A stretch of DNA of 39,058 nucleotides, taken from the IMG/VR virus record IMGVR_UViG_3300021375_000070, positions 1-39,058 of that record; one strand, written 5' to 3'. The notes below the pieces were generated by a model that made no database searches, was not told the DNA's origin, and saw only the letters and a list, made by a program, of their open reading frames with translations. Position 1 is the stretch's first letter; each line of letters begins with the position of its first letter. The stretch is from a virus. This document shows, in pieces, positions 1-39,058 of this stretch. A program made the translations under genes and the position numbers.

Positions 1-2
1 TA

Positions 3-725
3 CAGTTCAAGGACAGCCCTCTGTCTATAGCTCAAGGGGAAGTCACTGGACACTCCTACGTACACAAGTTTGGCGCAGTTCCTCAGATGTCAAATAACAC
101 CACTGGGACTGTTTGGGATGTTAACGATACAGTTTACCCTTGGGCTTCTTGGGCAACCTCAGGTACTGTTTCCATCCCAGCAGTAAACGCAAGCGACAAT
201 GGTAAGACTGTAGCCATCGTAGGGCTTGACGCTAACTACAACCCTCAAACTGAGAATGTAGTCGTCTCTAGTGCTGCTACAGTAACCTCCACCAAGAGTT
301 TCATTCGTATCTATCGCGCATACTTGGTTAATGGTTCTACAGACAATGTAGGTAACATCAATATCCAGAAGAGTGGAGTTACTGTCGCTAGGATCACTGC
401 AGGCCAATCCCAGACCCTGATGGCGATCTACACGGTTCCCGCCGGATACACTGCATACCTAACCCAAGGTACTTGTACTTGTCAGGCTGGAGCAGATGCC
501 ACAGGTAACATGTTTGTTCGCTATGGTGGCGACTCTAGTTTCCGAGTGGGACACTCTTTTGAAGTCTCAGGTAATGGCGGTCAGTATTTTTATCCGTTTA
601 ATGTACCGATAGCAATTCCCGAGAAGTCTGATATAGACGTTGGAGTTTCTGTAAGAACTAACAACGCCAGAGTTGCAGCAGCCTTTGACTTAATCTTAAT
701 GCAAAATCAATACTCCCATAAATAG
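3..725 (+). CDS. Phage virion structural protein, 5' end cut by window edge
   Basis: The frame is open from base 3 with no stop, and the residues before the first ATG (position 87) read as ordinary protein (EVTGHSYVHKFG), so the true start lies left of the window and position 87 is not the start. At least 240 residues are visible. They are rich in Ser, Thr, Asn, Val and Gly with alternating beta patterns, and there is no signal peptide or membrane segment. The stretch TTGTVWDVNDTVYPW resembles beta-rich virion proteins of marine tailed phages (recalled similarity, not searched). It lies 8 nt before the head protease gene, which fits a head or neck role. The exact role is unknown. Confidence 0.7.
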   Translation, partial: QFKDSPLSIAQGEVTGHSYVHKFGAVPQMSNNTTGTVWDVNDTVYPWASWATSGTVSIPAVNASDNGKTVAIVGLDANYNPQTENVVVSSAATVTSTKSFIRIYRAYLVNGSTDNVGNINIQKSGVTVARITAGQSQTLMAIYTVPAGYTAYLTQGTCTCQAGADATGNMFVRYGGDSSFRVGHSFEVSGNGGQYFYPFNVPIAIPEKSDIDVGVSVRTNNARVAAAFDLILMQNQYSHK

Positions 726-733
726 GCTACAGT

Positions 734-1669
734 ATGATCGACAGGATTAAAAAGGCCAAATACGCTAACGACATCTTCACCACTGAGGCTGAGGCTGTTG
801 CTCGTAGCCTTGACCTTGGTATGGAAGGTAAGGTCCACGTCAGTGAGTACGATGGACAAGCCGTGTACATGCCCGGAGAGACCCATGAGGCATACCTAGC
901 GTACTATGAGCCAGAGGGGTACCCGGAAGGGCAAGAAGGCCACTCAGTGGACCGCCTAGAGGCTCTCAGGGCCATTGTCCAAGAGGTACTCAAGGAAGAC
1001 TTCGCTAAGGCGGAATATCAGGGCGAGAAAGTCACTCTGAACAAGCCTCGTCGCATTAAAGGCGGCAGTAAGAAGTTCGAAGTTTTCGTTCAGGATGGCG
1101 GCAAGGTAAAGCGAGTTACCTTCGGTGATCCCAACATGGAAATCCGGAGGGACGACCCCAAAGCAAGGGCCAATTTCCGCTCCCGGCACTCTTGTGATAC
1201 CGCCAAGGACAAGACCTCCGCACGATATTGGTCGTGCCGTATGTGGGAGGCAGACACATCGGTGGGTGAGATGACAAAGAACATTGAGGGTCAGATCCTC
1301 AAGTCTGACGACGAACAACGCCTAGTCTATGGCTGGGCCAGCGTAGTTACCGAAAAGGGCGTTCCTGTCATTGATCGCCAAGGTGACGTGATTAAGCCTG
1401 ACACTCTCGTGAAAGCCGTGAACAATTTCATGGAACACGTTCGTGTCGGTAAACAGATGCACAACGGGGATCAGATTGGGGTGGTCGTTCACTCTCTCCC
1501 GATTACCAAAGAGATTGGTGATTCCCTTGGCATTCAGAGTGACCGTGAAGGATGGGTTGTAGCATTCAAAGTCTATGACGATGAAGTCTGGAACAAAGTC
1601 AAGTCTGGTGAACTAGCGGCCTTCAGTATTGGTGGTCGCGCTGTCAAAGGGGAGTACAATGGCGACTGA
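734..1669 (+). CDS. Head maturation protease, XkdF-like (Peptidase S78_2-type)
   Basis: 311 residues. Residues 95-171 form a basic, Cys-containing module (SRHSCDTAKDKTSARYWSC) often found in front of phage proteases. Residues 180-308 are XkdF-like: VYGWASVV, DRQGDVI, the MHNG segment with candidate catalytic H243, and AFSIGGRA with candidate catalytic S298. The family cleaves scaffold and capsid during prohead maturation. The protein stops just after the FSIGG strand, whereas relatives usually continue into a segment ending in an LVDRPAN motif. Here that segment is the N-terminus of the next gene, which overlaps by 11 nt in the +1 frame. The protease could therefore work as two chains or be completed by a frameshift. 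The family call is sound; the catalytic residues are inferred. Confidence 0.82.
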   Translation: MIDRIKKAKYANDIFTTEAEAVARSLDLGMEGKVHVSEYDGQAVYMPGETHEAYLAYYEPEGYPEGQEGHSVDRLEALRAIVQEVLKEDFAKAEYQGEKVTLNKPRRIKGGSKKFEVFVQDGGKVKRVTFGDPNMEIRRDDPKARANFRSRHSCDTAKDKTSARYWSCRMWEADTSVGEMTKNIEGQILKSDDEQRLVYGWASVVTEKGVPVIDRQGDVIKPDTLVKAVNNFMEHVRVGKQMHNGDQIGVVVHSLPITKEIGDSLGIQSDREGWVVAFKVYDDEVWNKVKSGELAAFSIGGRAVKGEYNGD

Positions 1670-2438
1670 GTTGCTGGAACTTCAACTGGAGGAACTTTCG
1701 CTTGTTGACCGACCGGCCAACGCAGAAGCAATGGTTACTCTTTACAAGCGGGACATCCTACAGGAGGAAACTACAAAAATGGATGAAGATAAAATCAAGG
1801 CTTACATGGAAGAAAAAGGCTGCGGTCGTGAAGAAGCCATGAAAGCCCTCGGTTATGAGATGGAGAAGGCTGACGAAGCTGTCGAAGAGGTAGCAGAAGA
1901 TGAAGCCATGAAGTCTCTTCAAGCAGAAGTCGAAACCCTGAAGGCAGAGAACGAGCGTCTCCGCAAGGGTCTCATTGAAAACGGTTTCGTCATTAAGGCG
2001 GAAGCAATCCACAAAAAAGCCCCGGCTGAATTTATCGAAGTCGAAGGCGAACAAATTGACAAGGCTGACATTCCCGCTCCCATTCTGAAGAAGCTGGAAG
2101 AGGTAGAGGCTGCTCAAAAGGCTGCTGAGATCGCCAAGAAGGCCGAAGAAACCCTCCCGAACTTCAAACCCGAAGTTGCTCAGGCTCTGATGAAGTTTGA
2201 TCTGGAGGGGCAAATCCTTGAGGCTCTGGTGGCTGCTGACAAGCTGTTTGAAGCCCAAATGGAAGAAGTTGGCAAGGCTGACGTTGATGGTGACATGGAC
2301 GACCCCCAAGCCAAGCTGGATAAAATGGTCGATGCCTATGCTGTTGAGCATGAACTGACCAAAGCACAAGCCTACGCTAAAGTGGCGAAGACCACCGAGG
2401 GTAAGGCTCTCATCAACAAGACCTACAAGAAGGACTAA
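1659..2438 (+). CDS. Scaffold protein carrying the detached C-terminal segment of the head protease
   Basis: 259 residues from ATG 1659, which overlaps the end of the protease gene and has AAAGGGGAG just upstream. Residues 4-31 (ELQLEELSLVDRPANAEA then LYKRD) match the usual C-terminal segment of XkdF-like proteases. From residue 41 the protein is an acidic, Lys/Glu/Ala-rich helix with a clear coiled coil (about residues 80-105), typical of phage scaffolds that are removed during capsid maturation. A second in-frame ATG at 1779 follows a strong AGGAGG and would give a 219-residue scaffold without the protease segment. This resembles the nested C/Nu3 arrangement of phage lambda. The next gene is the decoration protein. 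Confidence 0.78.
   Translation: MATELLELQLEELSLVDRPANAEAMVTLYKRDILQEETTKMDEDKIKAYMEEKGCGREEAMKALGYEMEKADEAVEEVAEDEAMKSLQAEVETLKAENERLRKGLIENGFVIKAEAIHKKAPAEFIEVEGEQIDKADIPAPILKKLEEVEAAQKAAEIAKKAEETLPNFKPEVAQALMKFDLEGQILEALVAADKLFEAQMEEVGKADVDGDMDDPQAKLDKMVDAYAVEHELTKAQAYAKVAKTTEGKALINKTYKKD
1762..1781 (+). promoter_or_regulatory. Internal ribosome binding site and in-frame start inside the scaffold gene
   Basis: AGGAGG at 1762-1767 lies 11 nt before ATG 1779, in frame with the longer reading frame and exactly where the protease-like segment ends and the acidic coiled-coil scaffold begins. It is the strongest Shine-Dalgarno match in this gene, so a separate scaffold product from codon 41 is likely. 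Confidence 0.6.
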
Positions 2439-2443
2439 TTACT

Positions 2444-2818
2444 ATGGCTACTCAAGGCAACCAAATCCGTGAGTCCATGATTGCTGGTGCTGACCTCTCG
2501 GCAAAGCAGTGGACTTTTGTTATCATGAACACTACCGACCGCACTGTTGTGTCGGCTGACAATGGCGAAGCAGCCTTTGGTGTTCTCATCAACGACCCCA
2601 CTTCGGGTGCTGCTGCAACCGTTGTGACCCACGGTCGTGTTATCGTCGAAGTTGGCACTGGTGGTATCACCGCTGGCGACAACATCGGTGTTGATGCAAA
2701 TGGTGAAGCTGTTACCGCAGCCTCCACTGACATCATCGTCGGTATCTGCGTGGAAGGTGCATCGGCTGGCGAACGCGGCGTGATTGACTTCTTCCGTGGC
2801 GGCAACGCCGAAGCCTAA
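2444..2818 (+). CDS. Capsid decoration protein (DUF2190-like)
   Basis: 124 residues, starting 5 nt after the scaffold gene and ending 22 nt before the major capsid gene. The small beta-rich composition, with runs such as GRVIVEVGTGGITAGDNIGVDANGEAV and IIVGICVEGA in the second half, fits the DUF2190 family of small head decoration proteins that bind the outer capsid surface. No transmembrane segment is present. Assignment rests on composition, length and position between scaffold and capsid; a head fibre or another minor head protein remains possible. Confidence 0.7.
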   Translation: MATQGNQIRESMIAGADLSAKQWTFVIMNTTDRTVVSADNGEAAFGVLINDPTSGAAATVVTHGRVIVEVGTGGITAGDNIGVDANGEAVTAASTDIIVGICVEGASAGERGVIDFFRGGNAEA

Positions 2819-2840
2819 TCTGATTGAAAGGAATTAATCA

Positions 2841-3854
2841 ATGCCTATGCTTACTCCGTCGCAGGTGCATATTGACGCACCTCTGACCAACCTCACCCTC
2901 GCGTACCTGCAATCGCAGGAGAACTTCATCGCTGATAAGGTCTTCCCGATTGTTGACGTTTCGAAGCAGTCGGACAAGTACTACAAGTACAACCGTGACG
3001 AGTTCAACCGTTCCGGCCAGCGTAAGCTGCTTGCTCCGCGCACTCGCCCTGAGCGTGTTGGTATGTCGCTCTCCAACGACAACTATTTTGCTGATGTCTG
3101 GGGTCTGGCAACTGACTTCGACGAGCAAACCCTCGCCAACGAAGATGCCGCACTGGAAATCCGCTCGATGGGCGCACAGATGTTGACCCACAACATGCTG
3201 ATCGACCGCGAAAAGGACTTCGTGACCAACTTCTTCTCGGACAACATCTGGGGTACGAACTGGGATGGTGTTGCTAACGCTGACAACGACACCGCAATCG
3301 AAGTCACCAACTGGGACGACTACACCAACTCGACCCCCATTGTCGATGTTCGTCGTCTGGCTCGCACGGTTCAACTCAAGTCGGGCGGTTTCAAGCCGAA
3401 CACCATGGTTGTCTCGAAGGCAGTTCGTGACGTTCTGGTCGATCACCCCGATGTTCTGGCTCGCCTGAACGGTGGTGCAACTGTCACCAACACGGCTCTG
3501 ATCACCGATGCCAAGCTGGCTGAAATCTTCGAAGTCGAGGACTTCCACGTGCTGGAAGCAATCGAGAACACCGCTGCTGAAGGTGCCACCGAGTCCAATG
3601 CTTACATTGGCGGCGACCACGCAATGCTCTGCTACACTCCTACTTCGGCTGGCCTGCGTAGCCCCGCCGCTGGTCTCACCTTCGCATGGAACTCGCTGCC
3701 GGGTGCATCGTTCTCCGGTCTGACCGTTGAATCGTTCACTGGCGACTTCCTGCGTGTTGAAGGTATTGCTGAAGAAATCCACGTGAAGATGTCCTACGAC
3801 ATGAAGATCGTGGGCGCTGACCTCGGCGGCTTCATCAACTCGGTTCTGGCCTAA
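2841..3854 (+). CDS. Major capsid protein
   Basis: 337 residues. It follows the protease, scaffold and decoration genes in the standard head order. The N-terminus (SQENFIADKVFPIVDV) and the central ADVWGLATDFDEQTLANEDAA region resemble capsid proteins of the HK97 fold, which assemble into the icosahedral shell. Codon use is strikingly regular, with many GTTC, GTGC and TCG codons, as expected of a very highly expressed gene. AAAGGAATTAATCA precedes the ATG. A stem-loop follows the stop. No long N-terminal delta domain is seen, which agrees with a separate scaffold. Fold assignment is inferred from family resemblance. Confidence 0.88.
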   Translation: MPMLTPSQVHIDAPLTNLTLAYLQSQENFIADKVFPIVDVSKQSDKYYKYNRDEFNRSGQRKLLAPRTRPERVGMSLSNDNYFADVWGLATDFDEQTLANEDAALEIRSMGAQMLTHNMLIDREKDFVTNFFSDNIWGTNWDGVANADNDTAIEVTNWDDYTNSTPIVDVRRLARTVQLKSGGFKPNTMVVSKAVRDVLVDHPDVLARLNGGATVTNTALITDAKLAEIFEVEDFHVLEAIENTAAEGATESNAYIGGDHAMLCYTPTSAGLRSPAAGLTFAWNSLPGASFSGLTVESFTGDFLRVEGIAEEIHVKMSYDMKIVGADLGGFINSVLA

Positions 3855-3872
3855 TCCAGATTAAATACTGAG

Positions 3873-3900
3873 GCACCCCTGTGTTTAGGCATGGGGGTGT
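3873..3900 (+). terminator. Stem-loop after the major capsid gene (attenuator-like)
   Basis: An 8-9 bp stem (GCACCCC with GGGGGTGT, including G-U pairs at the ends) encloses a loop of about 10 nt between the capsid stop and the next ATG. No U-tract follows, so it is not a full intrinsic terminator. It may lower readthrough or protect the abundant capsid mRNA 3' end. Confidence 0.4.
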
Positions 3901-3932
3901 ACCTCCACTAAGAAAGCAATAGAGATACTGAT

Positions 3933-4379
3933 ATGAAACATGCGGGATATATTCACCCGGTTTACCTCGGGTGGCAAGTCGATTGGCCTGTCTTTGTGAA
4001 GATGCCATTCAGTGCTTTCGGTAAGTATTGGAAGAAGGGCGAAGAGTTTAACTGGACTGTCCAGATTAACGCAGAGGCAGACAAGGTAGCGCAGCTTTAT
4101 GGCGCTGGATACATCTACCATAACCGGGAACTAGAAAAGTCTAGTAAGGTTGGGGATCGCCTCAGTGAGATGGACAGCGATAAACTCGTAAAGCTGGTAC
4201 GATTGGTCAATGTAGAGATCAAACAGCGTACCACCACTGAAAAAGAATATAACAACAAGCGCGTTAAGCAGTCCAAGATTGACGACAAACAACGTGGACT
4301 TATTCGTGCTTGGCTGTACCGAAATGAATGGATGCGTGAGGAATACTACCGCATTCGAGACTCTATCCTTGAAGAATGA
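3933..4379 (+). CDS. Unknown protein between capsid and connector genes
   Basis: 148 residues, charged, with an aromatic-rich N-terminal half (GYIHPVYLGWQVDWPVFVKMPF) and a helical, Lys/Arg/Glu-rich C-terminal half from about residue 68. No signal or membrane segment. It lies between the capsid stem-loop and the head-tail connector gene, the usual place of a minor head or neck protein. I do not recognise the family. Confidence 0.6.
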   Translation: MKHAGYIHPVYLGWQVDWPVFVKMPFSAFGKYWKKGEEFNWTVQINAEADKVAQLYGAGYIYHNRELEKSSKVGDRLSEMDSDKLVKLVRLVNVEIKQRTTTEKEYNNKRVKQSKIDDKQRGLIRAWLYRNEWMREEYYRIRDSILEE

Positions 4380-4395
4380 TTAAGAGGGCGACCAG

Positions 4396-4836
4396 ATGGC
4401 TTGGACATATGATTCGACAGACTTGACTACGGCCACTGCATCTGGTCGCCTTAACATAGTGCGTTTCCTCGTAGGAGACACGGACACTACAGATCAACAG
4501 GTTCAGAACGAAGAGATTACTTTCGCTCTGTCGCAGACCTCTGATGATGTGTACTCTGCTGGGGTTTATATTGCCAACAGCCTCTCTGCAAAGTTCGCCC
4601 GACTTGTAGATACGGACCTTGATGGACAGCTTGGTGAGAAGTACTCTCAACTTCAAGCGCACTACAAGAACCTCGCTCAGACAATTAACGCTCAGAAGTC
4701 TGCTGGTGGTGGGGTATCCCTTGGCATCTTCGCTGGTGGTCTTCCCGCCGCTGGTAAGACTAACCGCCGGATTGAAGTGAATCAGTTTGATATCTACGCA
4801 GACCGCACGGTAATCGAATACGATCTGGAGGACTAA
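4396..4836 (+). CDS. Head-tail connector (adaptor-type) protein
   Basis: 146 residues. The opening pattern DLTTATASGRLNIVRFLVGDTDTTDQQVQNEEITFAL is typical of phage adaptor proteins of the HK97 gp6 or SPP1 gp15 type: a short helical bundle in which 'vR.lvGDtd...lsDeei...l' recurs. These form a ring below the portal. Helices continue through DDVYSAGVYIANSLSAKFARLVD. The gene is one base from the next ORF. Family is assigned by pattern and order in the neck cluster. Confidence 0.7.
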   Translation: MAWTYDSTDLTTATASGRLNIVRFLVGDTDTTDQQVQNEEITFALSQTSDDVYSAGVYIANSLSAKFARLVDTDLDGQLGEKYSQLQAHYKNLAQTINAQKSAGGGVSLGIFAGGLPAAGKTNRRIEVNQFDIYADRTVIEYDLED

Positions 4837-4837
4837 C

Positions 4838-5197
4838 ATGCTCTCCAAGAATCTACAGACTTTGATTAACCGTCGAGGTCAAACCGCCACACTTCGCAAG
4901 AAGTCTTCTGGGACTTACGACCCAACAGCAGGCTCTCTTGGTTCTGTCACTGATACAGACTACACAATCAAGGCTTACTTTGCTGCATACAACCTCTCAG
5001 AGGCCGCTGGAGACAGTGTTCTAGTAGGGGATCGTATGGTAGCTGTCCCTGCACTAGATACGTCTGGAGCAGCTATTCCGGGGCCTGACAATGAGGATCA
5101 AATCCTCTCGGTAGGCGACACAGTGGTAATCAAGTCAGTGCAAAAGATATACAATGCCACCACCCTTGTTTGCTACCTCTGCTACGTGAAGGAATAA
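4838..5197 (+). CDS. Head closure (stopper-type) protein
   Basis: 119 residues beginning MLSKNLQTLINRRGQTATLRKKSSGTYDP. A short N-terminal helix, then the 'G...tlrr...g.yDp..G' strand and a beta-barrel-like remainder (DRMVAVPALDT, VGDTVVIKSV) match head closure proteins of the SPP1 gp16 class. These seal the portal channel after packaging. It sits between adaptor and gp10-like genes, separated by one or two bases on each side. Confidence 0.68.
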   Translation: MLSKNLQTLINRRGQTATLRKKSSGTYDPTAGSLGSVTDTDYTIKAYFAAYNLSEAAGDSVLVGDRMVAVPALDTSGAAIPGPDNEDQILSVGDTVVIKSVQKIYNATTLVCYLCYVKE

Positions 5198-5199
5198 AG

Positions 5200-5589
5200 A
5201 TGTTCCGTGGTAGAGTGAATATGAAGTCAGTCTCTGCAAAGATAGAGAACCTGAAAGAGCGTGTTGAGGAAGAGGTCAAAGATGATCTAAAGAAGATCGC
5301 CACCGACCTTATCACTAGGACGCCGGTAGACACCGGGGCATTTGCAGAGAGCTTTTCTGTCGTCCCTGCCTCTTCTGGTGCTGGTCGTAGAAAAAGCTCC
5401 AAGGGTCGCCCAAAGGGCCAAGATCTCAAGACTTACCGAGATGTCGCTCAGGCAAACATGAACTCTGATATTGACGGATTGCAACTTTTCGAGAACAAGA
5501 GTGTGTCGTTCCGCAACAGAGCGCCCCATGCTCGCAAGGTAGAACTCAAGTACCAAGTCTTTGGTGCAGTGAAGGATATTCGGAGGTAA
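5200..5589 (+). CDS. HK97 gp10-like tail completion (neck) protein
   Basis: 129 residues from ATG 5200, two bases after the preceding stop with GAAGGAATAAAG upstream; an upstream in-frame ATG at 5170 lies inside the previous gene and is not favoured. A second candidate start at 5221 would remove seven residues. The key motif is TPVDTGAFAESFSVVP near residues 43-58, the hallmark of HK97 gp10-like proteins, preceded by an amphipathic helix. These join the tail to the head. Next comes the tail terminator gene. Confidence 0.8.
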   Translation: MFRGRVNMKSVSAKIENLKERVEEEVKDDLKKIATDLITRTPVDTGAFAESFSVVPASSGAGRRKSSKGRPKGQDLKTYRDVAQANMNSDIDGLQLFENKSVSFRNRAPHARKVELKYQVFGAVKDIRR

Positions 5590-5590
5590 T

Positions 5591-5998
5591 ATGGCAAGCA
5601 TATATGATGACATCCGGTCAGCCTTCGAGGTCAATCTGGCTGCGGTATCTGGCATTCCTAGCATCGCATGGGAGAATGTCAGTTTCTCTCCTACGACTGG
5701 TCAGTCTTATGTACACGTAAGAATGGTCCCAACAGTAAGGGAACCTGCGGTTCGTGGCCTTAACCCACAGATGTACTACCAAGGCTACTTCCTAGTCAAC
5801 TGTTGTACCCCTGAAGGTGGTGGTCCCTCAGCAGGCGATGACCTAGCGGACCTTATCATTGATGCCTTTGAGGCAACTACAGACATTACCCATAGTGGGA
5901 CAACCCTACACATCCGCTATGCTGAACGAGACCTTGGTGTTCAAGAAGGTTCTCACTACCACATTCCAGTCCGCATTGGCTGGCATATCTACTCATAG
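5591..5998 (+). CDS. Tail terminator protein (DUF4128 / lambda gpU-like)
   Basis: 135 residues beginning MASIYDDIRSAFEVNLAAV, followed by GQSYVHVRMVPTVREPAVRGLNPQ and a C-terminal strand HYHIPVRIGW. This helix-sheet pattern matches small tail terminator proteins that cap the tail tube at the head-proximal end. One base after the gp10-like gene and 9 nt before the tail tube gene, as in other siphoviruses. No unusual features. Confidence 0.76.
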   Translation: MASIYDDIRSAFEVNLAAVSGIPSIAWENVSFSPTTGQSYVHVRMVPTVREPAVRGLNPQMYYQGYFLVNCCTPEGGGPSAGDDLADLIIDAFEATTDITHSGTTLHIRYAERDLGVQEGSHYHIPVRIGWHIYS

Positions 5999-6007
5999 GA
6001 GACTTAA

Positions 6008-6922
6008 ATGCCCACATTCGCACAAGGTTCCCGTTCTAGCCTTTCGTACATTGTCGAAAGCACTTTCGGAACCACCCCCGCTGGTAACTTTACCAACCTT
6101 CCTTTCAGCACTCACTCCCTGAACCTGAGCAAAGAGCGTGTCCAAGGTAACGACATCCAACAAGATCGTATGCCTCGCGTTGACCGTCATGGCAACCGTC
6201 AAGCTGGTGGTGATATCGCCGTTGACCTCCGTGATGGTGACTACGACGACTTCCTTGAATCTGCAATGCTCAACACTTTCTCGACCAACGTCCTGAAGGT
6301 AGGCACTGCGCCTAAGTTCATGTCCATCGAAGATTACGCCGCTGACGTTGATCAGGCGCGTCTCTTCACTGGTATGACTGTCTCTTCGATGGGTATCTCC
6401 CTTGCACCCAACCAGATGGTAACAACTACCTTCACGATGGTTGGTAAGGATATGACCATTGGCGCAACCGAGAAGACGCAAGATGCTGCTTCTGGTGCTG
6501 CCCCTTTTGACGCTTACTCTGGAGACCTGAGCATCGGTAACGTAGGCTCCCTGAGCACCTCTGCCATTGTTACTGCTGTTGACTTCACTCTGGACAATGC
6601 TTTCGCTCCGACCTTCGTTATCGGTGATGACAGCGCCCCGGCAATTCTGTCTGGTCGTGCAACTGTTGAAGGTACATTCACTGCTTATTTTGAGGATGCT
6701 GCACTTATCAACCGCTTCCTTGATGAGACAGAGAGTGCGCTGCAAGTCTCGGTTAATGACCCGACTGGTTCTAACGAGTACACTTTCCTGTTCCCGCGTA
6801 TTAAAATCAACTCAGCAGATGCTGCTGTTGGTGGACCGGAAAGCCGGATGGTTGAATGCTCTTTTGTATCACTGTATGATACAGCTGAAGCGACTAACCT
6901 AAAGATTACTCGCGCCGCCTAA
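6008..6922 (+). CDS. Major tail tube protein
   Basis: 304 residues. The N-terminal region (SRSSLSYIVESTFGTTP, then LPFSTHSLNLSKERVQGNDI) is characteristic of phage tail tube proteins related to lambda gpV, which stack as hexameric rings. Beta-rich sequence continues to the C-terminus (ECSFVSLYDTAEATNLKITRAA). At 304 residues it is at the long end for the family and may include an extra surface domain near residues 150-200. Position between tail terminator and chaperone genes supports the call. Confidence 0.83.
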   Translation: MPTFAQGSRSSLSYIVESTFGTTPAGNFTNLPFSTHSLNLSKERVQGNDIQQDRMPRVDRHGNRQAGGDIAVDLRDGDYDDFLESAMLNTFSTNVLKVGTAPKFMSIEDYAADVDQARLFTGMTVSSMGISLAPNQMVTTTFTMVGKDMTIGATEKTQDAASGAAPFDAYSGDLSIGNVGSLSTSAIVTAVDFTLDNAFAPTFVIGDDSAPAILSGRATVEGTFTAYFEDAALINRFLDETESALQVSVNDPTGSNEYTFLFPRIKINSADAAVGGPESRMVECSFVSLYDTAEATNLKITRAA

Positions 6923-6937
6923 TCCCCTCGTGGGCTA

Positions 6938-7023
6938 GGGAGGTTCTGGTTGTCGGGTGCTGGAGCCTCCCGCTTTAACAAACTCCACCCGACTCTTTTT
7001 CACACAATAGGGAACACCCGACA
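6938..7023 (+). promoter_or_regulatory. Alternative RNA pairings in the leader of the tail chaperone gene
   Basis: GTCGGGTG (6952-6959) is complementary to two identical copies of CACCCGAC. One is at 6986-6993, followed by CTCTTTTT. The other is at 7015-7022, directly against ATG 7023; there the pairing extends to nine bases and includes the A of the start codon. A third helix, GGGAGG (6938-6943) with CCTCCC (6966-6971), interlocks with the first two in pseudoknot topology. Pairing with the proximal copy resembles an intrinsic terminator. Pairing with the distal copy would cover the initiation region. Confidence 0.5.
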
Positions 7024-7403
7024 TGGACCTTTCTAAAACCATTCCTACCAACGACACGATTGTTGTCGAACTTGAATTTAACGGTGAAGTCATCAAGAAT
7101 GACGACGGCACCCCTATGACTATTGAAGTATACCTACCTCACAGCAAAGAATACCGTACGGCCCGCCATGGTCAAACGGACACCCTGATCGAAAAGAAGA
7201 CCGAACGTCTGAAATCTGCTGAAGCAGAGGAGTTGGGCGTAGAGTTCTTGGCTAAGACGACCAAAGATTGGAACATCACTTTTGGTGGTGAAAAACCCAA
7301 ACTTACTGTCGTCAAAGCTAAAGAGGTTTACTCCACGGTTCTTTGGGTTGGTGATATTATTGCCCAGAAGGTAGAAGAAGCCAAGGGTTTTACGAAAGCC
7401 TAA
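7023..7403 (+). CDS. Tail assembly chaperone, short form (lambda gpG-like)
   Basis: 126 residues, soluble and mixed alpha/beta, in the conserved place between tail tube and tape measure. Members of this class coat the tape measure protein while the tail tube polymerises. The C-terminus (AKGFTKA) covers a canonical slippery heptamer at 7385-7391, and the stop at 7401-7403 is followed directly by a long stem-loop. The start ATG 7023 is overlapped by the putative RNA pairing described for the leader. Function is inferred from position and frameshift layout more than from sequence. Confidence 0.78.
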   Translation: MDLSKTIPTNDTIVVELEFNGEVIKNDDGTPMTIEVYLPHSKEYRTARHGQTDTLIEKKTERLKSAEAEELGVEFLAKTTKDWNITFGGEKPKLTVVKAKEVYSTVLWVGDIIAQKVEEAKGFTKA

Positions 7404-7741
7404 CTTCCCAATTACTTGCTTATGCTGAACACGAGTTCAAATTAAGCAAGCCGGGGAAGGGTGGCACACTTAGAGAACATCTTGAGCAAGTAGAGAGGCA
7501 GGCCGGACGTAAGTTACAGGAATTGGAAGCGCCAGATTTCCCATTTACCTTGTCTTATATCTGGTCTGCCTTTTTGAGTCTCAATAACTCCAGAAGCTCT
7601 GGGTACTCAGCAAACCCAATCTCCTTCACAGAGATTAAGGCTTTTGTGGAATTAACGCACATACCACTTTCCACTAGGGACGTGGAAACGATCAAACTCC
7701 TTGACCGGAAATACTTAGAGGTGATGAACTCCGATGGCTGA
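7023..7741 (+). CDS. Tail assembly chaperone, -1 frameshift fusion (gpGT-like)
   Basis: Reading from ATG 7023 with a -1 slip at G GGT TTT (7385-7391) gives a 239-residue protein: 123 residues in the first frame, then YESLTSQLLAYAEHEFKLS and on to the TGA at 7739-7741. The downstream frame is open throughout and coding-like, but has no ATG and no ribosome binding site; its first alternative codon is an unsupported TTG at 7523. This is the conserved G/GT layout, in which the minor fusion recruits tube subunits through its T domain. The end overlaps the tape measure start by 8 nt. Confidence 0.8.
7385..7459 (+). promoter_or_regulatory. Programmed -1 frameshift signal: slippery site plus three-tier stem-loop
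   Basis: The slippery heptamer GGGTTTT (7385-7391) is in the X XXY YYZ register. Twelve nt later begins a coaxial stem: CTTCCC 7404-7409 with GGGAAG 7454-7459, CTTGCTTA 7415-7422 with TAAGCAAG 7443-7450, and TGAAC 7426-7430 with GTTCA 7435-7439, closing an ACGA loop. Internal loops are 5x3 and 3x3. The zero-frame stop lies between slippery site and stem. Confidence 0.8.
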
Positions 7742-10220
7742 TCTTGTAATTACCGCTGACGTGTCTTCCATCCGTGACGCGGAGAAGGCACTCAAGCGTT
7801 TTTCAGATGCTAGTGAGAAGTTGGGTCGTTCTGTACTCAACACTGCTAATAAAGTGCAGAATGTGTCCTCTGGATGGGATCAAGCCAATAAGTTGTACAA
7901 GCAAGGTGTCTTGAACTCTCAGGCACTGGCAGCGGCACAGACAGAATTAGCTAGGGAACTGGCAACCCTTAATGGTTATACGAAGTCCAATGGTGCGCTT
8001 AATACTCAGAGGGCGCTTGCGGAACTCAGGGCTGCTCAGGCTGCTAGGGGATCCGCTCGTGCAACTGAGGAAGCCGCTCGTGCAGCACAGCAAGCCGCAA
8101 ACCGTCAACGTGAACTTCGAATGCGTTACCAAGAGGGCTATGCAACATTCGCTCGTGCGCAACAAGAGATGCGCGGTCTTCGTGAGGCTATGCGGGCTGG
8201 CATCATTACGACAGATCAATACCGGGAACGTGTTCGCCTCCTTAGAGAAGAGATGAACCGTTCTGGTGACGCTGCTCAAGGTGTCGGGAGAAGGATGAGC
8301 CGCACTGGGGTACTAATCCAACAAACTGGCTATCAGGTCGGTGACTTTATCGTTCAGGTTCAGTCTGGGACTAACGCCTTCGTAGCTTTCGGGCAACAAG
8401 CCACTCAGCTTGCAGGTACTCTGACACTGCTAAAAGGCAAGTGGCTCCTGATTGGCTCTGTACTTGGGGTCGCCATCCCCCTGATTACTGCTGTTGCTGC
8501 TGCGTTTATGAGGACCCGTGAGCAGTCTAAGGGTTTAACAAATGACACCAACGGGTTAAGAAAAGAGGTTGATGAACTAAGTAATACAATCCAAAACTTA
8601 TCTGTTGTGCAAAGGGCTGTGGGAAAAGATTTTGAAACGGGTTTAACAAAAGCGTTTGAAGAATCTGCAAGTGCGGTAGGAAGATTGCTTAGTGAACTTA
8701 GGGCAGCTAGGTTTGAAGCTGCTATGCGCCCTGTCATAGACAGTCTAACTGAGATGACTGTCGGTATAGATCGTGTTAATGTTGCCGTAAGTACAATCTC
8801 TGGTTTTAATGCTCTAATAAAAGACGGAGAAAAACTTAGTGTGGTCCAACAAGCGTTACTGGATGATGCTACGGCTTTGTTGCAGCAAAACATACTCTTA
8901 GCGTTGAATTATAACGATATTAGCTCCGCTCTTGATGCGATTTCTGAGTCTGAGACTACTAAGGGCTTGATTGTTTCTTTTGCAGAAGCTCTTGAAAAAG
9001 CTGATGCCTTGGCTAATGAAGTTATTGGTAAACAGCTTTATCAGGCTCTAGTTGATGCCGCTGAAGAGGCTGGCGTTCTTGATGAGGCATTAGCTTTAAT
9101 TGAAGGTTCCGCAGACAGTGCTGCTGACAGTACAGGTGGAATATCTCGTAATCTTAGGGACGCTACAAATGAAGCCCTGAGACTTAGAGATGCAATGAAC
9201 TCTGTTGGTCGTGCAGCACTTAGCCGACAAGATCAGGTAGCCGTACTCAGATCGCAGATTGCAGCAGCCAGAGCCGGGACAAGTGTGGCAGGGGCGGAAG
9301 CTAGCACAGAAACAGCTTTGGAGTTGAGTAGGGCTGGTGCAACAATGGATCAAATAGCTGCGGCGGCTGTTGCGGCGGGACAACAAGCTACTCTAGTAGA
9401 GTCATTAGAGTCTACGCTGTCAGGCTTACTTAAAACAGACACGGGTCCTAAAGGTTCTGGGGGTAAAGACCCAGCCCAATCCACTGCTGAATACCTTGAG
9501 AAGCTCAAGAAAGAGGCTGAGTTCAAACTCCAGCTTGTAGGACTGTCCGAGCAAGAACAGCGTGGCATGGAGATCAAGAAACAATATCTTGAGACCCTAG
9601 AGCAAGACAACCGCGCTCTAACAGATGCCGAACAATCTCGTATTGATGCTATCCTGAAGTCTGAGGAGGCTCTTAGGAAAGCGACAGAAGCTGAGCAGAG
9701 ACGTGAAAAGATCCAACAGTCTATCACTAGCAACATTGAAGGCGCCCTAATGTCTCTTGTTGAAGGTACTGCGTCTGTAGAGGATGCCTTCAAAACTATG
9801 CTTAGGAATATCCTGCTGGAGATCTTCCGTCAACAAGTTGCCAATCCTATTGCAAAAGGTGTCGCCAGTTTCTTTGCGGCTGATGGGGCTGTTCTTTCGA
9901 GAGGTAACGTGGTTCCCTTTGCTAATGGTGGTGTCGTTGGTAGCCCTACCTTCTTCCCAATGTCTGGAGGTCGAACTGGCCTAATGGGTGAAGCTGGTCC
10001 AGAAGCCATCATGCCCCTTAAGCGTGGACCTAATGGTAAACTCGGAGTTGAGGGTGGTAGTAATGTCACAGTCCAGCAGACTTTCAACTTTGCCGCAAAT
10101 GGCGACGAAAGTGTTAAGCGGATCATCGCAGAAGCTGCACCAAAAATCGCTAACCTGACACAAAAGCAAATCTTGGATAGTCGTCGTCGTGGCGGCACCA
10201 TGAAAGCTACATTTGGATAA
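7734..10220 (+). CDS. Tail tape measure protein
   Basis: 828 residues, the second longest gene in the window. It sets tail length and is ejected on DNA entry. The N-terminal 200 residues are Ala/Arg/Gln-rich helix. Residues about 232-262 are a hydrophobic segment (LLIGSVLGVAIPLITAVAAAF), typical of tape measure proteins. The C-terminal 150 residues carry the usual lambda gpH-like tail: ANGGVVGSPTFFPM, GLMGEAGPEAIMPL and a final RRGGTMKATFG. Codon and base use shifts toward A/T around 8520-9250, suggesting a recombined or faster-evolving middle. The family predicts roughly 120 nm of tail at about 0.15 nm per residue, which is inference only. Confidence 0.92.
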   Translation: MADLVITADVSSIRDAEKALKRFSDASEKLGRSVLNTANKVQNVSSGWDQANKLYKQGVLNSQALAAAQTELARELATLNGYTKSNGALNTQRALAELRAAQAARGSARATEEAARAAQQAANRQRELRMRYQEGYATFARAQQEMRGLREAMRAGIITTDQYRERVRLLREEMNRSGDAAQGVGRRMSRTGVLIQQTGYQVGDFIVQVQSGTNAFVAFGQQATQLAGTLTLLKGKWLLIGSVLGVAIPLITAVAAAFMRTREQSKGLTNDTNGLRKEVDELSNTIQNLSVVQRAVGKDFETGLTKAFEESASAVGRLLSELRAARFEAAMRPVIDSLTEMTVGIDRVNVAVSTISGFNALIKDGEKLSVVQQALLDDATALLQQNILLALNYNDISSALDAISESETTKGLIVSFAEALEKADALANEVIGKQLYQALVDAAEEAGVLDEALALIEGSADSAADSTGGISRNLRDATNEALRLRDAMNSVGRAALSRQDQVAVLRSQIAAARAGTSVAGAEASTETALELSRAGATMDQIAAAAVAAGQQATLVESLESTLSGLLKTDTGPKGSGGKDPAQSTAEYLEKLKKEAEFKLQLVGLSEQEQRGMEIKKQYLETLEQDNRALTDAEQSRIDAILKSEEALRKATEAEQRREKIQQSITSNIEGALMSLVEGTASVEDAFKTMLRNILLEIFRQQVANPIAKGVASFFAADGAVLSRGNVVPFANGGVVGSPTFFPMSGGRTGLMGEAGPEAIMPLKRGPNGKLGVEGGSNVTVQQTFNFAANGDESVKRIIAEAAPKIANLTQKQILDSRRRGGTMKATFG

Positions 10221-10225
10221 ACTAG

Positions 10226-10813
10226 ATGGCTATTTCATACCCACTATCGACACCTACCACAATTGGAATTGAGAGTGTTGAGATCCGTGCTAAGAACACT
10301 GTCGCAATCTCTGAGTCCCCATTCACCTACAAGCAACAGATCGTAGATTTTGGTGGACAGAAGTGGGAAGCCTCTGTGAATATCCCACCTGTTCGTCGAG
10401 ACTTAGCTGCTGAGTGGAAAGCCTTTCTAACGGCACTTAAAGGTCCGGTAGGAACATTCCTCCTTGGTGATCCTGACTATGCGACACCGAGGGGGACTGT
10501 TAGTTCCTGCACCTTAACTGGGAGTGCTGGAGATGAAACTGTCTCTGTCACTATGACTGGATCACTTCTAGCTGGCGATTATATTCAACTTGGCTCAGGC
10601 TCTAATTCAAAGTTGCACCAAATTCTTGTTGACCAAACTGGCAGTGGCACCCTAGAGATTTGGCCCGCACTTAGGGCTGACTACACGAGTGCCACTGTCA
10701 CATTCAATAATCCTAAGGGCGTATTCAGGCTTTCGAGCAATGTGACCTCTTGGGCAATCAATAACTCCAGCGTCTACGGTATTTCATTCGATGCAGTAGA
10801 AGCTATAGTGTAA
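10226..10813 (+). CDS. Distal tail or minor tail protein
   Basis: 195 residues. The segment FTYKQQIVDFGGQKWEASV with PPVRRDLAAEWKAFLTALKGPVGTFLLGDPDY near residues 30-85 is a recurrent pattern in siphovirus tail proteins encoded just after the tape measure. The C-terminal part is beta-rich and ends with SWAINNSSVYGISFDAVEAIV. Position matches lambda gpM or the distal tail protein (Dit) that caps the tube. The next gene starts 9 nt downstream. Exact family name uncertain. Confidence 0.65.
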   Translation: MAISYPLSTPTTIGIESVEIRAKNTVAISESPFTYKQQIVDFGGQKWEASVNIPPVRRDLAAEWKAFLTALKGPVGTFLLGDPDYATPRGTVSSCTLTGSAGDETVSVTMTGSLLAGDYIQLGSGSNSKLHQILVDQTGSGTLEIWPALRADYTSATVTFNNPKGVFRLSSNVTSWAINNSSVYGISFDAVEAIV

Positions 10814-10822
10814 GGTGAGAGC

Positions 10823-11446
10823 ATGTCCCGAGAACTTTCAGGTGCGGTAATAGCCAGTCTTGAAGATGAGGTTATCCACCCCTTTTACGCAATTGAGTTG
10901 CTTTTTGATGGGGGCCAAGTTCTCCGTATGTGGACTGGGCTTGGCACTCTGGTGTTCGGGGGTAATAACTGGACTGGTGCCGGAACACTCTTGAACATCG
11001 ACAGTATTGAGGAGACCACGGAGATCGCCGCTAAAGGTGCAACTATCACTCTGAGTGGGGTAGACACCAGCGCACTCTCTCTGGCCCTCAGTGAGCCTTA
11101 TCAGGGGCGTGTGTGCAACGTCTATTTTGGGATGTTTGTCCGTGGTAAACTGCTCCAAGAAAGTTCCTCCCATATCCTCCTGCAAGACGGCTCCAAGATA
11201 ACTCTGGATGATGGTAAAACTAGCCTGACGAGCATCTTCTCTAGTTACATGGATCAGATGAACATTGAGGAAGGCCCCGAGACTAGCACCATTGAACTGC
11301 TTGTGGAAAACAAGCTAGTTGATCTTGAGCGGTCTAGGGTTGCTCGATTTACGAGTAGTTACCAGAAGTCTGCGTATCCCGGAGACAAGGGATTGGATTT
11401 TGTTGAGAGCCTTCAGGATAAGGAAATCGTCTGGGGGAAGGCATGA
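10823..11446 (+). CDS. Minor tail protein (tail-tip cluster)
   Basis: 207 residues, beginning MSRELSGAVIASLEDEVIHPFYAIELLFDGGQVLRMWTG. The sequence then runs through repeated strands (GNNWTGAGTLLNI, ATITLSGVDTSALSLALSEPYQGR) and ends in a charged FVESLQDKEIVWGKA. This resembles minor tail proteins between Dit and the tip in phages of marine alphaproteobacteria, and has the 'W.G.G.l..gg..w.G.G.ll' opening of DUF2163-like proteins. Its end overlaps the GNAT gene by 4 nt. Probably part of the tail tip. Confidence 0.6.
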   Translation: MSRELSGAVIASLEDEVIHPFYAIELLFDGGQVLRMWTGLGTLVFGGNNWTGAGTLLNIDSIEETTEIAAKGATITLSGVDTSALSLALSEPYQGRVCNVYFGMFVRGKLLQESSSHILLQDGSKITLDDGKTSLTSIFSSYMDQMNIEEGPETSTIELLVENKLVDLERSRVARFTSSYQKSAYPGDKGLDFVESLQDKEIVWGKA

Positions 11447-11898
11447 CCACCTATCAGCAAGAGTTCATGGCTACAGCAGACCGAGAGGAAGCAGAGGCCC
11501 TAATGAGAGCAGATTGGGAAGAGATCAACAGCCCCGCTAAGGGTGACAAGTTTGAGATCGACTGGGAAACTTATCTTCAATTGGAGTCTATGGGAATCCT
11601 TAAAGTGTTCACTGCCCGAGACGATGGGAGACTGGTGGGATACTTTAGTGTCATTCTCTCGGCAGTGTTGCACAACAAAGGTTCTGTACAAGCTGTTGGT
11701 GATGCCTTCTATGTCCACAAAGACTTTCGTAAAGGCTTCGTAGGGATTAAGTTGTTCAAATTCGTAGAAAGCTGCCTGCTTGAGGATGGTCACAGGGGGC
11801 TTGTCGTGGCTTCCACAGAAGCGTATCCGTTAGATCGTCTATTAACTAGAATGGGCTATGTTAAAGCAGAAACCCAGTACTACAAGGATTTGACGTAA
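11443..11898 (+). CDS. GNAT-family N-acetyltransferase in the tail cluster
   Basis: 151 residues. LVGYFSVILS, then a strand VGDAFYVHKDFRKGFVGIKLFKFVESCLLEDGHRGLVVAST and LLTRMGYVKAETQYYKDL, match the GNAT fold. The R/Q-x-x-G-x-G/A acetyl-CoA loop appears as RKGFVGIK, a degenerate form common among phage members. It overlaps the previous gene (4 nt) and the J-like gene (1 nt), so it is made together with tail-tip proteins. The substrate is unknown; modification of a virion or host protein is possible. The fold call is good; activity is inferred. Confidence 0.75.
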   Translation: MTTYQQEFMATADREEAEALMRADWEEINSPAKGDKFEIDWETYLQLESMGILKVFTARDDGRLVGYFSVILSAVLHNKGSVQAVGDAFYVHKDFRKGFVGIKLFKFVESCLLEDGHRGLVVASTEAYPLDRLLTRMGYVKAETQYYKDLT

Positions 11899-14474
11899 TG
11901 CCTGCATTTACCTCCGCCGCAGCCCTTGGCTCTACCATCTTGGGTCTGTCTGCTGCCACTGTTACCTTTACAACTGTTGCCGTAGGTTTCGCTGCTCAAG
12001 CTGCTCTTGGTTATGCTCTCTATGCGCTTACGCCTAAGCCTAAGATACAGGATCAGAACAGGGGCTACACTGTTAACAACCGTGGTTCTAATTTGGACCA
12101 TCAGGTTATTTACGGCAAGATGCGCGTAGGTGCGGTTATCGTGTTCGATGGCACCACAGGCTCTAACAACAAGTTCTTTCACAGGGTTCTTGCTGTCGCT
12201 GGGCATGAGGTTGAATCCTTCGAAGAAATCTACATCAACGACGCCAAGGTCACTCAGCTTGATCCTGATGGTAATGTCGCTCAAGTGGAGTTGCCTAACG
12301 GAGACCTTAGCAGCCGCTATAACAACGTCCTTCGGCTCAAACTCAAGACTGGCACCTCAGACCAAGCCGCAGATACCGACCTTGTGAATGAAGTTCCCGA
12401 TTGGACTAACGAACACAGGCTTCGTGGTATTGCTTACATCTATGCCCGTTTTAGTTTTAATGCAGACAAGTACCCTAATGGCCTTCCAACAATCACTGCT
12501 GTTGTTAAGGGTAAGAAGGTTTATGACCCTCGCACTCAGACAACCGTTTGGAGCGACAACCCTGCACTCTGCTTGAGAGACTATCTGACAGAGACTGGCT
12601 ATGGTCTTGGGGAAGAGGAAGCCAACATTGATGATAGTCGTGTTATCGAAGCAGCTAACGTCTGCGAATACTTCAATTATCCCACTCTGACTGGTGACGC
12701 TCGATATACTTGCAACGGTTCTTTCATTACCTCTGTCACACCTTACGACATCCTGAATGACTTGTTGACTTCTATGGGAGGGCTGTTGTGGTACTCTCAA
12801 GGTAAATGGCGCATAAAGCCTGCCTATTGGACTGATCCTGTCCTAGATCTCACTCTGGATGATTTCCGCTCTTCGGTTAGTGTGCAAACACGACATTCCC
12901 GCAGGGATAACTTCAATGTGGTCAAAGGTACATTCCGTGGTGAAGTCAGCAATTGGCAGGTAACAGACTACCCCCAAGTGACCAACTCCGTGTTTGTCGC
13001 TGCGGATGGGGGCCAAGAGTCAGTTATTGACCTAGACTTGCCGTTTACCTCTGATCCTGATATTGCCCAACAGATTGCCCTAGTGTCTCTTGAGCGTAAT
13101 CGTCAACAGCTTACGGTATCTGCATCCTTCGGTATGAGGGCATTTCAGGTCCAAGTGGGCGACAATATACGGCTTACCAACTCACGTTTTGGCTGGACTA
13201 ATAAAGAGTTTGAGGTAGTCTTGTGGACCTTTGGTTTGGCGGATGGCGGTGATATTCAAGTTCAAATGACCTTGAGAGAAACCGCAGAAAGCATTTTTGA
13301 TGATATTTCAGATGCTGCCATATACGAGGCTGACAATACAACTCTCTTGTCGCCATTTGATGTACCACCGATTGGGGTTAATGTCTCGGCTGAATTGTTC
13401 GTTTCAAATGAGAAAGTGTCCAATCTTGCTGTAGCTACGATTTCATCAGGTACTCCCGAGAGTATTGATTATGTTGAGGTAGAGTATCGGTTCAACCGAA
13501 CCCTAGTCTCTGATCCAGAGCCAGACCCTCTTCCCGAGTTTTCAGTCTTTGGGCAAGGGCCTCTAGGAGAGTTCCGAGTAAGAGACTTAGAGACTGGAAT
13601 CTATGACTTTAGGGCAAGGCCAGTCAATACTTTCGGGGTCAAAGGTGACTACGAAAATCTGACTGATGTAGAGGTCAATGCCTTTATCGGAGACCCCTCC
13701 GATGTGACGGGCTTTAATAAAGAACTTTCTGGCGGGAGCCTCTTCCTGTCGTGGACACCTCTTCCAGACGCCGACCTTAGCCATTACCGCATCAGACATA
13801 ACTCTAACACAACAGGGGCTACTTGGGGCAACTCTAGTACTGTCGTTGAAAGGGTCGCAAGGCCGGGAACAAGTGCAGCCCTACCAGCACGTTCTGGCAC
13901 CTTCTTGATCAGGGCTTACGACAAAGAGGGCAACTTCAGCGAGAACCCAACAACTCTTGTAATCCAACCCTCAGAGCTGCCCCAACTTGGCCAGATTGAT
14001 ACTCAAACTGAGGATCCAACCTTCAGCGGTTCTAAGACTAATACTGCTGTCGTTTCTACCACACTCCAGATTGACGACACAACCGCAGCAAGTCCAACCG
14101 GGGAATACCTGTTCTCCAACTACATCGACACTGGCTCTGCTCGAAGTGCTAGGGTTACGGGTTTCCGTACATTCACTCGCGCCTTCGATGGTGGCACCCT
14201 ACTGTGGGACGACATCCCTCAACTGTGGGATACTTGGCCTGACAATTGGGACACTTGGACAAACGAAACTGCTAACTTTGGGGATGTCTCTGTCGCTGTA
14301 TATGTTTCTACCACGGATGATGATCCAGCAGGGTCTCCAACTTGGGGGAGTTATACCCTTGCAAACGGGAGTTTCGTACAAGGTAGGGCATTTAGGTTTA
14401 AAGCAGTTCTTAGCAGTACCAGTACAAACTACACACCCGCAATCAGCGCATTGAGCGCAACTGTAGAATACTAA
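11898..14474 (+). CDS. Tail tip attachment protein (lambda gpJ-like)
   Basis: 858 residues, the longest gene. The N-terminal 45 residues are hydrophobic (STILGLSAATVTFTTVAVGF, then ALGYALYALTPKPK), as in other J-like proteins. They are followed by QVIYGKMRVGAVIVFDGTTGSNN and a canonical central region (LRGIAYIYARF, YPNGLPTITAVVKGKKVYDPRT, NPALCLRDYLT). Residues from about 500 to 690 contain fibronectin-like beta modules, and the C-terminus is a Trp/Asp-rich beta region. It forms the central tail hub and spike and contacts the receptor or downstream fibres. Confidence 0.88.
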   Translation: MPAFTSAAALGSTILGLSAATVTFTTVAVGFAAQAALGYALYALTPKPKIQDQNRGYTVNNRGSNLDHQVIYGKMRVGAVIVFDGTTGSNNKFFHRVLAVAGHEVESFEEIYINDAKVTQLDPDGNVAQVELPNGDLSSRYNNVLRLKLKTGTSDQAADTDLVNEVPDWTNEHRLRGIAYIYARFSFNADKYPNGLPTITAVVKGKKVYDPRTQTTVWSDNPALCLRDYLTETGYGLGEEEANIDDSRVIEAANVCEYFNYPTLTGDARYTCNGSFITSVTPYDILNDLLTSMGGLLWYSQGKWRIKPAYWTDPVLDLTLDDFRSSVSVQTRHSRRDNFNVVKGTFRGEVSNWQVTDYPQVTNSVFVAADGGQESVIDLDLPFTSDPDIAQQIALVSLERNRQQLTVSASFGMRAFQVQVGDNIRLTNSRFGWTNKEFEVVLWTFGLADGGDIQVQMTLRETAESIFDDISDAAIYEADNTTLLSPFDVPPIGVNVSAELFVSNEKVSNLAVATISSGTPESIDYVEVEYRFNRTLVSDPEPDPLPEFSVFGQGPLGEFRVRDLETGIYDFRARPVNTFGVKGDYENLTDVEVNAFIGDPSDVTGFNKELSGGSLFLSWTPLPDADLSHYRIRHNSNTTGATWGNSSTVVERVARPGTSAALPARSGTFLIRAYDKEGNFSENPTTLVIQPSELPQLGQIDTQTEDPTFSGSKTNTAVVSTTLQIDDTTAASPTGEYLFSNYIDTGSARSARVTGFRTFTRAFDGGTLLWDDIPQLWDTWPDNWDTWTNETANFGDVSVAVYVSTTDDDPAGSPTWGSYTLANGSFVQGRAFRFKAVLSSTSTNYTPAISALSATVEY

Positions 14475-14483
14475 GGATCACAT

Positions 14484-15392
14484 ATGAGCCAGCATGACTT
14501 TAACATTGCAAACCAGACGGCATCTAACGCTAGGGCAGACATAAACAATGCTCTGAGTGCTTTGGCGAGTTTGTCGTCTGGTTCAAGTGCGCCCTCGACT
14601 ACCTATGCTAATATGCTTTGGTATGACACGGGGACTAACATCCTGAAGATGAGGTCTGAGGCAGATGACGCTTGGATAAGCATCTCCTACATGGACCAAT
14701 CTGGAAACAACTTCCGAATCCTAGACAACACTCAGGTGACAAACACCAGTGGAACACAGACAGGTCTCCTCGGGGATCAAACTCAAGCAACTTGGGAAAC
14801 TGGAACAGCTACGACAGAAAGCCTCGTAAGTCCTGCGAAGATCAAAGCTGCTATTGATGCACTTGGGATTAGCGAGTCTGACCTGTCACTTGGCACTGAG
14901 TTTGTTCAAACAATCGTTCCCTCATCAGGCTCATTCCTCGACATTACGCTCCCAGATACCACTAAGTTTAGTTCTGTGACGATTGAGTTTCAAAATGTTA
15001 TACACTCTGGCGGTAGTGATCGCGAACTCGGGATAAGGTTCTCCACGGACGGTGGTTCGACCTTTAAGGTGGCTTTTGATGACTATCTTGGTAATAATCT
15101 CCTAGGGTCTGGTTCGGATCAGGCGATTGGTCTCACCGGAGTCACGTCTAACGACTCAAGTCGTGGCGTCTGTGGAGAGGTGAACATCTATGATTATGAC
15201 TCTTCATCACAAAGGGTTCAGGTTAAAGGTGATCTAATCCATGATGATGGTAGCAGTGCCATGAGCCGCAGCTTGGACTTTGGTCGTTTGGTGGATCCGG
15301 GGCCATACAACGCGATTAGGTTTCTCTGGAAAGGAGAGCCAAATTTCAGGTCACAAGGGCGAGTGATTGTCCGTGGCCATCGTAAGAATTAA
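14484..15392 (+). CDS. Tail fibre-type protein
   Basis: 302 residues. The N-terminal part (FNIANQTASNARADINNALSALASLSSG, then YANMLWYDTGTNILKMRSEADDAWISI) is a module seen at the base of many marine phage tail fibres. The central stretch (GDQTQATWETGTATTESLVSPAKIKAAIDAL) is another common fibre module. The C-terminal half is a beta-sandwich-like region (LDITLPDTTKFSSVTIEF, RVIVRGHRKN) that may bind receptor or glycan. It lies just after the tip protein. Receptor is unknown. Confidence 0.72.
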   Translation: MSQHDFNIANQTASNARADINNALSALASLSSGSSAPSTTYANMLWYDTGTNILKMRSEADDAWISISYMDQSGNNFRILDNTQVTNTSGTQTGLLGDQTQATWETGTATTESLVSPAKIKAAIDALGISESDLSLGTEFVQTIVPSSGSFLDITLPDTTKFSSVTIEFQNVIHSGGSDRELGIRFSTDGGSTFKVAFDDYLGNNLLGSGSDQAIGLTGVTSNDSSRGVCGEVNIYDYDSSSQRVQVKGDLIHDDGSSAMSRSLDFGRLVDPGPYNAIRFLWKGEPNFRSQGRVIVRGHRKN

Positions 15393-15403
15393 GGGTAGAG
15401 ATA

Positions 15404-16069
15404 ATGGCTGACAAGAAAATCTCAGAACTAACGAACATCACTGGCGCTAACCTCCAAGACACCGATGAGTTTGTTGTCGTTGACACTTCTGCGAATGAGA
15501 CTAAGGCAATCACATATGCTGAACTCAAGAAGTTCACTGGTGATGTCCGCGTTGGTGCGGGCAAAAAAATCTACACCGATGGTGGAAACCTCAGTATTTC
15601 TGCGGACGCCAACAACAGCGCGGCAGCGTCTCTTGTGAACATCTTGGTGGATGGGACTGGGGTGGCTGACTTTACGAATGGCGGCACTCTGCGCTTTAAC
15701 CGAACCGGCTACGTGAATGGCGGTATCTGCGTACAGGGCGGTGACAATGTGCTGGCCCTCGCTGGTGGCGTCAACGCTATCAACAGCGGACTAAACATCG
15801 CGCTATCAGGCCCAGACCACACTGCGGCAACCCGTGGGCTTTTGATGCGAGACGGTACAACAATCGTTTACCAGTATTCTCGCGTATCTGATGCTCACCT
15901 CTGGCGCACTGGTGGTTCTGAGAGGATGAGGGTTGACTCGTCAGGAAACGTAGGAATCGGCACTACAAACCCCGGCTCCAAGCTGTCTATCGTGGGTCTA
16001 CCCACATCAGCCTCTGGTCTTTCCGCTGGCGACATCTGGAACGATAGCGGCACCCTCAAAATCGTATAA
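15404..16069 (+). CDS. Tail fibre or distal receptor-binding protein
   Basis: 221 residues. It starts with MADKKISELTNITGANLQDTDEFVVVD, the usual N-terminal anchor of many fibre proteins. The C-terminal portion contains the GNVGIGTTNPGSKL motif that in longer fibres precedes an intramolecular chaperone. Here no S74-type chaperone domain follows; the protein ends with a short GDIWNDSGTLKIV, so it is a short variant or a mature-length fibre. The region 15600-15830 has more GC than the neighbouring fibre gene, consistent with modular exchange. Confidence 0.68.
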   Translation: MADKKISELTNITGANLQDTDEFVVVDTSANETKAITYAELKKFTGDVRVGAGKKIYTDGGNLSISADANNSAAASLVNILVDGTGVADFTNGGTLRFNRTGYVNGGICVQGGDNVLALAGGVNAINSGLNIALSGPDHTAATRGLLMRDGTTIVYQYSRVSDAHLWRTGGSERMRVDSSGNVGIGTTNPGSKLSIVGLPTSASGLSAGDIWNDSGTLKIV

Positions 16070-16079
16070 AGAAAACAAC

Positions 16080-16202
16080 ATGAACCCGAACGACATCATC
16101 GCGCACTATGCAGCAGAACGACTGCAACTGATGCTTGAACTGCAACAGGCCAAAGCGAAGATCGCTGAACTTGAGGCCGCAGCCCAAAAGGAAACTGAAT
16201 AG
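16080..16202 (+). CDS. Small helical protein, 40 residues
   Basis: A 40-residue ORF starting at ATG 16080 and ending TAG 16200-16202. It is almost wholly alpha-helical, with a heptad-like pattern through QLMLELQQAKAKIAELEAA, suggesting a short coiled coil. The upstream AAAGAAAAC is only a weak ribosome binding site. The stop overlaps the GTG start of the next gene by one base, and the ORF fills the space between fibre and next gene exactly. A fibre-assembly helper or oligomerisation peptide is possible. Function unknown. Confidence 0.55.
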   Translation: MNPNDIIAHYAAERLQLMLELQQAKAKIAELEAAAQKETE

Positions 16203-16504
16203 TGGCTATCACATACAATTGGAACATCGTCACCTGCGAACATGAGGTGGCAACTGGCGGCATCACCGTGGCACACTGGGAGTGCATCGCTGTTGATGGT
16301 GACTACACTGCGCGGGCGTATGGCTCCTGTGGGTTCAACCCCGACGCCTCGGACCCCAACTTCAAGCCTTATGATCAGGTGACTGAAAATGAAGTGATCG
16401 TCTGGGTATGGACTCAGGTTGACAAAATCCAGACTGAGGCTGCACTGGCTGCTAGAATTGATGCGGACAAGAACCCTGTCAGCGCCATTGGGATGCCTTG
16501 GTAA
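16202..16504 (+). CDS. Conserved phage protein of unknown function
   Basis: 100 residues with a GTG start coupled (TAGTG) to the preceding 40-residue ORF. Aromatic and acidic: AITYNWNIVTCEHEV, HWECIAVDGDYTARAYGSCGF and NEVIVWVWTQVDKIQTEAALAARIDADKNP. The second half, ending in a helix with INxK-like spacing, resembles small proteins encoded after fibre genes in cyanophages and other marine phages. No signal or membrane segment. Role unknown; a fibre-associated protein is plausible from position. Confidence 0.6.
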   Translation: MAITYNWNIVTCEHEVATGGITVAHWECIAVDGDYTARAYGSCGFNPDASDPNFKPYDQVTENEVIVWVWTQVDKIQTEAALAARIDADKNPVSAIGMPW

Positions 16505-16516
16505 TAGGAAACTGAT

Positions 16517-16891
16517 ATGGCTTACTCTCTTTCATTTCGTAGTCGTCAAAGGCTTTCGGGTGTACACCCAGACCTTGTGGCTGTAGTTAAACGTGCAATT
16601 GAAATCACCGAACAGGACTTCAGTGTTCTTGAAGGTATCCGTGGTATTGAACGTCAACGTAAGCTGGTAAAAGAGGGTAAGTCTACCACGATGAACTCTC
16701 GACACCTCACAGGACACGCTGTTGACTTGGTTCCCTATCCTGTGTCGTGGGACTGGGAATACTTCTATCCTATTGCTGATGCTATGAAGGCCGCAGCAAA
16801 AGAACTTGACGTAGACGTTGAGTGGGGAGGCGATTGGAAGTCCTTCCCCGATGGCCCACACTTCCAACTTAGCAGAAAGACTTACCCATGA
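16517..16891 (+). CDS. Endolysin: L-alanyl-D-glutamate/VanY-type M15 peptidase
   Basis: 124 residues. The zinc ligands of the M15 family are visible: SRHLTGHAVDL (H63 and D70) and DGPHFQLS (H115), with E103 (DVEWGGDW) as likely catalytic base. Residues 1-45 (FRSRQRLSGVHPDLVAVVKRAIEIT, LEGIR) match the N-terminal part of phage peptidases that cut the L-Ala-D-Glu or related peptide bond in peptidoglycan. There is no signal peptide, so export requires a holin. The following membrane-protein genes complete the lysis cassette, overlapping by 4 nt. Confidence 0.9.
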   Translation: MAYSLSFRSRQRLSGVHPDLVAVVKRAIEITEQDFSVLEGIRGIERQRKLVKEGKSTTMNSRHLTGHAVDLVPYPVSWDWEYFYPIADAMKAAAKELDVDVEWGGDWKSFPDGPHFQLSRKTYP

Positions 16892-17151
16892 GTGAACAAG
16901 AATGGCACCTCTCCCGTAGCGTACCCCTGTCTATGATCTTTGCGATTGCCTGCCAGACAGTGGCTTTGATCTGGTTTGTCGCTACCCTCCGTAATGATGT
17001 GGACGATAACCAAATGAAGATTGTCCAATTGGAGACTAGGACTAAAGACCTCTCTGGTATGGTGCAGGATCAATCTGTCATGGTTGCTCGTATGGACGAG
17101 AACATCAAGGCTATCCGAGACATTATTGAGAAGATGGTAAGACACCCATGA
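16888..17151 (+). CDS. Small membrane protein with coiled coil, lysis cassette
   Basis: 87 residues. One hydrophobic segment (about residues 13-32, PLSMIFAIACQTVALIWFVA) is followed by a charged coiled coil to the C-terminus (NQMKIVQLETRTKDLSGMV and on). This N-in, one-pass topology with a periplasmic coil would fit an accessory lysis protein, or an inner-membrane component analogous to Rz. It overlaps the endolysin (4 nt) and the next membrane gene (4 nt). I cannot tell holin from accessory protein by sequence alone. Confidence 0.68.
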   Translation: MSEQEWHLSRSVPLSMIFAIACQTVALIWFVATLRNDVDDNQMKIVQLETRTKDLSGMVQDQSVMVARMDENIKAIRDIIEKMVRHP

Positions 17152-17411
17152 GTCCAAAGACATACAAAAGGGAACTTGCTGTAGTCCTTGTTGTGTGGTT
17201 AGCCTATGTTGTGGAGACTAAAGATGCTGAAATCATTGGGATGCTGGTCTGGCCTGTCTTCACGTACATGGCTCTTGCTTTTGGTGTTGACTGGTGGGGT
17301 AAGTCTGGCGGGATGCGGAAAGATACCCCTGTTGGGGGGAGGTCCGAACGTAGCGGCCAACACTCAGGTGGGAAAGACGAACACCCAGACTATTGGCCCA
17401 TCGACCGTTAA
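17148..17411 (+). CDS. Putative holin (two membrane segments)
   Basis: 87 residues. Two hydrophobic stretches, about residues 9-22 (LAVVLVVWLAYVVE) and 31-48 (GMLVWPVFTYMALAFGVDW), are separated by an acidic turn (TKDAEI), and a hydrophilic basic C-terminus follows. This is the class II holin pattern; holins open the inner membrane for the endolysin. The last 188 nt overlap the spanin-type gene in another frame, so the C-terminal tail of about 35 polar residues is constrained by the overlap. Holin assignment is from topology and cassette position. Confidence 0.62.
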   Translation: MSPKTYKRELAVVLVVWLAYVVETKDAEIIGMLVWPVFTYMALAFGVDWWGKSGGMRKDTPVGGRSERSGQHSGGKDEHPDYWPIDR

Positions 17412-17610
17412 TGGCGACCAAAAACTAGTAAGACCCCAAGCTGGGACTATCAACCAGACCCAAGATACAACGAGGGTCAAGACTGACCAAGTAGATAGCA
17501 TCACAGTTAACGAAATTCCTCCGTGGGTAATCCTCCTGCTTATCCTTGGTTGGCTACTCCCAAGCCCCGGTGAGATGGTCAGAGGTTTCGTAGGACTGTT
17601 CCGCAAATAA
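17224..17610 (+). CDS. u-spanin-type lipoprotein
   Basis: 128 residues from ATG 17224, which has GGAG 7 nt upstream; an in-frame ATG at 17206 is less well placed. A signal sequence (RTWLLLLVLTGGVSLAGC) ends in a lipobox with C31 as the acylated residue. The periplasmic part is Thr/Gln/Val-rich (GGGPNVAANTQVGKTNTQTIG). A C-terminal membrane segment follows (PPWVILLLILGWLLPSP, about residues 103-120). Outer-membrane lipid plus inner-membrane anchor in one chain is the u-spanin design of phage T1, which fuses the two membranes at lysis. It begins inside the holin gene. Confidence 0.78.
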   Translation: MLKSLGCWSGLSSRTWLLLLVLTGGVSLAGCGKIPLLGGGPNVAANTQVGKTNTQTIGPSTVNGDQKLVRPQAGTINQTQDTTRVKTDQVDSITVNEIPPWVILLLILGWLLPSPGEMVRGFVGLFRK

Positions 17611-17613
17611 AAG

Positions 17614-17654
17614 AACCCCCGGTATCCTTGAGTGGACGCCGGGGGTTTTCTTTT
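17614..17654. terminator. Bidirectional intrinsic terminator between convergent arms
   Basis: AACCCCCGG (17614-17622) pairs perfectly with CCGGGGGTT (17639-17647) across a 16-nt loop. On the + strand it is followed by TTTTCTTTT; on the - strand the same stem is followed by TTCTTTTAT. It lies 3 nt after the spanin stop and just past the end of the opposing gene, so it can stop transcription from both arms. Confidence 0.92.
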
Positions 17655-17656
17655 GT

Positions 17657-17824
17657 CTAATCGTCAGGACCATAGTCCTTGAACTTATCATCTAGGAATA
17701 TTGCTTGCCATAGCACAATCGTTTTAAGCCCTTCTACGTGGCCTTTGATTTGTCGATAGGCGATGTAGTCCACAACAGTCACAAGGATTACAGTAAGCGA
17801 GAGTACAATCTCAAGTGTGGTCAA
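17657..17824 (-). CDS. Small membrane protein, end of the leftward arm
   Basis: 55 residues from TTG 17824, whose TTGA overlaps the stop of the upstream gene and which follows GGAGAGG at 4 nt; a GTG at 17842 would add six residues but has no good ribosome binding site. One membrane segment near the N-terminus (LEIVLSLTVILVTVVDYIAY), then a polar tail ending DDKFKDYGPDD. It is the last gene before the terminator. Unknown role; a host-membrane or lysis-related accessory is possible. Confidence 0.6.
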   Translation of the reverse strand: MTTLEIVLSLTVILVTVVDYIAYRQIKGHVEGLKTIVLWQAIFLDDKFKDYGPDD

Positions 17825-18129
17825 GTCGCCTCTCCCGCACACCCCTTCATGTAGCCCGCCTCAATAAAAGTCTTATCTTTGTCTTTATGAATTTCATAGA
17901 CCATCCCCACAATGGCGACAGCAGCCTTCTGGTTGATACCAATCATAGTTAACTGGCCAACGACAGTAAAGGGGTCCATCCCAAGGTCTCTGGCGCTTAC
18001 CACAGGACCGATATACCTATCAAAGAACTGTTGACAAATCTCTGTATCTTTAGAGAAGGCTACCTTTGCTGTTGCTAGAAAGGCAAGCGTGGTTAGGAAG
18101 GTTAAAACCGCTACTTTATGCTTGTTCAT
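17821..18129 (-). CDS. Secreted or periplasmic protein of unknown function
   Basis: 102 residues. A clean signal peptide (KHKVAVLTFLTTLAFLATAKVAFS, probable cleavage after AFS) is followed by a small domain with two cysteines (TEICQQFF and MKGCAGEA) that could form a disulphide in the periplasm. It overlaps both neighbours: ATGA with DUF3310 upstream and TTGA with the membrane protein downstream. This puts two envelope-directed proteins at the end of the leftward arm. No family recognised. Confidence 0.65.
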   Translation of the reverse strand: MNKHKVAVLTFLTTLAFLATAKVAFSKDTEICQQFFDRYIGPVVSARDLGMDPFTVVGQLTMIGINQKAAVAIVGMVYEIHKDKDKTFIEAGYMKGCAGEAT

Positions 18130-18353
18130 TCGGTTTCCTCTTCTATGGATTGGATCATCCAGCCAAGGTACACCTCAGCCTTCTTTAAGTCTTCCATACC
18201 GTTCTTATACTCATAACGCCACAAGTACTTCATCACGTTGCCTTTGCAGTATGCTTGGAAACCCTTAGGCCCAAGGCTTGCCCTGATAGCTTCGATGCAC
18301 TCAAGTGAGCCATTTGTATTGTAATGAATTGGGCTGTGAACATTCTTATTCAT
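18126..18353 (-). CDS. DUF3310 family protein
   Basis: 75 residues: HSPIHYNTNGSLECIEAIRASLGPKGFQAYCKGNVMKYLWRYEYKNGMEDLKKAEVYLGWMI. The 'HY...ECI..i......gf..g.v.KYlwR...K.g.eDL.KA..yl..l' pattern defines the DUF3310 family, common in phages and sometimes annotated as a nucleotide-kinase-like module. Biochemical role is not settled. AGGAGGGAATAA gives a good ribosome binding site. It is the first gene after the PhoH gene and a weak hairpin. Confidence 0.85.
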   Translation of the reverse strand: MNKNVHSPIHYNTNGSLECIEAIRASLGPKGFQAYCKGNVMKYLWRYEYKNGMEDLKKAEVYLGWMIQSIEEETE

Positions 18354-18370
18354 TTATTCCCTCCTGCATA

Positions 18371-18388
18371 AAAGTCTTCTCTTAAGAC
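18371..18388 (-). terminator. Weak hairpin between PhoH and DUF3310 genes
   Basis: On the - strand, AGTCTT and AAGACT pair around AAGAG and are followed by TTTTATG. The 6-bp A/T-rich stem and short U-run make a weak terminator or RNA processing site. Confidence 0.3.
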
Positions 18389-18391
18389 TCA

Positions 18392-19090
18392 TTAGATTCC
18401 CTCCGACATGAATGTCTTTACCCAAGTCTTAGTAATATCAGACCTGATGATGTCGTCAACCCCAAATTCAATGATTGGGATAGGCAACTGGTACTTTTTC
18501 ACCAGATGTACGATCTTACTGAGACCCTCACCACCCTTCAAGTCACTCTGTTGTATGTCACCGTTGATAACCAGTTTAGAACCCATTCCCACGCGGGTAA
18601 CAAGAGCCTTCAACTCATCAACAGTTAGGTTCTGAGCCTCATCTACGATCACAAGAGTGTTGTCAAAAGATCGACCACGGATGAGTGCTAGGGGGACTGT
18701 CTCAATATTACCATTCTTGAACGCAGTTTCAACGACACCTTTTCCCAAGTGTTTCTCTAGAACATCCACAACGGGCAAGGCCCAAGGCGCACATTTCTCC
18801 TCTAGGGTTCCCGGTAAGTAGCCGATGTCCTTACCAACAGCGACATGAGGTCGTGTGATTACGATGCGGAGAATGTTCTTCATACTGTACGCATTTGCTG
18901 CGTAGGTTGCCACAACGTAAGTCTTACCACAACCGGAGGGGCCAAAGACTACAACCTGATCACCCCCGTTTAGTGCTTTGATGTAGAGGGCTTGGTTTTC
19001 GTTCTTGGCTACCAACTCTAGAGATTGCTTGTGTGCATCATGTTTCGTCGTAACTCGCCGTGTCTTTGGTTTAGGCTTCTGTTGTACCAA
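18392..19090 (-). CDS. phoH: PhoH-like ATPase
   Basis: 232 residues. Walker A GPSGCGKT (50-57), Walker B VIVDEAQN (about 147-154) and the sensor region VINGDIQQSDL are intact. PhoH-family P-loop ATPases are common in marine phages. The name comes from phosphate-regulated host genes, but their role in phage is unproven; RNA helicase-like activity is known for some bacterial relatives. Residues 1-30 are a basic tail. It follows ribonucleotide reductase and a repeated inverted-repeat element just upstream of its start. Confidence 0.9.
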   Translation of the reverse strand: MVQQKPKPKTRRVTTKHDAHKQSLELVAKNENQALYIKALNGGDQVVVFGPSGCGKTYVVATYAANAYSMKNILRIVITRPHVAVGKDIGYLPGTLEEKCAPWALPVVDVLEKHLGKGVVETAFKNGNIETVPLALIRGRSFDNTLVIVDEAQNLTVDELKALVTRVGMGSKLVINGDIQQSDLKGGEGLSKIVHLVKKYQLPIPIIEFGVDDIIRSDITKTWVKTFMSEGI

Positions 19091-19111
19091 GGTAATCTCC
19101 TGTTATCATAA

Positions 19112-19135
19112 GAGCAGTTTAATGTCATGCTCAGG
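19112..19135 (-). promoter_or_regulatory. Repeated dyad element upstream of phoH (copy 2)
   Basis: On the - strand this reads CCTGAGCATGACATTAAAC then TGCTC. GAGCA and TGCTC form an inverted repeat with 11 nt between. A near-identical copy lies at 25935-25960 before the ssDNA-binding-protein gene, with two mismatches over the 24 bases AGCAGTTTARTGTCWTGCTC plus AGGA on the + strand. An operator or promoter is likely; no conventional -35/-10 pair with 17-nt spacing is obvious. Confidence 0.5.
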
Positions 19136-19146
19136 ACACACTAGAG

Positions 19147-21051
19147 TTAGGTGAGGTCAACGATCTCGCAGGAGTCCCCACTACAAGCGAAGGTAGATGT
19201 GCCTTTTGTCGTATCCTCCATTTCGTAGTCGCTCAACTTTGACCAACCAATAGAGGTAGGCATGATGCTCAACAAAGACTCGTAGTCACTCTTGCCACAC
19301 TCCTGATAAGGTGCTTGCATGTACGTACCACCGTCGTAAGGCAGGAACGACACACCAGACATCTCATCGAAGTGTCTGTAGACAAAGGCTCCCACTTCGA
19401 GCCACTCATCATCACGAACATTGACAGTGATCGAAGGCTTATGCTCACACCAGTATCGCTGATATGCAAGCCAAGTCTCCAAGGCATCAATGGCACTCAT
19501 GTGGTCCCGAGTGACAGCATTGTCAGGAGCCTTGATCGGAAAGCTGAAGACAGTAGTAGTCTCAGGCTTCATCACGCAAGGCTCATTCGGAATGCCCATG
19601 TCGCTCATAAATCGTGTGAGAGGGTCTTTGGTATCACCGCGTACAGTCCTAACATAATAAGCACTATGGCGAGCGTGAATCCCAGATGCACTATCGACAA
19701 GTTGAGAAACAGTCCCACTTGGCTTGACGCAGGTAATTGCAGCGCTAACAGGGATACCGAGGCGTTCAGCCCACTCAGCATTAGTAGTGACAGCAATGTT
19801 ACGAAGATGTTCGAGAGTTTTTTCAAGGCCAGCATTCGCATTCGTAGTCAGAGGGTTGTCCATAATGCCTGTCAGGGAGACCCCAAGCAGACGCTCTTCT
19901 TCGGTGTTGTTCTTCCAGACTTTCCGCAGATAAGGGAAGTGGGTCATGGTAGACTGGATAGTGCCAAGAATGGTCGCCAGCTTTACCTTACGCTCAAGAT
20001 CCTCAATGGTATCTGTCGCTCGAATGACTACCTCAGTCAGGTTACAGAACTGATAGGGTCGCAGGATAATCTCTGAACAGGGATTTGTCCCAAACTCATA
20101 GGACGGATCACGACGACCATTCTTTGATGCCTGCCTTTGGCTTGCGATCCGGTTAAAGATACCACGTTCACCTGACTTGCTTTCGATCAGAGAGGTCCAC
20201 TCACGCAAGAAGGTCTCCATGTCTGGCTTCTCAGTGTAGGACACAGAGTTGTTAGCCAAGGCACGTTGAGCGTTATGTTCCCACCAGCTTCCCGATTTGG
20301 CATGACGCATACGATCATCAGACAGGTTCGAGAGACTGATCATTGCAGAGCGGCGAACGCCCCCAACGACGACAACCTCACCAATCTTACACATGATGTC
20401 GTGACACTCAAGTGAGTTCAATTTACGACCAGCAGCCCCTTTGAACTTGCCGATTGTGTACATGAACAATTCCTCCAAGGGGGCAGGACCAGAGGCCCGA
20501 CCACCAAAGGTCTTGAGGCGAGCGCCTGCGGGTCGTACACCAGAGGTATCCCATTTGGGGATAGAGCCACTCCAGAGCATTGCCAACAGCTTTCGGTATG
20601 CTTTAGCCCAACCCTCCTTGCTATCCTGTACACGGATCATGTCGTCACTGTATTCAAGGTCTTCTGGGATCTCTGGTAGCTTGGCGATGTACTGTCGCTC
20701 AACAGAGAAGCCAACACCAGTACCACAGAGCAGGATGAACATAGCCTCATCGAAAGATTTAGGGTCATCCACAGGTAGGTAGGAGCAGTTATAGCCAGCC
20801 ACATTGTCGCGTGAAAGGGCCTTCCCAGCGGTCATCATGGCGCGCATAGAGGGCATAACCTCCAGCCCAAGGATCGCCTCACCAATCTGATTGATGTAGG
20901 TGTCGTCACCAGCGACGGGGCGAACTACATTGTCCATGTAGCGTTCTACAGTCTCTGCCCAAGACTCACGGCGGTTCTCTTCTGGGAGCCAGCGGGCATA
21001 ACGCGACAGCGCGATAAAGCTTTGATAGTCCGTGGGAAGGTGGTTGTTCAT
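19147..21051 (-). CDS. nrdJ: Class II (adenosylcobalamin-dependent) ribonucleotide reductase, monomeric type
   Basis: 634 residues. The catalytic loop GTNPCSEIIL carries thiyl C325 and E327. C89 (GYNCSYL) and C336 (QFCNLTE) are the likely redox pair, with the C325-C336 spacing of 11 equal to C408-C419 in Lactobacillus RTPR. The C-terminus ends CSGDSC, the reducing cysteine pair. The enzyme turns ribonucleotides into deoxyribonucleotides using vitamin B12 coenzyme and no oxygen, so the host must make or import cobalamin. No intein or internal break is visible. It lies after DUF1127 (4-nt overlap) and before phoH, forming a nucleotide-supply block with MazG and ThyX. Confidence 0.95.
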   Translation of the reverse strand: MNNHLPTDYQSFIALSRYARWLPEENRRESWAETVERYMDNVVRPVAGDDTYINQIGEAILGLEVMPSMRAMMTAGKALSRDNVAGYNCSYLPVDDPKSFDEAMFILLCGTGVGFSVERQYIAKLPEIPEDLEYSDDMIRVQDSKEGWAKAYRKLLAMLWSGSIPKWDTSGVRPAGARLKTFGGRASGPAPLEELFMYTIGKFKGAAGRKLNSLECHDIMCKIGEVVVVGGVRRSAMISLSNLSDDRMRHAKSGSWWEHNAQRALANNSVSYTEKPDMETFLREWTSLIESKSGERGIFNRIASQRQASKNGRRDPSYEFGTNPCSEIILRPYQFCNLTEVVIRATDTIEDLERKVKLATILGTIQSTMTHFPYLRKVWKNNTEEERLLGVSLTGIMDNPLTTNANAGLEKTLEHLRNIAVTTNAEWAERLGIPVSAAITCVKPSGTVSQLVDSASGIHARHSAYYVRTVRGDTKDPLTRFMSDMGIPNEPCVMKPETTTVFSFPIKAPDNAVTRDHMSAIDALETWLAYQRYWCEHKPSITVNVRDDEWLEVGAFVYRHFDEMSGVSFLPYDGGTYMQAPYQECGKSDYESLLSIMPTSIGWSKLSDYEMEDTTKGTSTFACSGDSCEIVDLT

Positions 21052-21227
21052 TCTTGTTTTCCTCGTCGTTGTTTATCTGCTTCAAGCCAAACAAGGCGGT
21101 CGATGTCGCCCCGATTGATACCAATATCCCTAAGTTCCTTGTCGCTCAAGGCGTTCAGTTCTTTTACAACAAGGCGATGCTCACGCCAAGTCGCAAGATA
21201 GTTCACATATCTCCAGAACCAAGTCAA
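21048..21227 (-). CDS. DUF1127 (YjiS-like) small regulatory protein
   Basis: 59 residues from TTG 21227, chosen because its TTGA overlaps the preceding stop and GGAAGG lies about 7 nt upstream; a GTG at 21242 would add five residues. The motif ATWREHRLVVKEL then ALSDKELRDIGINRGDIDRLV is a textbook DUF1127 domain. Such Arg-rich proteins abound in Alphaproteobacteria, where some help control carbon, phosphate or small-RNA turnover. Here it sits directly before ribonucleotide reductase with a 4-nt overlap. A role in altering host metabolism is inference. Confidence 0.85.
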   Translation of the reverse strand: MTWFWRYVNYLATWREHRLVVKELNALSDKELRDIGINRGDIDRLVWLEADKQRRGKQE

Positions 21228-21340
21228 TTTTCTACCTTCCACTCCAAAGGATTTCGGTTGTCGAAGAACCTATCGTACTGCTCTTGAGACAGTAGCAGGG
21301 CCTGTCCAGTTTTTGTGTTGGTCACTTTGATAAGGGTCAC
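21224..21340 (-). CDS. Small coupled protein, 38 residues
   Basis: GTG 21340 to TGA 21224: VTLIKVTNTKTGQALLLSQE, then QYDRFFDNRNPLEWKVEN. The start overlaps the preceding stop as GTGA and its own stop overlaps the DUF1127 start as TTGA, so both junctions are typical translational couplings. It fills the gap between two genes exactly. An AGGA lies 9 nt upstream of the start. The sequence is beta-strand then acidic/aromatic helix; no family recognised. Too short for statistical certainty, but its fit in the operon is strong. Confidence 0.6.
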   Translation of the reverse strand: MTLIKVTNTKTGQALLLSQEQYDRFFDNRNPLEWKVEN

Positions 21341-21528
21341 TCTAGGATATCCTTGATCCGAAGGGATACACGAATGGCACGGTCTGCTTCGCCCTGTTCA
21401 AACTCAGCCTTAGCCTTAAGGTCGTCAGCTTCGCGTTGGTGCTTATCCGCAAGAACAGCGAGGTCATCATAGGCCTTTTGGAATTTTGCCAGTACGGAAG
21501 TGACGGTCTTTTTAGGTGTGATTTGCAT
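21337..21528 (-). CDS. Small helical protein, unknown function
   Basis: 63 residues from ATG 21528, preceded by TTGGAGAATACG; the in-frame TTG at 21540 is the Shine-Dalgarno itself and was rejected. A basic N-terminus (MQITPKKTVTSVLAKFQKAYDDL) is followed by a long charged helix likely to form a coiled coil (ADKHQREADDLKAKAEFEQ). It is followed by the 38-residue gene through a GTGA overlap. No catalytic motif visible. Confidence 0.6.
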   Translation of the reverse strand: MQITPKKTVTSVLAKFQKAYDDLAVLADKHQREADDLKAKAEFEQGEADRAIRVSLRIKDILE

Positions 21529-21541
21529 CGTATTCTCCAAC

Positions 21542-21928
21542 TTAGTTAAGGTCGATTTCGATATCAGGGATAATCTCTTGTGGACGGAAGATTACCTTGT
21601 AGTGGTTGTTGGAAACAGAAGAGTCCTCTAGTTGCTCCACGAAGTACGTCACGTTGTCAGACAAACCCAAGAAGTGCTTCTTGTAAGCTTTTGAGCCATT
21701 CTTACAAGTCAAGGACAGTTGCTTGGGTTTGTCGTTGTTCCCAAGGCTGCAATAGCCTTCAATCGTAAGCATGTAGGTATCCGTGATACCGTTGTAAAAC
21801 ACTACACGACGAGGAACCTTGAACTGGTCAGCCTCTGTAGAAATGTTCTGGCTAACTACGTCAGCTTCACTACAAGCGGCAAGCGCCAGAGTTCCAACTA
21901 GGGCAGTTGTGATCAGAGGTTTTTTCAT
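21542..21928 (-). CDS. Beta-sandwich lipoprotein
   Basis: 128 residues. The signal sequence KKPLITTALVGTLALAAC ends in a lipobox with C19. The mature part (RRVVFYNGITDTYMLTIEGYCS, LSLTCKNG, AYKKHFLGLSDNVTYFVEQLE, HYKVIFRP) matches the small lipoproteins usually called beta-sandwich lipoproteins in phage genomes. Such outer-membrane lipoproteins might block superinfection, by analogy with T5 Llp, but that has not been shown for this family. It overlaps the MazG gene by 4 nt. Confidence 0.8.
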   Translation of the reverse strand: MKKPLITTALVGTLALAACSEADVVSQNISTEADQFKVPRRVVFYNGITDTYMLTIEGYCSLGNNDKPKQLSLTCKNGSKAYKKHFLGLSDNVTYFVEQLEDSSVSNNHYKVIFRPQEIIPDIEIDLN

Positions 21929-22326
21929 ACCAAGTCCTCCAGATTTACCTTAGCGTAGTCAGGGTTCTTGATTACCTTACCATCCTCTCGTCGTTTGATA
22001 GTCCCATCAGGTTGGGTCATGCGACCGATGTTGTTTGTATGAACACGGAACAGTGCGTGATCCAAATCCCAACCACGAGAAAGAGCATAACCATAGATTA
22101 CATAGACTAGATCAGCAAGTTCTTTCAGGGTTTTTTCACTATCCTCTGGTTCGTAGTCACGGTGCTCTTCCTCCACCTCATTCCAAAACTCAGTGAACTC
22201 CTCAAGAACCAACCTTAGTGCCATCGTAGGCTCAGGCTTATCGCCAAGCAATTCGTAGAAGTGTTCTACGTAATCCTGTGCGGTAGGCCAAGTGTGTGGT
22301 GGGCTTTTCCAACAATCATCAGTCAT
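21925..22326 (-). CDS. MazG-like nucleoside triphosphate pyrophosphohydrolase
   Basis: 133 residues from ATG 22326 (TAATG overlap with the upstream stop, GAGGAG upstream). Metal-binding helices are visible: LVLEEFTEFWNEVEEE and LKELADLVYVIYGYAL, the ExxE...ExxD pattern of the all-alpha NTP pyrophosphatase fold. The C-terminal part RVHTNNIGRMTQPDGTIKRREDGKVIKNPDY is typical of phage members. It hydrolyses (d)NTPs to monophosphates. Phages may use it to clean nucleotide pools or alter (p)ppGpp; the true substrate is unknown. Confidence 0.87.
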   Translation of the reverse strand: MTDDCWKSPPHTWPTAQDYVEHFYELLGDKPEPTMALRLVLEEFTEFWNEVEEEHRDYEPEDSEKTLKELADLVYVIYGYALSRGWDLDHALFRVHTNNIGRMTQPDGTIKRREDGKVIKNPDYAKVNLEDLV

Positions 22327-22568
22327 TAGTAACACTCCTCTTTGCACTCAGGGCAGATATACTTAAAGGGTAGCCCATCGCCGTATCCCTCTTTCCACAG
22401 GATCTGTTTACCAAATCTACCACAGCCTTCCCTACAACCATACATAGATGCTGCATCCAATGCCTTTACCCGATCCCCACCATACTCCTCTAGGAAATGG
22501 TCAAAAACCCGCCGACCATTCAGGTCAAAACCGCAGGATTTACAACTGCCGTGGTCATCTGTAGCCAT
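22326..22568 (-). CDS. Cys-rich zinc-binding-type protein
   Basis: 80 residues with CKSCGFDLNGR near the N-terminus, CREGCGRFG in the middle and CPECKEECY at the C-terminus. These give three Cys pairs and could hold one or two zinc ions. The acidic helix DHFLEEYGGDRVKALDAASMYG lies between the first two. No DNA-binding signature beyond the ribbons. It is coupled to MazG by a 1-nt overlap and follows the methyltransferase by 1 nt. Confidence 0.65.
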   Translation of the reverse strand: MATDDHGSCKSCGFDLNGRRVFDHFLEEYGGDRVKALDAASMYGCREGCGRFGKQILWKEGYGDGLPFKYICPECKEECY

Positions 22569-22569
22569 C

Positions 22570-23100
22570 TTAAGACCTTCCGTAAAATGCTGTCTGGTAG
22601 TTTCGTTCCGCCTGCAAGGGCCAGAAGTACCAAGCGTAGTTATCGGTGCTGGAGTAAGGGGTGTCCTTAAACCACTTCAGGCGTCCAACTGACACGATTC
22701 GGGTACACTTGTCAACATATTCTTTGAAGTAGACGTTGTGCATCATGTCGGCTGGTAGGAGCAACCACGTAGGTTTTATGCTCATGAAGTGGTCGATCAT
22801 AGGCAGAAGCACAGATTTGGTGAACGGAGGGTTTGTGATTATCACGTCACACTGCCGTAGATCTTCCTTGGTCAACGACATAGCGTCACGAACCTTACCA
22901 GCGCCCCTGTACTCAATGTCCGACTCCCACTTGCAGGTAGCGACATCCATAAGCAGGTCCGTGAGGTCTCCAGCACCACAACAAGGTTCTGCGAAGTTCT
23001 TACCCCTGACAAACCTCAAGAACTTCTCAGGAAGAGCCTTTGGGTCTGTCGTGGGGTAGAAGTCCTTTTCAATCTTCGGCATATCACTTCGCTTACCCAT
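22570..23100 (-). CDS. SAM-dependent DNA methyltransferase (amino-methyltransferase type)
   Basis: 176 residues. Motif I is AEPCCGAGDLTD (37-48) and motif IV is TNPPF (89-93), the NPPF/Y tetrad of N6-adenine and N4-cytosine DNA methyltransferases. The protein is short with no separate target-recognition domain, similar to many phage orphan methyltransferases. No restriction enzyme lies next to it. Specificity cannot be read from sequence; it may protect phage DNA or mimic a host site such as GANTC. Confidence 0.84.
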   Translation of the reverse strand: MGKRSDMPKIEKDFYPTTDPKALPEKFLRFVRGKNFAEPCCGAGDLTDLLMDVATCKWESDIEYRGAGKVRDAMSLTKEDLRQCDVIITNPPFTKSVLLPMIDHFMSIKPTWLLLPADMMHNVYFKEYVDKCTRIVSVGRLKWFKDTPYSSTDNYAWYFWPLQAERNYQTAFYGRS

Positions 23101-23118
23101 ATTCCCTCTCCAAACGGT

Positions 23119-23892
23119 TCATCCGTATCCCCTTTTTAGTGCAGACATAGAAACCCAAGACAGGTCATAAGACCCATTCTCAACCTCACGCTTGACTACC
23201 ACCCCGTGTCGCCACTCTCCATTAGCCTGACCCGCCCAAGTCTCTTCCTTTCCCTTGTAGCAGCCCACCACCAGCCCGTGCAACGGATTAGGACGTGCAT
23301 CACCTTTAAAGAAATAGCTGAATTTGTGGCTATGACCGACAGTTGCAGAAGAGGCCAACTTTTCAACAAGAGAATAGCCATGATGCTTAGTTGACATAGC
23401 AGTGCCAAAATTCCCACTAGACACATAATGGCCGTAGACAATACCATCGTAGTCAACGAGGGCGGGGCCGGAATTAGCGTACTCATGGTACTCGTCAAAC
23501 CAGACTTTCGTTTGAAGATGCCCGAAGGATACCCCGTACTTTGATCCCTCAAGTCGTGGGTCGTGTTGGATAGCTTTTTTGATTCGATGTTCATGGTTGC
23601 CCTCAAATCCTACCCAGAAAGGACGCTTCCTCTTCATGAACCGGAACTTATGACGTAGACGATCTTGACTGTCGTTGTAGACTTCGATGTCTTTTTCATA
23701 AGACTGGTTTACGATTGCCTGCGGGTAGCGGGTGTCGTAAGTATTCAGGGATCGCATGTCAGCACCATCACCAAGGTCGATAACCATATCAGGACGGAGA
23801 TCATACAGAAAAGATCCTAACCAATCAAAACGCTCATTTTCCACTCCGGGGTCCGCATGTGCGCAACTAAATACTACTACTGTCTTGCTCAT
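23119..23892 (-). CDS. Calcineurin-like metallophosphoesterase
   Basis: 257 residues. The family metal ligands are visible in order: FSCAHADP (a variant of DxH), IDLGDGADM (GD), FEGNHEHR (GNHE), YGHYV and ATVGHSHKF (GHxH). The first motif has C-A-H in place of D-x-H, which may alter metal binding. Members cut phosphodiester bonds in nucleic acids or nucleotides. Its place among nuclease and methyltransferase genes suggests DNA processing or repair. The start overlaps the preceding gene by 26 nt. Confidence 0.85.
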   Translation of the reverse strand: MSKTVVVFSCAHADPGVENERFDWLGSFLYDLRPDMVIDLGDGADMRSLNTYDTRYPQAIVNQSYEKDIEVYNDSQDRLRHKFRFMKRKRPFWVGFEGNHEHRIKKAIQHDPRLEGSKYGVSFGHLQTKVWFDEYHEYANSGPALVDYDGIVYGHYVSSGNFGTAMSTKHHGYSLVEKLASSATVGHSHKFSYFFKGDARPNPLHGLVVGCYKGKEETWAGQANGEWRHGVVVKREVENGSYDLSWVSMSALKRGYG

Positions 23893-24124
23893 CGTAATTC
23901 ACCTCTAGGGGTTCCATTGATGTCCTGACCTCTTCCTTGAACTCGTAGGCATCGTTGAATGTTTCGAACCAGACATCCGTGTCATATGGTTCACCGGATT
24001 GGCTATCTGTCGCCATAACTACAAGCCACCACCTGAACGGAGACCCATCAAACATTTGAGCCATTTCCTCTGGGACATCTTCATCCAGACTAAAGGGGCC
24101 TTCTTCGACCTTCCAGACTAGCAT
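23867..24124 (-). CDS. Small acidic protein, unknown function
   Basis: 85 residues from ATG 24124, which overlaps the upstream stop (TAATG); a longer reading frame exists but runs inside the neighbouring nuclease gene. Acidic, with WKVEEGPFSLDEDVPEEMAQ, then FRWWLVVMATDS and WFETFNDAYEFKEEV. The latter pattern resembles small phage proteins with one alpha/beta unit. No membrane or signal segment. Its 3' end lies under the phosphoesterase start. Confidence 0.6.
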   Translation of the reverse strand: MLVWKVEEGPFSLDEDVPEEMAQMFDGSPFRWWLVVMATDSQSGEPYDTDVWFETFNDAYEFKEEVRTSMEPLEVNYDEQDSSSI

Positions 24125-24480
24125 TAGGCTTCCCTCTCTACTCGGATTCTCTCCAGATACACATAGTAGTCTAGGTCGATCACTGCAACTGGTTTTTTGT
24201 AGTTGGCCTTGAGAACAACGACAGGCTGACACCCATCAGGAGTATTAGCCTTGCATTGGTCGATGATACCATAGACCGCCATCTTGGCGTGGTGCTTACA
24301 CTCTACAGAGATTGGCAGAAGGTCACGAGCATGGGGACTAAGCTGAACATCTTCTCCAGATTGCCCCATACCCGTGCTTTCTATGTCGCCCTCCCTGAAG
24401 GTGTCTGACAGGCTCAACAGCTTATCCCTTACGAGTTGCTGAAGGTTCCGGCCTTTGGCTTTAGCAGAGGCGGGTTTCAT
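24124..24480 (-). CDS. PD-(D/E)XK nuclease, Holliday-junction-resolvase-like
   Basis: 118 residues from ATG 24480, overlapping the exonuclease stop as ATGA. The nuclease core can be read as the acidic GQSGEDVQLSP and the strand PISVECKHH (ExK), preceded by KAKGRNLQQLVRDKLLSL. This matches small phage endonucleases that cut branched DNA, the role of gp3 in T7. Gene order (after 5'-3' exonuclease and polymerase) agrees with that role. No zinc motif. Confidence 0.76.
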   Translation of the reverse strand: MKPASAKAKGRNLQQLVRDKLLSLSDTFREGDIESTGMGQSGEDVQLSPHARDLLPISVECKHHAKMAVYGIIDQCKANTPDGCQPVVVLKANYKKPVAVIDLDYYVYLERIRVEREA

Positions 24481-25172
24481 GCTGGTGGCTCCCACATTTG
24501 ACCCTCACACCTACGCAACCAAAGAAGCCTAGCATTCTCGACAACACGATCAACGTCATCACCGTAAGCCTTTACACAGGTTTCCCACAAGTCTTTCTCC
24601 GTCTCACACTCTTTCAGCATCTTCTGTGCTGTCTTGGGTCCGACACGGTGAAGTCCAATGATATTATCGACAGCATCACCAGTCAGGACTTGCTCGTAGA
24701 AGAACTTGAGACCTGTCCACTCGTCAACCTCATCCCAAGTGTCATGCAGAAAGTTGTAGTGCTTGCATGGGACTTGCTTGAAGTCTTTGTCGATAGACGC
24801 CAGAACAGTCTCTGGACCCAACTTAGTAGCCTCAATAGCCATGAGATCGTCAGCCTCTTCACCCTCTGCAACCGTCGTCGGATACTTTGCTTTGATGTGT
24901 TCCCTTACGGAGTAGAGGTGTAGTGGCTTGTCACCCTTTCGGTTCCCTTTGTAAGGAGCCGCCTTGGCGATCTCATATCGGAAGTTATTAGAGCCAGTGA
25001 GATAAACGTGGAAGTCATCCTCAGATGGGAAAGGCATGTCGATGGTTTTATCGAAGATATGTGCGATAAGCTGATCTACTACATTCCATGCCTCCCGCTC
25101 TGACTTATCTTGCGCGGAGAACGATGCCCTGTAAGCAACAATATCACCGTCGATCAGTACCTTTCCTGCCAT
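24477..25172 (-). CDS. 5'-3' exonuclease (PIN-domain flap-nuclease family, T7 gp6-like)
   Basis: 231 residues from ATG 25172, which follows the upstream stop by one base. Conserved acidic clusters are seen: LIDGDIVAYRA, EGEEADDLMA, ASIDKDF and TGDAVDNIIG. The helix-3-turn-helix DNA-binding segment is LHRVGPKTAQKML. Family members remove RNA primers and degrade host DNA during replication and recombination. It lies in the block after the ssDNA-binding-protein and before the resolvase. Confidence 0.92.
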   Translation of the reverse strand: MAGKVLIDGDIVAYRASFSAQDKSEREAWNVVDQLIAHIFDKTIDMPFPSEDDFHVYLTGSNNFRYEIAKAAPYKGNRKGDKPLHLYSVREHIKAKYPTTVAEGEEADDLMAIEATKLGPETVLASIDKDFKQVPCKHYNFLHDTWDEVDEWTGLKFFYEQVLTGDAVDNIIGLHRVGPKTAQKMLKECETEKDLWETCVKAYGDDVDRVVENARLLWLRRCEGQMWEPPA

Positions 25173-25173
25173 C

Positions 25174-25362
25174 TCAGAACTCCATGCCACTCTCTGTCTT
25201 GATATAGACCTCTGTGACGTATGGGAACCCGATAGACCGCGCAGCTTCTGAAAAGACGTGTGCCAGATCCGACAAACACTCTACACCACTCTGCTGGTAC
25301 TCAGCTTTACAGTCGATACCGTCTTCATTCATGGTGCTTTCACAAATTACTGAGATTTTCAT
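25174..25362 (-). CDS. Small protein of unknown function
   Basis: 62 residues: MKISVICESTMNEDGIDCKA, then AEYQQSGVECLSDLAHVFSEAARSIGF. Two strands and a helix are likely, with cysteines at three places. Start overlaps the preceding stop as TGATG. It lies between ssDNA-binding and exonuclease genes, so it is made with the replication proteins. No family recognised. Confidence 0.6.
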   Translation of the reverse strand: MKISVICESTMNEDGIDCKAEYQQSGVECLSDLAHVFSEAARSIGFPYVTEVYIKTESGMEF

Positions 25363-25904
25363 CAGGCTACCTTAAACAGTTCGTCGTCGGAGTCTTCTCG
25401 GATCTCATACTCGACAAGTTCCAGAACACCAACATTCTTCAGACGAACACCAGAGCCATTGCTGTAGGTCTCAAACTGAACCATAGCCCGTGTTCCATTC
25501 CCCAATAGGCCATCCTCCTCAAACGACCACCAACTCTTGTTGTCAGGATCACGGAGATCAACAACACCAACAGGACCACCATAGTTTACCTCAGTGGTGC
25601 TGCCCTTGTTCTCGAAGGTCTTGATAATATCGGGAACAGGACGCTTGAGGCCAATGTACTTACCGATGCCGAACTCCTCTCGACCCTCTTTGATGCGGTC
25701 GTTGTTCATAGGCCGGGGGTCAAGGCCGTCACCAAGCAACTGTTGGATTTGATCCTCAGAGGTGAAGTAGGCGTTGACAGCGTACTGACCACCCCTCTCG
25801 TGAATGGCTTGAGCAGCGCGGGGACCATTGGGGTCTCCCATGTCGGCATTCTCAGGGAACACCTTAGCGTACTCCAAAACCATTTCCATTGTGTATTTAG
25901 GCAT
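25362..25904 (-). CDS. Probable single-stranded DNA-binding protein
   Basis: 180 residues. The C-terminus is acidic (LELVEYEIREDSDDELF), as in phage SSBs such as T7 gp2.5, where the acidic tail recruits polymerase. The central part (GKYIGLKRPVPDIIKTFE, GGPVGVVDL, ALVQ-like MVQFETYSNGSGVRLKNVGV) is beta-rich and could form an OB fold. Position just after the polymerase and before the exonuclease is the usual SSB place. No zinc finger. Function is inferred from context and tail, so moderate. Confidence 0.6.
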   Translation of the reverse strand: MPKYTMEMVLEYAKVFPENADMGDPNGPRAAQAIHERGGQYAVNAYFTSEDQIQQLLGDGLDPRPMNNDRIKEGREEFGIGKYIGLKRPVPDIIKTFENKGSTTEVNYGGPVGVVDLRDPDNKSWWSFEEDGLLGNGTRAMVQFETYSNGSGVRLKNVGVLELVEYEIREDSDDELFKVA

Positions 25905-25934
25905 ATCTTTAGTTCCTTTCTCGGGTTAGTCTCT

Positions 25935-25960
25935 AAAGCAGTTTAGTGTCTTGCTCAGGA
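25935..25960 (-). promoter_or_regulatory. Repeated dyad element upstream of the ssDNA-binding-protein gene (copy 1)
   Basis: The - strand reads CCTGAGCAAGACACTAAAC followed by TGCTTT, about 30 nt before ATG 25904. It matches the element before phoH at 22 of 24 positions. AGCA and TGCT flank an 11-nt centre. A shared operator or transcription start region for the two gene blocks is likely. Confidence 0.5.
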
Positions 25961-25989
25961 ACCTTGTGAACCACCATACCTTGTATATA

Positions 25990-26027
25990 TATATAAGTTC
26001 ATTTTTCCCAGTTTCTTGCACAAAATG
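25990..26027 (-). promoter_or_regulatory. Conserved 28-bp replication-block element A
   Basis: Core at 25990-26017. On the - strand it reads AAGAAACTGGGAAAAATGAA and then CTTATATA. It matches element B (30657-30684) at 27 of 28 bases, with further similarity (CACAAA-type) just outside. It lies in the 155-bp gap between the polymerase stop and the ssDNA-binding-protein start. The A/T-rich end (TATATATATATA) faces the gene as a -10 region would. Confidence 0.6.
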
Positions 26028-26059
26028 TTGTACAAATCTGAGTGTGTTGCACAGAAGAC

Positions 26060-27490
26060 TCAGTGTACCGATGCATAGCTGTCACCGTACTGTTCTTCGA
26101 CTTCGATTGTCACATTCAGCTTTAGCCTCCCGTTCACCTTAGCCATTGCTTCATGAATGATACCACTCACACGAGCCTCATCACCTTTAGCGACAGTCAG
26201 CAGGATTTCATCGTGATACTGCATACTGATCTTGAGACCCATCAGACGACAATACATAACCCACATGTCGAAGACAAAGACACCAGTTGATTGGTTTGTC
26301 GTTGACCAGCGGTCCTTGTCATACCGCAGATTGTGATAGAACCCGCTCACCTCACTCTTAAGCCACATAGTACCATCAGATAGTGTCTTCACATACTGGT
26401 TCTTTGCCACTTTCTTAACAGCCCAGTTACGGTCCCAGTATGCGTCTATGAGTGCCTTAGCCTCCTTCTCCTTCATACCCGTCTCACGGGCCAGCTTAGG
26501 CGCTCCTACGCCATATACACAGCTATAGTTAGCCGCCTTGTACTTACTGCGTAGGCTCTTGAGGTTGATCTCTCCAGCATTATGCTTATCAATGTCCTCT
26601 TGTGTCACTGCACCAGCGTGTAAGGCCAAGTCTAAGTGTGCATCATAACCTTCGACGCTCATGTCTTCTACAAACTGTGGGTCCAAAGGTTTGATGTAGT
26701 GACGCTTGGTCATGTCCTCCAAACTGCTAACATCAGCTCCACACAAGATAGTATCCTCAGACGGGGCTACAAGTACACCACGACACCACTCACCATAAGC
26801 AGCCTCAACACCCGGTAGATTGACCACAGGCGCTCTGTGCTGAAGCCTGAGAGTGTTAGTGAAGCCTCCTGCACTGGACACTACCTTGCCATCATTATGG
26901 GCATTCAGGAAGCCCTTGAGGACGCCTATGCGGTGGCTAATGACTGTCAGACCATCAAGCAGTTCGATAGCCTTATCCTTAGTCACAAGATCAAGAACTG
27001 AGGGACACAAGTGACCACCCTTGCGGACTTGCTCGATCTTACGCTCTTCCCCTGTCGCCTTGTTACGTACATATTTCCACGTCCGGGGTTTCCACCCAAG
27101 GCTAAAGAGCCAAGACTTGACCTGTTCATTGCTATTCGGGTTTCCGTCCTCATGGCTATCCACATACGTCACTGTCTGCACATCATCAGGCATCTTGAGT
27201 TCACGAAGTGTTTCAAACCATTTCTCTCCGTGAGAACTGAGGCTGCCGTCTTTCTTGTGCAAGACCTTGGGTCGATCCTTCTTCTTCATGGTCGGGTTTT
27301 TCGGCATGGCTTTGGTTAAAGCATCTACCTTCTCCTCTTTCATAGCCTCCAGTTGGTCGAGATACTCTGTGCATTTCTGAACATCAAGTGTTAATGGATG
27401 CTCTTCCTGTTCACGCAGGCAGTCCATCTTGAAACTCAAGTATCGGATAAACCGTAGAGTGTTCTCATTTAAGCCTTGGGACTCATTCAT
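26060..27490 (-). CDS. DNA polymerase, family A, polymerase domain only
   Basis: 476 residues. Motif A is CGADVSSLEDM. Motif B is RSKYKAANYSCVYG, with Arg, Lys and Tyr spaced by four, so the position equal to E. coli residue 762 is Tyr. Motif C is QYHDEILL. These are the palm and finger residues of a T7-like replicative polymerase. The proofreading domain is a separate upstream gene, overlapping by 8 nt in another frame (ATGAATGA). Together the two equal about 624 residues against about 704 in T7 gp5. No intein is visible. Confidence 0.92.
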   Translation of the reverse strand: MNESQGLNENTLRFIRYLSFKMDCLREQEEHPLTLDVQKCTEYLDQLEAMKEEKVDALTKAMPKNPTMKKKDRPKVLHKKDGSLSSHGEKWFETLRELKMPDDVQTVTYVDSHEDGNPNSNEQVKSWLFSLGWKPRTWKYVRNKATGEERKIEQVRKGGHLCPSVLDLVTKDKAIELLDGLTVISHRIGVLKGFLNAHNDGKVVSSAGGFTNTLRLQHRAPVVNLPGVEAAYGEWCRGVLVAPSEDTILCGADVSSLEDMTKRHYIKPLDPQFVEDMSVEGYDAHLDLALHAGAVTQEDIDKHNAGEINLKSLRSKYKAANYSCVYGVGAPKLARETGMKEKEAKALIDAYWDRNWAVKKVAKNQYVKTLSDGTMWLKSEVSGFYHNLRYDKDRWSTTNQSTGVFVFDMWVMYCRLMGLKISMQYHDEILLTVAKGDEARVSGIIHEAMAKVNGRLKLNVTIEVEEQYGDSYASVH

Positions 27491-27929
27491 ATATCTCTTT
27501 CAGCCTCCGTTCCAGTTTCTTCCACAGCCTCCAGTTAATAGCCACATCAGCCTCACAACGGTGCTTGTATTCATCGTATGACAGGTTCTCCCAGTCATCT
27601 ACCTTTGGCTTTGCTATCCCAAGATCCACACCCCAGTCAGCCAAACCATGACGTTGACGCTCAGGGAACAGATACCACGACAAGGCCAGAGTATCTATCC
27701 AACGCTTGTAGTCCATTGGAATACCCAAGATACGGTTGAACGCTACCATATCGTGACGGATGCTGTTATGAGCCACTAGCATGTCTGCACTGTCTAGGAC
27801 TGCCCTCATATCGTCATAGTCACCTGTACTGTGATAGGTCTTACCATCTCTTGTGTAACTCAGGACGTGTAGCTTTGTGCATTCATACGCAAGACCGTCA
27901 CTTTCACTGTCTACTACTAAGATGTTCAT
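27483..27929 (-). CDS. 3'-5' proofreading exonuclease (DnaQ-like), separate from polymerase
   Basis: 148 residues. ILVVDSESDGL (Exo I, D-x-E), VAHNSIRHDMVAFNRIL (Exo II, N-x-x-x-D) and YDEYKHRCEADVAINW (Exo III, Y-x-x-x-D type) are all present, so the domain should be active. In T7 gp5 this domain is joined to the polymerase. Here a stop falls precisely at the domain boundary and the polymerase ATG overlaps by 8 nt, so translation is coupled. The start overlaps the HNH gene end by 26 nt. Confidence 0.88.
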   Translation of the reverse strand: MNILVVDSESDGLAYECTKLHVLSYTRDGKTYHSTGDYDDMRAVLDSADMLVAHNSIRHDMVAFNRILGIPMDYKRWIDTLALSWYLFPERQRHGLADWGVDLGIAKPKVDDWENLSYDEYKHRCEADVAINWRLWKKLERRLKEIYE

Positions 27930-28650
27930 CTAGGGACTCCTCTATTACTCTGGCGGTGTCTTCGCAAAGTGTGTCGTGCTTACTCAGGTTCTCCTCCGCA
28001 GTGATGATCTGCAAGTTTCCAGACCAGTGAGGCCCACCCTTCGACAAAGGCCAGATATGATCTACGTGATATTGGATACCAGTAGCTTTTGTCAAGAGGT
28101 CACGCAGTTTGTAGATTTGCTCCAGACGATCCTTTTCGATAGGACAATCCCTGAGAGGTTCTGGTATCCCATCTTGCTTCAAGGCTCTGTATTTTGCACT
28201 GTTAGCTGCGCGCTTTTCCGGGTTATCTTTAGCCCACTGCTTTTGACGCTCCAATACCTGCTCACGGTTCTCTTGATAGTACTGCTTGTCGTACTGCTTT
28301 TGACGCTCCAATACCTGCTCACGGTTCTCTTGATAGTACTGCTTGTCGTACTCCGCCCTCTGCTCACGGTTCTCTTGATAATACTGCTTGTTGTACTCCA
28401 ATACCTGCTCACGGTTCTCTTGATAATACTGCTTGTTGTACTCCAATACCTGCTCACGGTTCTCTTGATAATACTGCTTGTTGTACTCCAATACCTGCTC
28501 ACGGTTCTCTTGATAATACTGCTTGTTGTACTGCCTTCTGCAAGCCTTACATTGGGACTGCAAACCATCCTTAACCTTTCGACTCTTACTAAACTCCCCC
28601 CTTGGTTTTGTCTCTTTGCATTTGGTACAAGTCTTAGAATGGGATTCCAT
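27904..28650 (-). CDS. HNH endonuclease with tandem-repeat helical linker
   Basis: 248 residues from ATG 28650; a longer frame to 28752 lies inside the helicase gene and was rejected. The N-terminal zinc module is TCTKCKETKPRGEFSKS with CKACR. The middle holds six copies of KQYYQENREQ joined by VLEYN or similar. The C-terminal HNH domain is YHVDHIWPLSKGGPHWSGNLQII. It lies between primase-helicase and polymerase exonuclease genes, overlapping both (17 and 26 nt), a usual site for free-standing homing endonucleases. The linker length probably varies among relatives. Confidence 0.9.
   Translation of the reverse strand: MESHSKTCTKCKETKPRGEFSKSRKVKDGLQSQCKACRRQYNKQYYQENREQVLEYNKQYYQENREQVLEYNKQYYQENREQVLEYNKQYYQENREQRAEYDKQYYQENREQVLERQKQYDKQYYQENREQVLERQKQWAKDNPEKRAANSAKYRALKQDGIPEPLRDCPIEKDRLEQIYKLRDLLTKATGIQYHVDHIWPLSKGGPHWSGNLQIITAEENLSKHDTLCEDTARVIEESLDEHLSSRQ
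28258..28539 (-). repeat. Six tandem copies of a 45-bp coding repeat in the HNH gene
   Basis: Units begin at 28258, 28315, 28360, 28405, 28450 and 28495. Spacing is 45 bp except the first interval (57 bp, an extra four codons). On the + strand each starts CTGCTCACGGTTCTCTTGAT. Units two to six are nearly identical at DNA level, pointing to recent expansion by slippage or unequal recombination. Confidence 0.95.
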
Positions 28651-30262
28651 TACCTCTCTCCGGTGTATCAGGTTCAGTAGGTCCGGTATATTCACTAACC
28701 ATTGTCGTGTCAACATCATAACGCAGCATACCCGCAGGACCAGTAGTAGCAAACGGACGGTTCTTGGTCACGGTGAGGTGTGTAGTGTTCTTCTCGTCCT
28801 GATCCTCTGCCAGTTTGTCACGTTGCAGTTCCAGCAACACAATAGCCTCTTCCTCTACAGACTTGGCGTATTTCGTGTGACCTTCGTTATTAACGTGACT
28901 GATGCAGATAATTCCTACGTTACGCCTCTTCGACAGTTCCACCAGCTTAACCCCTAGTTCTGTCAAGGCACTGGTAGCACCATCGACGCCACTCAGGTAA
29001 GCCAGACGTTGTAGGTGGTCGATGAAGATATAGTCCGCACCATATATCGTGATAGCATGTTTGCATTGCTTGAGTGTACTCTCCAAGGGGTCATGTGGGT
29101 CAATGTCAAACGACACAAAGCGATCATCTGCTACCACACGTAGGAGTGCATCCTCAAAGTCTTGATCCTCAATGCCGTTATTCTTCTGGTCCTCTTCTGT
29201 GTTTACATTGACTTCCAACTCGTAAGTAGCCATTCCTCGTGCAGTGGTGGACTTCATTTCCTCCATAGCCAAGTTAGCGACAACCTTACCATGCTTCGTC
29301 ACTAGATCGTGCTGGACATACCGGAACAGGCTAGTCTTGCCGACGCCCGGAGGTGCCTTGACCACAGTGATACCACCCTTGATCCAACCCCTCATAACCT
29401 TGTTCAGAGCTGCTACAGGCGTCGGTGTGTACTCGTATGGGGTCTCCTCCCTGACAGCCTTCAACCAGTCCTCAGAGCCGCTTGTGAAGCCCTCTGGAGA
29501 GTACTTCTTCTTGGACCACCATGCAGACTTAAACTCACGACCTTTACCAGCCTGTAGAAAATCATTAGCATCTTTGAAGGTGCCATGATTCATCGTGTAG
29601 ACTTTACCCGGAAACAGGTCGAACATGGTCTCAGCAACTGCACGTCCGGGTTCGTCGTTATCTGCCGACAGGATGATCTGTTCAAAGCTATCCAACCAAG
29701 CACGACACCGTTCCCACAGTTTACCACTTGGGGTCGCTGATGGTAGGCTGACGACAGGGTTCTTGTACTGACCGTCAGAGAGCATCTGGAAGGCACTCAT
29801 GGCATCCAACTCACCCTCAGTCACTGTCACCATCTTGGAGCAACCAGCGGGGAATAGGTTCATGCCAAACAGTTCGTGACCCTTGAAACCATTCTTGGCG
29901 AAGAACTCCTTTGGAAGTTTGCGGACCTTAATTCCCCCACTGGGGTATGGATACTCTTGGCGATCCTCGTAAGTCTTGACGCCATAGAACTCCATCGTCC
30001 GTTCCGTGATACCCCGACTAGCGACAAACCTGCCGGTACTCTTTACTGTCGTATCATCAAACATTGGCAGTTCCTCTATGATCTGTTTGGGTGTGAAACC
30101 CTTTGTCGGGTACTCTTCTGCTGCCCAGTCAAATGTGTTCTCACGACTAGGGTATCCCCGGTTGCAAGAGTGACACTTCCCGAAACCCTCGCTGTTAAAC
30201 GAGAAACCGTCAGAAGATCCACACTCGACATAAGGACACTTGAGGTGTGCTGTTTCAGTCAT
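28634..30262 (-). CDS. Primase-helicase (T7 gp4 / Twinkle-like)
   Basis: 542 residues. The N-terminal zinc domain has C9, C14, C30 and C33. The TOPRIM primase core shows VTEGELDAMSA (E150) and SADNDEPGR (201-207). The RecA-like helicase has Walker A APPGVGKTS (303-311) and Walker B YIFIDHLQ (about 411-418), with ICISHVN as the H3 region. It both primes and unwinds at the fork. The start overlaps the preceding gene as ATGA. It ends 17 nt inside the HNH gene. Confidence 0.93.
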   Translation of the reverse strand: MTETAHLKCPYVECGSSDGFSFNSEGFGKCHSCNRGYPSRENTFDWAAEEYPTKGFTPKQIIEELPMFDDTTVKSTGRFVASRGITERTMEFYGVKTYEDRQEYPYPSGGIKVRKLPKEFFAKNGFKGHELFGMNLFPAGCSKMVTVTEGELDAMSAFQMLSDGQYKNPVVSLPSATPSGKLWERCRAWLDSFEQIILSADNDEPGRAVAETMFDLFPGKVYTMNHGTFKDANDFLQAGKGREFKSAWWSKKKYSPEGFTSGSEDWLKAVREETPYEYTPTPVAALNKVMRGWIKGGITVVKAPPGVGKTSLFRYVQHDLVTKHGKVVANLAMEEMKSTTARGMATYELEVNVNTEEDQKNNGIEDQDFEDALLRVVADDRFVSFDIDPHDPLESTLKQCKHAITIYGADYIFIDHLQRLAYLSGVDGATSALTELGVKLVELSKRRNVGIICISHVNNEGHTKYAKSVEEEAIVLLELQRDKLAEDQDEKNTTHLTVTKNRPFATTGPAGMLRYDVDTTMVSEYTGPTEPDTPERGNGIPF

Positions 30263-30534
30263 TGCAACCTTCTCACCCGAAAGAAGCCCTCAAAGTCTGG
30301 ATACTCATCCATCATCTTTCTGGCATAGTGTGCGGGATAGTTGTTGTTGACCTTAAAGATGTCCCCCGTTGTTTCTACTTCGACAAACCATCTGATACGC
30401 TCAAAAATGGCCTTTGCTGAGTAGACCCGACGACCAGTTGACTTTACCTCTTTAGCAAACCTCACAAAGAGGTTGTAGACTTTCGGGTTTTCTTCATCAT
30501 ACTCCTTAAACTTCTCTTTCAGATGTTTAGTCAT
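30259..30534 (-). CDS. Conserved phage protein of unknown function upstream of primase-helicase
   Basis: 91 residues from ATG 30534, preceded by GAAGGAGATCGTG; an in-frame TTG at 30549 is the Shine-Dalgarno region itself. Features are ENPKVYNLFVRFAKEVKSTG, SAKAIFERIRWFVEVETTG and FKVNNNYPAHYARKMMDEYPDF, a pattern I have seen in many phage genomes without a known function. The R-W-x-V helix and Asn/Tyr-rich segment suggest a nucleic-acid or protein-binding role. It is the first gene after element B and shares ATGA with the helicase gene. Confidence 0.7.
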   Translation of the reverse strand: MTKHLKEKFKEYDEENPKVYNLFVRFAKEVKSTGRRVYSAKAIFERIRWFVEVETTGDIFKVNNNYPAHYARKMMDEYPDFEGFFRVRRLQ

Positions 30535-30549
30535 CACGATCTCCTTCAA

Positions 30550-30656
30550 TTCGGCTTACTCTTAAGTATAATCTCTAGTACAATTACTAATATAGTAATC
30601 ATACTCATGTCAACACTTAAGATTAACACTTAAGAGTTTTTCTCAGGGGGTACTAT
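30550..30656 (-). promoter_or_regulatory. Intergenic regulatory region with CTTAAG repeats and a candidate -35 box
   Basis: Three CTTAAG palindromes lie at 30561, 30616 and 30629. The last two are part of a direct repeat, CTTAAGTGTT on the - strand, with a 13-bp period. A TTGACA box (- strand) is at 30613-30608, but no good -10 lies at 16-18 nt (best TTAGTA or TAGTAA). The A/T richness and repeats suggest regulator binding. Confidence 0.4.
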
Positions 30657-30697
30657 TATATAAGTTCATTTTCCCCAGTTTCTTACATCACAAATTG
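30657..30697 (-). promoter_or_regulatory. Conserved 28-bp replication-block element B
   Basis: Core 30657-30684. On the - strand it reads AAGAAACTGGGGAAAATGAA then CTTATATA, continuing into ATAG, so TATAAT is formed at the downstream edge. It differs from element A at one base of 28. It begins just after, and slightly inside, the 3' end of the sigma-like gene and precedes the primase-helicase gene block. Confidence 0.6.
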
Positions 30698-31269
30698 TTA
30701 CAGAGTTTGTCGAGCATAGTGGTCTCCCACCTAGATACTGTGGCTCCTGACACTCCCAACTCAACACTTAGTTGTTCTAGCGACATCTCGTCAAAGAACC
30801 TACCCTTAAGAACTCGCAACTCATCTCGGTTTAGTGTTGTTACTGCAACAGTCATAGCGTAGGCTTCGTACTCATCCTTCTCGTATTTGATGGCATGATC
30901 AGGGGTAGCAACCTCCAGTTCTTCGATTGGTGTACTGTCGTTGGACATAGCATCTATCAGACTACGCAGGGTTCCACTCTTGACGCCCTCAAGTTTATCG
31001 AGGTCTTCCCCTGTCGCCAGAGCGTGTGAGACGGTCCTAGCGGCCCATGTGTTGGGAATGCTCATAGCCTTCTTCCCGATGTTCATGTAGTCGTTCATGG
31101 CCCGTCTGGCGGCTCCTACGTAGTCCTTCTTGTGCGACTTACCTTCGGCCTTGACTTCGTAGCAAGCGACAAGTCCCTCGGACACGAGATCCTCATAGTC
31201 TTCACTGCGTTTGTACTTTCGTGCCAGTGTTTGGCACATCTTTAGGATTTCAGCATCAGTCAATTTCAA
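30688..31269 (-). CDS. Phage RNA polymerase sigma-factor-like protein
   Basis: 193 residues. Residues about 20-80 resemble sigma region 2 (YEDLVSEGLVACYEV, ARRAMNDYMNIGKKAMSIPNTWAA). Residues about 142-190 are a region 4 type helix-turn-helix: LNRDELRVLKGRFFDEMSLEQ, then LSVELGVSGATVSRWETTM. Region 1 is absent. The start is TTG 31269, overlapping the stop of a tiny upstream ORF as TTGA; the next in-frame ATG at 31239 would lose ten residues. It probably redirects host RNA polymerase to phage promoters. Element B lies at its 3' end. Confidence 0.78.
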   Translation of the reverse strand: MKLTDAEILKMCQTLARKYKRSEDYEDLVSEGLVACYEVKAEGKSHKKDYVGAARRAMNDYMNIGKKAMSIPNTWAARTVSHALATGEDLDKLEGVKSGTLRSLIDAMSNDSTPIEELEVATPDHAIKYEKDEYEAYAMTVAVTTLNRDELRVLKGRFFDEMSLEQLSVELGVSGATVSRWETTMLDKLCNNL

Positions 31270-31337
31270 TCCTTAGTCCCCTTATCCAGTTCTCGCCACT
31301 TAATCACGATGTTCTCACCCATGTAGTAGATGTTCAT
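31266..31337 (-). CDS. Possible tiny coupled ORF, 23 residues
   Basis: ATG 31337 to TGA 31266: MNIYYMGENIVIKWRELDKG, then TKD. The start overlaps the preceding stop as TGATG and the stop overlaps the sigma-like start as TTGA, and it fills the gap between these genes. It may be a real microprotein or a leader whose translation drives the sigma-like gene. Confidence 0.38.
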   Translation of the reverse strand: MNIYYMGENIVIKWRELDKGTKD

Positions 31338-31543
31338 CAGCCCTCCGATTTCCCTTGAGATCCGATCCAGTCATACACGTCTCCCAGATCCACTTGATAC
31401 GCAGCACAATACAAGACCAGCTTCAACCCCAGTTCACACAGAGCATCCCTTGACTTATCATCCATATCCAGTTTGTAGGTAGCTGATCCATCCTCATGCT
31501 CAATACCTTCAGATACTGCGATGTAACTTGGTTCGTCAGTCAT
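31337..31543 (-). CDS. Small acidic protein, unknown function
   Basis: 68 residues: PSYIAVSEGIEHEDGSATYK, then LDMDDKSRDALCELGLKLVLYCAAYQVDLGDVYDWI. The helix with two cysteines (LCELGLKLVLYCAAY) is amphipathic and followed by a short acidic turn, a layout seen in small phage proteins. Start overlaps the previous stop as TAATG. No known role. Confidence 0.6.
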   Translation of the reverse strand: MTDEPSYIAVSEGIEHEDGSATYKLDMDDKSRDALCELGLKLVLYCAAYQVDLGDVYDWIGSQGKSEG

Positions 31544-31794
31544 TAGAGTCCTTCCTCTTGGTCTAGGTTAATCAAAGCAATCAGGAACTTCTCTTGCAGC
31601 ATAGCTTGTTGTACACCTCTCGCAACTTCTCTCCAAGGGATATGCCCTAGCTGCTTAGGCCCATCTTCTGCATCTTCTATGAGCCAGATGCCTAGTTCAT
31701 CAGTGTCTAGTGTTATATCCACGTCACTCCGTCCTTCTCGTATGTGTATCACACGTAAGTCATAATCCAGAGATATGTAGCACGAAGCGTACAT
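31543..31794 (-). CDS. Small protein of unknown function
   Basis: 83 residues with AAGGAG just upstream. Beta-rich start (YASCYISLDYDLRVIHIREGRSDVDITLDTDE) then helix (WREVARGVQQAMLQEKFLIALI). It is preceded by a nested inverted repeat and followed by a coupled gene. No family recognised. Confidence 0.6.
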   Translation of the reverse strand: MYASCYISLDYDLRVIHIREGRSDVDITLDTDELGIWLIEDAEDGPKQLGHIPWREVARGVQQAMLQEKFLIALINLDQEEGL

Positions 31795-31809
31795 TCTCCT
31801 TACCTTTTG

Positions 31810-31855
31810 CGGTAAATACGGAAGCTAATCTCCGCATATACGGAAGGTATTACCG
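31810..31855 (-). promoter_or_regulatory. Nested inverted repeats in the leader of the 83-residue protein gene
   Basis: CGGTAA (31810-31815) and TTACCG (31850-31855) enclose TCCG-CATATA-CGGA (31831-31844). On the - strand CTTCCGTAT occurs twice in the same span. The unit lies just upstream of an AAGGAG site, so it could be an operator or a 5' leader hairpin. Confidence 0.4.
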
Positions 31856-31902
31856 TTTAGGATAAACCTTTGCCGATATTCGTTGCCGATCTTCGCCCAC
31901 AC

Positions 31903-32124
31903 TTACACCCACTTCTTCAGTTTACACAAGACTTGATCCAACTTTTCCGCATCTAGTATGCGACAAGATTGTATTGTATTAGGGTGAAAGGTACGACCAT
32001 CATCTGTCTCCTCTGTAATATCAAGCAAGGCAAACAACTGTCTGATAGTATCCTCCATGTCAATGATCTTGTCTGACATCTCCTCGAATGTTTTCAGGTC
32101 TATGGTTATCATCATGTCACTCAT
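31903..32124 (-). CDS. Small helical protein, unknown function
   Basis: 73 residues from ATG 32124; a GTG at 32160 would add twelve residues but lies inside the preceding tiny gene. The N-terminal part DMMITIDLKTFEEMSDKIIDMEDTIRQLFALL is a probable coiled coil, followed by a basic C-terminus (KLDQVLCKLKKWV). Shine-Dalgarno is weak; reinitiation after the nearby stop is likely. Confidence 0.5.
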   Translation of the reverse strand: MSDMMITIDLKTFEEMSDKIIDMEDTIRQLFALLDITEETDDGRTFHPNTIQSCRILDAEKLDQVLCKLKKWV

Positions 32125-32128
32125 TTGA

Positions 32129-32194
32129 TTATCCAATCCCAGTCTGAACACAGTCCGCACTACAGAAGGTCTTATCTTTGTAACATAGTGCCAT
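32129..32194 (-). CDS. Cys-containing microprotein, 21 residues
   Basis: ATG 32194 to TAA 32129 with AAGGAG 8 nt upstream: MALCYKDKTFCSADCVQTGIG. Cysteines at 4, 11 and 15. The opening CYKDKTFC resembles CYRDMTFC-type small proteins that I recall from many phage genomes; these are usually longer with a fourth Cys, so a metal-binding ribbon cannot be confirmed. The next ATG lies 5 nt after its stop. Confidence 0.5.
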   Translation of the reverse strand: MALCYKDKTFCSADCVQTGIG

Positions 32195-32223
32195 TGTTTT
32201 TCTCCTTACACCTAAGGTTCCTG

Positions 32224-32541
32224 TTAGTCATCATCGTAGCCTCTCAAGGTTCCATCAGGGTCCAGTTTATGGAGATTGGCATAGGCTTTCTCCAAGAGAT
32301 ATTCAAGTTCTTTGACACGGTTCTTGTCCCAAAGTTCTTCGCAAGGGTTTTTGGTTGCTTCCTCGGTATGCAAGGGTTTTTCTTTTACAGGACCGACGCT
32401 ACCCTTGATATCTCCCCAGACGCTGCCCTCGACGCTGCCCTCGACGTTGCCCTTGACGCTGCCATTGATGTTGAAGCCTCTGTCGGTAAACTCGATCAGT
32501 TCTTCCAAGAGTTCTTGCTGTTCTGCTGTGAATTTAGTCAT
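32224..32541 (-). CDS. Protein with bactofilin-like GxV repeats
   Basis: 105 residues. Residues 25-50 read NGSVKGNVEGSVEGSVWGDI followed by KGSVG, a four-residue repeat G-x-[VI]-x that in bactofilins forms a beta solenoid. The DNA shows matching 12-bp near-repeats at about 32400-32470. The N-terminus is a helix (AEQQELLEELIEFTD), and the C-terminus a charged helix (NRVKELEYLLEKAYANLHKL). About six rungs are too few for a full bactofilin. Possibly a scaffold or oligomeriser. It overlaps the ThyX gene by 8 nt. Confidence 0.6.
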   Translation of the reverse strand: MTKFTAEQQELLEELIEFTDRGFNINGSVKGNVEGSVEGSVWGDIKGSVGPVKEKPLHTEEATKNPCEELWDKNRVKELEYLLEKAYANLHKLDPDGTLRGYDDD

Positions 32542-33247
32542 TAGTCTTCTCTCCTTTCAGTGCTGCGTAGGGAATGTAGCCTTCGCCATCATCGTGTCCC
32601 ATAAGGCACGGCCACGACACAGGGAATATCTTGCCCATCACTTCACTAATTTGATTGGCAACCACTCGGGACTCATACTGTGTGTCAGGGGCACAGCGTA
32701 GACGACACATAGCAGCAAATGCGTCCAGTGATCCTGACCAGTACCATTCTGTCATGGTTGACTGTGGTAACAACATCCGTGCTTGTTCTGGTGCAACACC
32801 CATGTCGAGTGCCTGTAGATAAGCATACTTGATCTTACCATCTAGGTGTTGAGGGTTATACTCTGGGTTAACGACACCCTCAGAACCCTGCTTCTTGTCA
32901 GCGCTACGTCCACGCCAGACATCAGGTGTGTAGAACTCAGGCTCCTCATCAACATACCGACGGCTAACTTCTGACCAGCGCAAGAATTTATGCTTGACAA
33001 GTTGTCGTGCCACGAAGATGGGTGCTTTAATGTGAAAAAGAGCGTAACTGTGCCCAAAAGGTGCGATGTGACCTTCCGCTGCAAGATCGTGTATTAACTT
33101 CTCATCGCTCCGACCAGATGGACGAACTCTTGGGTCTCCTTCAAACATAAACTCGTCCCGTTTTTTCTTAAAGGATACACGGGCAGAGTTAGAAGTCCTA
33201 AGATCGTCTCCCATGTGGTCGATATAGGTACTAGAAATTCGGGACAT
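32534..33247 (-). CDS. thyX: Flavin-dependent thymidylate synthase ThyX
   Basis: 237 residues from ATG 33247, with AAAGGAG 8 nt upstream; a longer frame overlaps the preceding gene. It converts dUMP to dTMP using FAD and methylene-tetrahydrofolate. The signature R-H-R-x7-S-x-R appears as KHKFLRWSEVSRRY, with Lys in place of both Arg, a variant seen in several marine phage enzymes. Downstream, EPEFYTPDVWRG and MLLPQSTMTEWYWSGSLDAFAAM are typical of ThyX. It serves the same nucleotide supply as the reductase. Confidence 0.9.
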   Translation of the reverse strand: MSRISSTYIDHMGDDLRTSNSARVSFKKKRDEFMFEGDPRVRPSGRSDEKLIHDLAAEGHIAPFGHSYALFHIKAPIFVARQLVKHKFLRWSEVSRRYVDEEPEFYTPDVWRGRSADKKQGSEGVVNPEYNPQHLDGKIKYAYLQALDMGVAPEQARMLLPQSTMTEWYWSGSLDAFAAMCRLRCAPDTQYESRVVANQISEVMGKIFPVSWPCLMGHDDGEGYIPYAALKGEKTND

Positions 33248-33413
33248 ATAACTCTCCTTTGTCCGACATGATACGTAGTATCTCACGTTGATTGTAGAGA
33301 CCTTCTAACTCCCCCTTCGGGTCTCCATCCCACTCAAGGTCAGATACGTGATCCTCTACTTCCTTGAGCAATTTCCTCGTTGGGGGTCCGGGATACCGAT
33401 ACTCGGGACTCAT
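33231..33413 (-). CDS. Small protein of unknown function
   Basis: 60 residues: SPEYRYPGPPTRKLLKEVED, then HVSDLEWDGDPKGELEGLYNQREILRIMS. Charged and probably helical. The start overlaps the preceding stop as ATGA, and the 3' end overlaps the ThyX start by 17 nt. No family recognised. Confidence 0.55.
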   Translation of the reverse strand: MSPEYRYPGPPTRKLLKEVEDHVSDLEWDGDPKGELEGLYNQREILRIMSDKGELYVPNF

Positions 33414-33673
33414 AAGATCCGGTCCCAGTAAACCTCAACCATGATAACCTCGGCCATCTTACGAACTTGGATGTCCCATGCTTCCAGCTTCACCAGATCG
33501 TTGTCGTCGTTGTAGCGATAGACCTCGAAGTTGTGAAACTCTGGGTCCGTCTGTACGTCCAGCCAGTCCTGACCAGCGCCATCTTTGGCCCAGCTATACA
33601 ACCCATCCCATGCCAGATCAGCATAGACCACATAGTCATAGCCATCGACTTCGACTTCCACCTCGTATTCCAT
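33410..33673 (-). CDS. Acidic protein of unknown function
   Basis: 87 residues from ATG 33673 (TGATG overlap with preceding stop; GGAGAG upstream). Very acidic and aromatic: EYEVEVEVDGYDYVVYADLA, WDGLYSWAKDGAGQDWLDVQ, FEVYRYNDDNDLVKLEAW. Beta-rich with about a dozen Asp and Tyr. Such small acidic proteins may mimic DNA or bind host enzymes, but this is only a thought from composition. Confidence 0.58.
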   Translation of the reverse strand: MEYEVEVEVDGYDYVVYADLAWDGLYSWAKDGAGQDWLDVQTDPEFHNFEVYRYNDDNDLVKLEAWDIQVRKMAEVIMVEVYWDRIL

Positions 33674-33939
33674 CAAGTCTCTCCTTTTCCACCGTTGATA
33701 ACACTGAACATAGGTGATTCCTCATCAATGGTCAACTCTAAACTTGAGTGACGCACCAGAAAATACCATGCTGCGATCACATCAATGTCAGCCTCCAGAC
33801 GCTGGTAGTATCGCTCGTACTCACACTCAGCGACAAACTCCAGAGCGTCGATCTCCGACAGGAACACAGCACACGCCACATCCCTGTCGTGGACCATCTG
33901 ATAGGCTACGTAGACCGCCCAGTCAGTCATAATATTCAT
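33673..33939 (-). CDS. Small protein of unknown function
   Basis: 88 residues from ATG 33939; an ATG three codons on (33930) is equally possible, with AGAGGA upstream of both. The part TDWAVYVAYQMVHDRDVACAVFLSEIDALEFVAECEYERYYQRLEADIDVI is helical and acidic. It overlaps the preceding 29-residue ORF. No family recognised. Confidence 0.55.
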   Translation of the reverse strand: MNIMTDWAVYVAYQMVHDRDVACAVFLSEIDALEFVAECEYERYYQRLEADIDVIAAWYFLVRHSSLELTIDEESPMFSVINGGKGET

Positions 33940-34012
33940 ATTCCTCTAGGATGCTCTTGATGATTGTCTCATAGTTTATGTACTCGATGTCGTAGCGTTC
34001 TTCCCAAAGCAT
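33923..34012 (-). CDS. Tiny acidic protein, 29 residues
   Basis: ATG 34012 to TGA 33923: MLWEERYDIEYINYETIIKS, then ILEEYEYYD. GGAGG lies 8 nt upstream of the start, which overlaps the previous stop as TAATG. Very rich in Glu and Tyr and probably helical. The operon fit and ribosome binding site support it. Confidence 0.5.
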   Translation of the reverse strand: MLWEERYDIEYINYETIIKSILEEYEYYD

Positions 34013-34185
34013 TAGATTGCCTCCCTAATTTTCTTCCAGCTTTCCCATTGACCATGGACCTCACCAAGCTCAAGATTGCCGTTGCCCGACAGGCCCATGA
34101 ACTCAAGCGCGTCTGACTTCAACAGGAAGGCTCCAACCAGTATTTTATACCCATTTGGCCTGTTGTCGTATACAACAAAGATCAT
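34012..34185 (-). CDS. Small protein, 57 residues
   Basis: ATG 34185 to TAA 34012 with AAAGGAG upstream: MIFVVYDNRPNGYKILVGAF, then LLKSDALEFMGLSGNGNLELGEVHGQW. An alternating strand start followed by a short helix and turn. A strong ribosome binding site, coupled downstream gene (TAATG) and sensible composition make it likely to be real. First gene of its small cluster after a 68-nt gap. Function unknown. Confidence 0.62.
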   Translation of the reverse strand: MIFVVYDNRPNGYKILVGAFLLKSDALEFMGLSGNGNLELGEVHGQWESWKKIREAI

Positions 34186-34253
34186 AGTGATTCTCCTTTA
34201 GGTGGTCTCTAGTGTGAGTGTTGCTTTCCGTAGTCTTTCTTCTTTAGACTCAA

Positions 34254-34478
34254 TTAGCTATAGGTGATTTCGATAACGCTGTCAACCTTGAATGATCTCC
34301 AAGCACCCTTGTCCACATCCATGACAGGCACAACATTAGGGTTCTTGATCGGACCAGTCGGGGGTTCCATCATGCAGCGCATAGTCCGTTGAGTGCCATC
34401 AGTCTTTGTGAATGTGACAGTGAACTCGCGACCAAAACCGATAGTTTCGAGGGTAGTCTTAACAGTGTTGCTTTCCAT
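34254..34478 (-). CDS. DUF2693 family protein
   Basis: 74 residues from ATG 34478 with AAGGAG upstream; a longer frame to 34670 reads through the promoter and was rejected. FTVTFTKTDGTQRTMRCMME, then VPVMDVDKGAWRSFKVDSVI match the DUF2693 pattern 'v.FtKkDGt.RtM.c......vpV.D...gawRsF..d.i', a small SH3-like beta barrel found in many phages. Role unsettled; a role in binding nucleic acid has been suggested from its fold only. It has its own sigma70-type promoter. Confidence 0.8.
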   Translation of the reverse strand: MESNTVKTTLETIGFGREFTVTFTKTDGTQRTMRCMMEPPTGPIKNPNVVPVMDVDKGAWRSFKVDSVIEITYS

Positions 34479-34503
34479 TGTCTGTCTCCTTGTTTCTAGA
34501 ATC

Positions 34504-34532
34504 AGATTACCGTGATCTGGTAGGTTTGTCAA
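34504..34532 (-). promoter_or_regulatory. Sigma70-type promoter P1
   Basis: On the - strand, TTGACA (34532-34527), a 17-nt spacer and TAATCT (34509-34504), followed by GATTCTAGAAACAAGGAG and the DUF2693 start. The initial sequence GATTCTAGAAAC also follows promoter P3. Confidence 0.75.
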
Positions 34533-34541
34533 GCCCGTCAT

Positions 34542-34598
34542 ACTCAGCGAAGCTGAGAGGACCTTCGGTCCGGTATGACTGGTTAGTCGCGTAGCGAC
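34542..34598. other. Three perfect triloop hairpins in series
   Basis: CTCAGC-GAA-GCTGAG (34542-34556), GGACC-TTC-GGTCC (34559-34571) and GTCGC-GTA-GCGAC (34586-34598) occur within 57 bp, upstream of promoter P1 on the - strand. The last one spans the stop-proximal codons of the preceding gene. All have 3-nt loops. They may form a processing or termination structure; no U-run follows. Confidence 0.55.
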
Positions 34599-34807
34599 GT
34601 AGAGCGATATTGACTTGCAAGGAAGTGATCTGTCCAAAAAGCCCGACCCTTGTGTTTCCCCTTGAGGCACTTGACGAACACCTCTGAGGCGTACTGCGAG
34701 TGGGTGTTAGCGTGTTTGAGGTCAGCGACAATGTATTCATTCCCAGCAGGGTCTTTTAAGGTTTCACCAACCACCAGCTTGTTTTCCCGGTTCAGATTAT
34801 ATTCCAT
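34583..34807 (-). CDS. Small protein of unknown function
   Basis: 74 residues from ATG 34807, one base after the preceding stop (TAAGATG); a longer frame covers the neighbouring gene and was rejected. NLNRENKLVVGETLKDPAGNEYIVADLKHANTHSQYASEVFVKCLKGKHKGRAF suggests a small beta-barrel (KOW- or SH3-like 'lk.pagneYiV....'). Ribosome binding may use GGGGG or coupling. No family recognised. Confidence 0.6.
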   Translation of the reverse strand: MEYNLNRENKLVVGETLKDPAGNEYIVADLKHANTHSQYASEVFVKCLKGKHKGRAFWTDHFLASQYRSTSLRD

Positions 34808-34808
34808 C

Positions 34809-35084
34809 TTACGACCCCCATACCTTCGAAGACAGTTCTGCCATGTCCATATTGTCCGAAACCTCTTCCAGCCTCTCCATAAGGCTGTAGATGTCATCTC
34901 GCGCCGTATCAATGTCACACGACACATCAGAGAGGGTGTCTTCGAGGCGATCTACCCTCGCTTGAAGGTTTTCTGGGTCGTCACAGCCCTGCATATGCTT
35001 CTGTGCGTCCCTCTTAGCCTCTGCCAGCTTGTTCAGCACGACAGAAAGGTCTTTGATCATTTCCTCGATATCCATCTGGTTCAT
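34809..35084 (-). CDS. Coiled-coil protein, unknown function
   Basis: 91 residues from ATG 35084, again after a TAAGATG junction, with AAGGAAG upstream. The whole sequence is a heptad-rich helix: EEMIKDLSVVLNKLAEAKRD, then ARVDRLEDTLSDVSCDIDTARDDIYSLMERLEEV. An oligomeric rod is likely. No family recognised. Confidence 0.6.
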   Translation of the reverse strand: MNQMDIEEMIKDLSVVLNKLAEAKRDAQKHMQGCDDPENLQARVDRLEDTLSDVSCDIDTARDDIYSLMERLEEVSDNMDMAELSSKVWGS

Positions 35085-35085
35085 C

Positions 35086-35316
35086 TTACGCTTCCTTCTT
35101 TGGTGTTCCGGTCCAGCCCTTGATGCTAAACCAATCAATGTTGTTACCGAAAGTGTCGGTGATCCAGTCAGCGACAGCCCAGTACTCAGCAGCATCACGA
35201 GAACCATCATTCCAGACCCATGTACAGGGAATGCCTTCTGCTGTCAAGTGCTGCTCTTCGCCAGTCTCACGGATGCGGATCACGATGTCTGCCCCAACCA
35301 GAATTTCCGCCTTCAT
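35086..35316 (-). CDS. Small protein of unknown function
   Basis: 76 residues, beta-rich at first (KAEILVGADIVIRIRETGEE), then Trp-rich: CTWVWNDGSRDAAEYWAVAD, WITDTFGNNIDWFSIKGWTG. Seven tryptophans in 76 residues is unusual. Possibly a ligand- or protein-binding beta domain. It follows the preceding stop by one base. Confidence 0.55.
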   Translation of the reverse strand: MKAEILVGADIVIRIRETGEEQHLTAEGIPCTWVWNDGSRDAAEYWAVADWITDTFGNNIDWFSIKGWTGTPKKEA

Positions 35317-35317
35317 T

Positions 35318-35602
35318 TTAGAACTCCTTCGAGGTGGTTACATTGTACTCGTCATCACATACCACACTACACAAAGTTACAATACTCTTTACCTTGTCAT
35401 ACCCATAGTCTCTGCTGTATACCACCTCCTTTAGTAAAACTGGGTGTTCCGTCTTCCAAGAACTCTCCGCAGCATTTCCCAGAGCCTGAAACCAGCTATC
35501 CGTCCCTACTTTAGTGTAGTCATCCATATAGACTTTGTATGTATCTCCGGGGCGTCCCCAACACAACAACCTTTCACCATTTACATCTTTGTAGTGTGCC
35601 AT
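35318..35602 (-). CDS. Small protein of unknown function
   Basis: 94 residues with AAAGGAG upstream. AHYKDVNGERLLCWGRPGDT, YKVYMDDYTKVGTDSWFQAL, then VLLKEVVYSRDYGYDKVKSI. Aromatic and acidic, mostly beta. First gene after promoter P2. No signal peptide or known motif. Confidence 0.58.
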   Translation of the reverse strand: MAHYKDVNGERLLCWGRPGDTYKVYMDDYTKVGTDSWFQALGNAAESSWKTEHPVLLKEVVYSRDYGYDKVKSIVTLCSVVCDDEYNVTTSKEF

Positions 35603-35627
35603 CTCAGTCTCCTTTGCTTCTGGATAT

Positions 35628-35657
35628 ACCTTACCCTGATTCGTAAGGGGTTGTCAA
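35628..35657 (-). promoter_or_regulatory. Sigma70-type promoter P2
   Basis: On the - strand, TTGACA (35657-35652), an 18-nt spacer and TAAGGT (35633-35628), then ATATCCAGAAGCAAAGGAG and ATG 35602. The -35 box lies inside the end of the preceding gene and the -10 includes its stop. Confidence 0.62.
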
Positions 35658-35912
35658 CTTGATCCTTTTGATCTCATCTTTTCTAGTCTCCAACCAAGCC
35701 GGGTGTATTTGCTTTCCACAGATATACCATTCTGCGTGTGTTGAAGTAATCAATGCGGGTCCATCCTCTCTATGTAATAGCCCATTCAAGAAGTATCTGT
35801 GACTTCCGCAATCATCAACAAGCAACTCTACACAACCATCTGACCCAAGAAGCCTTAACTCTGGCTCTTGTCCCTTATAAAAAAGGCCACTTTTATATAT
35901 TGGATTTGTCAT
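35631..35912 (-). CDS. Protein with HREDGPA motif, unknown function
   Basis: 93 residues with AAGGAGG upstream. The motif LNGLLHREDGPALITSTHAE and WYICGKQIHPAW belongs to a repeat seen in many phage proteins ('nG.lHReDGPA.i......wy.nGk.H'). Here only one full unit is present. Loosely similar to MORN-type repeats; the function is not known. Its 3' end carries the -35 box of promoter P2. Confidence 0.66.
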   Translation of the reverse strand: MTNPIYKSGLFYKGQEPELRLLGSDGCVELLVDDCGSHRYFLNGLLHREDGPALITSTHAEWYICGKQIHPAWLETRKDEIKRIKLTTPYESG

Positions 35913-35923
35913 CCCAAGCCTCC

Positions 35924-36109
35924 TTAAAACCGGGGTTGGTCAACATATGCCTTGGCATCTTCGACAGTTTTGAATGTCTCCCGGTAGATGTGACCAAGGT
36001 ATACGTCATACACACGCTTGTCACCAAAGTCCATGCTACGAACCTTGTAGCCATTGTATGTAAAGTTCTGTGGGCTAATCAAGAACCCCATCTCATCTCG
36101 TGCAGACAT
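35924..36109 (-). CDS. Small protein of unknown function, first gene of the leftward arm
   Basis: 61 residues from ATG 36109 with GAGGAGAG 5-9 nt upstream; a longer frame to 36319 runs through promoter P3 and repeats and was rejected. MSARDEMGFLISPQNFTYNG, then YKVRSMDFGDKRVYDVYLGHIYRETFKTVEDAKAYVD: strands followed by a helix, like a small phage early protein. It is transcribed from P3. Confidence 0.6.
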   Translation of the reverse strand: MSARDEMGFLISPQNFTYNGYKVRSMDFGDKRVYDVYLGHIYRETFKTVEDAKAYVDQPRF

Positions 36110-36134
36110 TTGACTCTCCTCAGTTTCTAGAATC

Positions 36135-36163
36135 ACCCTACCAAATTCCCTCGTGGGTGTCAA
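36135..36163 (-). promoter_or_regulatory. Sigma70-type promoter P3
   Basis: On the - strand, TTGACA (36163-36158), a 17-nt spacer and TAGGGT (36140-36135), then GATTCTAGAAACTGAGGAG and ATG 36109. GATTCTAGAAAC is identical to the start region after P1. One copy of the TTCCCTCGT repeat lies within the spacer. Confidence 0.65.
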
Positions 36164-36247
36164 GCGAACATTTCCCTCGTACCCCTGAACATTTCCCTCG
36201 TGGGGGTTGACGAACATTTCCCTCGTGGGGGTGCTCATTTCCCTCGT
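36146..36247. repeat. Five-copy TTCCCTCGT repeat array
   Basis: TTCCCTCGT occurs at 36146, 36172, 36193, 36218 and 36239, spaced 26, 21, 25 and 21 bp, mostly within AACATTTCCCTCGTGGGGGT. On the - strand the unit reads ACGAGGGAAATG, which resembles a ribosome binding site and start codon. CCCTCGTGGG also occurs at 6925-6934. One copy lies in the spacer of promoter P3. Confidence 0.85.
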
Positions 36248-36277
36248 GGGGTATCCCAGCACCTCACTCAACCTAAA

Positions 36278-36377
36278 GTTACATTCCATTTCTTGAATAC
36301 AATCATAGGTTGTCAGCACAACTATAGGTTACATTCCATTTCTTGAATACAATCATAGGTTGTCAGCACAACTATAG
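36278..36377. repeat. Two exact tandem copies of a 50-bp unit with internal dyad
   Basis: A 50-bp unit is repeated at 36278-36327 and 36328-36377, and a third begins (GTTACATTC) at 36378. Each unit contains ATAGGTTGT-CAGC-ACAACTAT, an imperfect inverted repeat that could be an operator. No reading frame here looks coding. Confidence 0.9.
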
Positions 36378-36511
36378 GTTACATTCGTATATCTGACTCA
36401 ACCTGAAGTAGAACCGGGACGACACAACCTAAGCGCGTAAAGAAGCCTATTGACTCCCGCGTTCAAATATTGCAGCCGCCGATTCGTTGATTCGTGAGTC
36501 GGCCCGTGTCC

Positions 36512-36541
36512 AGAATATCAGACCGAATCGGGTTTTGTCAA
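36512..36541 (-). promoter_or_regulatory. Candidate sigma70-type promoter P4
   Basis: On the - strand, TTGACA (36541-36536) with TATTCT (36517-36512) at 18 nt, or ATATTC at 17 nt. It would make a leader of about 400 nt across the 50-bp repeats and the TTCCCTCGT array. Box match is good but context evidence is weak. Confidence 0.4.
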
Positions 36542-36887
36542 CAACACTTTTGAGGCGAGTCAATCCGATGTAAATCAGATTCACATTTTCGCAAGACGGA
36601 TTCCCCGCCGCTCTGCTACCCCGATTCGGACATCACAAGAATCATAGCATACGATTCGGGATAAGGTAAACCCCATAAATTCACTATTTTTGATCCAGAC
36701 CCCCTTGACATCCGTAGAACGCGACGAATCGATTTTTTGATATATGGCCCACGGGAACCCTAGCGGCGCTCTAAGGCCCTTTCTAGCGCCTCTGAGGCAC
36801 TATTGACGAATCAGTCCAGAGTATGTAACCGCGCGCGCCCGATTCTTTCTATTGATAAGCGCAAGCCAGTGCAGGGCGAAAAAACGT

Positions 36888-36916
36888 TTGACCCGGTTTT
36901 CGTTTTCCTGTAATGA
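36888..36916 (+). promoter_or_regulatory. Promoter for the rightward block
   Basis: TTGACC (36888-36893), a 17-nt spacer and TAATGA (36911-36916). The transcript would start near 36923, upstream of a GC hairpin and the first + strand ATG at 36968. A GATTCG/GANTC site overlaps the -10 edge. Confidence 0.7.
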
Positions 36917-36925
36917 TTCGGTCTC

Positions 36926-36941
36926 GGGGCGGCTTCGCCCC
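36926..36941 (+). other. GC-rich hairpin in the 5' leader of the rightward block
   Basis: GGGGCG pairs with CGCCCC around a GCTT loop, right at the predicted transcript 5' end. It may stabilise the early mRNA or be a protein-binding site. It has no U-run, so it is not a terminator. Confidence 0.55.
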
Positions 36942-36967
36942 ACATAACCAAACCAAAGGGTCTCACT

Positions 36968-37216
36968 ATGAAATTCACACACATTTTCAGCAACGCAACC
37001 AAGGAAATTCGGCCTATTGAGGATGCTCCCGCCGCCGTTCGCGAGGTTACATTTCGTGCGCTGGGCTTCCGTTTGATTGATATCGACCGCGCAGAGTTCG
37101 ACGCGAACGGCCACCCCTGCTACAAAAAGGGCGGCTGGTCATACGGTCACTTTCAAGACGGTTGGATCTGCGCGGGGGCCGGTGGTCTCAATTCAATGCG
37201 GGTAATCCCCGCTTAA
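36968..37216 (+). CDS. Small protein, first gene of the rightward block
   Basis: 82 residues: MKFTHIFSNATKEIRPIEDA, then PAAVREVTFRALGFRLIDIDRAEFDANGHPCYKKGGWSYGHF. Mixed alpha/beta. A short AGGGT precedes the ATG. It is followed by another small gene with a strong GGAGGG. No family recognised. Base use (GCG, CGC codons) is more GC-rich than the leftward arm. Confidence 0.62.
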   Translation: MKFTHIFSNATKEIRPIEDAPAAVREVTFRALGFRLIDIDRAEFDANGHPCYKKGGWSYGHFQDGWICAGAGGLNSMRVIPA

Positions 37217-37236
37217 CAAACTGTGGAGGGAATAAC

Positions 37237-37485
37237 ATGTCACTTAACCTAAAACGGAATGAGATTGACTCGCTTTGGAATCAAGGTTTCAGGTGCTTCG
37301 AGATATACACCTATAACAAAACTCCAGTGCGTTACGGCGAAAACCTTTTTGACGCCGGCAAGGTTAGCGGTTGGAATATTGAATTCGTATTCTCTACCCG
37401 CGAATTGCTTGAGTCTTACCCTTACTTTGACGCTATTATCGGGGCCGATTCCCTTTGTATTGCTGAGACTGTTTGGAGGGGCTAA
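37237..37485 (+). CDS. Small protein of unknown function
   Basis: 82 residues from ATG 37237, with GGAGGG 6 nt upstream; an in-frame ATG at 37162 lies in the preceding gene and is not favoured. SLNLKRNEIDSLWNQGFRCF, EIYTYNKTPVRYGENLFDAG, then WNIEFVFSTRELLESYPYFD. Mixed alpha/beta. Overlap with nothing; separated by 3 nt from the next start. Confidence 0.66.
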   Translation: MSLNLKRNEIDSLWNQGFRCFEIYTYNKTPVRYGENLFDAGKVSGWNIEFVFSTRELLESYPYFDAIIGADSLCIAETVWRG

Positions 37486-37488
37486 CGC

Positions 37489-37569
37489 ATGAAAATCCGC
37501 AATCTATTAACTGACATAATCGGCTTATTGGCGATCGTGCTAGCAAGCCTCGCAATCTATATCCTGTAA
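37489..37569 (+). CDS. Single-span membrane peptide, 26 residues
   Basis: ATG 37489 to TAA 37567-37569 with GGAGGGG upstream: MKIRNLLTDIIGLLAIVLAS, then LAIYIL. A short positive N-terminus and one hydrophobic helix. Fits between two genes with a strong ribosome binding site. Small membrane peptides of phages may affect host membrane proteins, but no function is known. Confidence 0.6.
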   Translation: MKIRNLLTDIIGLLAIVLASLAIYIL

Positions 37570-37592
37570 ACAACCAATAAGGAATCTTGAAT

Positions 37593-37766
37593 ATGAAAAC
37601 CTACACTCTCGCAATGCGTCCAAGCTTCAAAATTGAAGGTGCATTCAGCACGATTGAACCGCTTGCAAACTTGCCGCTCATGACAGTCACGCAGGCGCGC
37701 AAGGCGTGCGATATCGCCCGCGCAAATGGCCATGATGTGATCATCCTAAATACCGCAGCACAATAG
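37593..37766 (+). CDS. Small protein, 57 residues
   Basis: ATG 37593 to TAG 37764-37766, with AAGGAATCTTGAAT upstream. MKTYTLAMRPSFKIEGAFST, then IEPLANLPLMTVTQARKACD and IARANGHDVIILNTA. Strand, helix and a final strand; basic. The spacing and ribosome binding site fit the block. Confidence 0.62.
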   Translation: MKTYTLAMRPSFKIEGAFSTIEPLANLPLMTVTQARKACDIARANGHDVIILNTAAQ

Positions 37767-37778
37767 AGGAATCCTGAT

Positions 37779-37934
37779 ATGAAGAATCTTGAATATGTCG
37801 TTTATCAAACGCGGGACAGTATCGAACCTTTCGCAATTGCCGCTTTTCTGGAACGGTTTGAAGCGGAACAGTACCTCGATACCGTTTCAAGGCACACTGG
37901 CCTATATCAATTCTACATCCAGAGGGAGTACTGA
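37779..37934 (+). CDS. Small protein, 51 residues
   Basis: ATG 37779 to TGA 37932-37934, with GAGGAATCCTGAT upstream. MKNLEYVVYQTRDSIEPFAI, then AAFLERFEAEQYLDTVSRHT. Beta start, then an amphipathic helix with FLERFEAE and YLDTV. The next ATG follows the stop by 1 base (TGATATG). No family recognised. Confidence 0.62.
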   Translation: MKNLEYVVYQTRDSIEPFAIAAFLERFEAEQYLDTVSRHTGLYQFYIQREY

Positions 37935-37935
37935 T

Positions 37936-38589
37936 ATGAAACTGACACTGAAAGCAGCAACCGCAACCGCTGGCAAAGTATCGCGCGGCAATGGCAAAAT
38001 GCCCGGATCAACTTTCGCAACCGACGCCTTTGCTTGCAATGTAGGGTCGCGACTTGCCAAAATCAAAGGCTCTGTTTGTGAGAAATGCTACGCGCGCCGG
38101 ATCCAGAAACTGCGACCAAGCGTCAATAAAGGCTGGAGCGACAATTATCTTAAGGCAACCGCCTTGATTGCCAACGCGCCCGACAAGTGGATCTCGGCGA
38201 TGGTTTTCCAGATTGAGAAAGCACTACTCAAGACTGGCCAACCGTTTCACCGGTGGTTCGACTCGGGCGACTTGGACTCGGTCGAGATGCTCGATTGCAT
38301 AAAGGCGGTTGCTGAAAAGACCCCAGAGATAAAGCATTGGTTGCCGACCCGTGAGTTGTCGATTGTGACCAAGTCTAAGCGAGAGACGCCACCGAATCTT
38401 GTGATTCGGGTCTCTGCACCAATGGTTAACGACAAACCTTTATCGTGGCCAAACACCTCGACTGTACATGATAAGACTGCGGAGCCTGTAGGCCATGTTT
38501 GCCCAGCTTCTAAACAGGGCAATGCGTGCGGCAGCTGTCGCGCTTGCTGGACGCCATCGGTTGCCAATGTCTCATACCCTAAGCATTAA
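37936..38589 (+). CDS. Gp88-like cysteine-rich phage protein
   Basis: 217 residues from ATG 37936, following GAGGGAG; a longer frame from 37789 lies over the preceding gene. Cysteines cluster in three places: FACNVGS with CEKCYARR, one (LDCIKA), and CPASKQGNACGSCRACW near the C-terminus. Conserved-looking segments are FHRWFDSGDLDSVEML, IKHWLPTRELSI and NLVIRVSAPM. This matches, from memory, the GP88 family named after a mycobacteriophage protein. The Cys clusters suggest a metal or Fe-S site. Enzyme activity is unknown. Confidence 0.75.
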   Translation: MKLTLKAATATAGKVSRGNGKMPGSTFATDAFACNVGSRLAKIKGSVCEKCYARRIQKLRPSVNKGWSDNYLKATALIANAPDKWISAMVFQIEKALLKTGQPFHRWFDSGDLDSVEMLDCIKAVAEKTPEIKHWLPTRELSIVTKSKRETPPNLVIRVSAPMVNDKPLSWPNTSTVHDKTAEPVGHVCPASKQGNACGSCRACWTPSVANVSYPKH

Positions 38590-38602
38590 AAGGAGATATC
38601 CA

Positions 38603-38749
38603 ATGCAACGATTCCACGTTCTAATGCGCGACGAATTGGGGGAAGAGTTTTCGGTGACAGTAGAACTACCGGATCTGGTGGACAACGTGACCGAATGGAT
38701 TGGAGAAGAGTATCCCGAGTCTGACATAGTCCTAATACGCCCCATTTGA
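38603..38749 (+). CDS. Small acidic protein, 48 residues
   Basis: ATG 38603 with AAGGAGAT 6 nt upstream. MQRFHVLMRDELGEEFSVTV, then ELPDLVDNVTEWIGEEYPESDIVLIRPI. Strand, strand, helix, strand; acidic. The 'e......p.S.iv.i.' ending resembles small phage proteins of unknown role. It is the last gene visible in the window. Confidence 0.64.
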   Translation: MQRFHVLMRDELGEEFSVTVELPDLVDNVTEWIGEEYPESDIVLIRPI

Positions 38750-39058
38750 GCCGATACAGGGGCGAGTCGATGGCGTCGGCAGGGGTAGCACCTTGCGGCG
38801 CTATCGTCGTTCTATGGGGCGTTACGGCGGCCCCTACTGTGTGAGGTATTATGACACCACAGCAACGGGTTAACCTGTTTTTATTTGTCGCCTAGGTGCG
38901 AATGATTCTCATTTGCAAGAATCGGTAGCGTTATGGGGGTCTGCACGAATCACCCTCTCTGTCAAGGTTTTTCTTCACAGTCTCAATGATTTATGCCAAT
39001 GTGTTGCACTTATGTCACATACCCACGGGTACACGCTAGGGTTGAGTCTTTTGTGATC
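38750..39058. other. Non-coding 3' end of the window
   Basis: No plausible gene is seen on either strand. The stretch holds a Fur-box-like palindrome (38897-38917), five GANTC sites (38774, 38903, 38919, 38947, 39044) and several short G-rich segments. A 14-codon frame at 38851 has only a weak ribosome binding site. It may be the region before the missing packaging genes. Confidence 0.55.
38897..38917. promoter_or_regulatory. Fur-box-like palindrome
   Basis: TGCGAATGA-TTC-TCATTTGCA is palindromic with one mismatched pair. It matches the classic Fur box GATAATGATAATCATTATC at 13 of 19 positions and the TGC...GCA ends resemble alphaproteobacterial iron-regulator sites. Whether it lies at a promoter is unknown. 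Confidence 0.4.

Follow-up and report, generated by a model that had tools for sequence, protein, structure and literature searches.

A kilobase-scale island of GANTC sites beside presumed early genes in a marine alphaproteobacterial phage and in other phages, with a probable GANTC methyltransferase

The DNA analysed here (39,058 bp), referred to as the window, spans an entire virus record. Its genes fall into three blocks, and the second includes a DNA methyltransferase gene that is relevant to what follows:

87-17411, rightward: head and tail genes
17.8-36 kb, leftward: replication and nucleotide genes (PhoH, ribonucleotide reductase, exonuclease, polymerase A, primase-helicase, sigma region 4 and ThyX)
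22570-23100, minus strand: adenine DNA methyltransferase (METHYLTRANSFERASE), 176 aa, motif NPPF, assigned by homology to phage enzymes with published GANTC specificity
after 36.97 kb, rightward: small genes

As neither a terminase nor a portal gene could be identified in the subset of ORFs that was scanned, the record is probably incomplete, with a few kb missing between its ends (positions 1 and 39058). An ORF at 734-1669 was labelled 'DNA methyltransferase' by its first PHROGs score, but this label was rejected: many head maturation proteases match that stretch, and the ORF encodes a head protease. The closest isolate is Roseobacter phage CRP-6, with 62% identity in the capsid protein and 47% in the primase-helicase.

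An earlier note on this DNA had pointed to about 15 GANTC sites in 468 bp of non-coding DNA between divergent promoters. Exactly 15 sites were counted at 36452-36919, and eight of them are in the longer forms GATTCG or CGAATC, as the note had said, the final one ending at 36920. The divergent setting was also correct, judged by gene layout. The enrichment stood, but the expected number of 1.8 was a naive 1/256 figure; dinucleotide shuffles of the same 468 bp gave a mean of 2.8 GANTC and a maximum of 10 (n=5,000). No other palindrome of the form NNnNN occurs there more than 5 times. The proposal that the cluster is confined to non-coding DNA did not hold, as these 15 sites are the core of an island of approximately 2.9 kb that runs through coding genes. 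The island and the elements in and beside it are as follows:

36112-39048, no strand assigned: GANTC island, 36 sites, 12.3/kb, O/E 3.1, delimited as a maximal-scoring segment
36146-36253, no strand assigned: four copies of TTCCCTCGTGGGGG-type (GTGGGG) repeats adjoining the island
36269-36390, no strand assigned: a 50-bp repeat in two tandem copies, with part of a third, separating the GTGGGG repeats from the GANTC core
36450-36456, plus strand: TTGACTC, which is TTGATTC in the relative G001
36452-36919, no strand assigned: densest core, 15 GANTC (8 of them as GATTCG/CGAATC), in the intergenic gap that separates the leftward replication genes from the small rightward ones
36513-36541, minus strand: candidate leftward promoter found by inspection, with TTGACA (36541-36536), a 17-nt spacer containing GATTC (36529-36525) and a weak -10 box, ATATTC
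36968-37216, plus strand: first rightward ORF by the core, 82 aa, with no family match and no GANTC
37580-37596, plus strand: ribosome-binding site containing GAATC (AAGGAATCTTGAATATG), found by inspection
37767-37782, plus strand: similar GAATC-bearing ribosome-binding site, found by inspection
37936-38589, plus strand: GP88-family gene (PF17338), a coding part of the island, with 4 GANTC here and up to 13 in orthologues

Across the full window GANTC is scarcer than expected, with 93 sites against 184 from shuffles. Outside the island the density is 1.58/kb (O/E 0.41), and the densest 468-bp segment below 35 kb has 4 sites. When the same 93 sites were redistributed uniformly (n=2,000), the highest cluster score was 14.6, compared with 37.8 observed. 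Similar density elsewhere, or absence of the cluster from close relatives, had been named as grounds for doubting a function. The remaining genome is not dense in GANTC, but the adjoining coding genes are, and the cluster is present in the relatives.

Comparison with the nearest relative, contig G001, revealed that 5 of the 6 GANTC in the alignable part of the core are kept, where about a quarter would be expected. At 36450-36456 the central base differs (GACTC to GATTC) and GANTC is preserved, and the spacer GATTC of the candidate leftward promoter keeps its position in G001, where the -35 box is TTTACA. GANTC is also found inside some ribosome-binding sites of the form AGGAATC. Repeats like TTCCCTCGTGGGGG (e.g. 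GAACAATTCCCACGTGGGGG) lie beside the islands in L089, L084, L008, L087, L088 and L052, and are possible operators or iterons. The 50-bp tandem repeats have CAACCTA/TAGGTTG ends, and G001 has a shorter version of them. That the genes beside the island are early is read off the gene layout, and they are called presumed early genes below.

Single GANTC islands were found in 17 further phages or contigs. In CRP-6 (44,927 bp, annotated as complete), the 2.5 kb at 42433-44886 contain 38 GANTC and the 42.5 kb outside them 31. Contigs G001-G007, G010, G015, G016, G018 and G020 have one island each, of 1.1-4.8 kb, those of G003, G015 and G018 being weaker than the rest. An unrelated group of phages of approximately 147 kb, namely Roseobacter phage DSS3P8, Rhodobacter phage RcXuper, Phaeobacter phage MD18 and Ruegeria phage RpAliso (about 120 kb examined for RcXuper and RpAliso), has one island of 12-14 kb each, at 6.6-9.7 sites/kb. 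The number of GANTC per island ranges from 15 to 123. No island was present in the cobaviruses CRP-4, CRP-5 and ICBM2, in the autographiviruses CRP-113, -125 and -171, in the first 50 kb of the HMO-2011-type and similar phages CRP-2, -13, -207 and -603, or in RDJL1 and contigs G011-G014. RDJL Phi 1 (RDJL1; L108 plus L185) has a single GANTC in 62.7 kb, and RcKickapoo (L172-L174, L183 and L184) has 7 in 94 kb despite a methyltransferase homologue.

Pooled over 15 phages, GANTC has an O/E of 3.03 in islands (545 sites) and 0.43 outside them. The runner-up among the palindromes, TGNCA, reaches 1.86 in islands and 1.36 outside; its mild excess is perhaps due to TTGACA/TGTCA promoter elements. All four central bases are used in islands (GAATC 156, GATTC 131, GACTC 75 and GAGTC 60) and the flanking bases are near neutral, with a 1.36-fold bias towards C/G. 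The bias is mildly in the direction of the motif YGAKTCG reported for Caulobacter GcrA, but every central base is present. The enriched unit is therefore GANTC itself, the recognition sequence of CcrM and HinfI. The suggestion that GATTCG is the dedicated site of a phage regulator was rejected, as all forms of GANTC are enriched and the flank bias is weak.

The enrichment extends to coding DNA. In DSS3P8 the island has 9.4 GANTC/kb in coding and 10.0/kb in non-coding DNA, and its genes hold 66 sites against 37.6 from codon shuffles. Gene gp68 of CRP-6 has 15, where the codon-shuffle mean was 6.1 and the maximum 12 (n=2,000). Codon shuffles thus argue against an amino-acid or codon artefact for several genes, while the window's own gp88 (4 GANTC) taken alone gave a result that was not significant. 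Among gp88 copies on the island side, seven of nine have 6.5-19.5 GANTC/kb, and those of L089 and L093 have 1.5 and 3.0; all seven copies from other phages have 0-1 GANTC. When the gp88 copies were aligned, 11 of the 24 GANTC-bearing columns were occupied in one copy only. Selection on GANTC is well supported, and we are confident that the islands exist, that they are under selection and that they are connected with GANTC methylation.

GANTC is also placed non-randomly in promoters. Among the island phages, GANTC starts 13-15 nt past the start of TTGACA in 16 cases against 3.1 expected (Poisson P 2e-7), and 29-38 nt past it in 25 cases against 10.4 expected. The pattern TTGAC[AT]-N7-10-GANTC-N2-4-TAT[AT] has 15 matches in the 18 island genomes (two in part), with eight of the 18 represented and six of the matches in one contig, G020. 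When GANTC was swapped for each of the 15 other palindromes of the same form, 0 or 1 match was returned, and 24 control phages (1.2 Mb) gave one match, in the methyltransferase-bearing contig G014 (43 kb, L122-L124, no island). Ten of the 15 promoters lie outside islands, where GANTC is otherwise avoided. The earlier proposal of a promoter role gains support from several relatives, in which GANTC keeps a constant position directly before the -10 box. However, neither the window nor CRP-6 has a promoter matching the strict pattern, and the window has only looser candidates, such as the one at 36541-36513. Many island GANTC are inside genes, and a promoter role leaves these unexplained. A scan of viral contigs for TTGACTC-GANTC-TATAA was set aside, as it gave mostly chance matches, 7 of 83 being in GANTC-dense surroundings. 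A 4.2-kb GANTC-dense contig, L285, has three promoter-like TTGACTC-GAATC-TATAA sites, two of them identical, within 500 bp (207-707).

The amino-type DNA methyltransferase mentioned in the earlier note is the product of the minus-strand ORF 22570-23100. Only its N-terminal ~95 residues resemble PhiLM21_p027 (BLASTP E 2e-7 in a single comparison; HHalign 94.9%), and it is about 36% identical to the DSS3P8 enzyme AMO44073. A structural model (pLDDT 76.5) resembles N6-adenine methyltransferases, among others M.BseCI, M.EcoKI and M.TaqI. Across the family NPP is invariant and is followed by F, W or Y, and homologues are found almost exclusively in phages of Alphaproteobacteria. According to PMC5537653, tests covered PhiLM21_p027 and Paracoccus prophage enzymes of 179 aa, which methylate GANTC, and Figure 3 there lists AMO44073 alongside them, among phage enzymes that are putatively or experimentally GANTC-specific. 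The figure also includes an enzyme of PBC5, a phage with three methyltransferases, and the one listed may differ from the homologue matched here. Judged by this homology, the window enzyme is probably specific for GANTC. Unlike the phages described here, phiLM21 has no island, and the available text of PMC5537653 mentions none.

An NPPF/W adenine methyltransferase is present in every island phage with enough sequence. Among the genomes found independently of this gene, 8/8 such island phages have it, compared with 1/15 of those without an island, and relatedness reduces the eight to fewer independent events. The enzyme occurs without an island in G014 and RcKickapoo, and no island was found in phiLM21 or in methyltransferase-bearing rhizobial, Caulobacter and Labrenzia phages and a Sulfitobacter phage-plasmid. 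The enzyme is thus not sufficient for an island. The Sulfitobacter entry (L361, NZ_CP136687.1) is a 46 kb 'plasmid' with capsid, portal, terminase and integrase genes, and is probably a phage-plasmid. The same methyltransferase (54% identical to that of DSS3P8) is found in Microcystis phage Mel-JY03 (L153, PP395636.1), which avoids GANTC and for which the stated cyanobacterial host may be wrong. No CcrM-type (PF01555) genes were found in the island phages. They also encode no GcrA, so any reader of methylated GANTC must be a host protein. The proposed connection with CcrM-type methylation is well supported, with GANTC as the enriched unit and a methyltransferase from a family with members that methylate it.

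Caulobacter GcrA brings RNA polymerase to the methylated GANTC sites that it binds, and promoters with a mutated GANTC lose 60-80% of their activity (PMC3667746); GcrA makes contact with domain 2 of sigma and accelerates formation of the open complex (PMC7403470). The promoters of the island phages resemble these and other alphaproteobacterial GcrA/CcrM promoters in having GANTC in sigma70-type promoters; in the bacteria a sigma70 cofactor that aids the open complex recognises it as m6A, and the same may hold in the phages. In contrast, the bound regions described in those studies have about 2 sites/kb (1.78 against 0.58 at random), whereas the viral islands have 7-15/kb over kilobases, including inside genes.

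Given how GcrA reads methylated GANTC in Caulobacter, and the precedent of a GANTC excess in repABC loci (PMC11514494), we tentatively favour methylation-gated early transcription, in which GANTC methylation, written by the phage and read by the host, flags the early region and controls whether its promoters fire, the reader probably being RNA polymerase with sigma70 and GcrA. The core at 36452-36919 would be the centre of a methylation island kept by selection at the early-gene end of the genome. GANTC in the virion genome would be methylated by the phage enzyme together with host CcrM. On injection, the host sigma70 RNA polymerase, most likely with GcrA as the cofactor that reads methylated GANTC, would fire those promoters that have GANTC immediately 5' of the -10 box or close to the transcription start, while the dense array would concentrate the reader on the early region. 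Replicated copies that are still unmethylated would lose the signal, turning early transcription down, and the phage methyltransferase would later re-mark progeny DNA. Keeping GANTC off the remaining genome would keep the mark local. The sites inside genes may serve reader concentration, GcrA/CcrM titration or replication-linked timing.

Other roles for the islands are conceivable. One, already raised in the earlier note, is a replication origin, or a partition control region, with methylation-sensitive initiation comparable to that of GANTC-rich repABC loci or GATC-rich Dam-controlled origins. The repABC loci exceed the GANTC expectation at promoters and in the origin inside repC, and thus provide a case, in an alphaproteobacterial replicon with methylation-linked control, of sites accumulating locally in both coding DNA and promoters (PMC11514494). 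Iteron-like repeats adjoin the core in the window, and the genes of GANTC-specific phage methyltransferases lie near replication modules (PMC5537653). The cumulative GC skew also has its minimum at the island, both in the window (37-38 kb) and in CRP-6 (about 43-44 kb), but this minimum coincides with the point of diverging transcription and is therefore confounded. No RepABC genes were seen here, and the islands are denser and longer than their repABC counterparts (the A. tumefaciens ori2 module has nine sites). As islands of 1-14 kb span several genes and extend far beyond an origin, those of 12-14 kb would be left unexplained, and spacer GANTC is also found in promoters outside islands. We consider an origin possible, but unlikely. 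A titration decoy, whereby the island multiplies methylated GANTC, draws GcrA (or CcrM) off the host chromosome and disturbs the cell cycle, with promoter use secondary, appears rather unlikely. It would fit the single-copy columns in the gp88 alignment, which suggest that density and not position is selected in coding DNA, and 15 to 123 sites per island multiplied by the phage copy number could approach host site numbers. However, it explains neither the fixed placement of GANTC in promoter spacers nor its avoidance elsewhere, as a decoy could be genome-wide.

The enriched unit is short, as it would be if a phage or host protein recognised unmethylated GANTC and methylation were incidental. 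Against this, a palindrome of four fixed bases around a free central one is precisely what CcrM and HinfI recognise, and the matching methyltransferase family co-occurs with the islands, which makes such a protein improbable. In phage P1, a phage methyltransferase (Dam) is paired with a cluster of its sites in pac, which is about 160 bp and in which Dam sites control cleavage. A methylation-dependent packaging start of this kind would suit CRP-6, which has its own methyltransferase and an island that adjoins the terminase gene (terL 40252-41598, next gene 41582-41977). P1 pac, however, is short and acts in packaging, while the islands are 1-14 kb long and tied to promoters, and the spacer-GANTC promoters would be unexplained; we regard this as the least probable of the alternatives. 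It is also very improbable that GANTC is avoided owing to HinfI-like host restriction, with the island a tolerated or protected exception. Avoidance is indeed strong genome-wide in many roseophages, as in RDJL1 and RcKickapoo above, and GANTC depletion has been published for pelagiphages (PMC9516812). Tolerance, though, would yield the random level at most, and the islands are at 2.5-4 times expectation, with active enrichment evident from the codon-shuffle tests.

Returning to methylation-gated early transcription, a more specific form of it is possible, but more doubtful. It supposes a viral epigenetic clock, in which the phage methyltransferase writes the island and host GcrA-RNA polymerase reads it, so that injected (methylated) and new (unmethylated) genomes are told apart and each infection has a single round of early-gene expression; two or more unrelated groups of phages would have such a clock.

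Avoidance of GANTC by marine phages (PMC9516812) and phage enzymes resembling CcrM (PMC5537653, PMC7139368) are already known. The phages described here share genome-wide avoidance with the pelagiphages, other marine phages of Alphaproteobacteria, but no local enrichment is described in the available text of PMC9516812. No description of GANTC islands was found in the open-licence literature, and the word GANTC does not appear in the CRP-6 paper.

The virus-host role of phage methyltransferases with CcrM specificity was described as still to be elucidated (PMC7139368), and an island of matching target sites beside presumed early genes offers a concrete target for them. As GANTC is avoided across the genome, packed by the genes presumed to be expressed first, and accompanied by a probable GANTC methyltransferase, our findings suggest that DNA methylation serves as a switch or mark during infection in several groups of marine alphaproteobacterial viruses. 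The island-bearing isolates CRP-6, DSS3P8, RcXuper, MD18 and RpAliso make the idea testable. If true, the reach of epigenetic control by GcrA and CcrM would widen beyond the bacterial cell cycle to include how viruses take over abundant marine bacteria.
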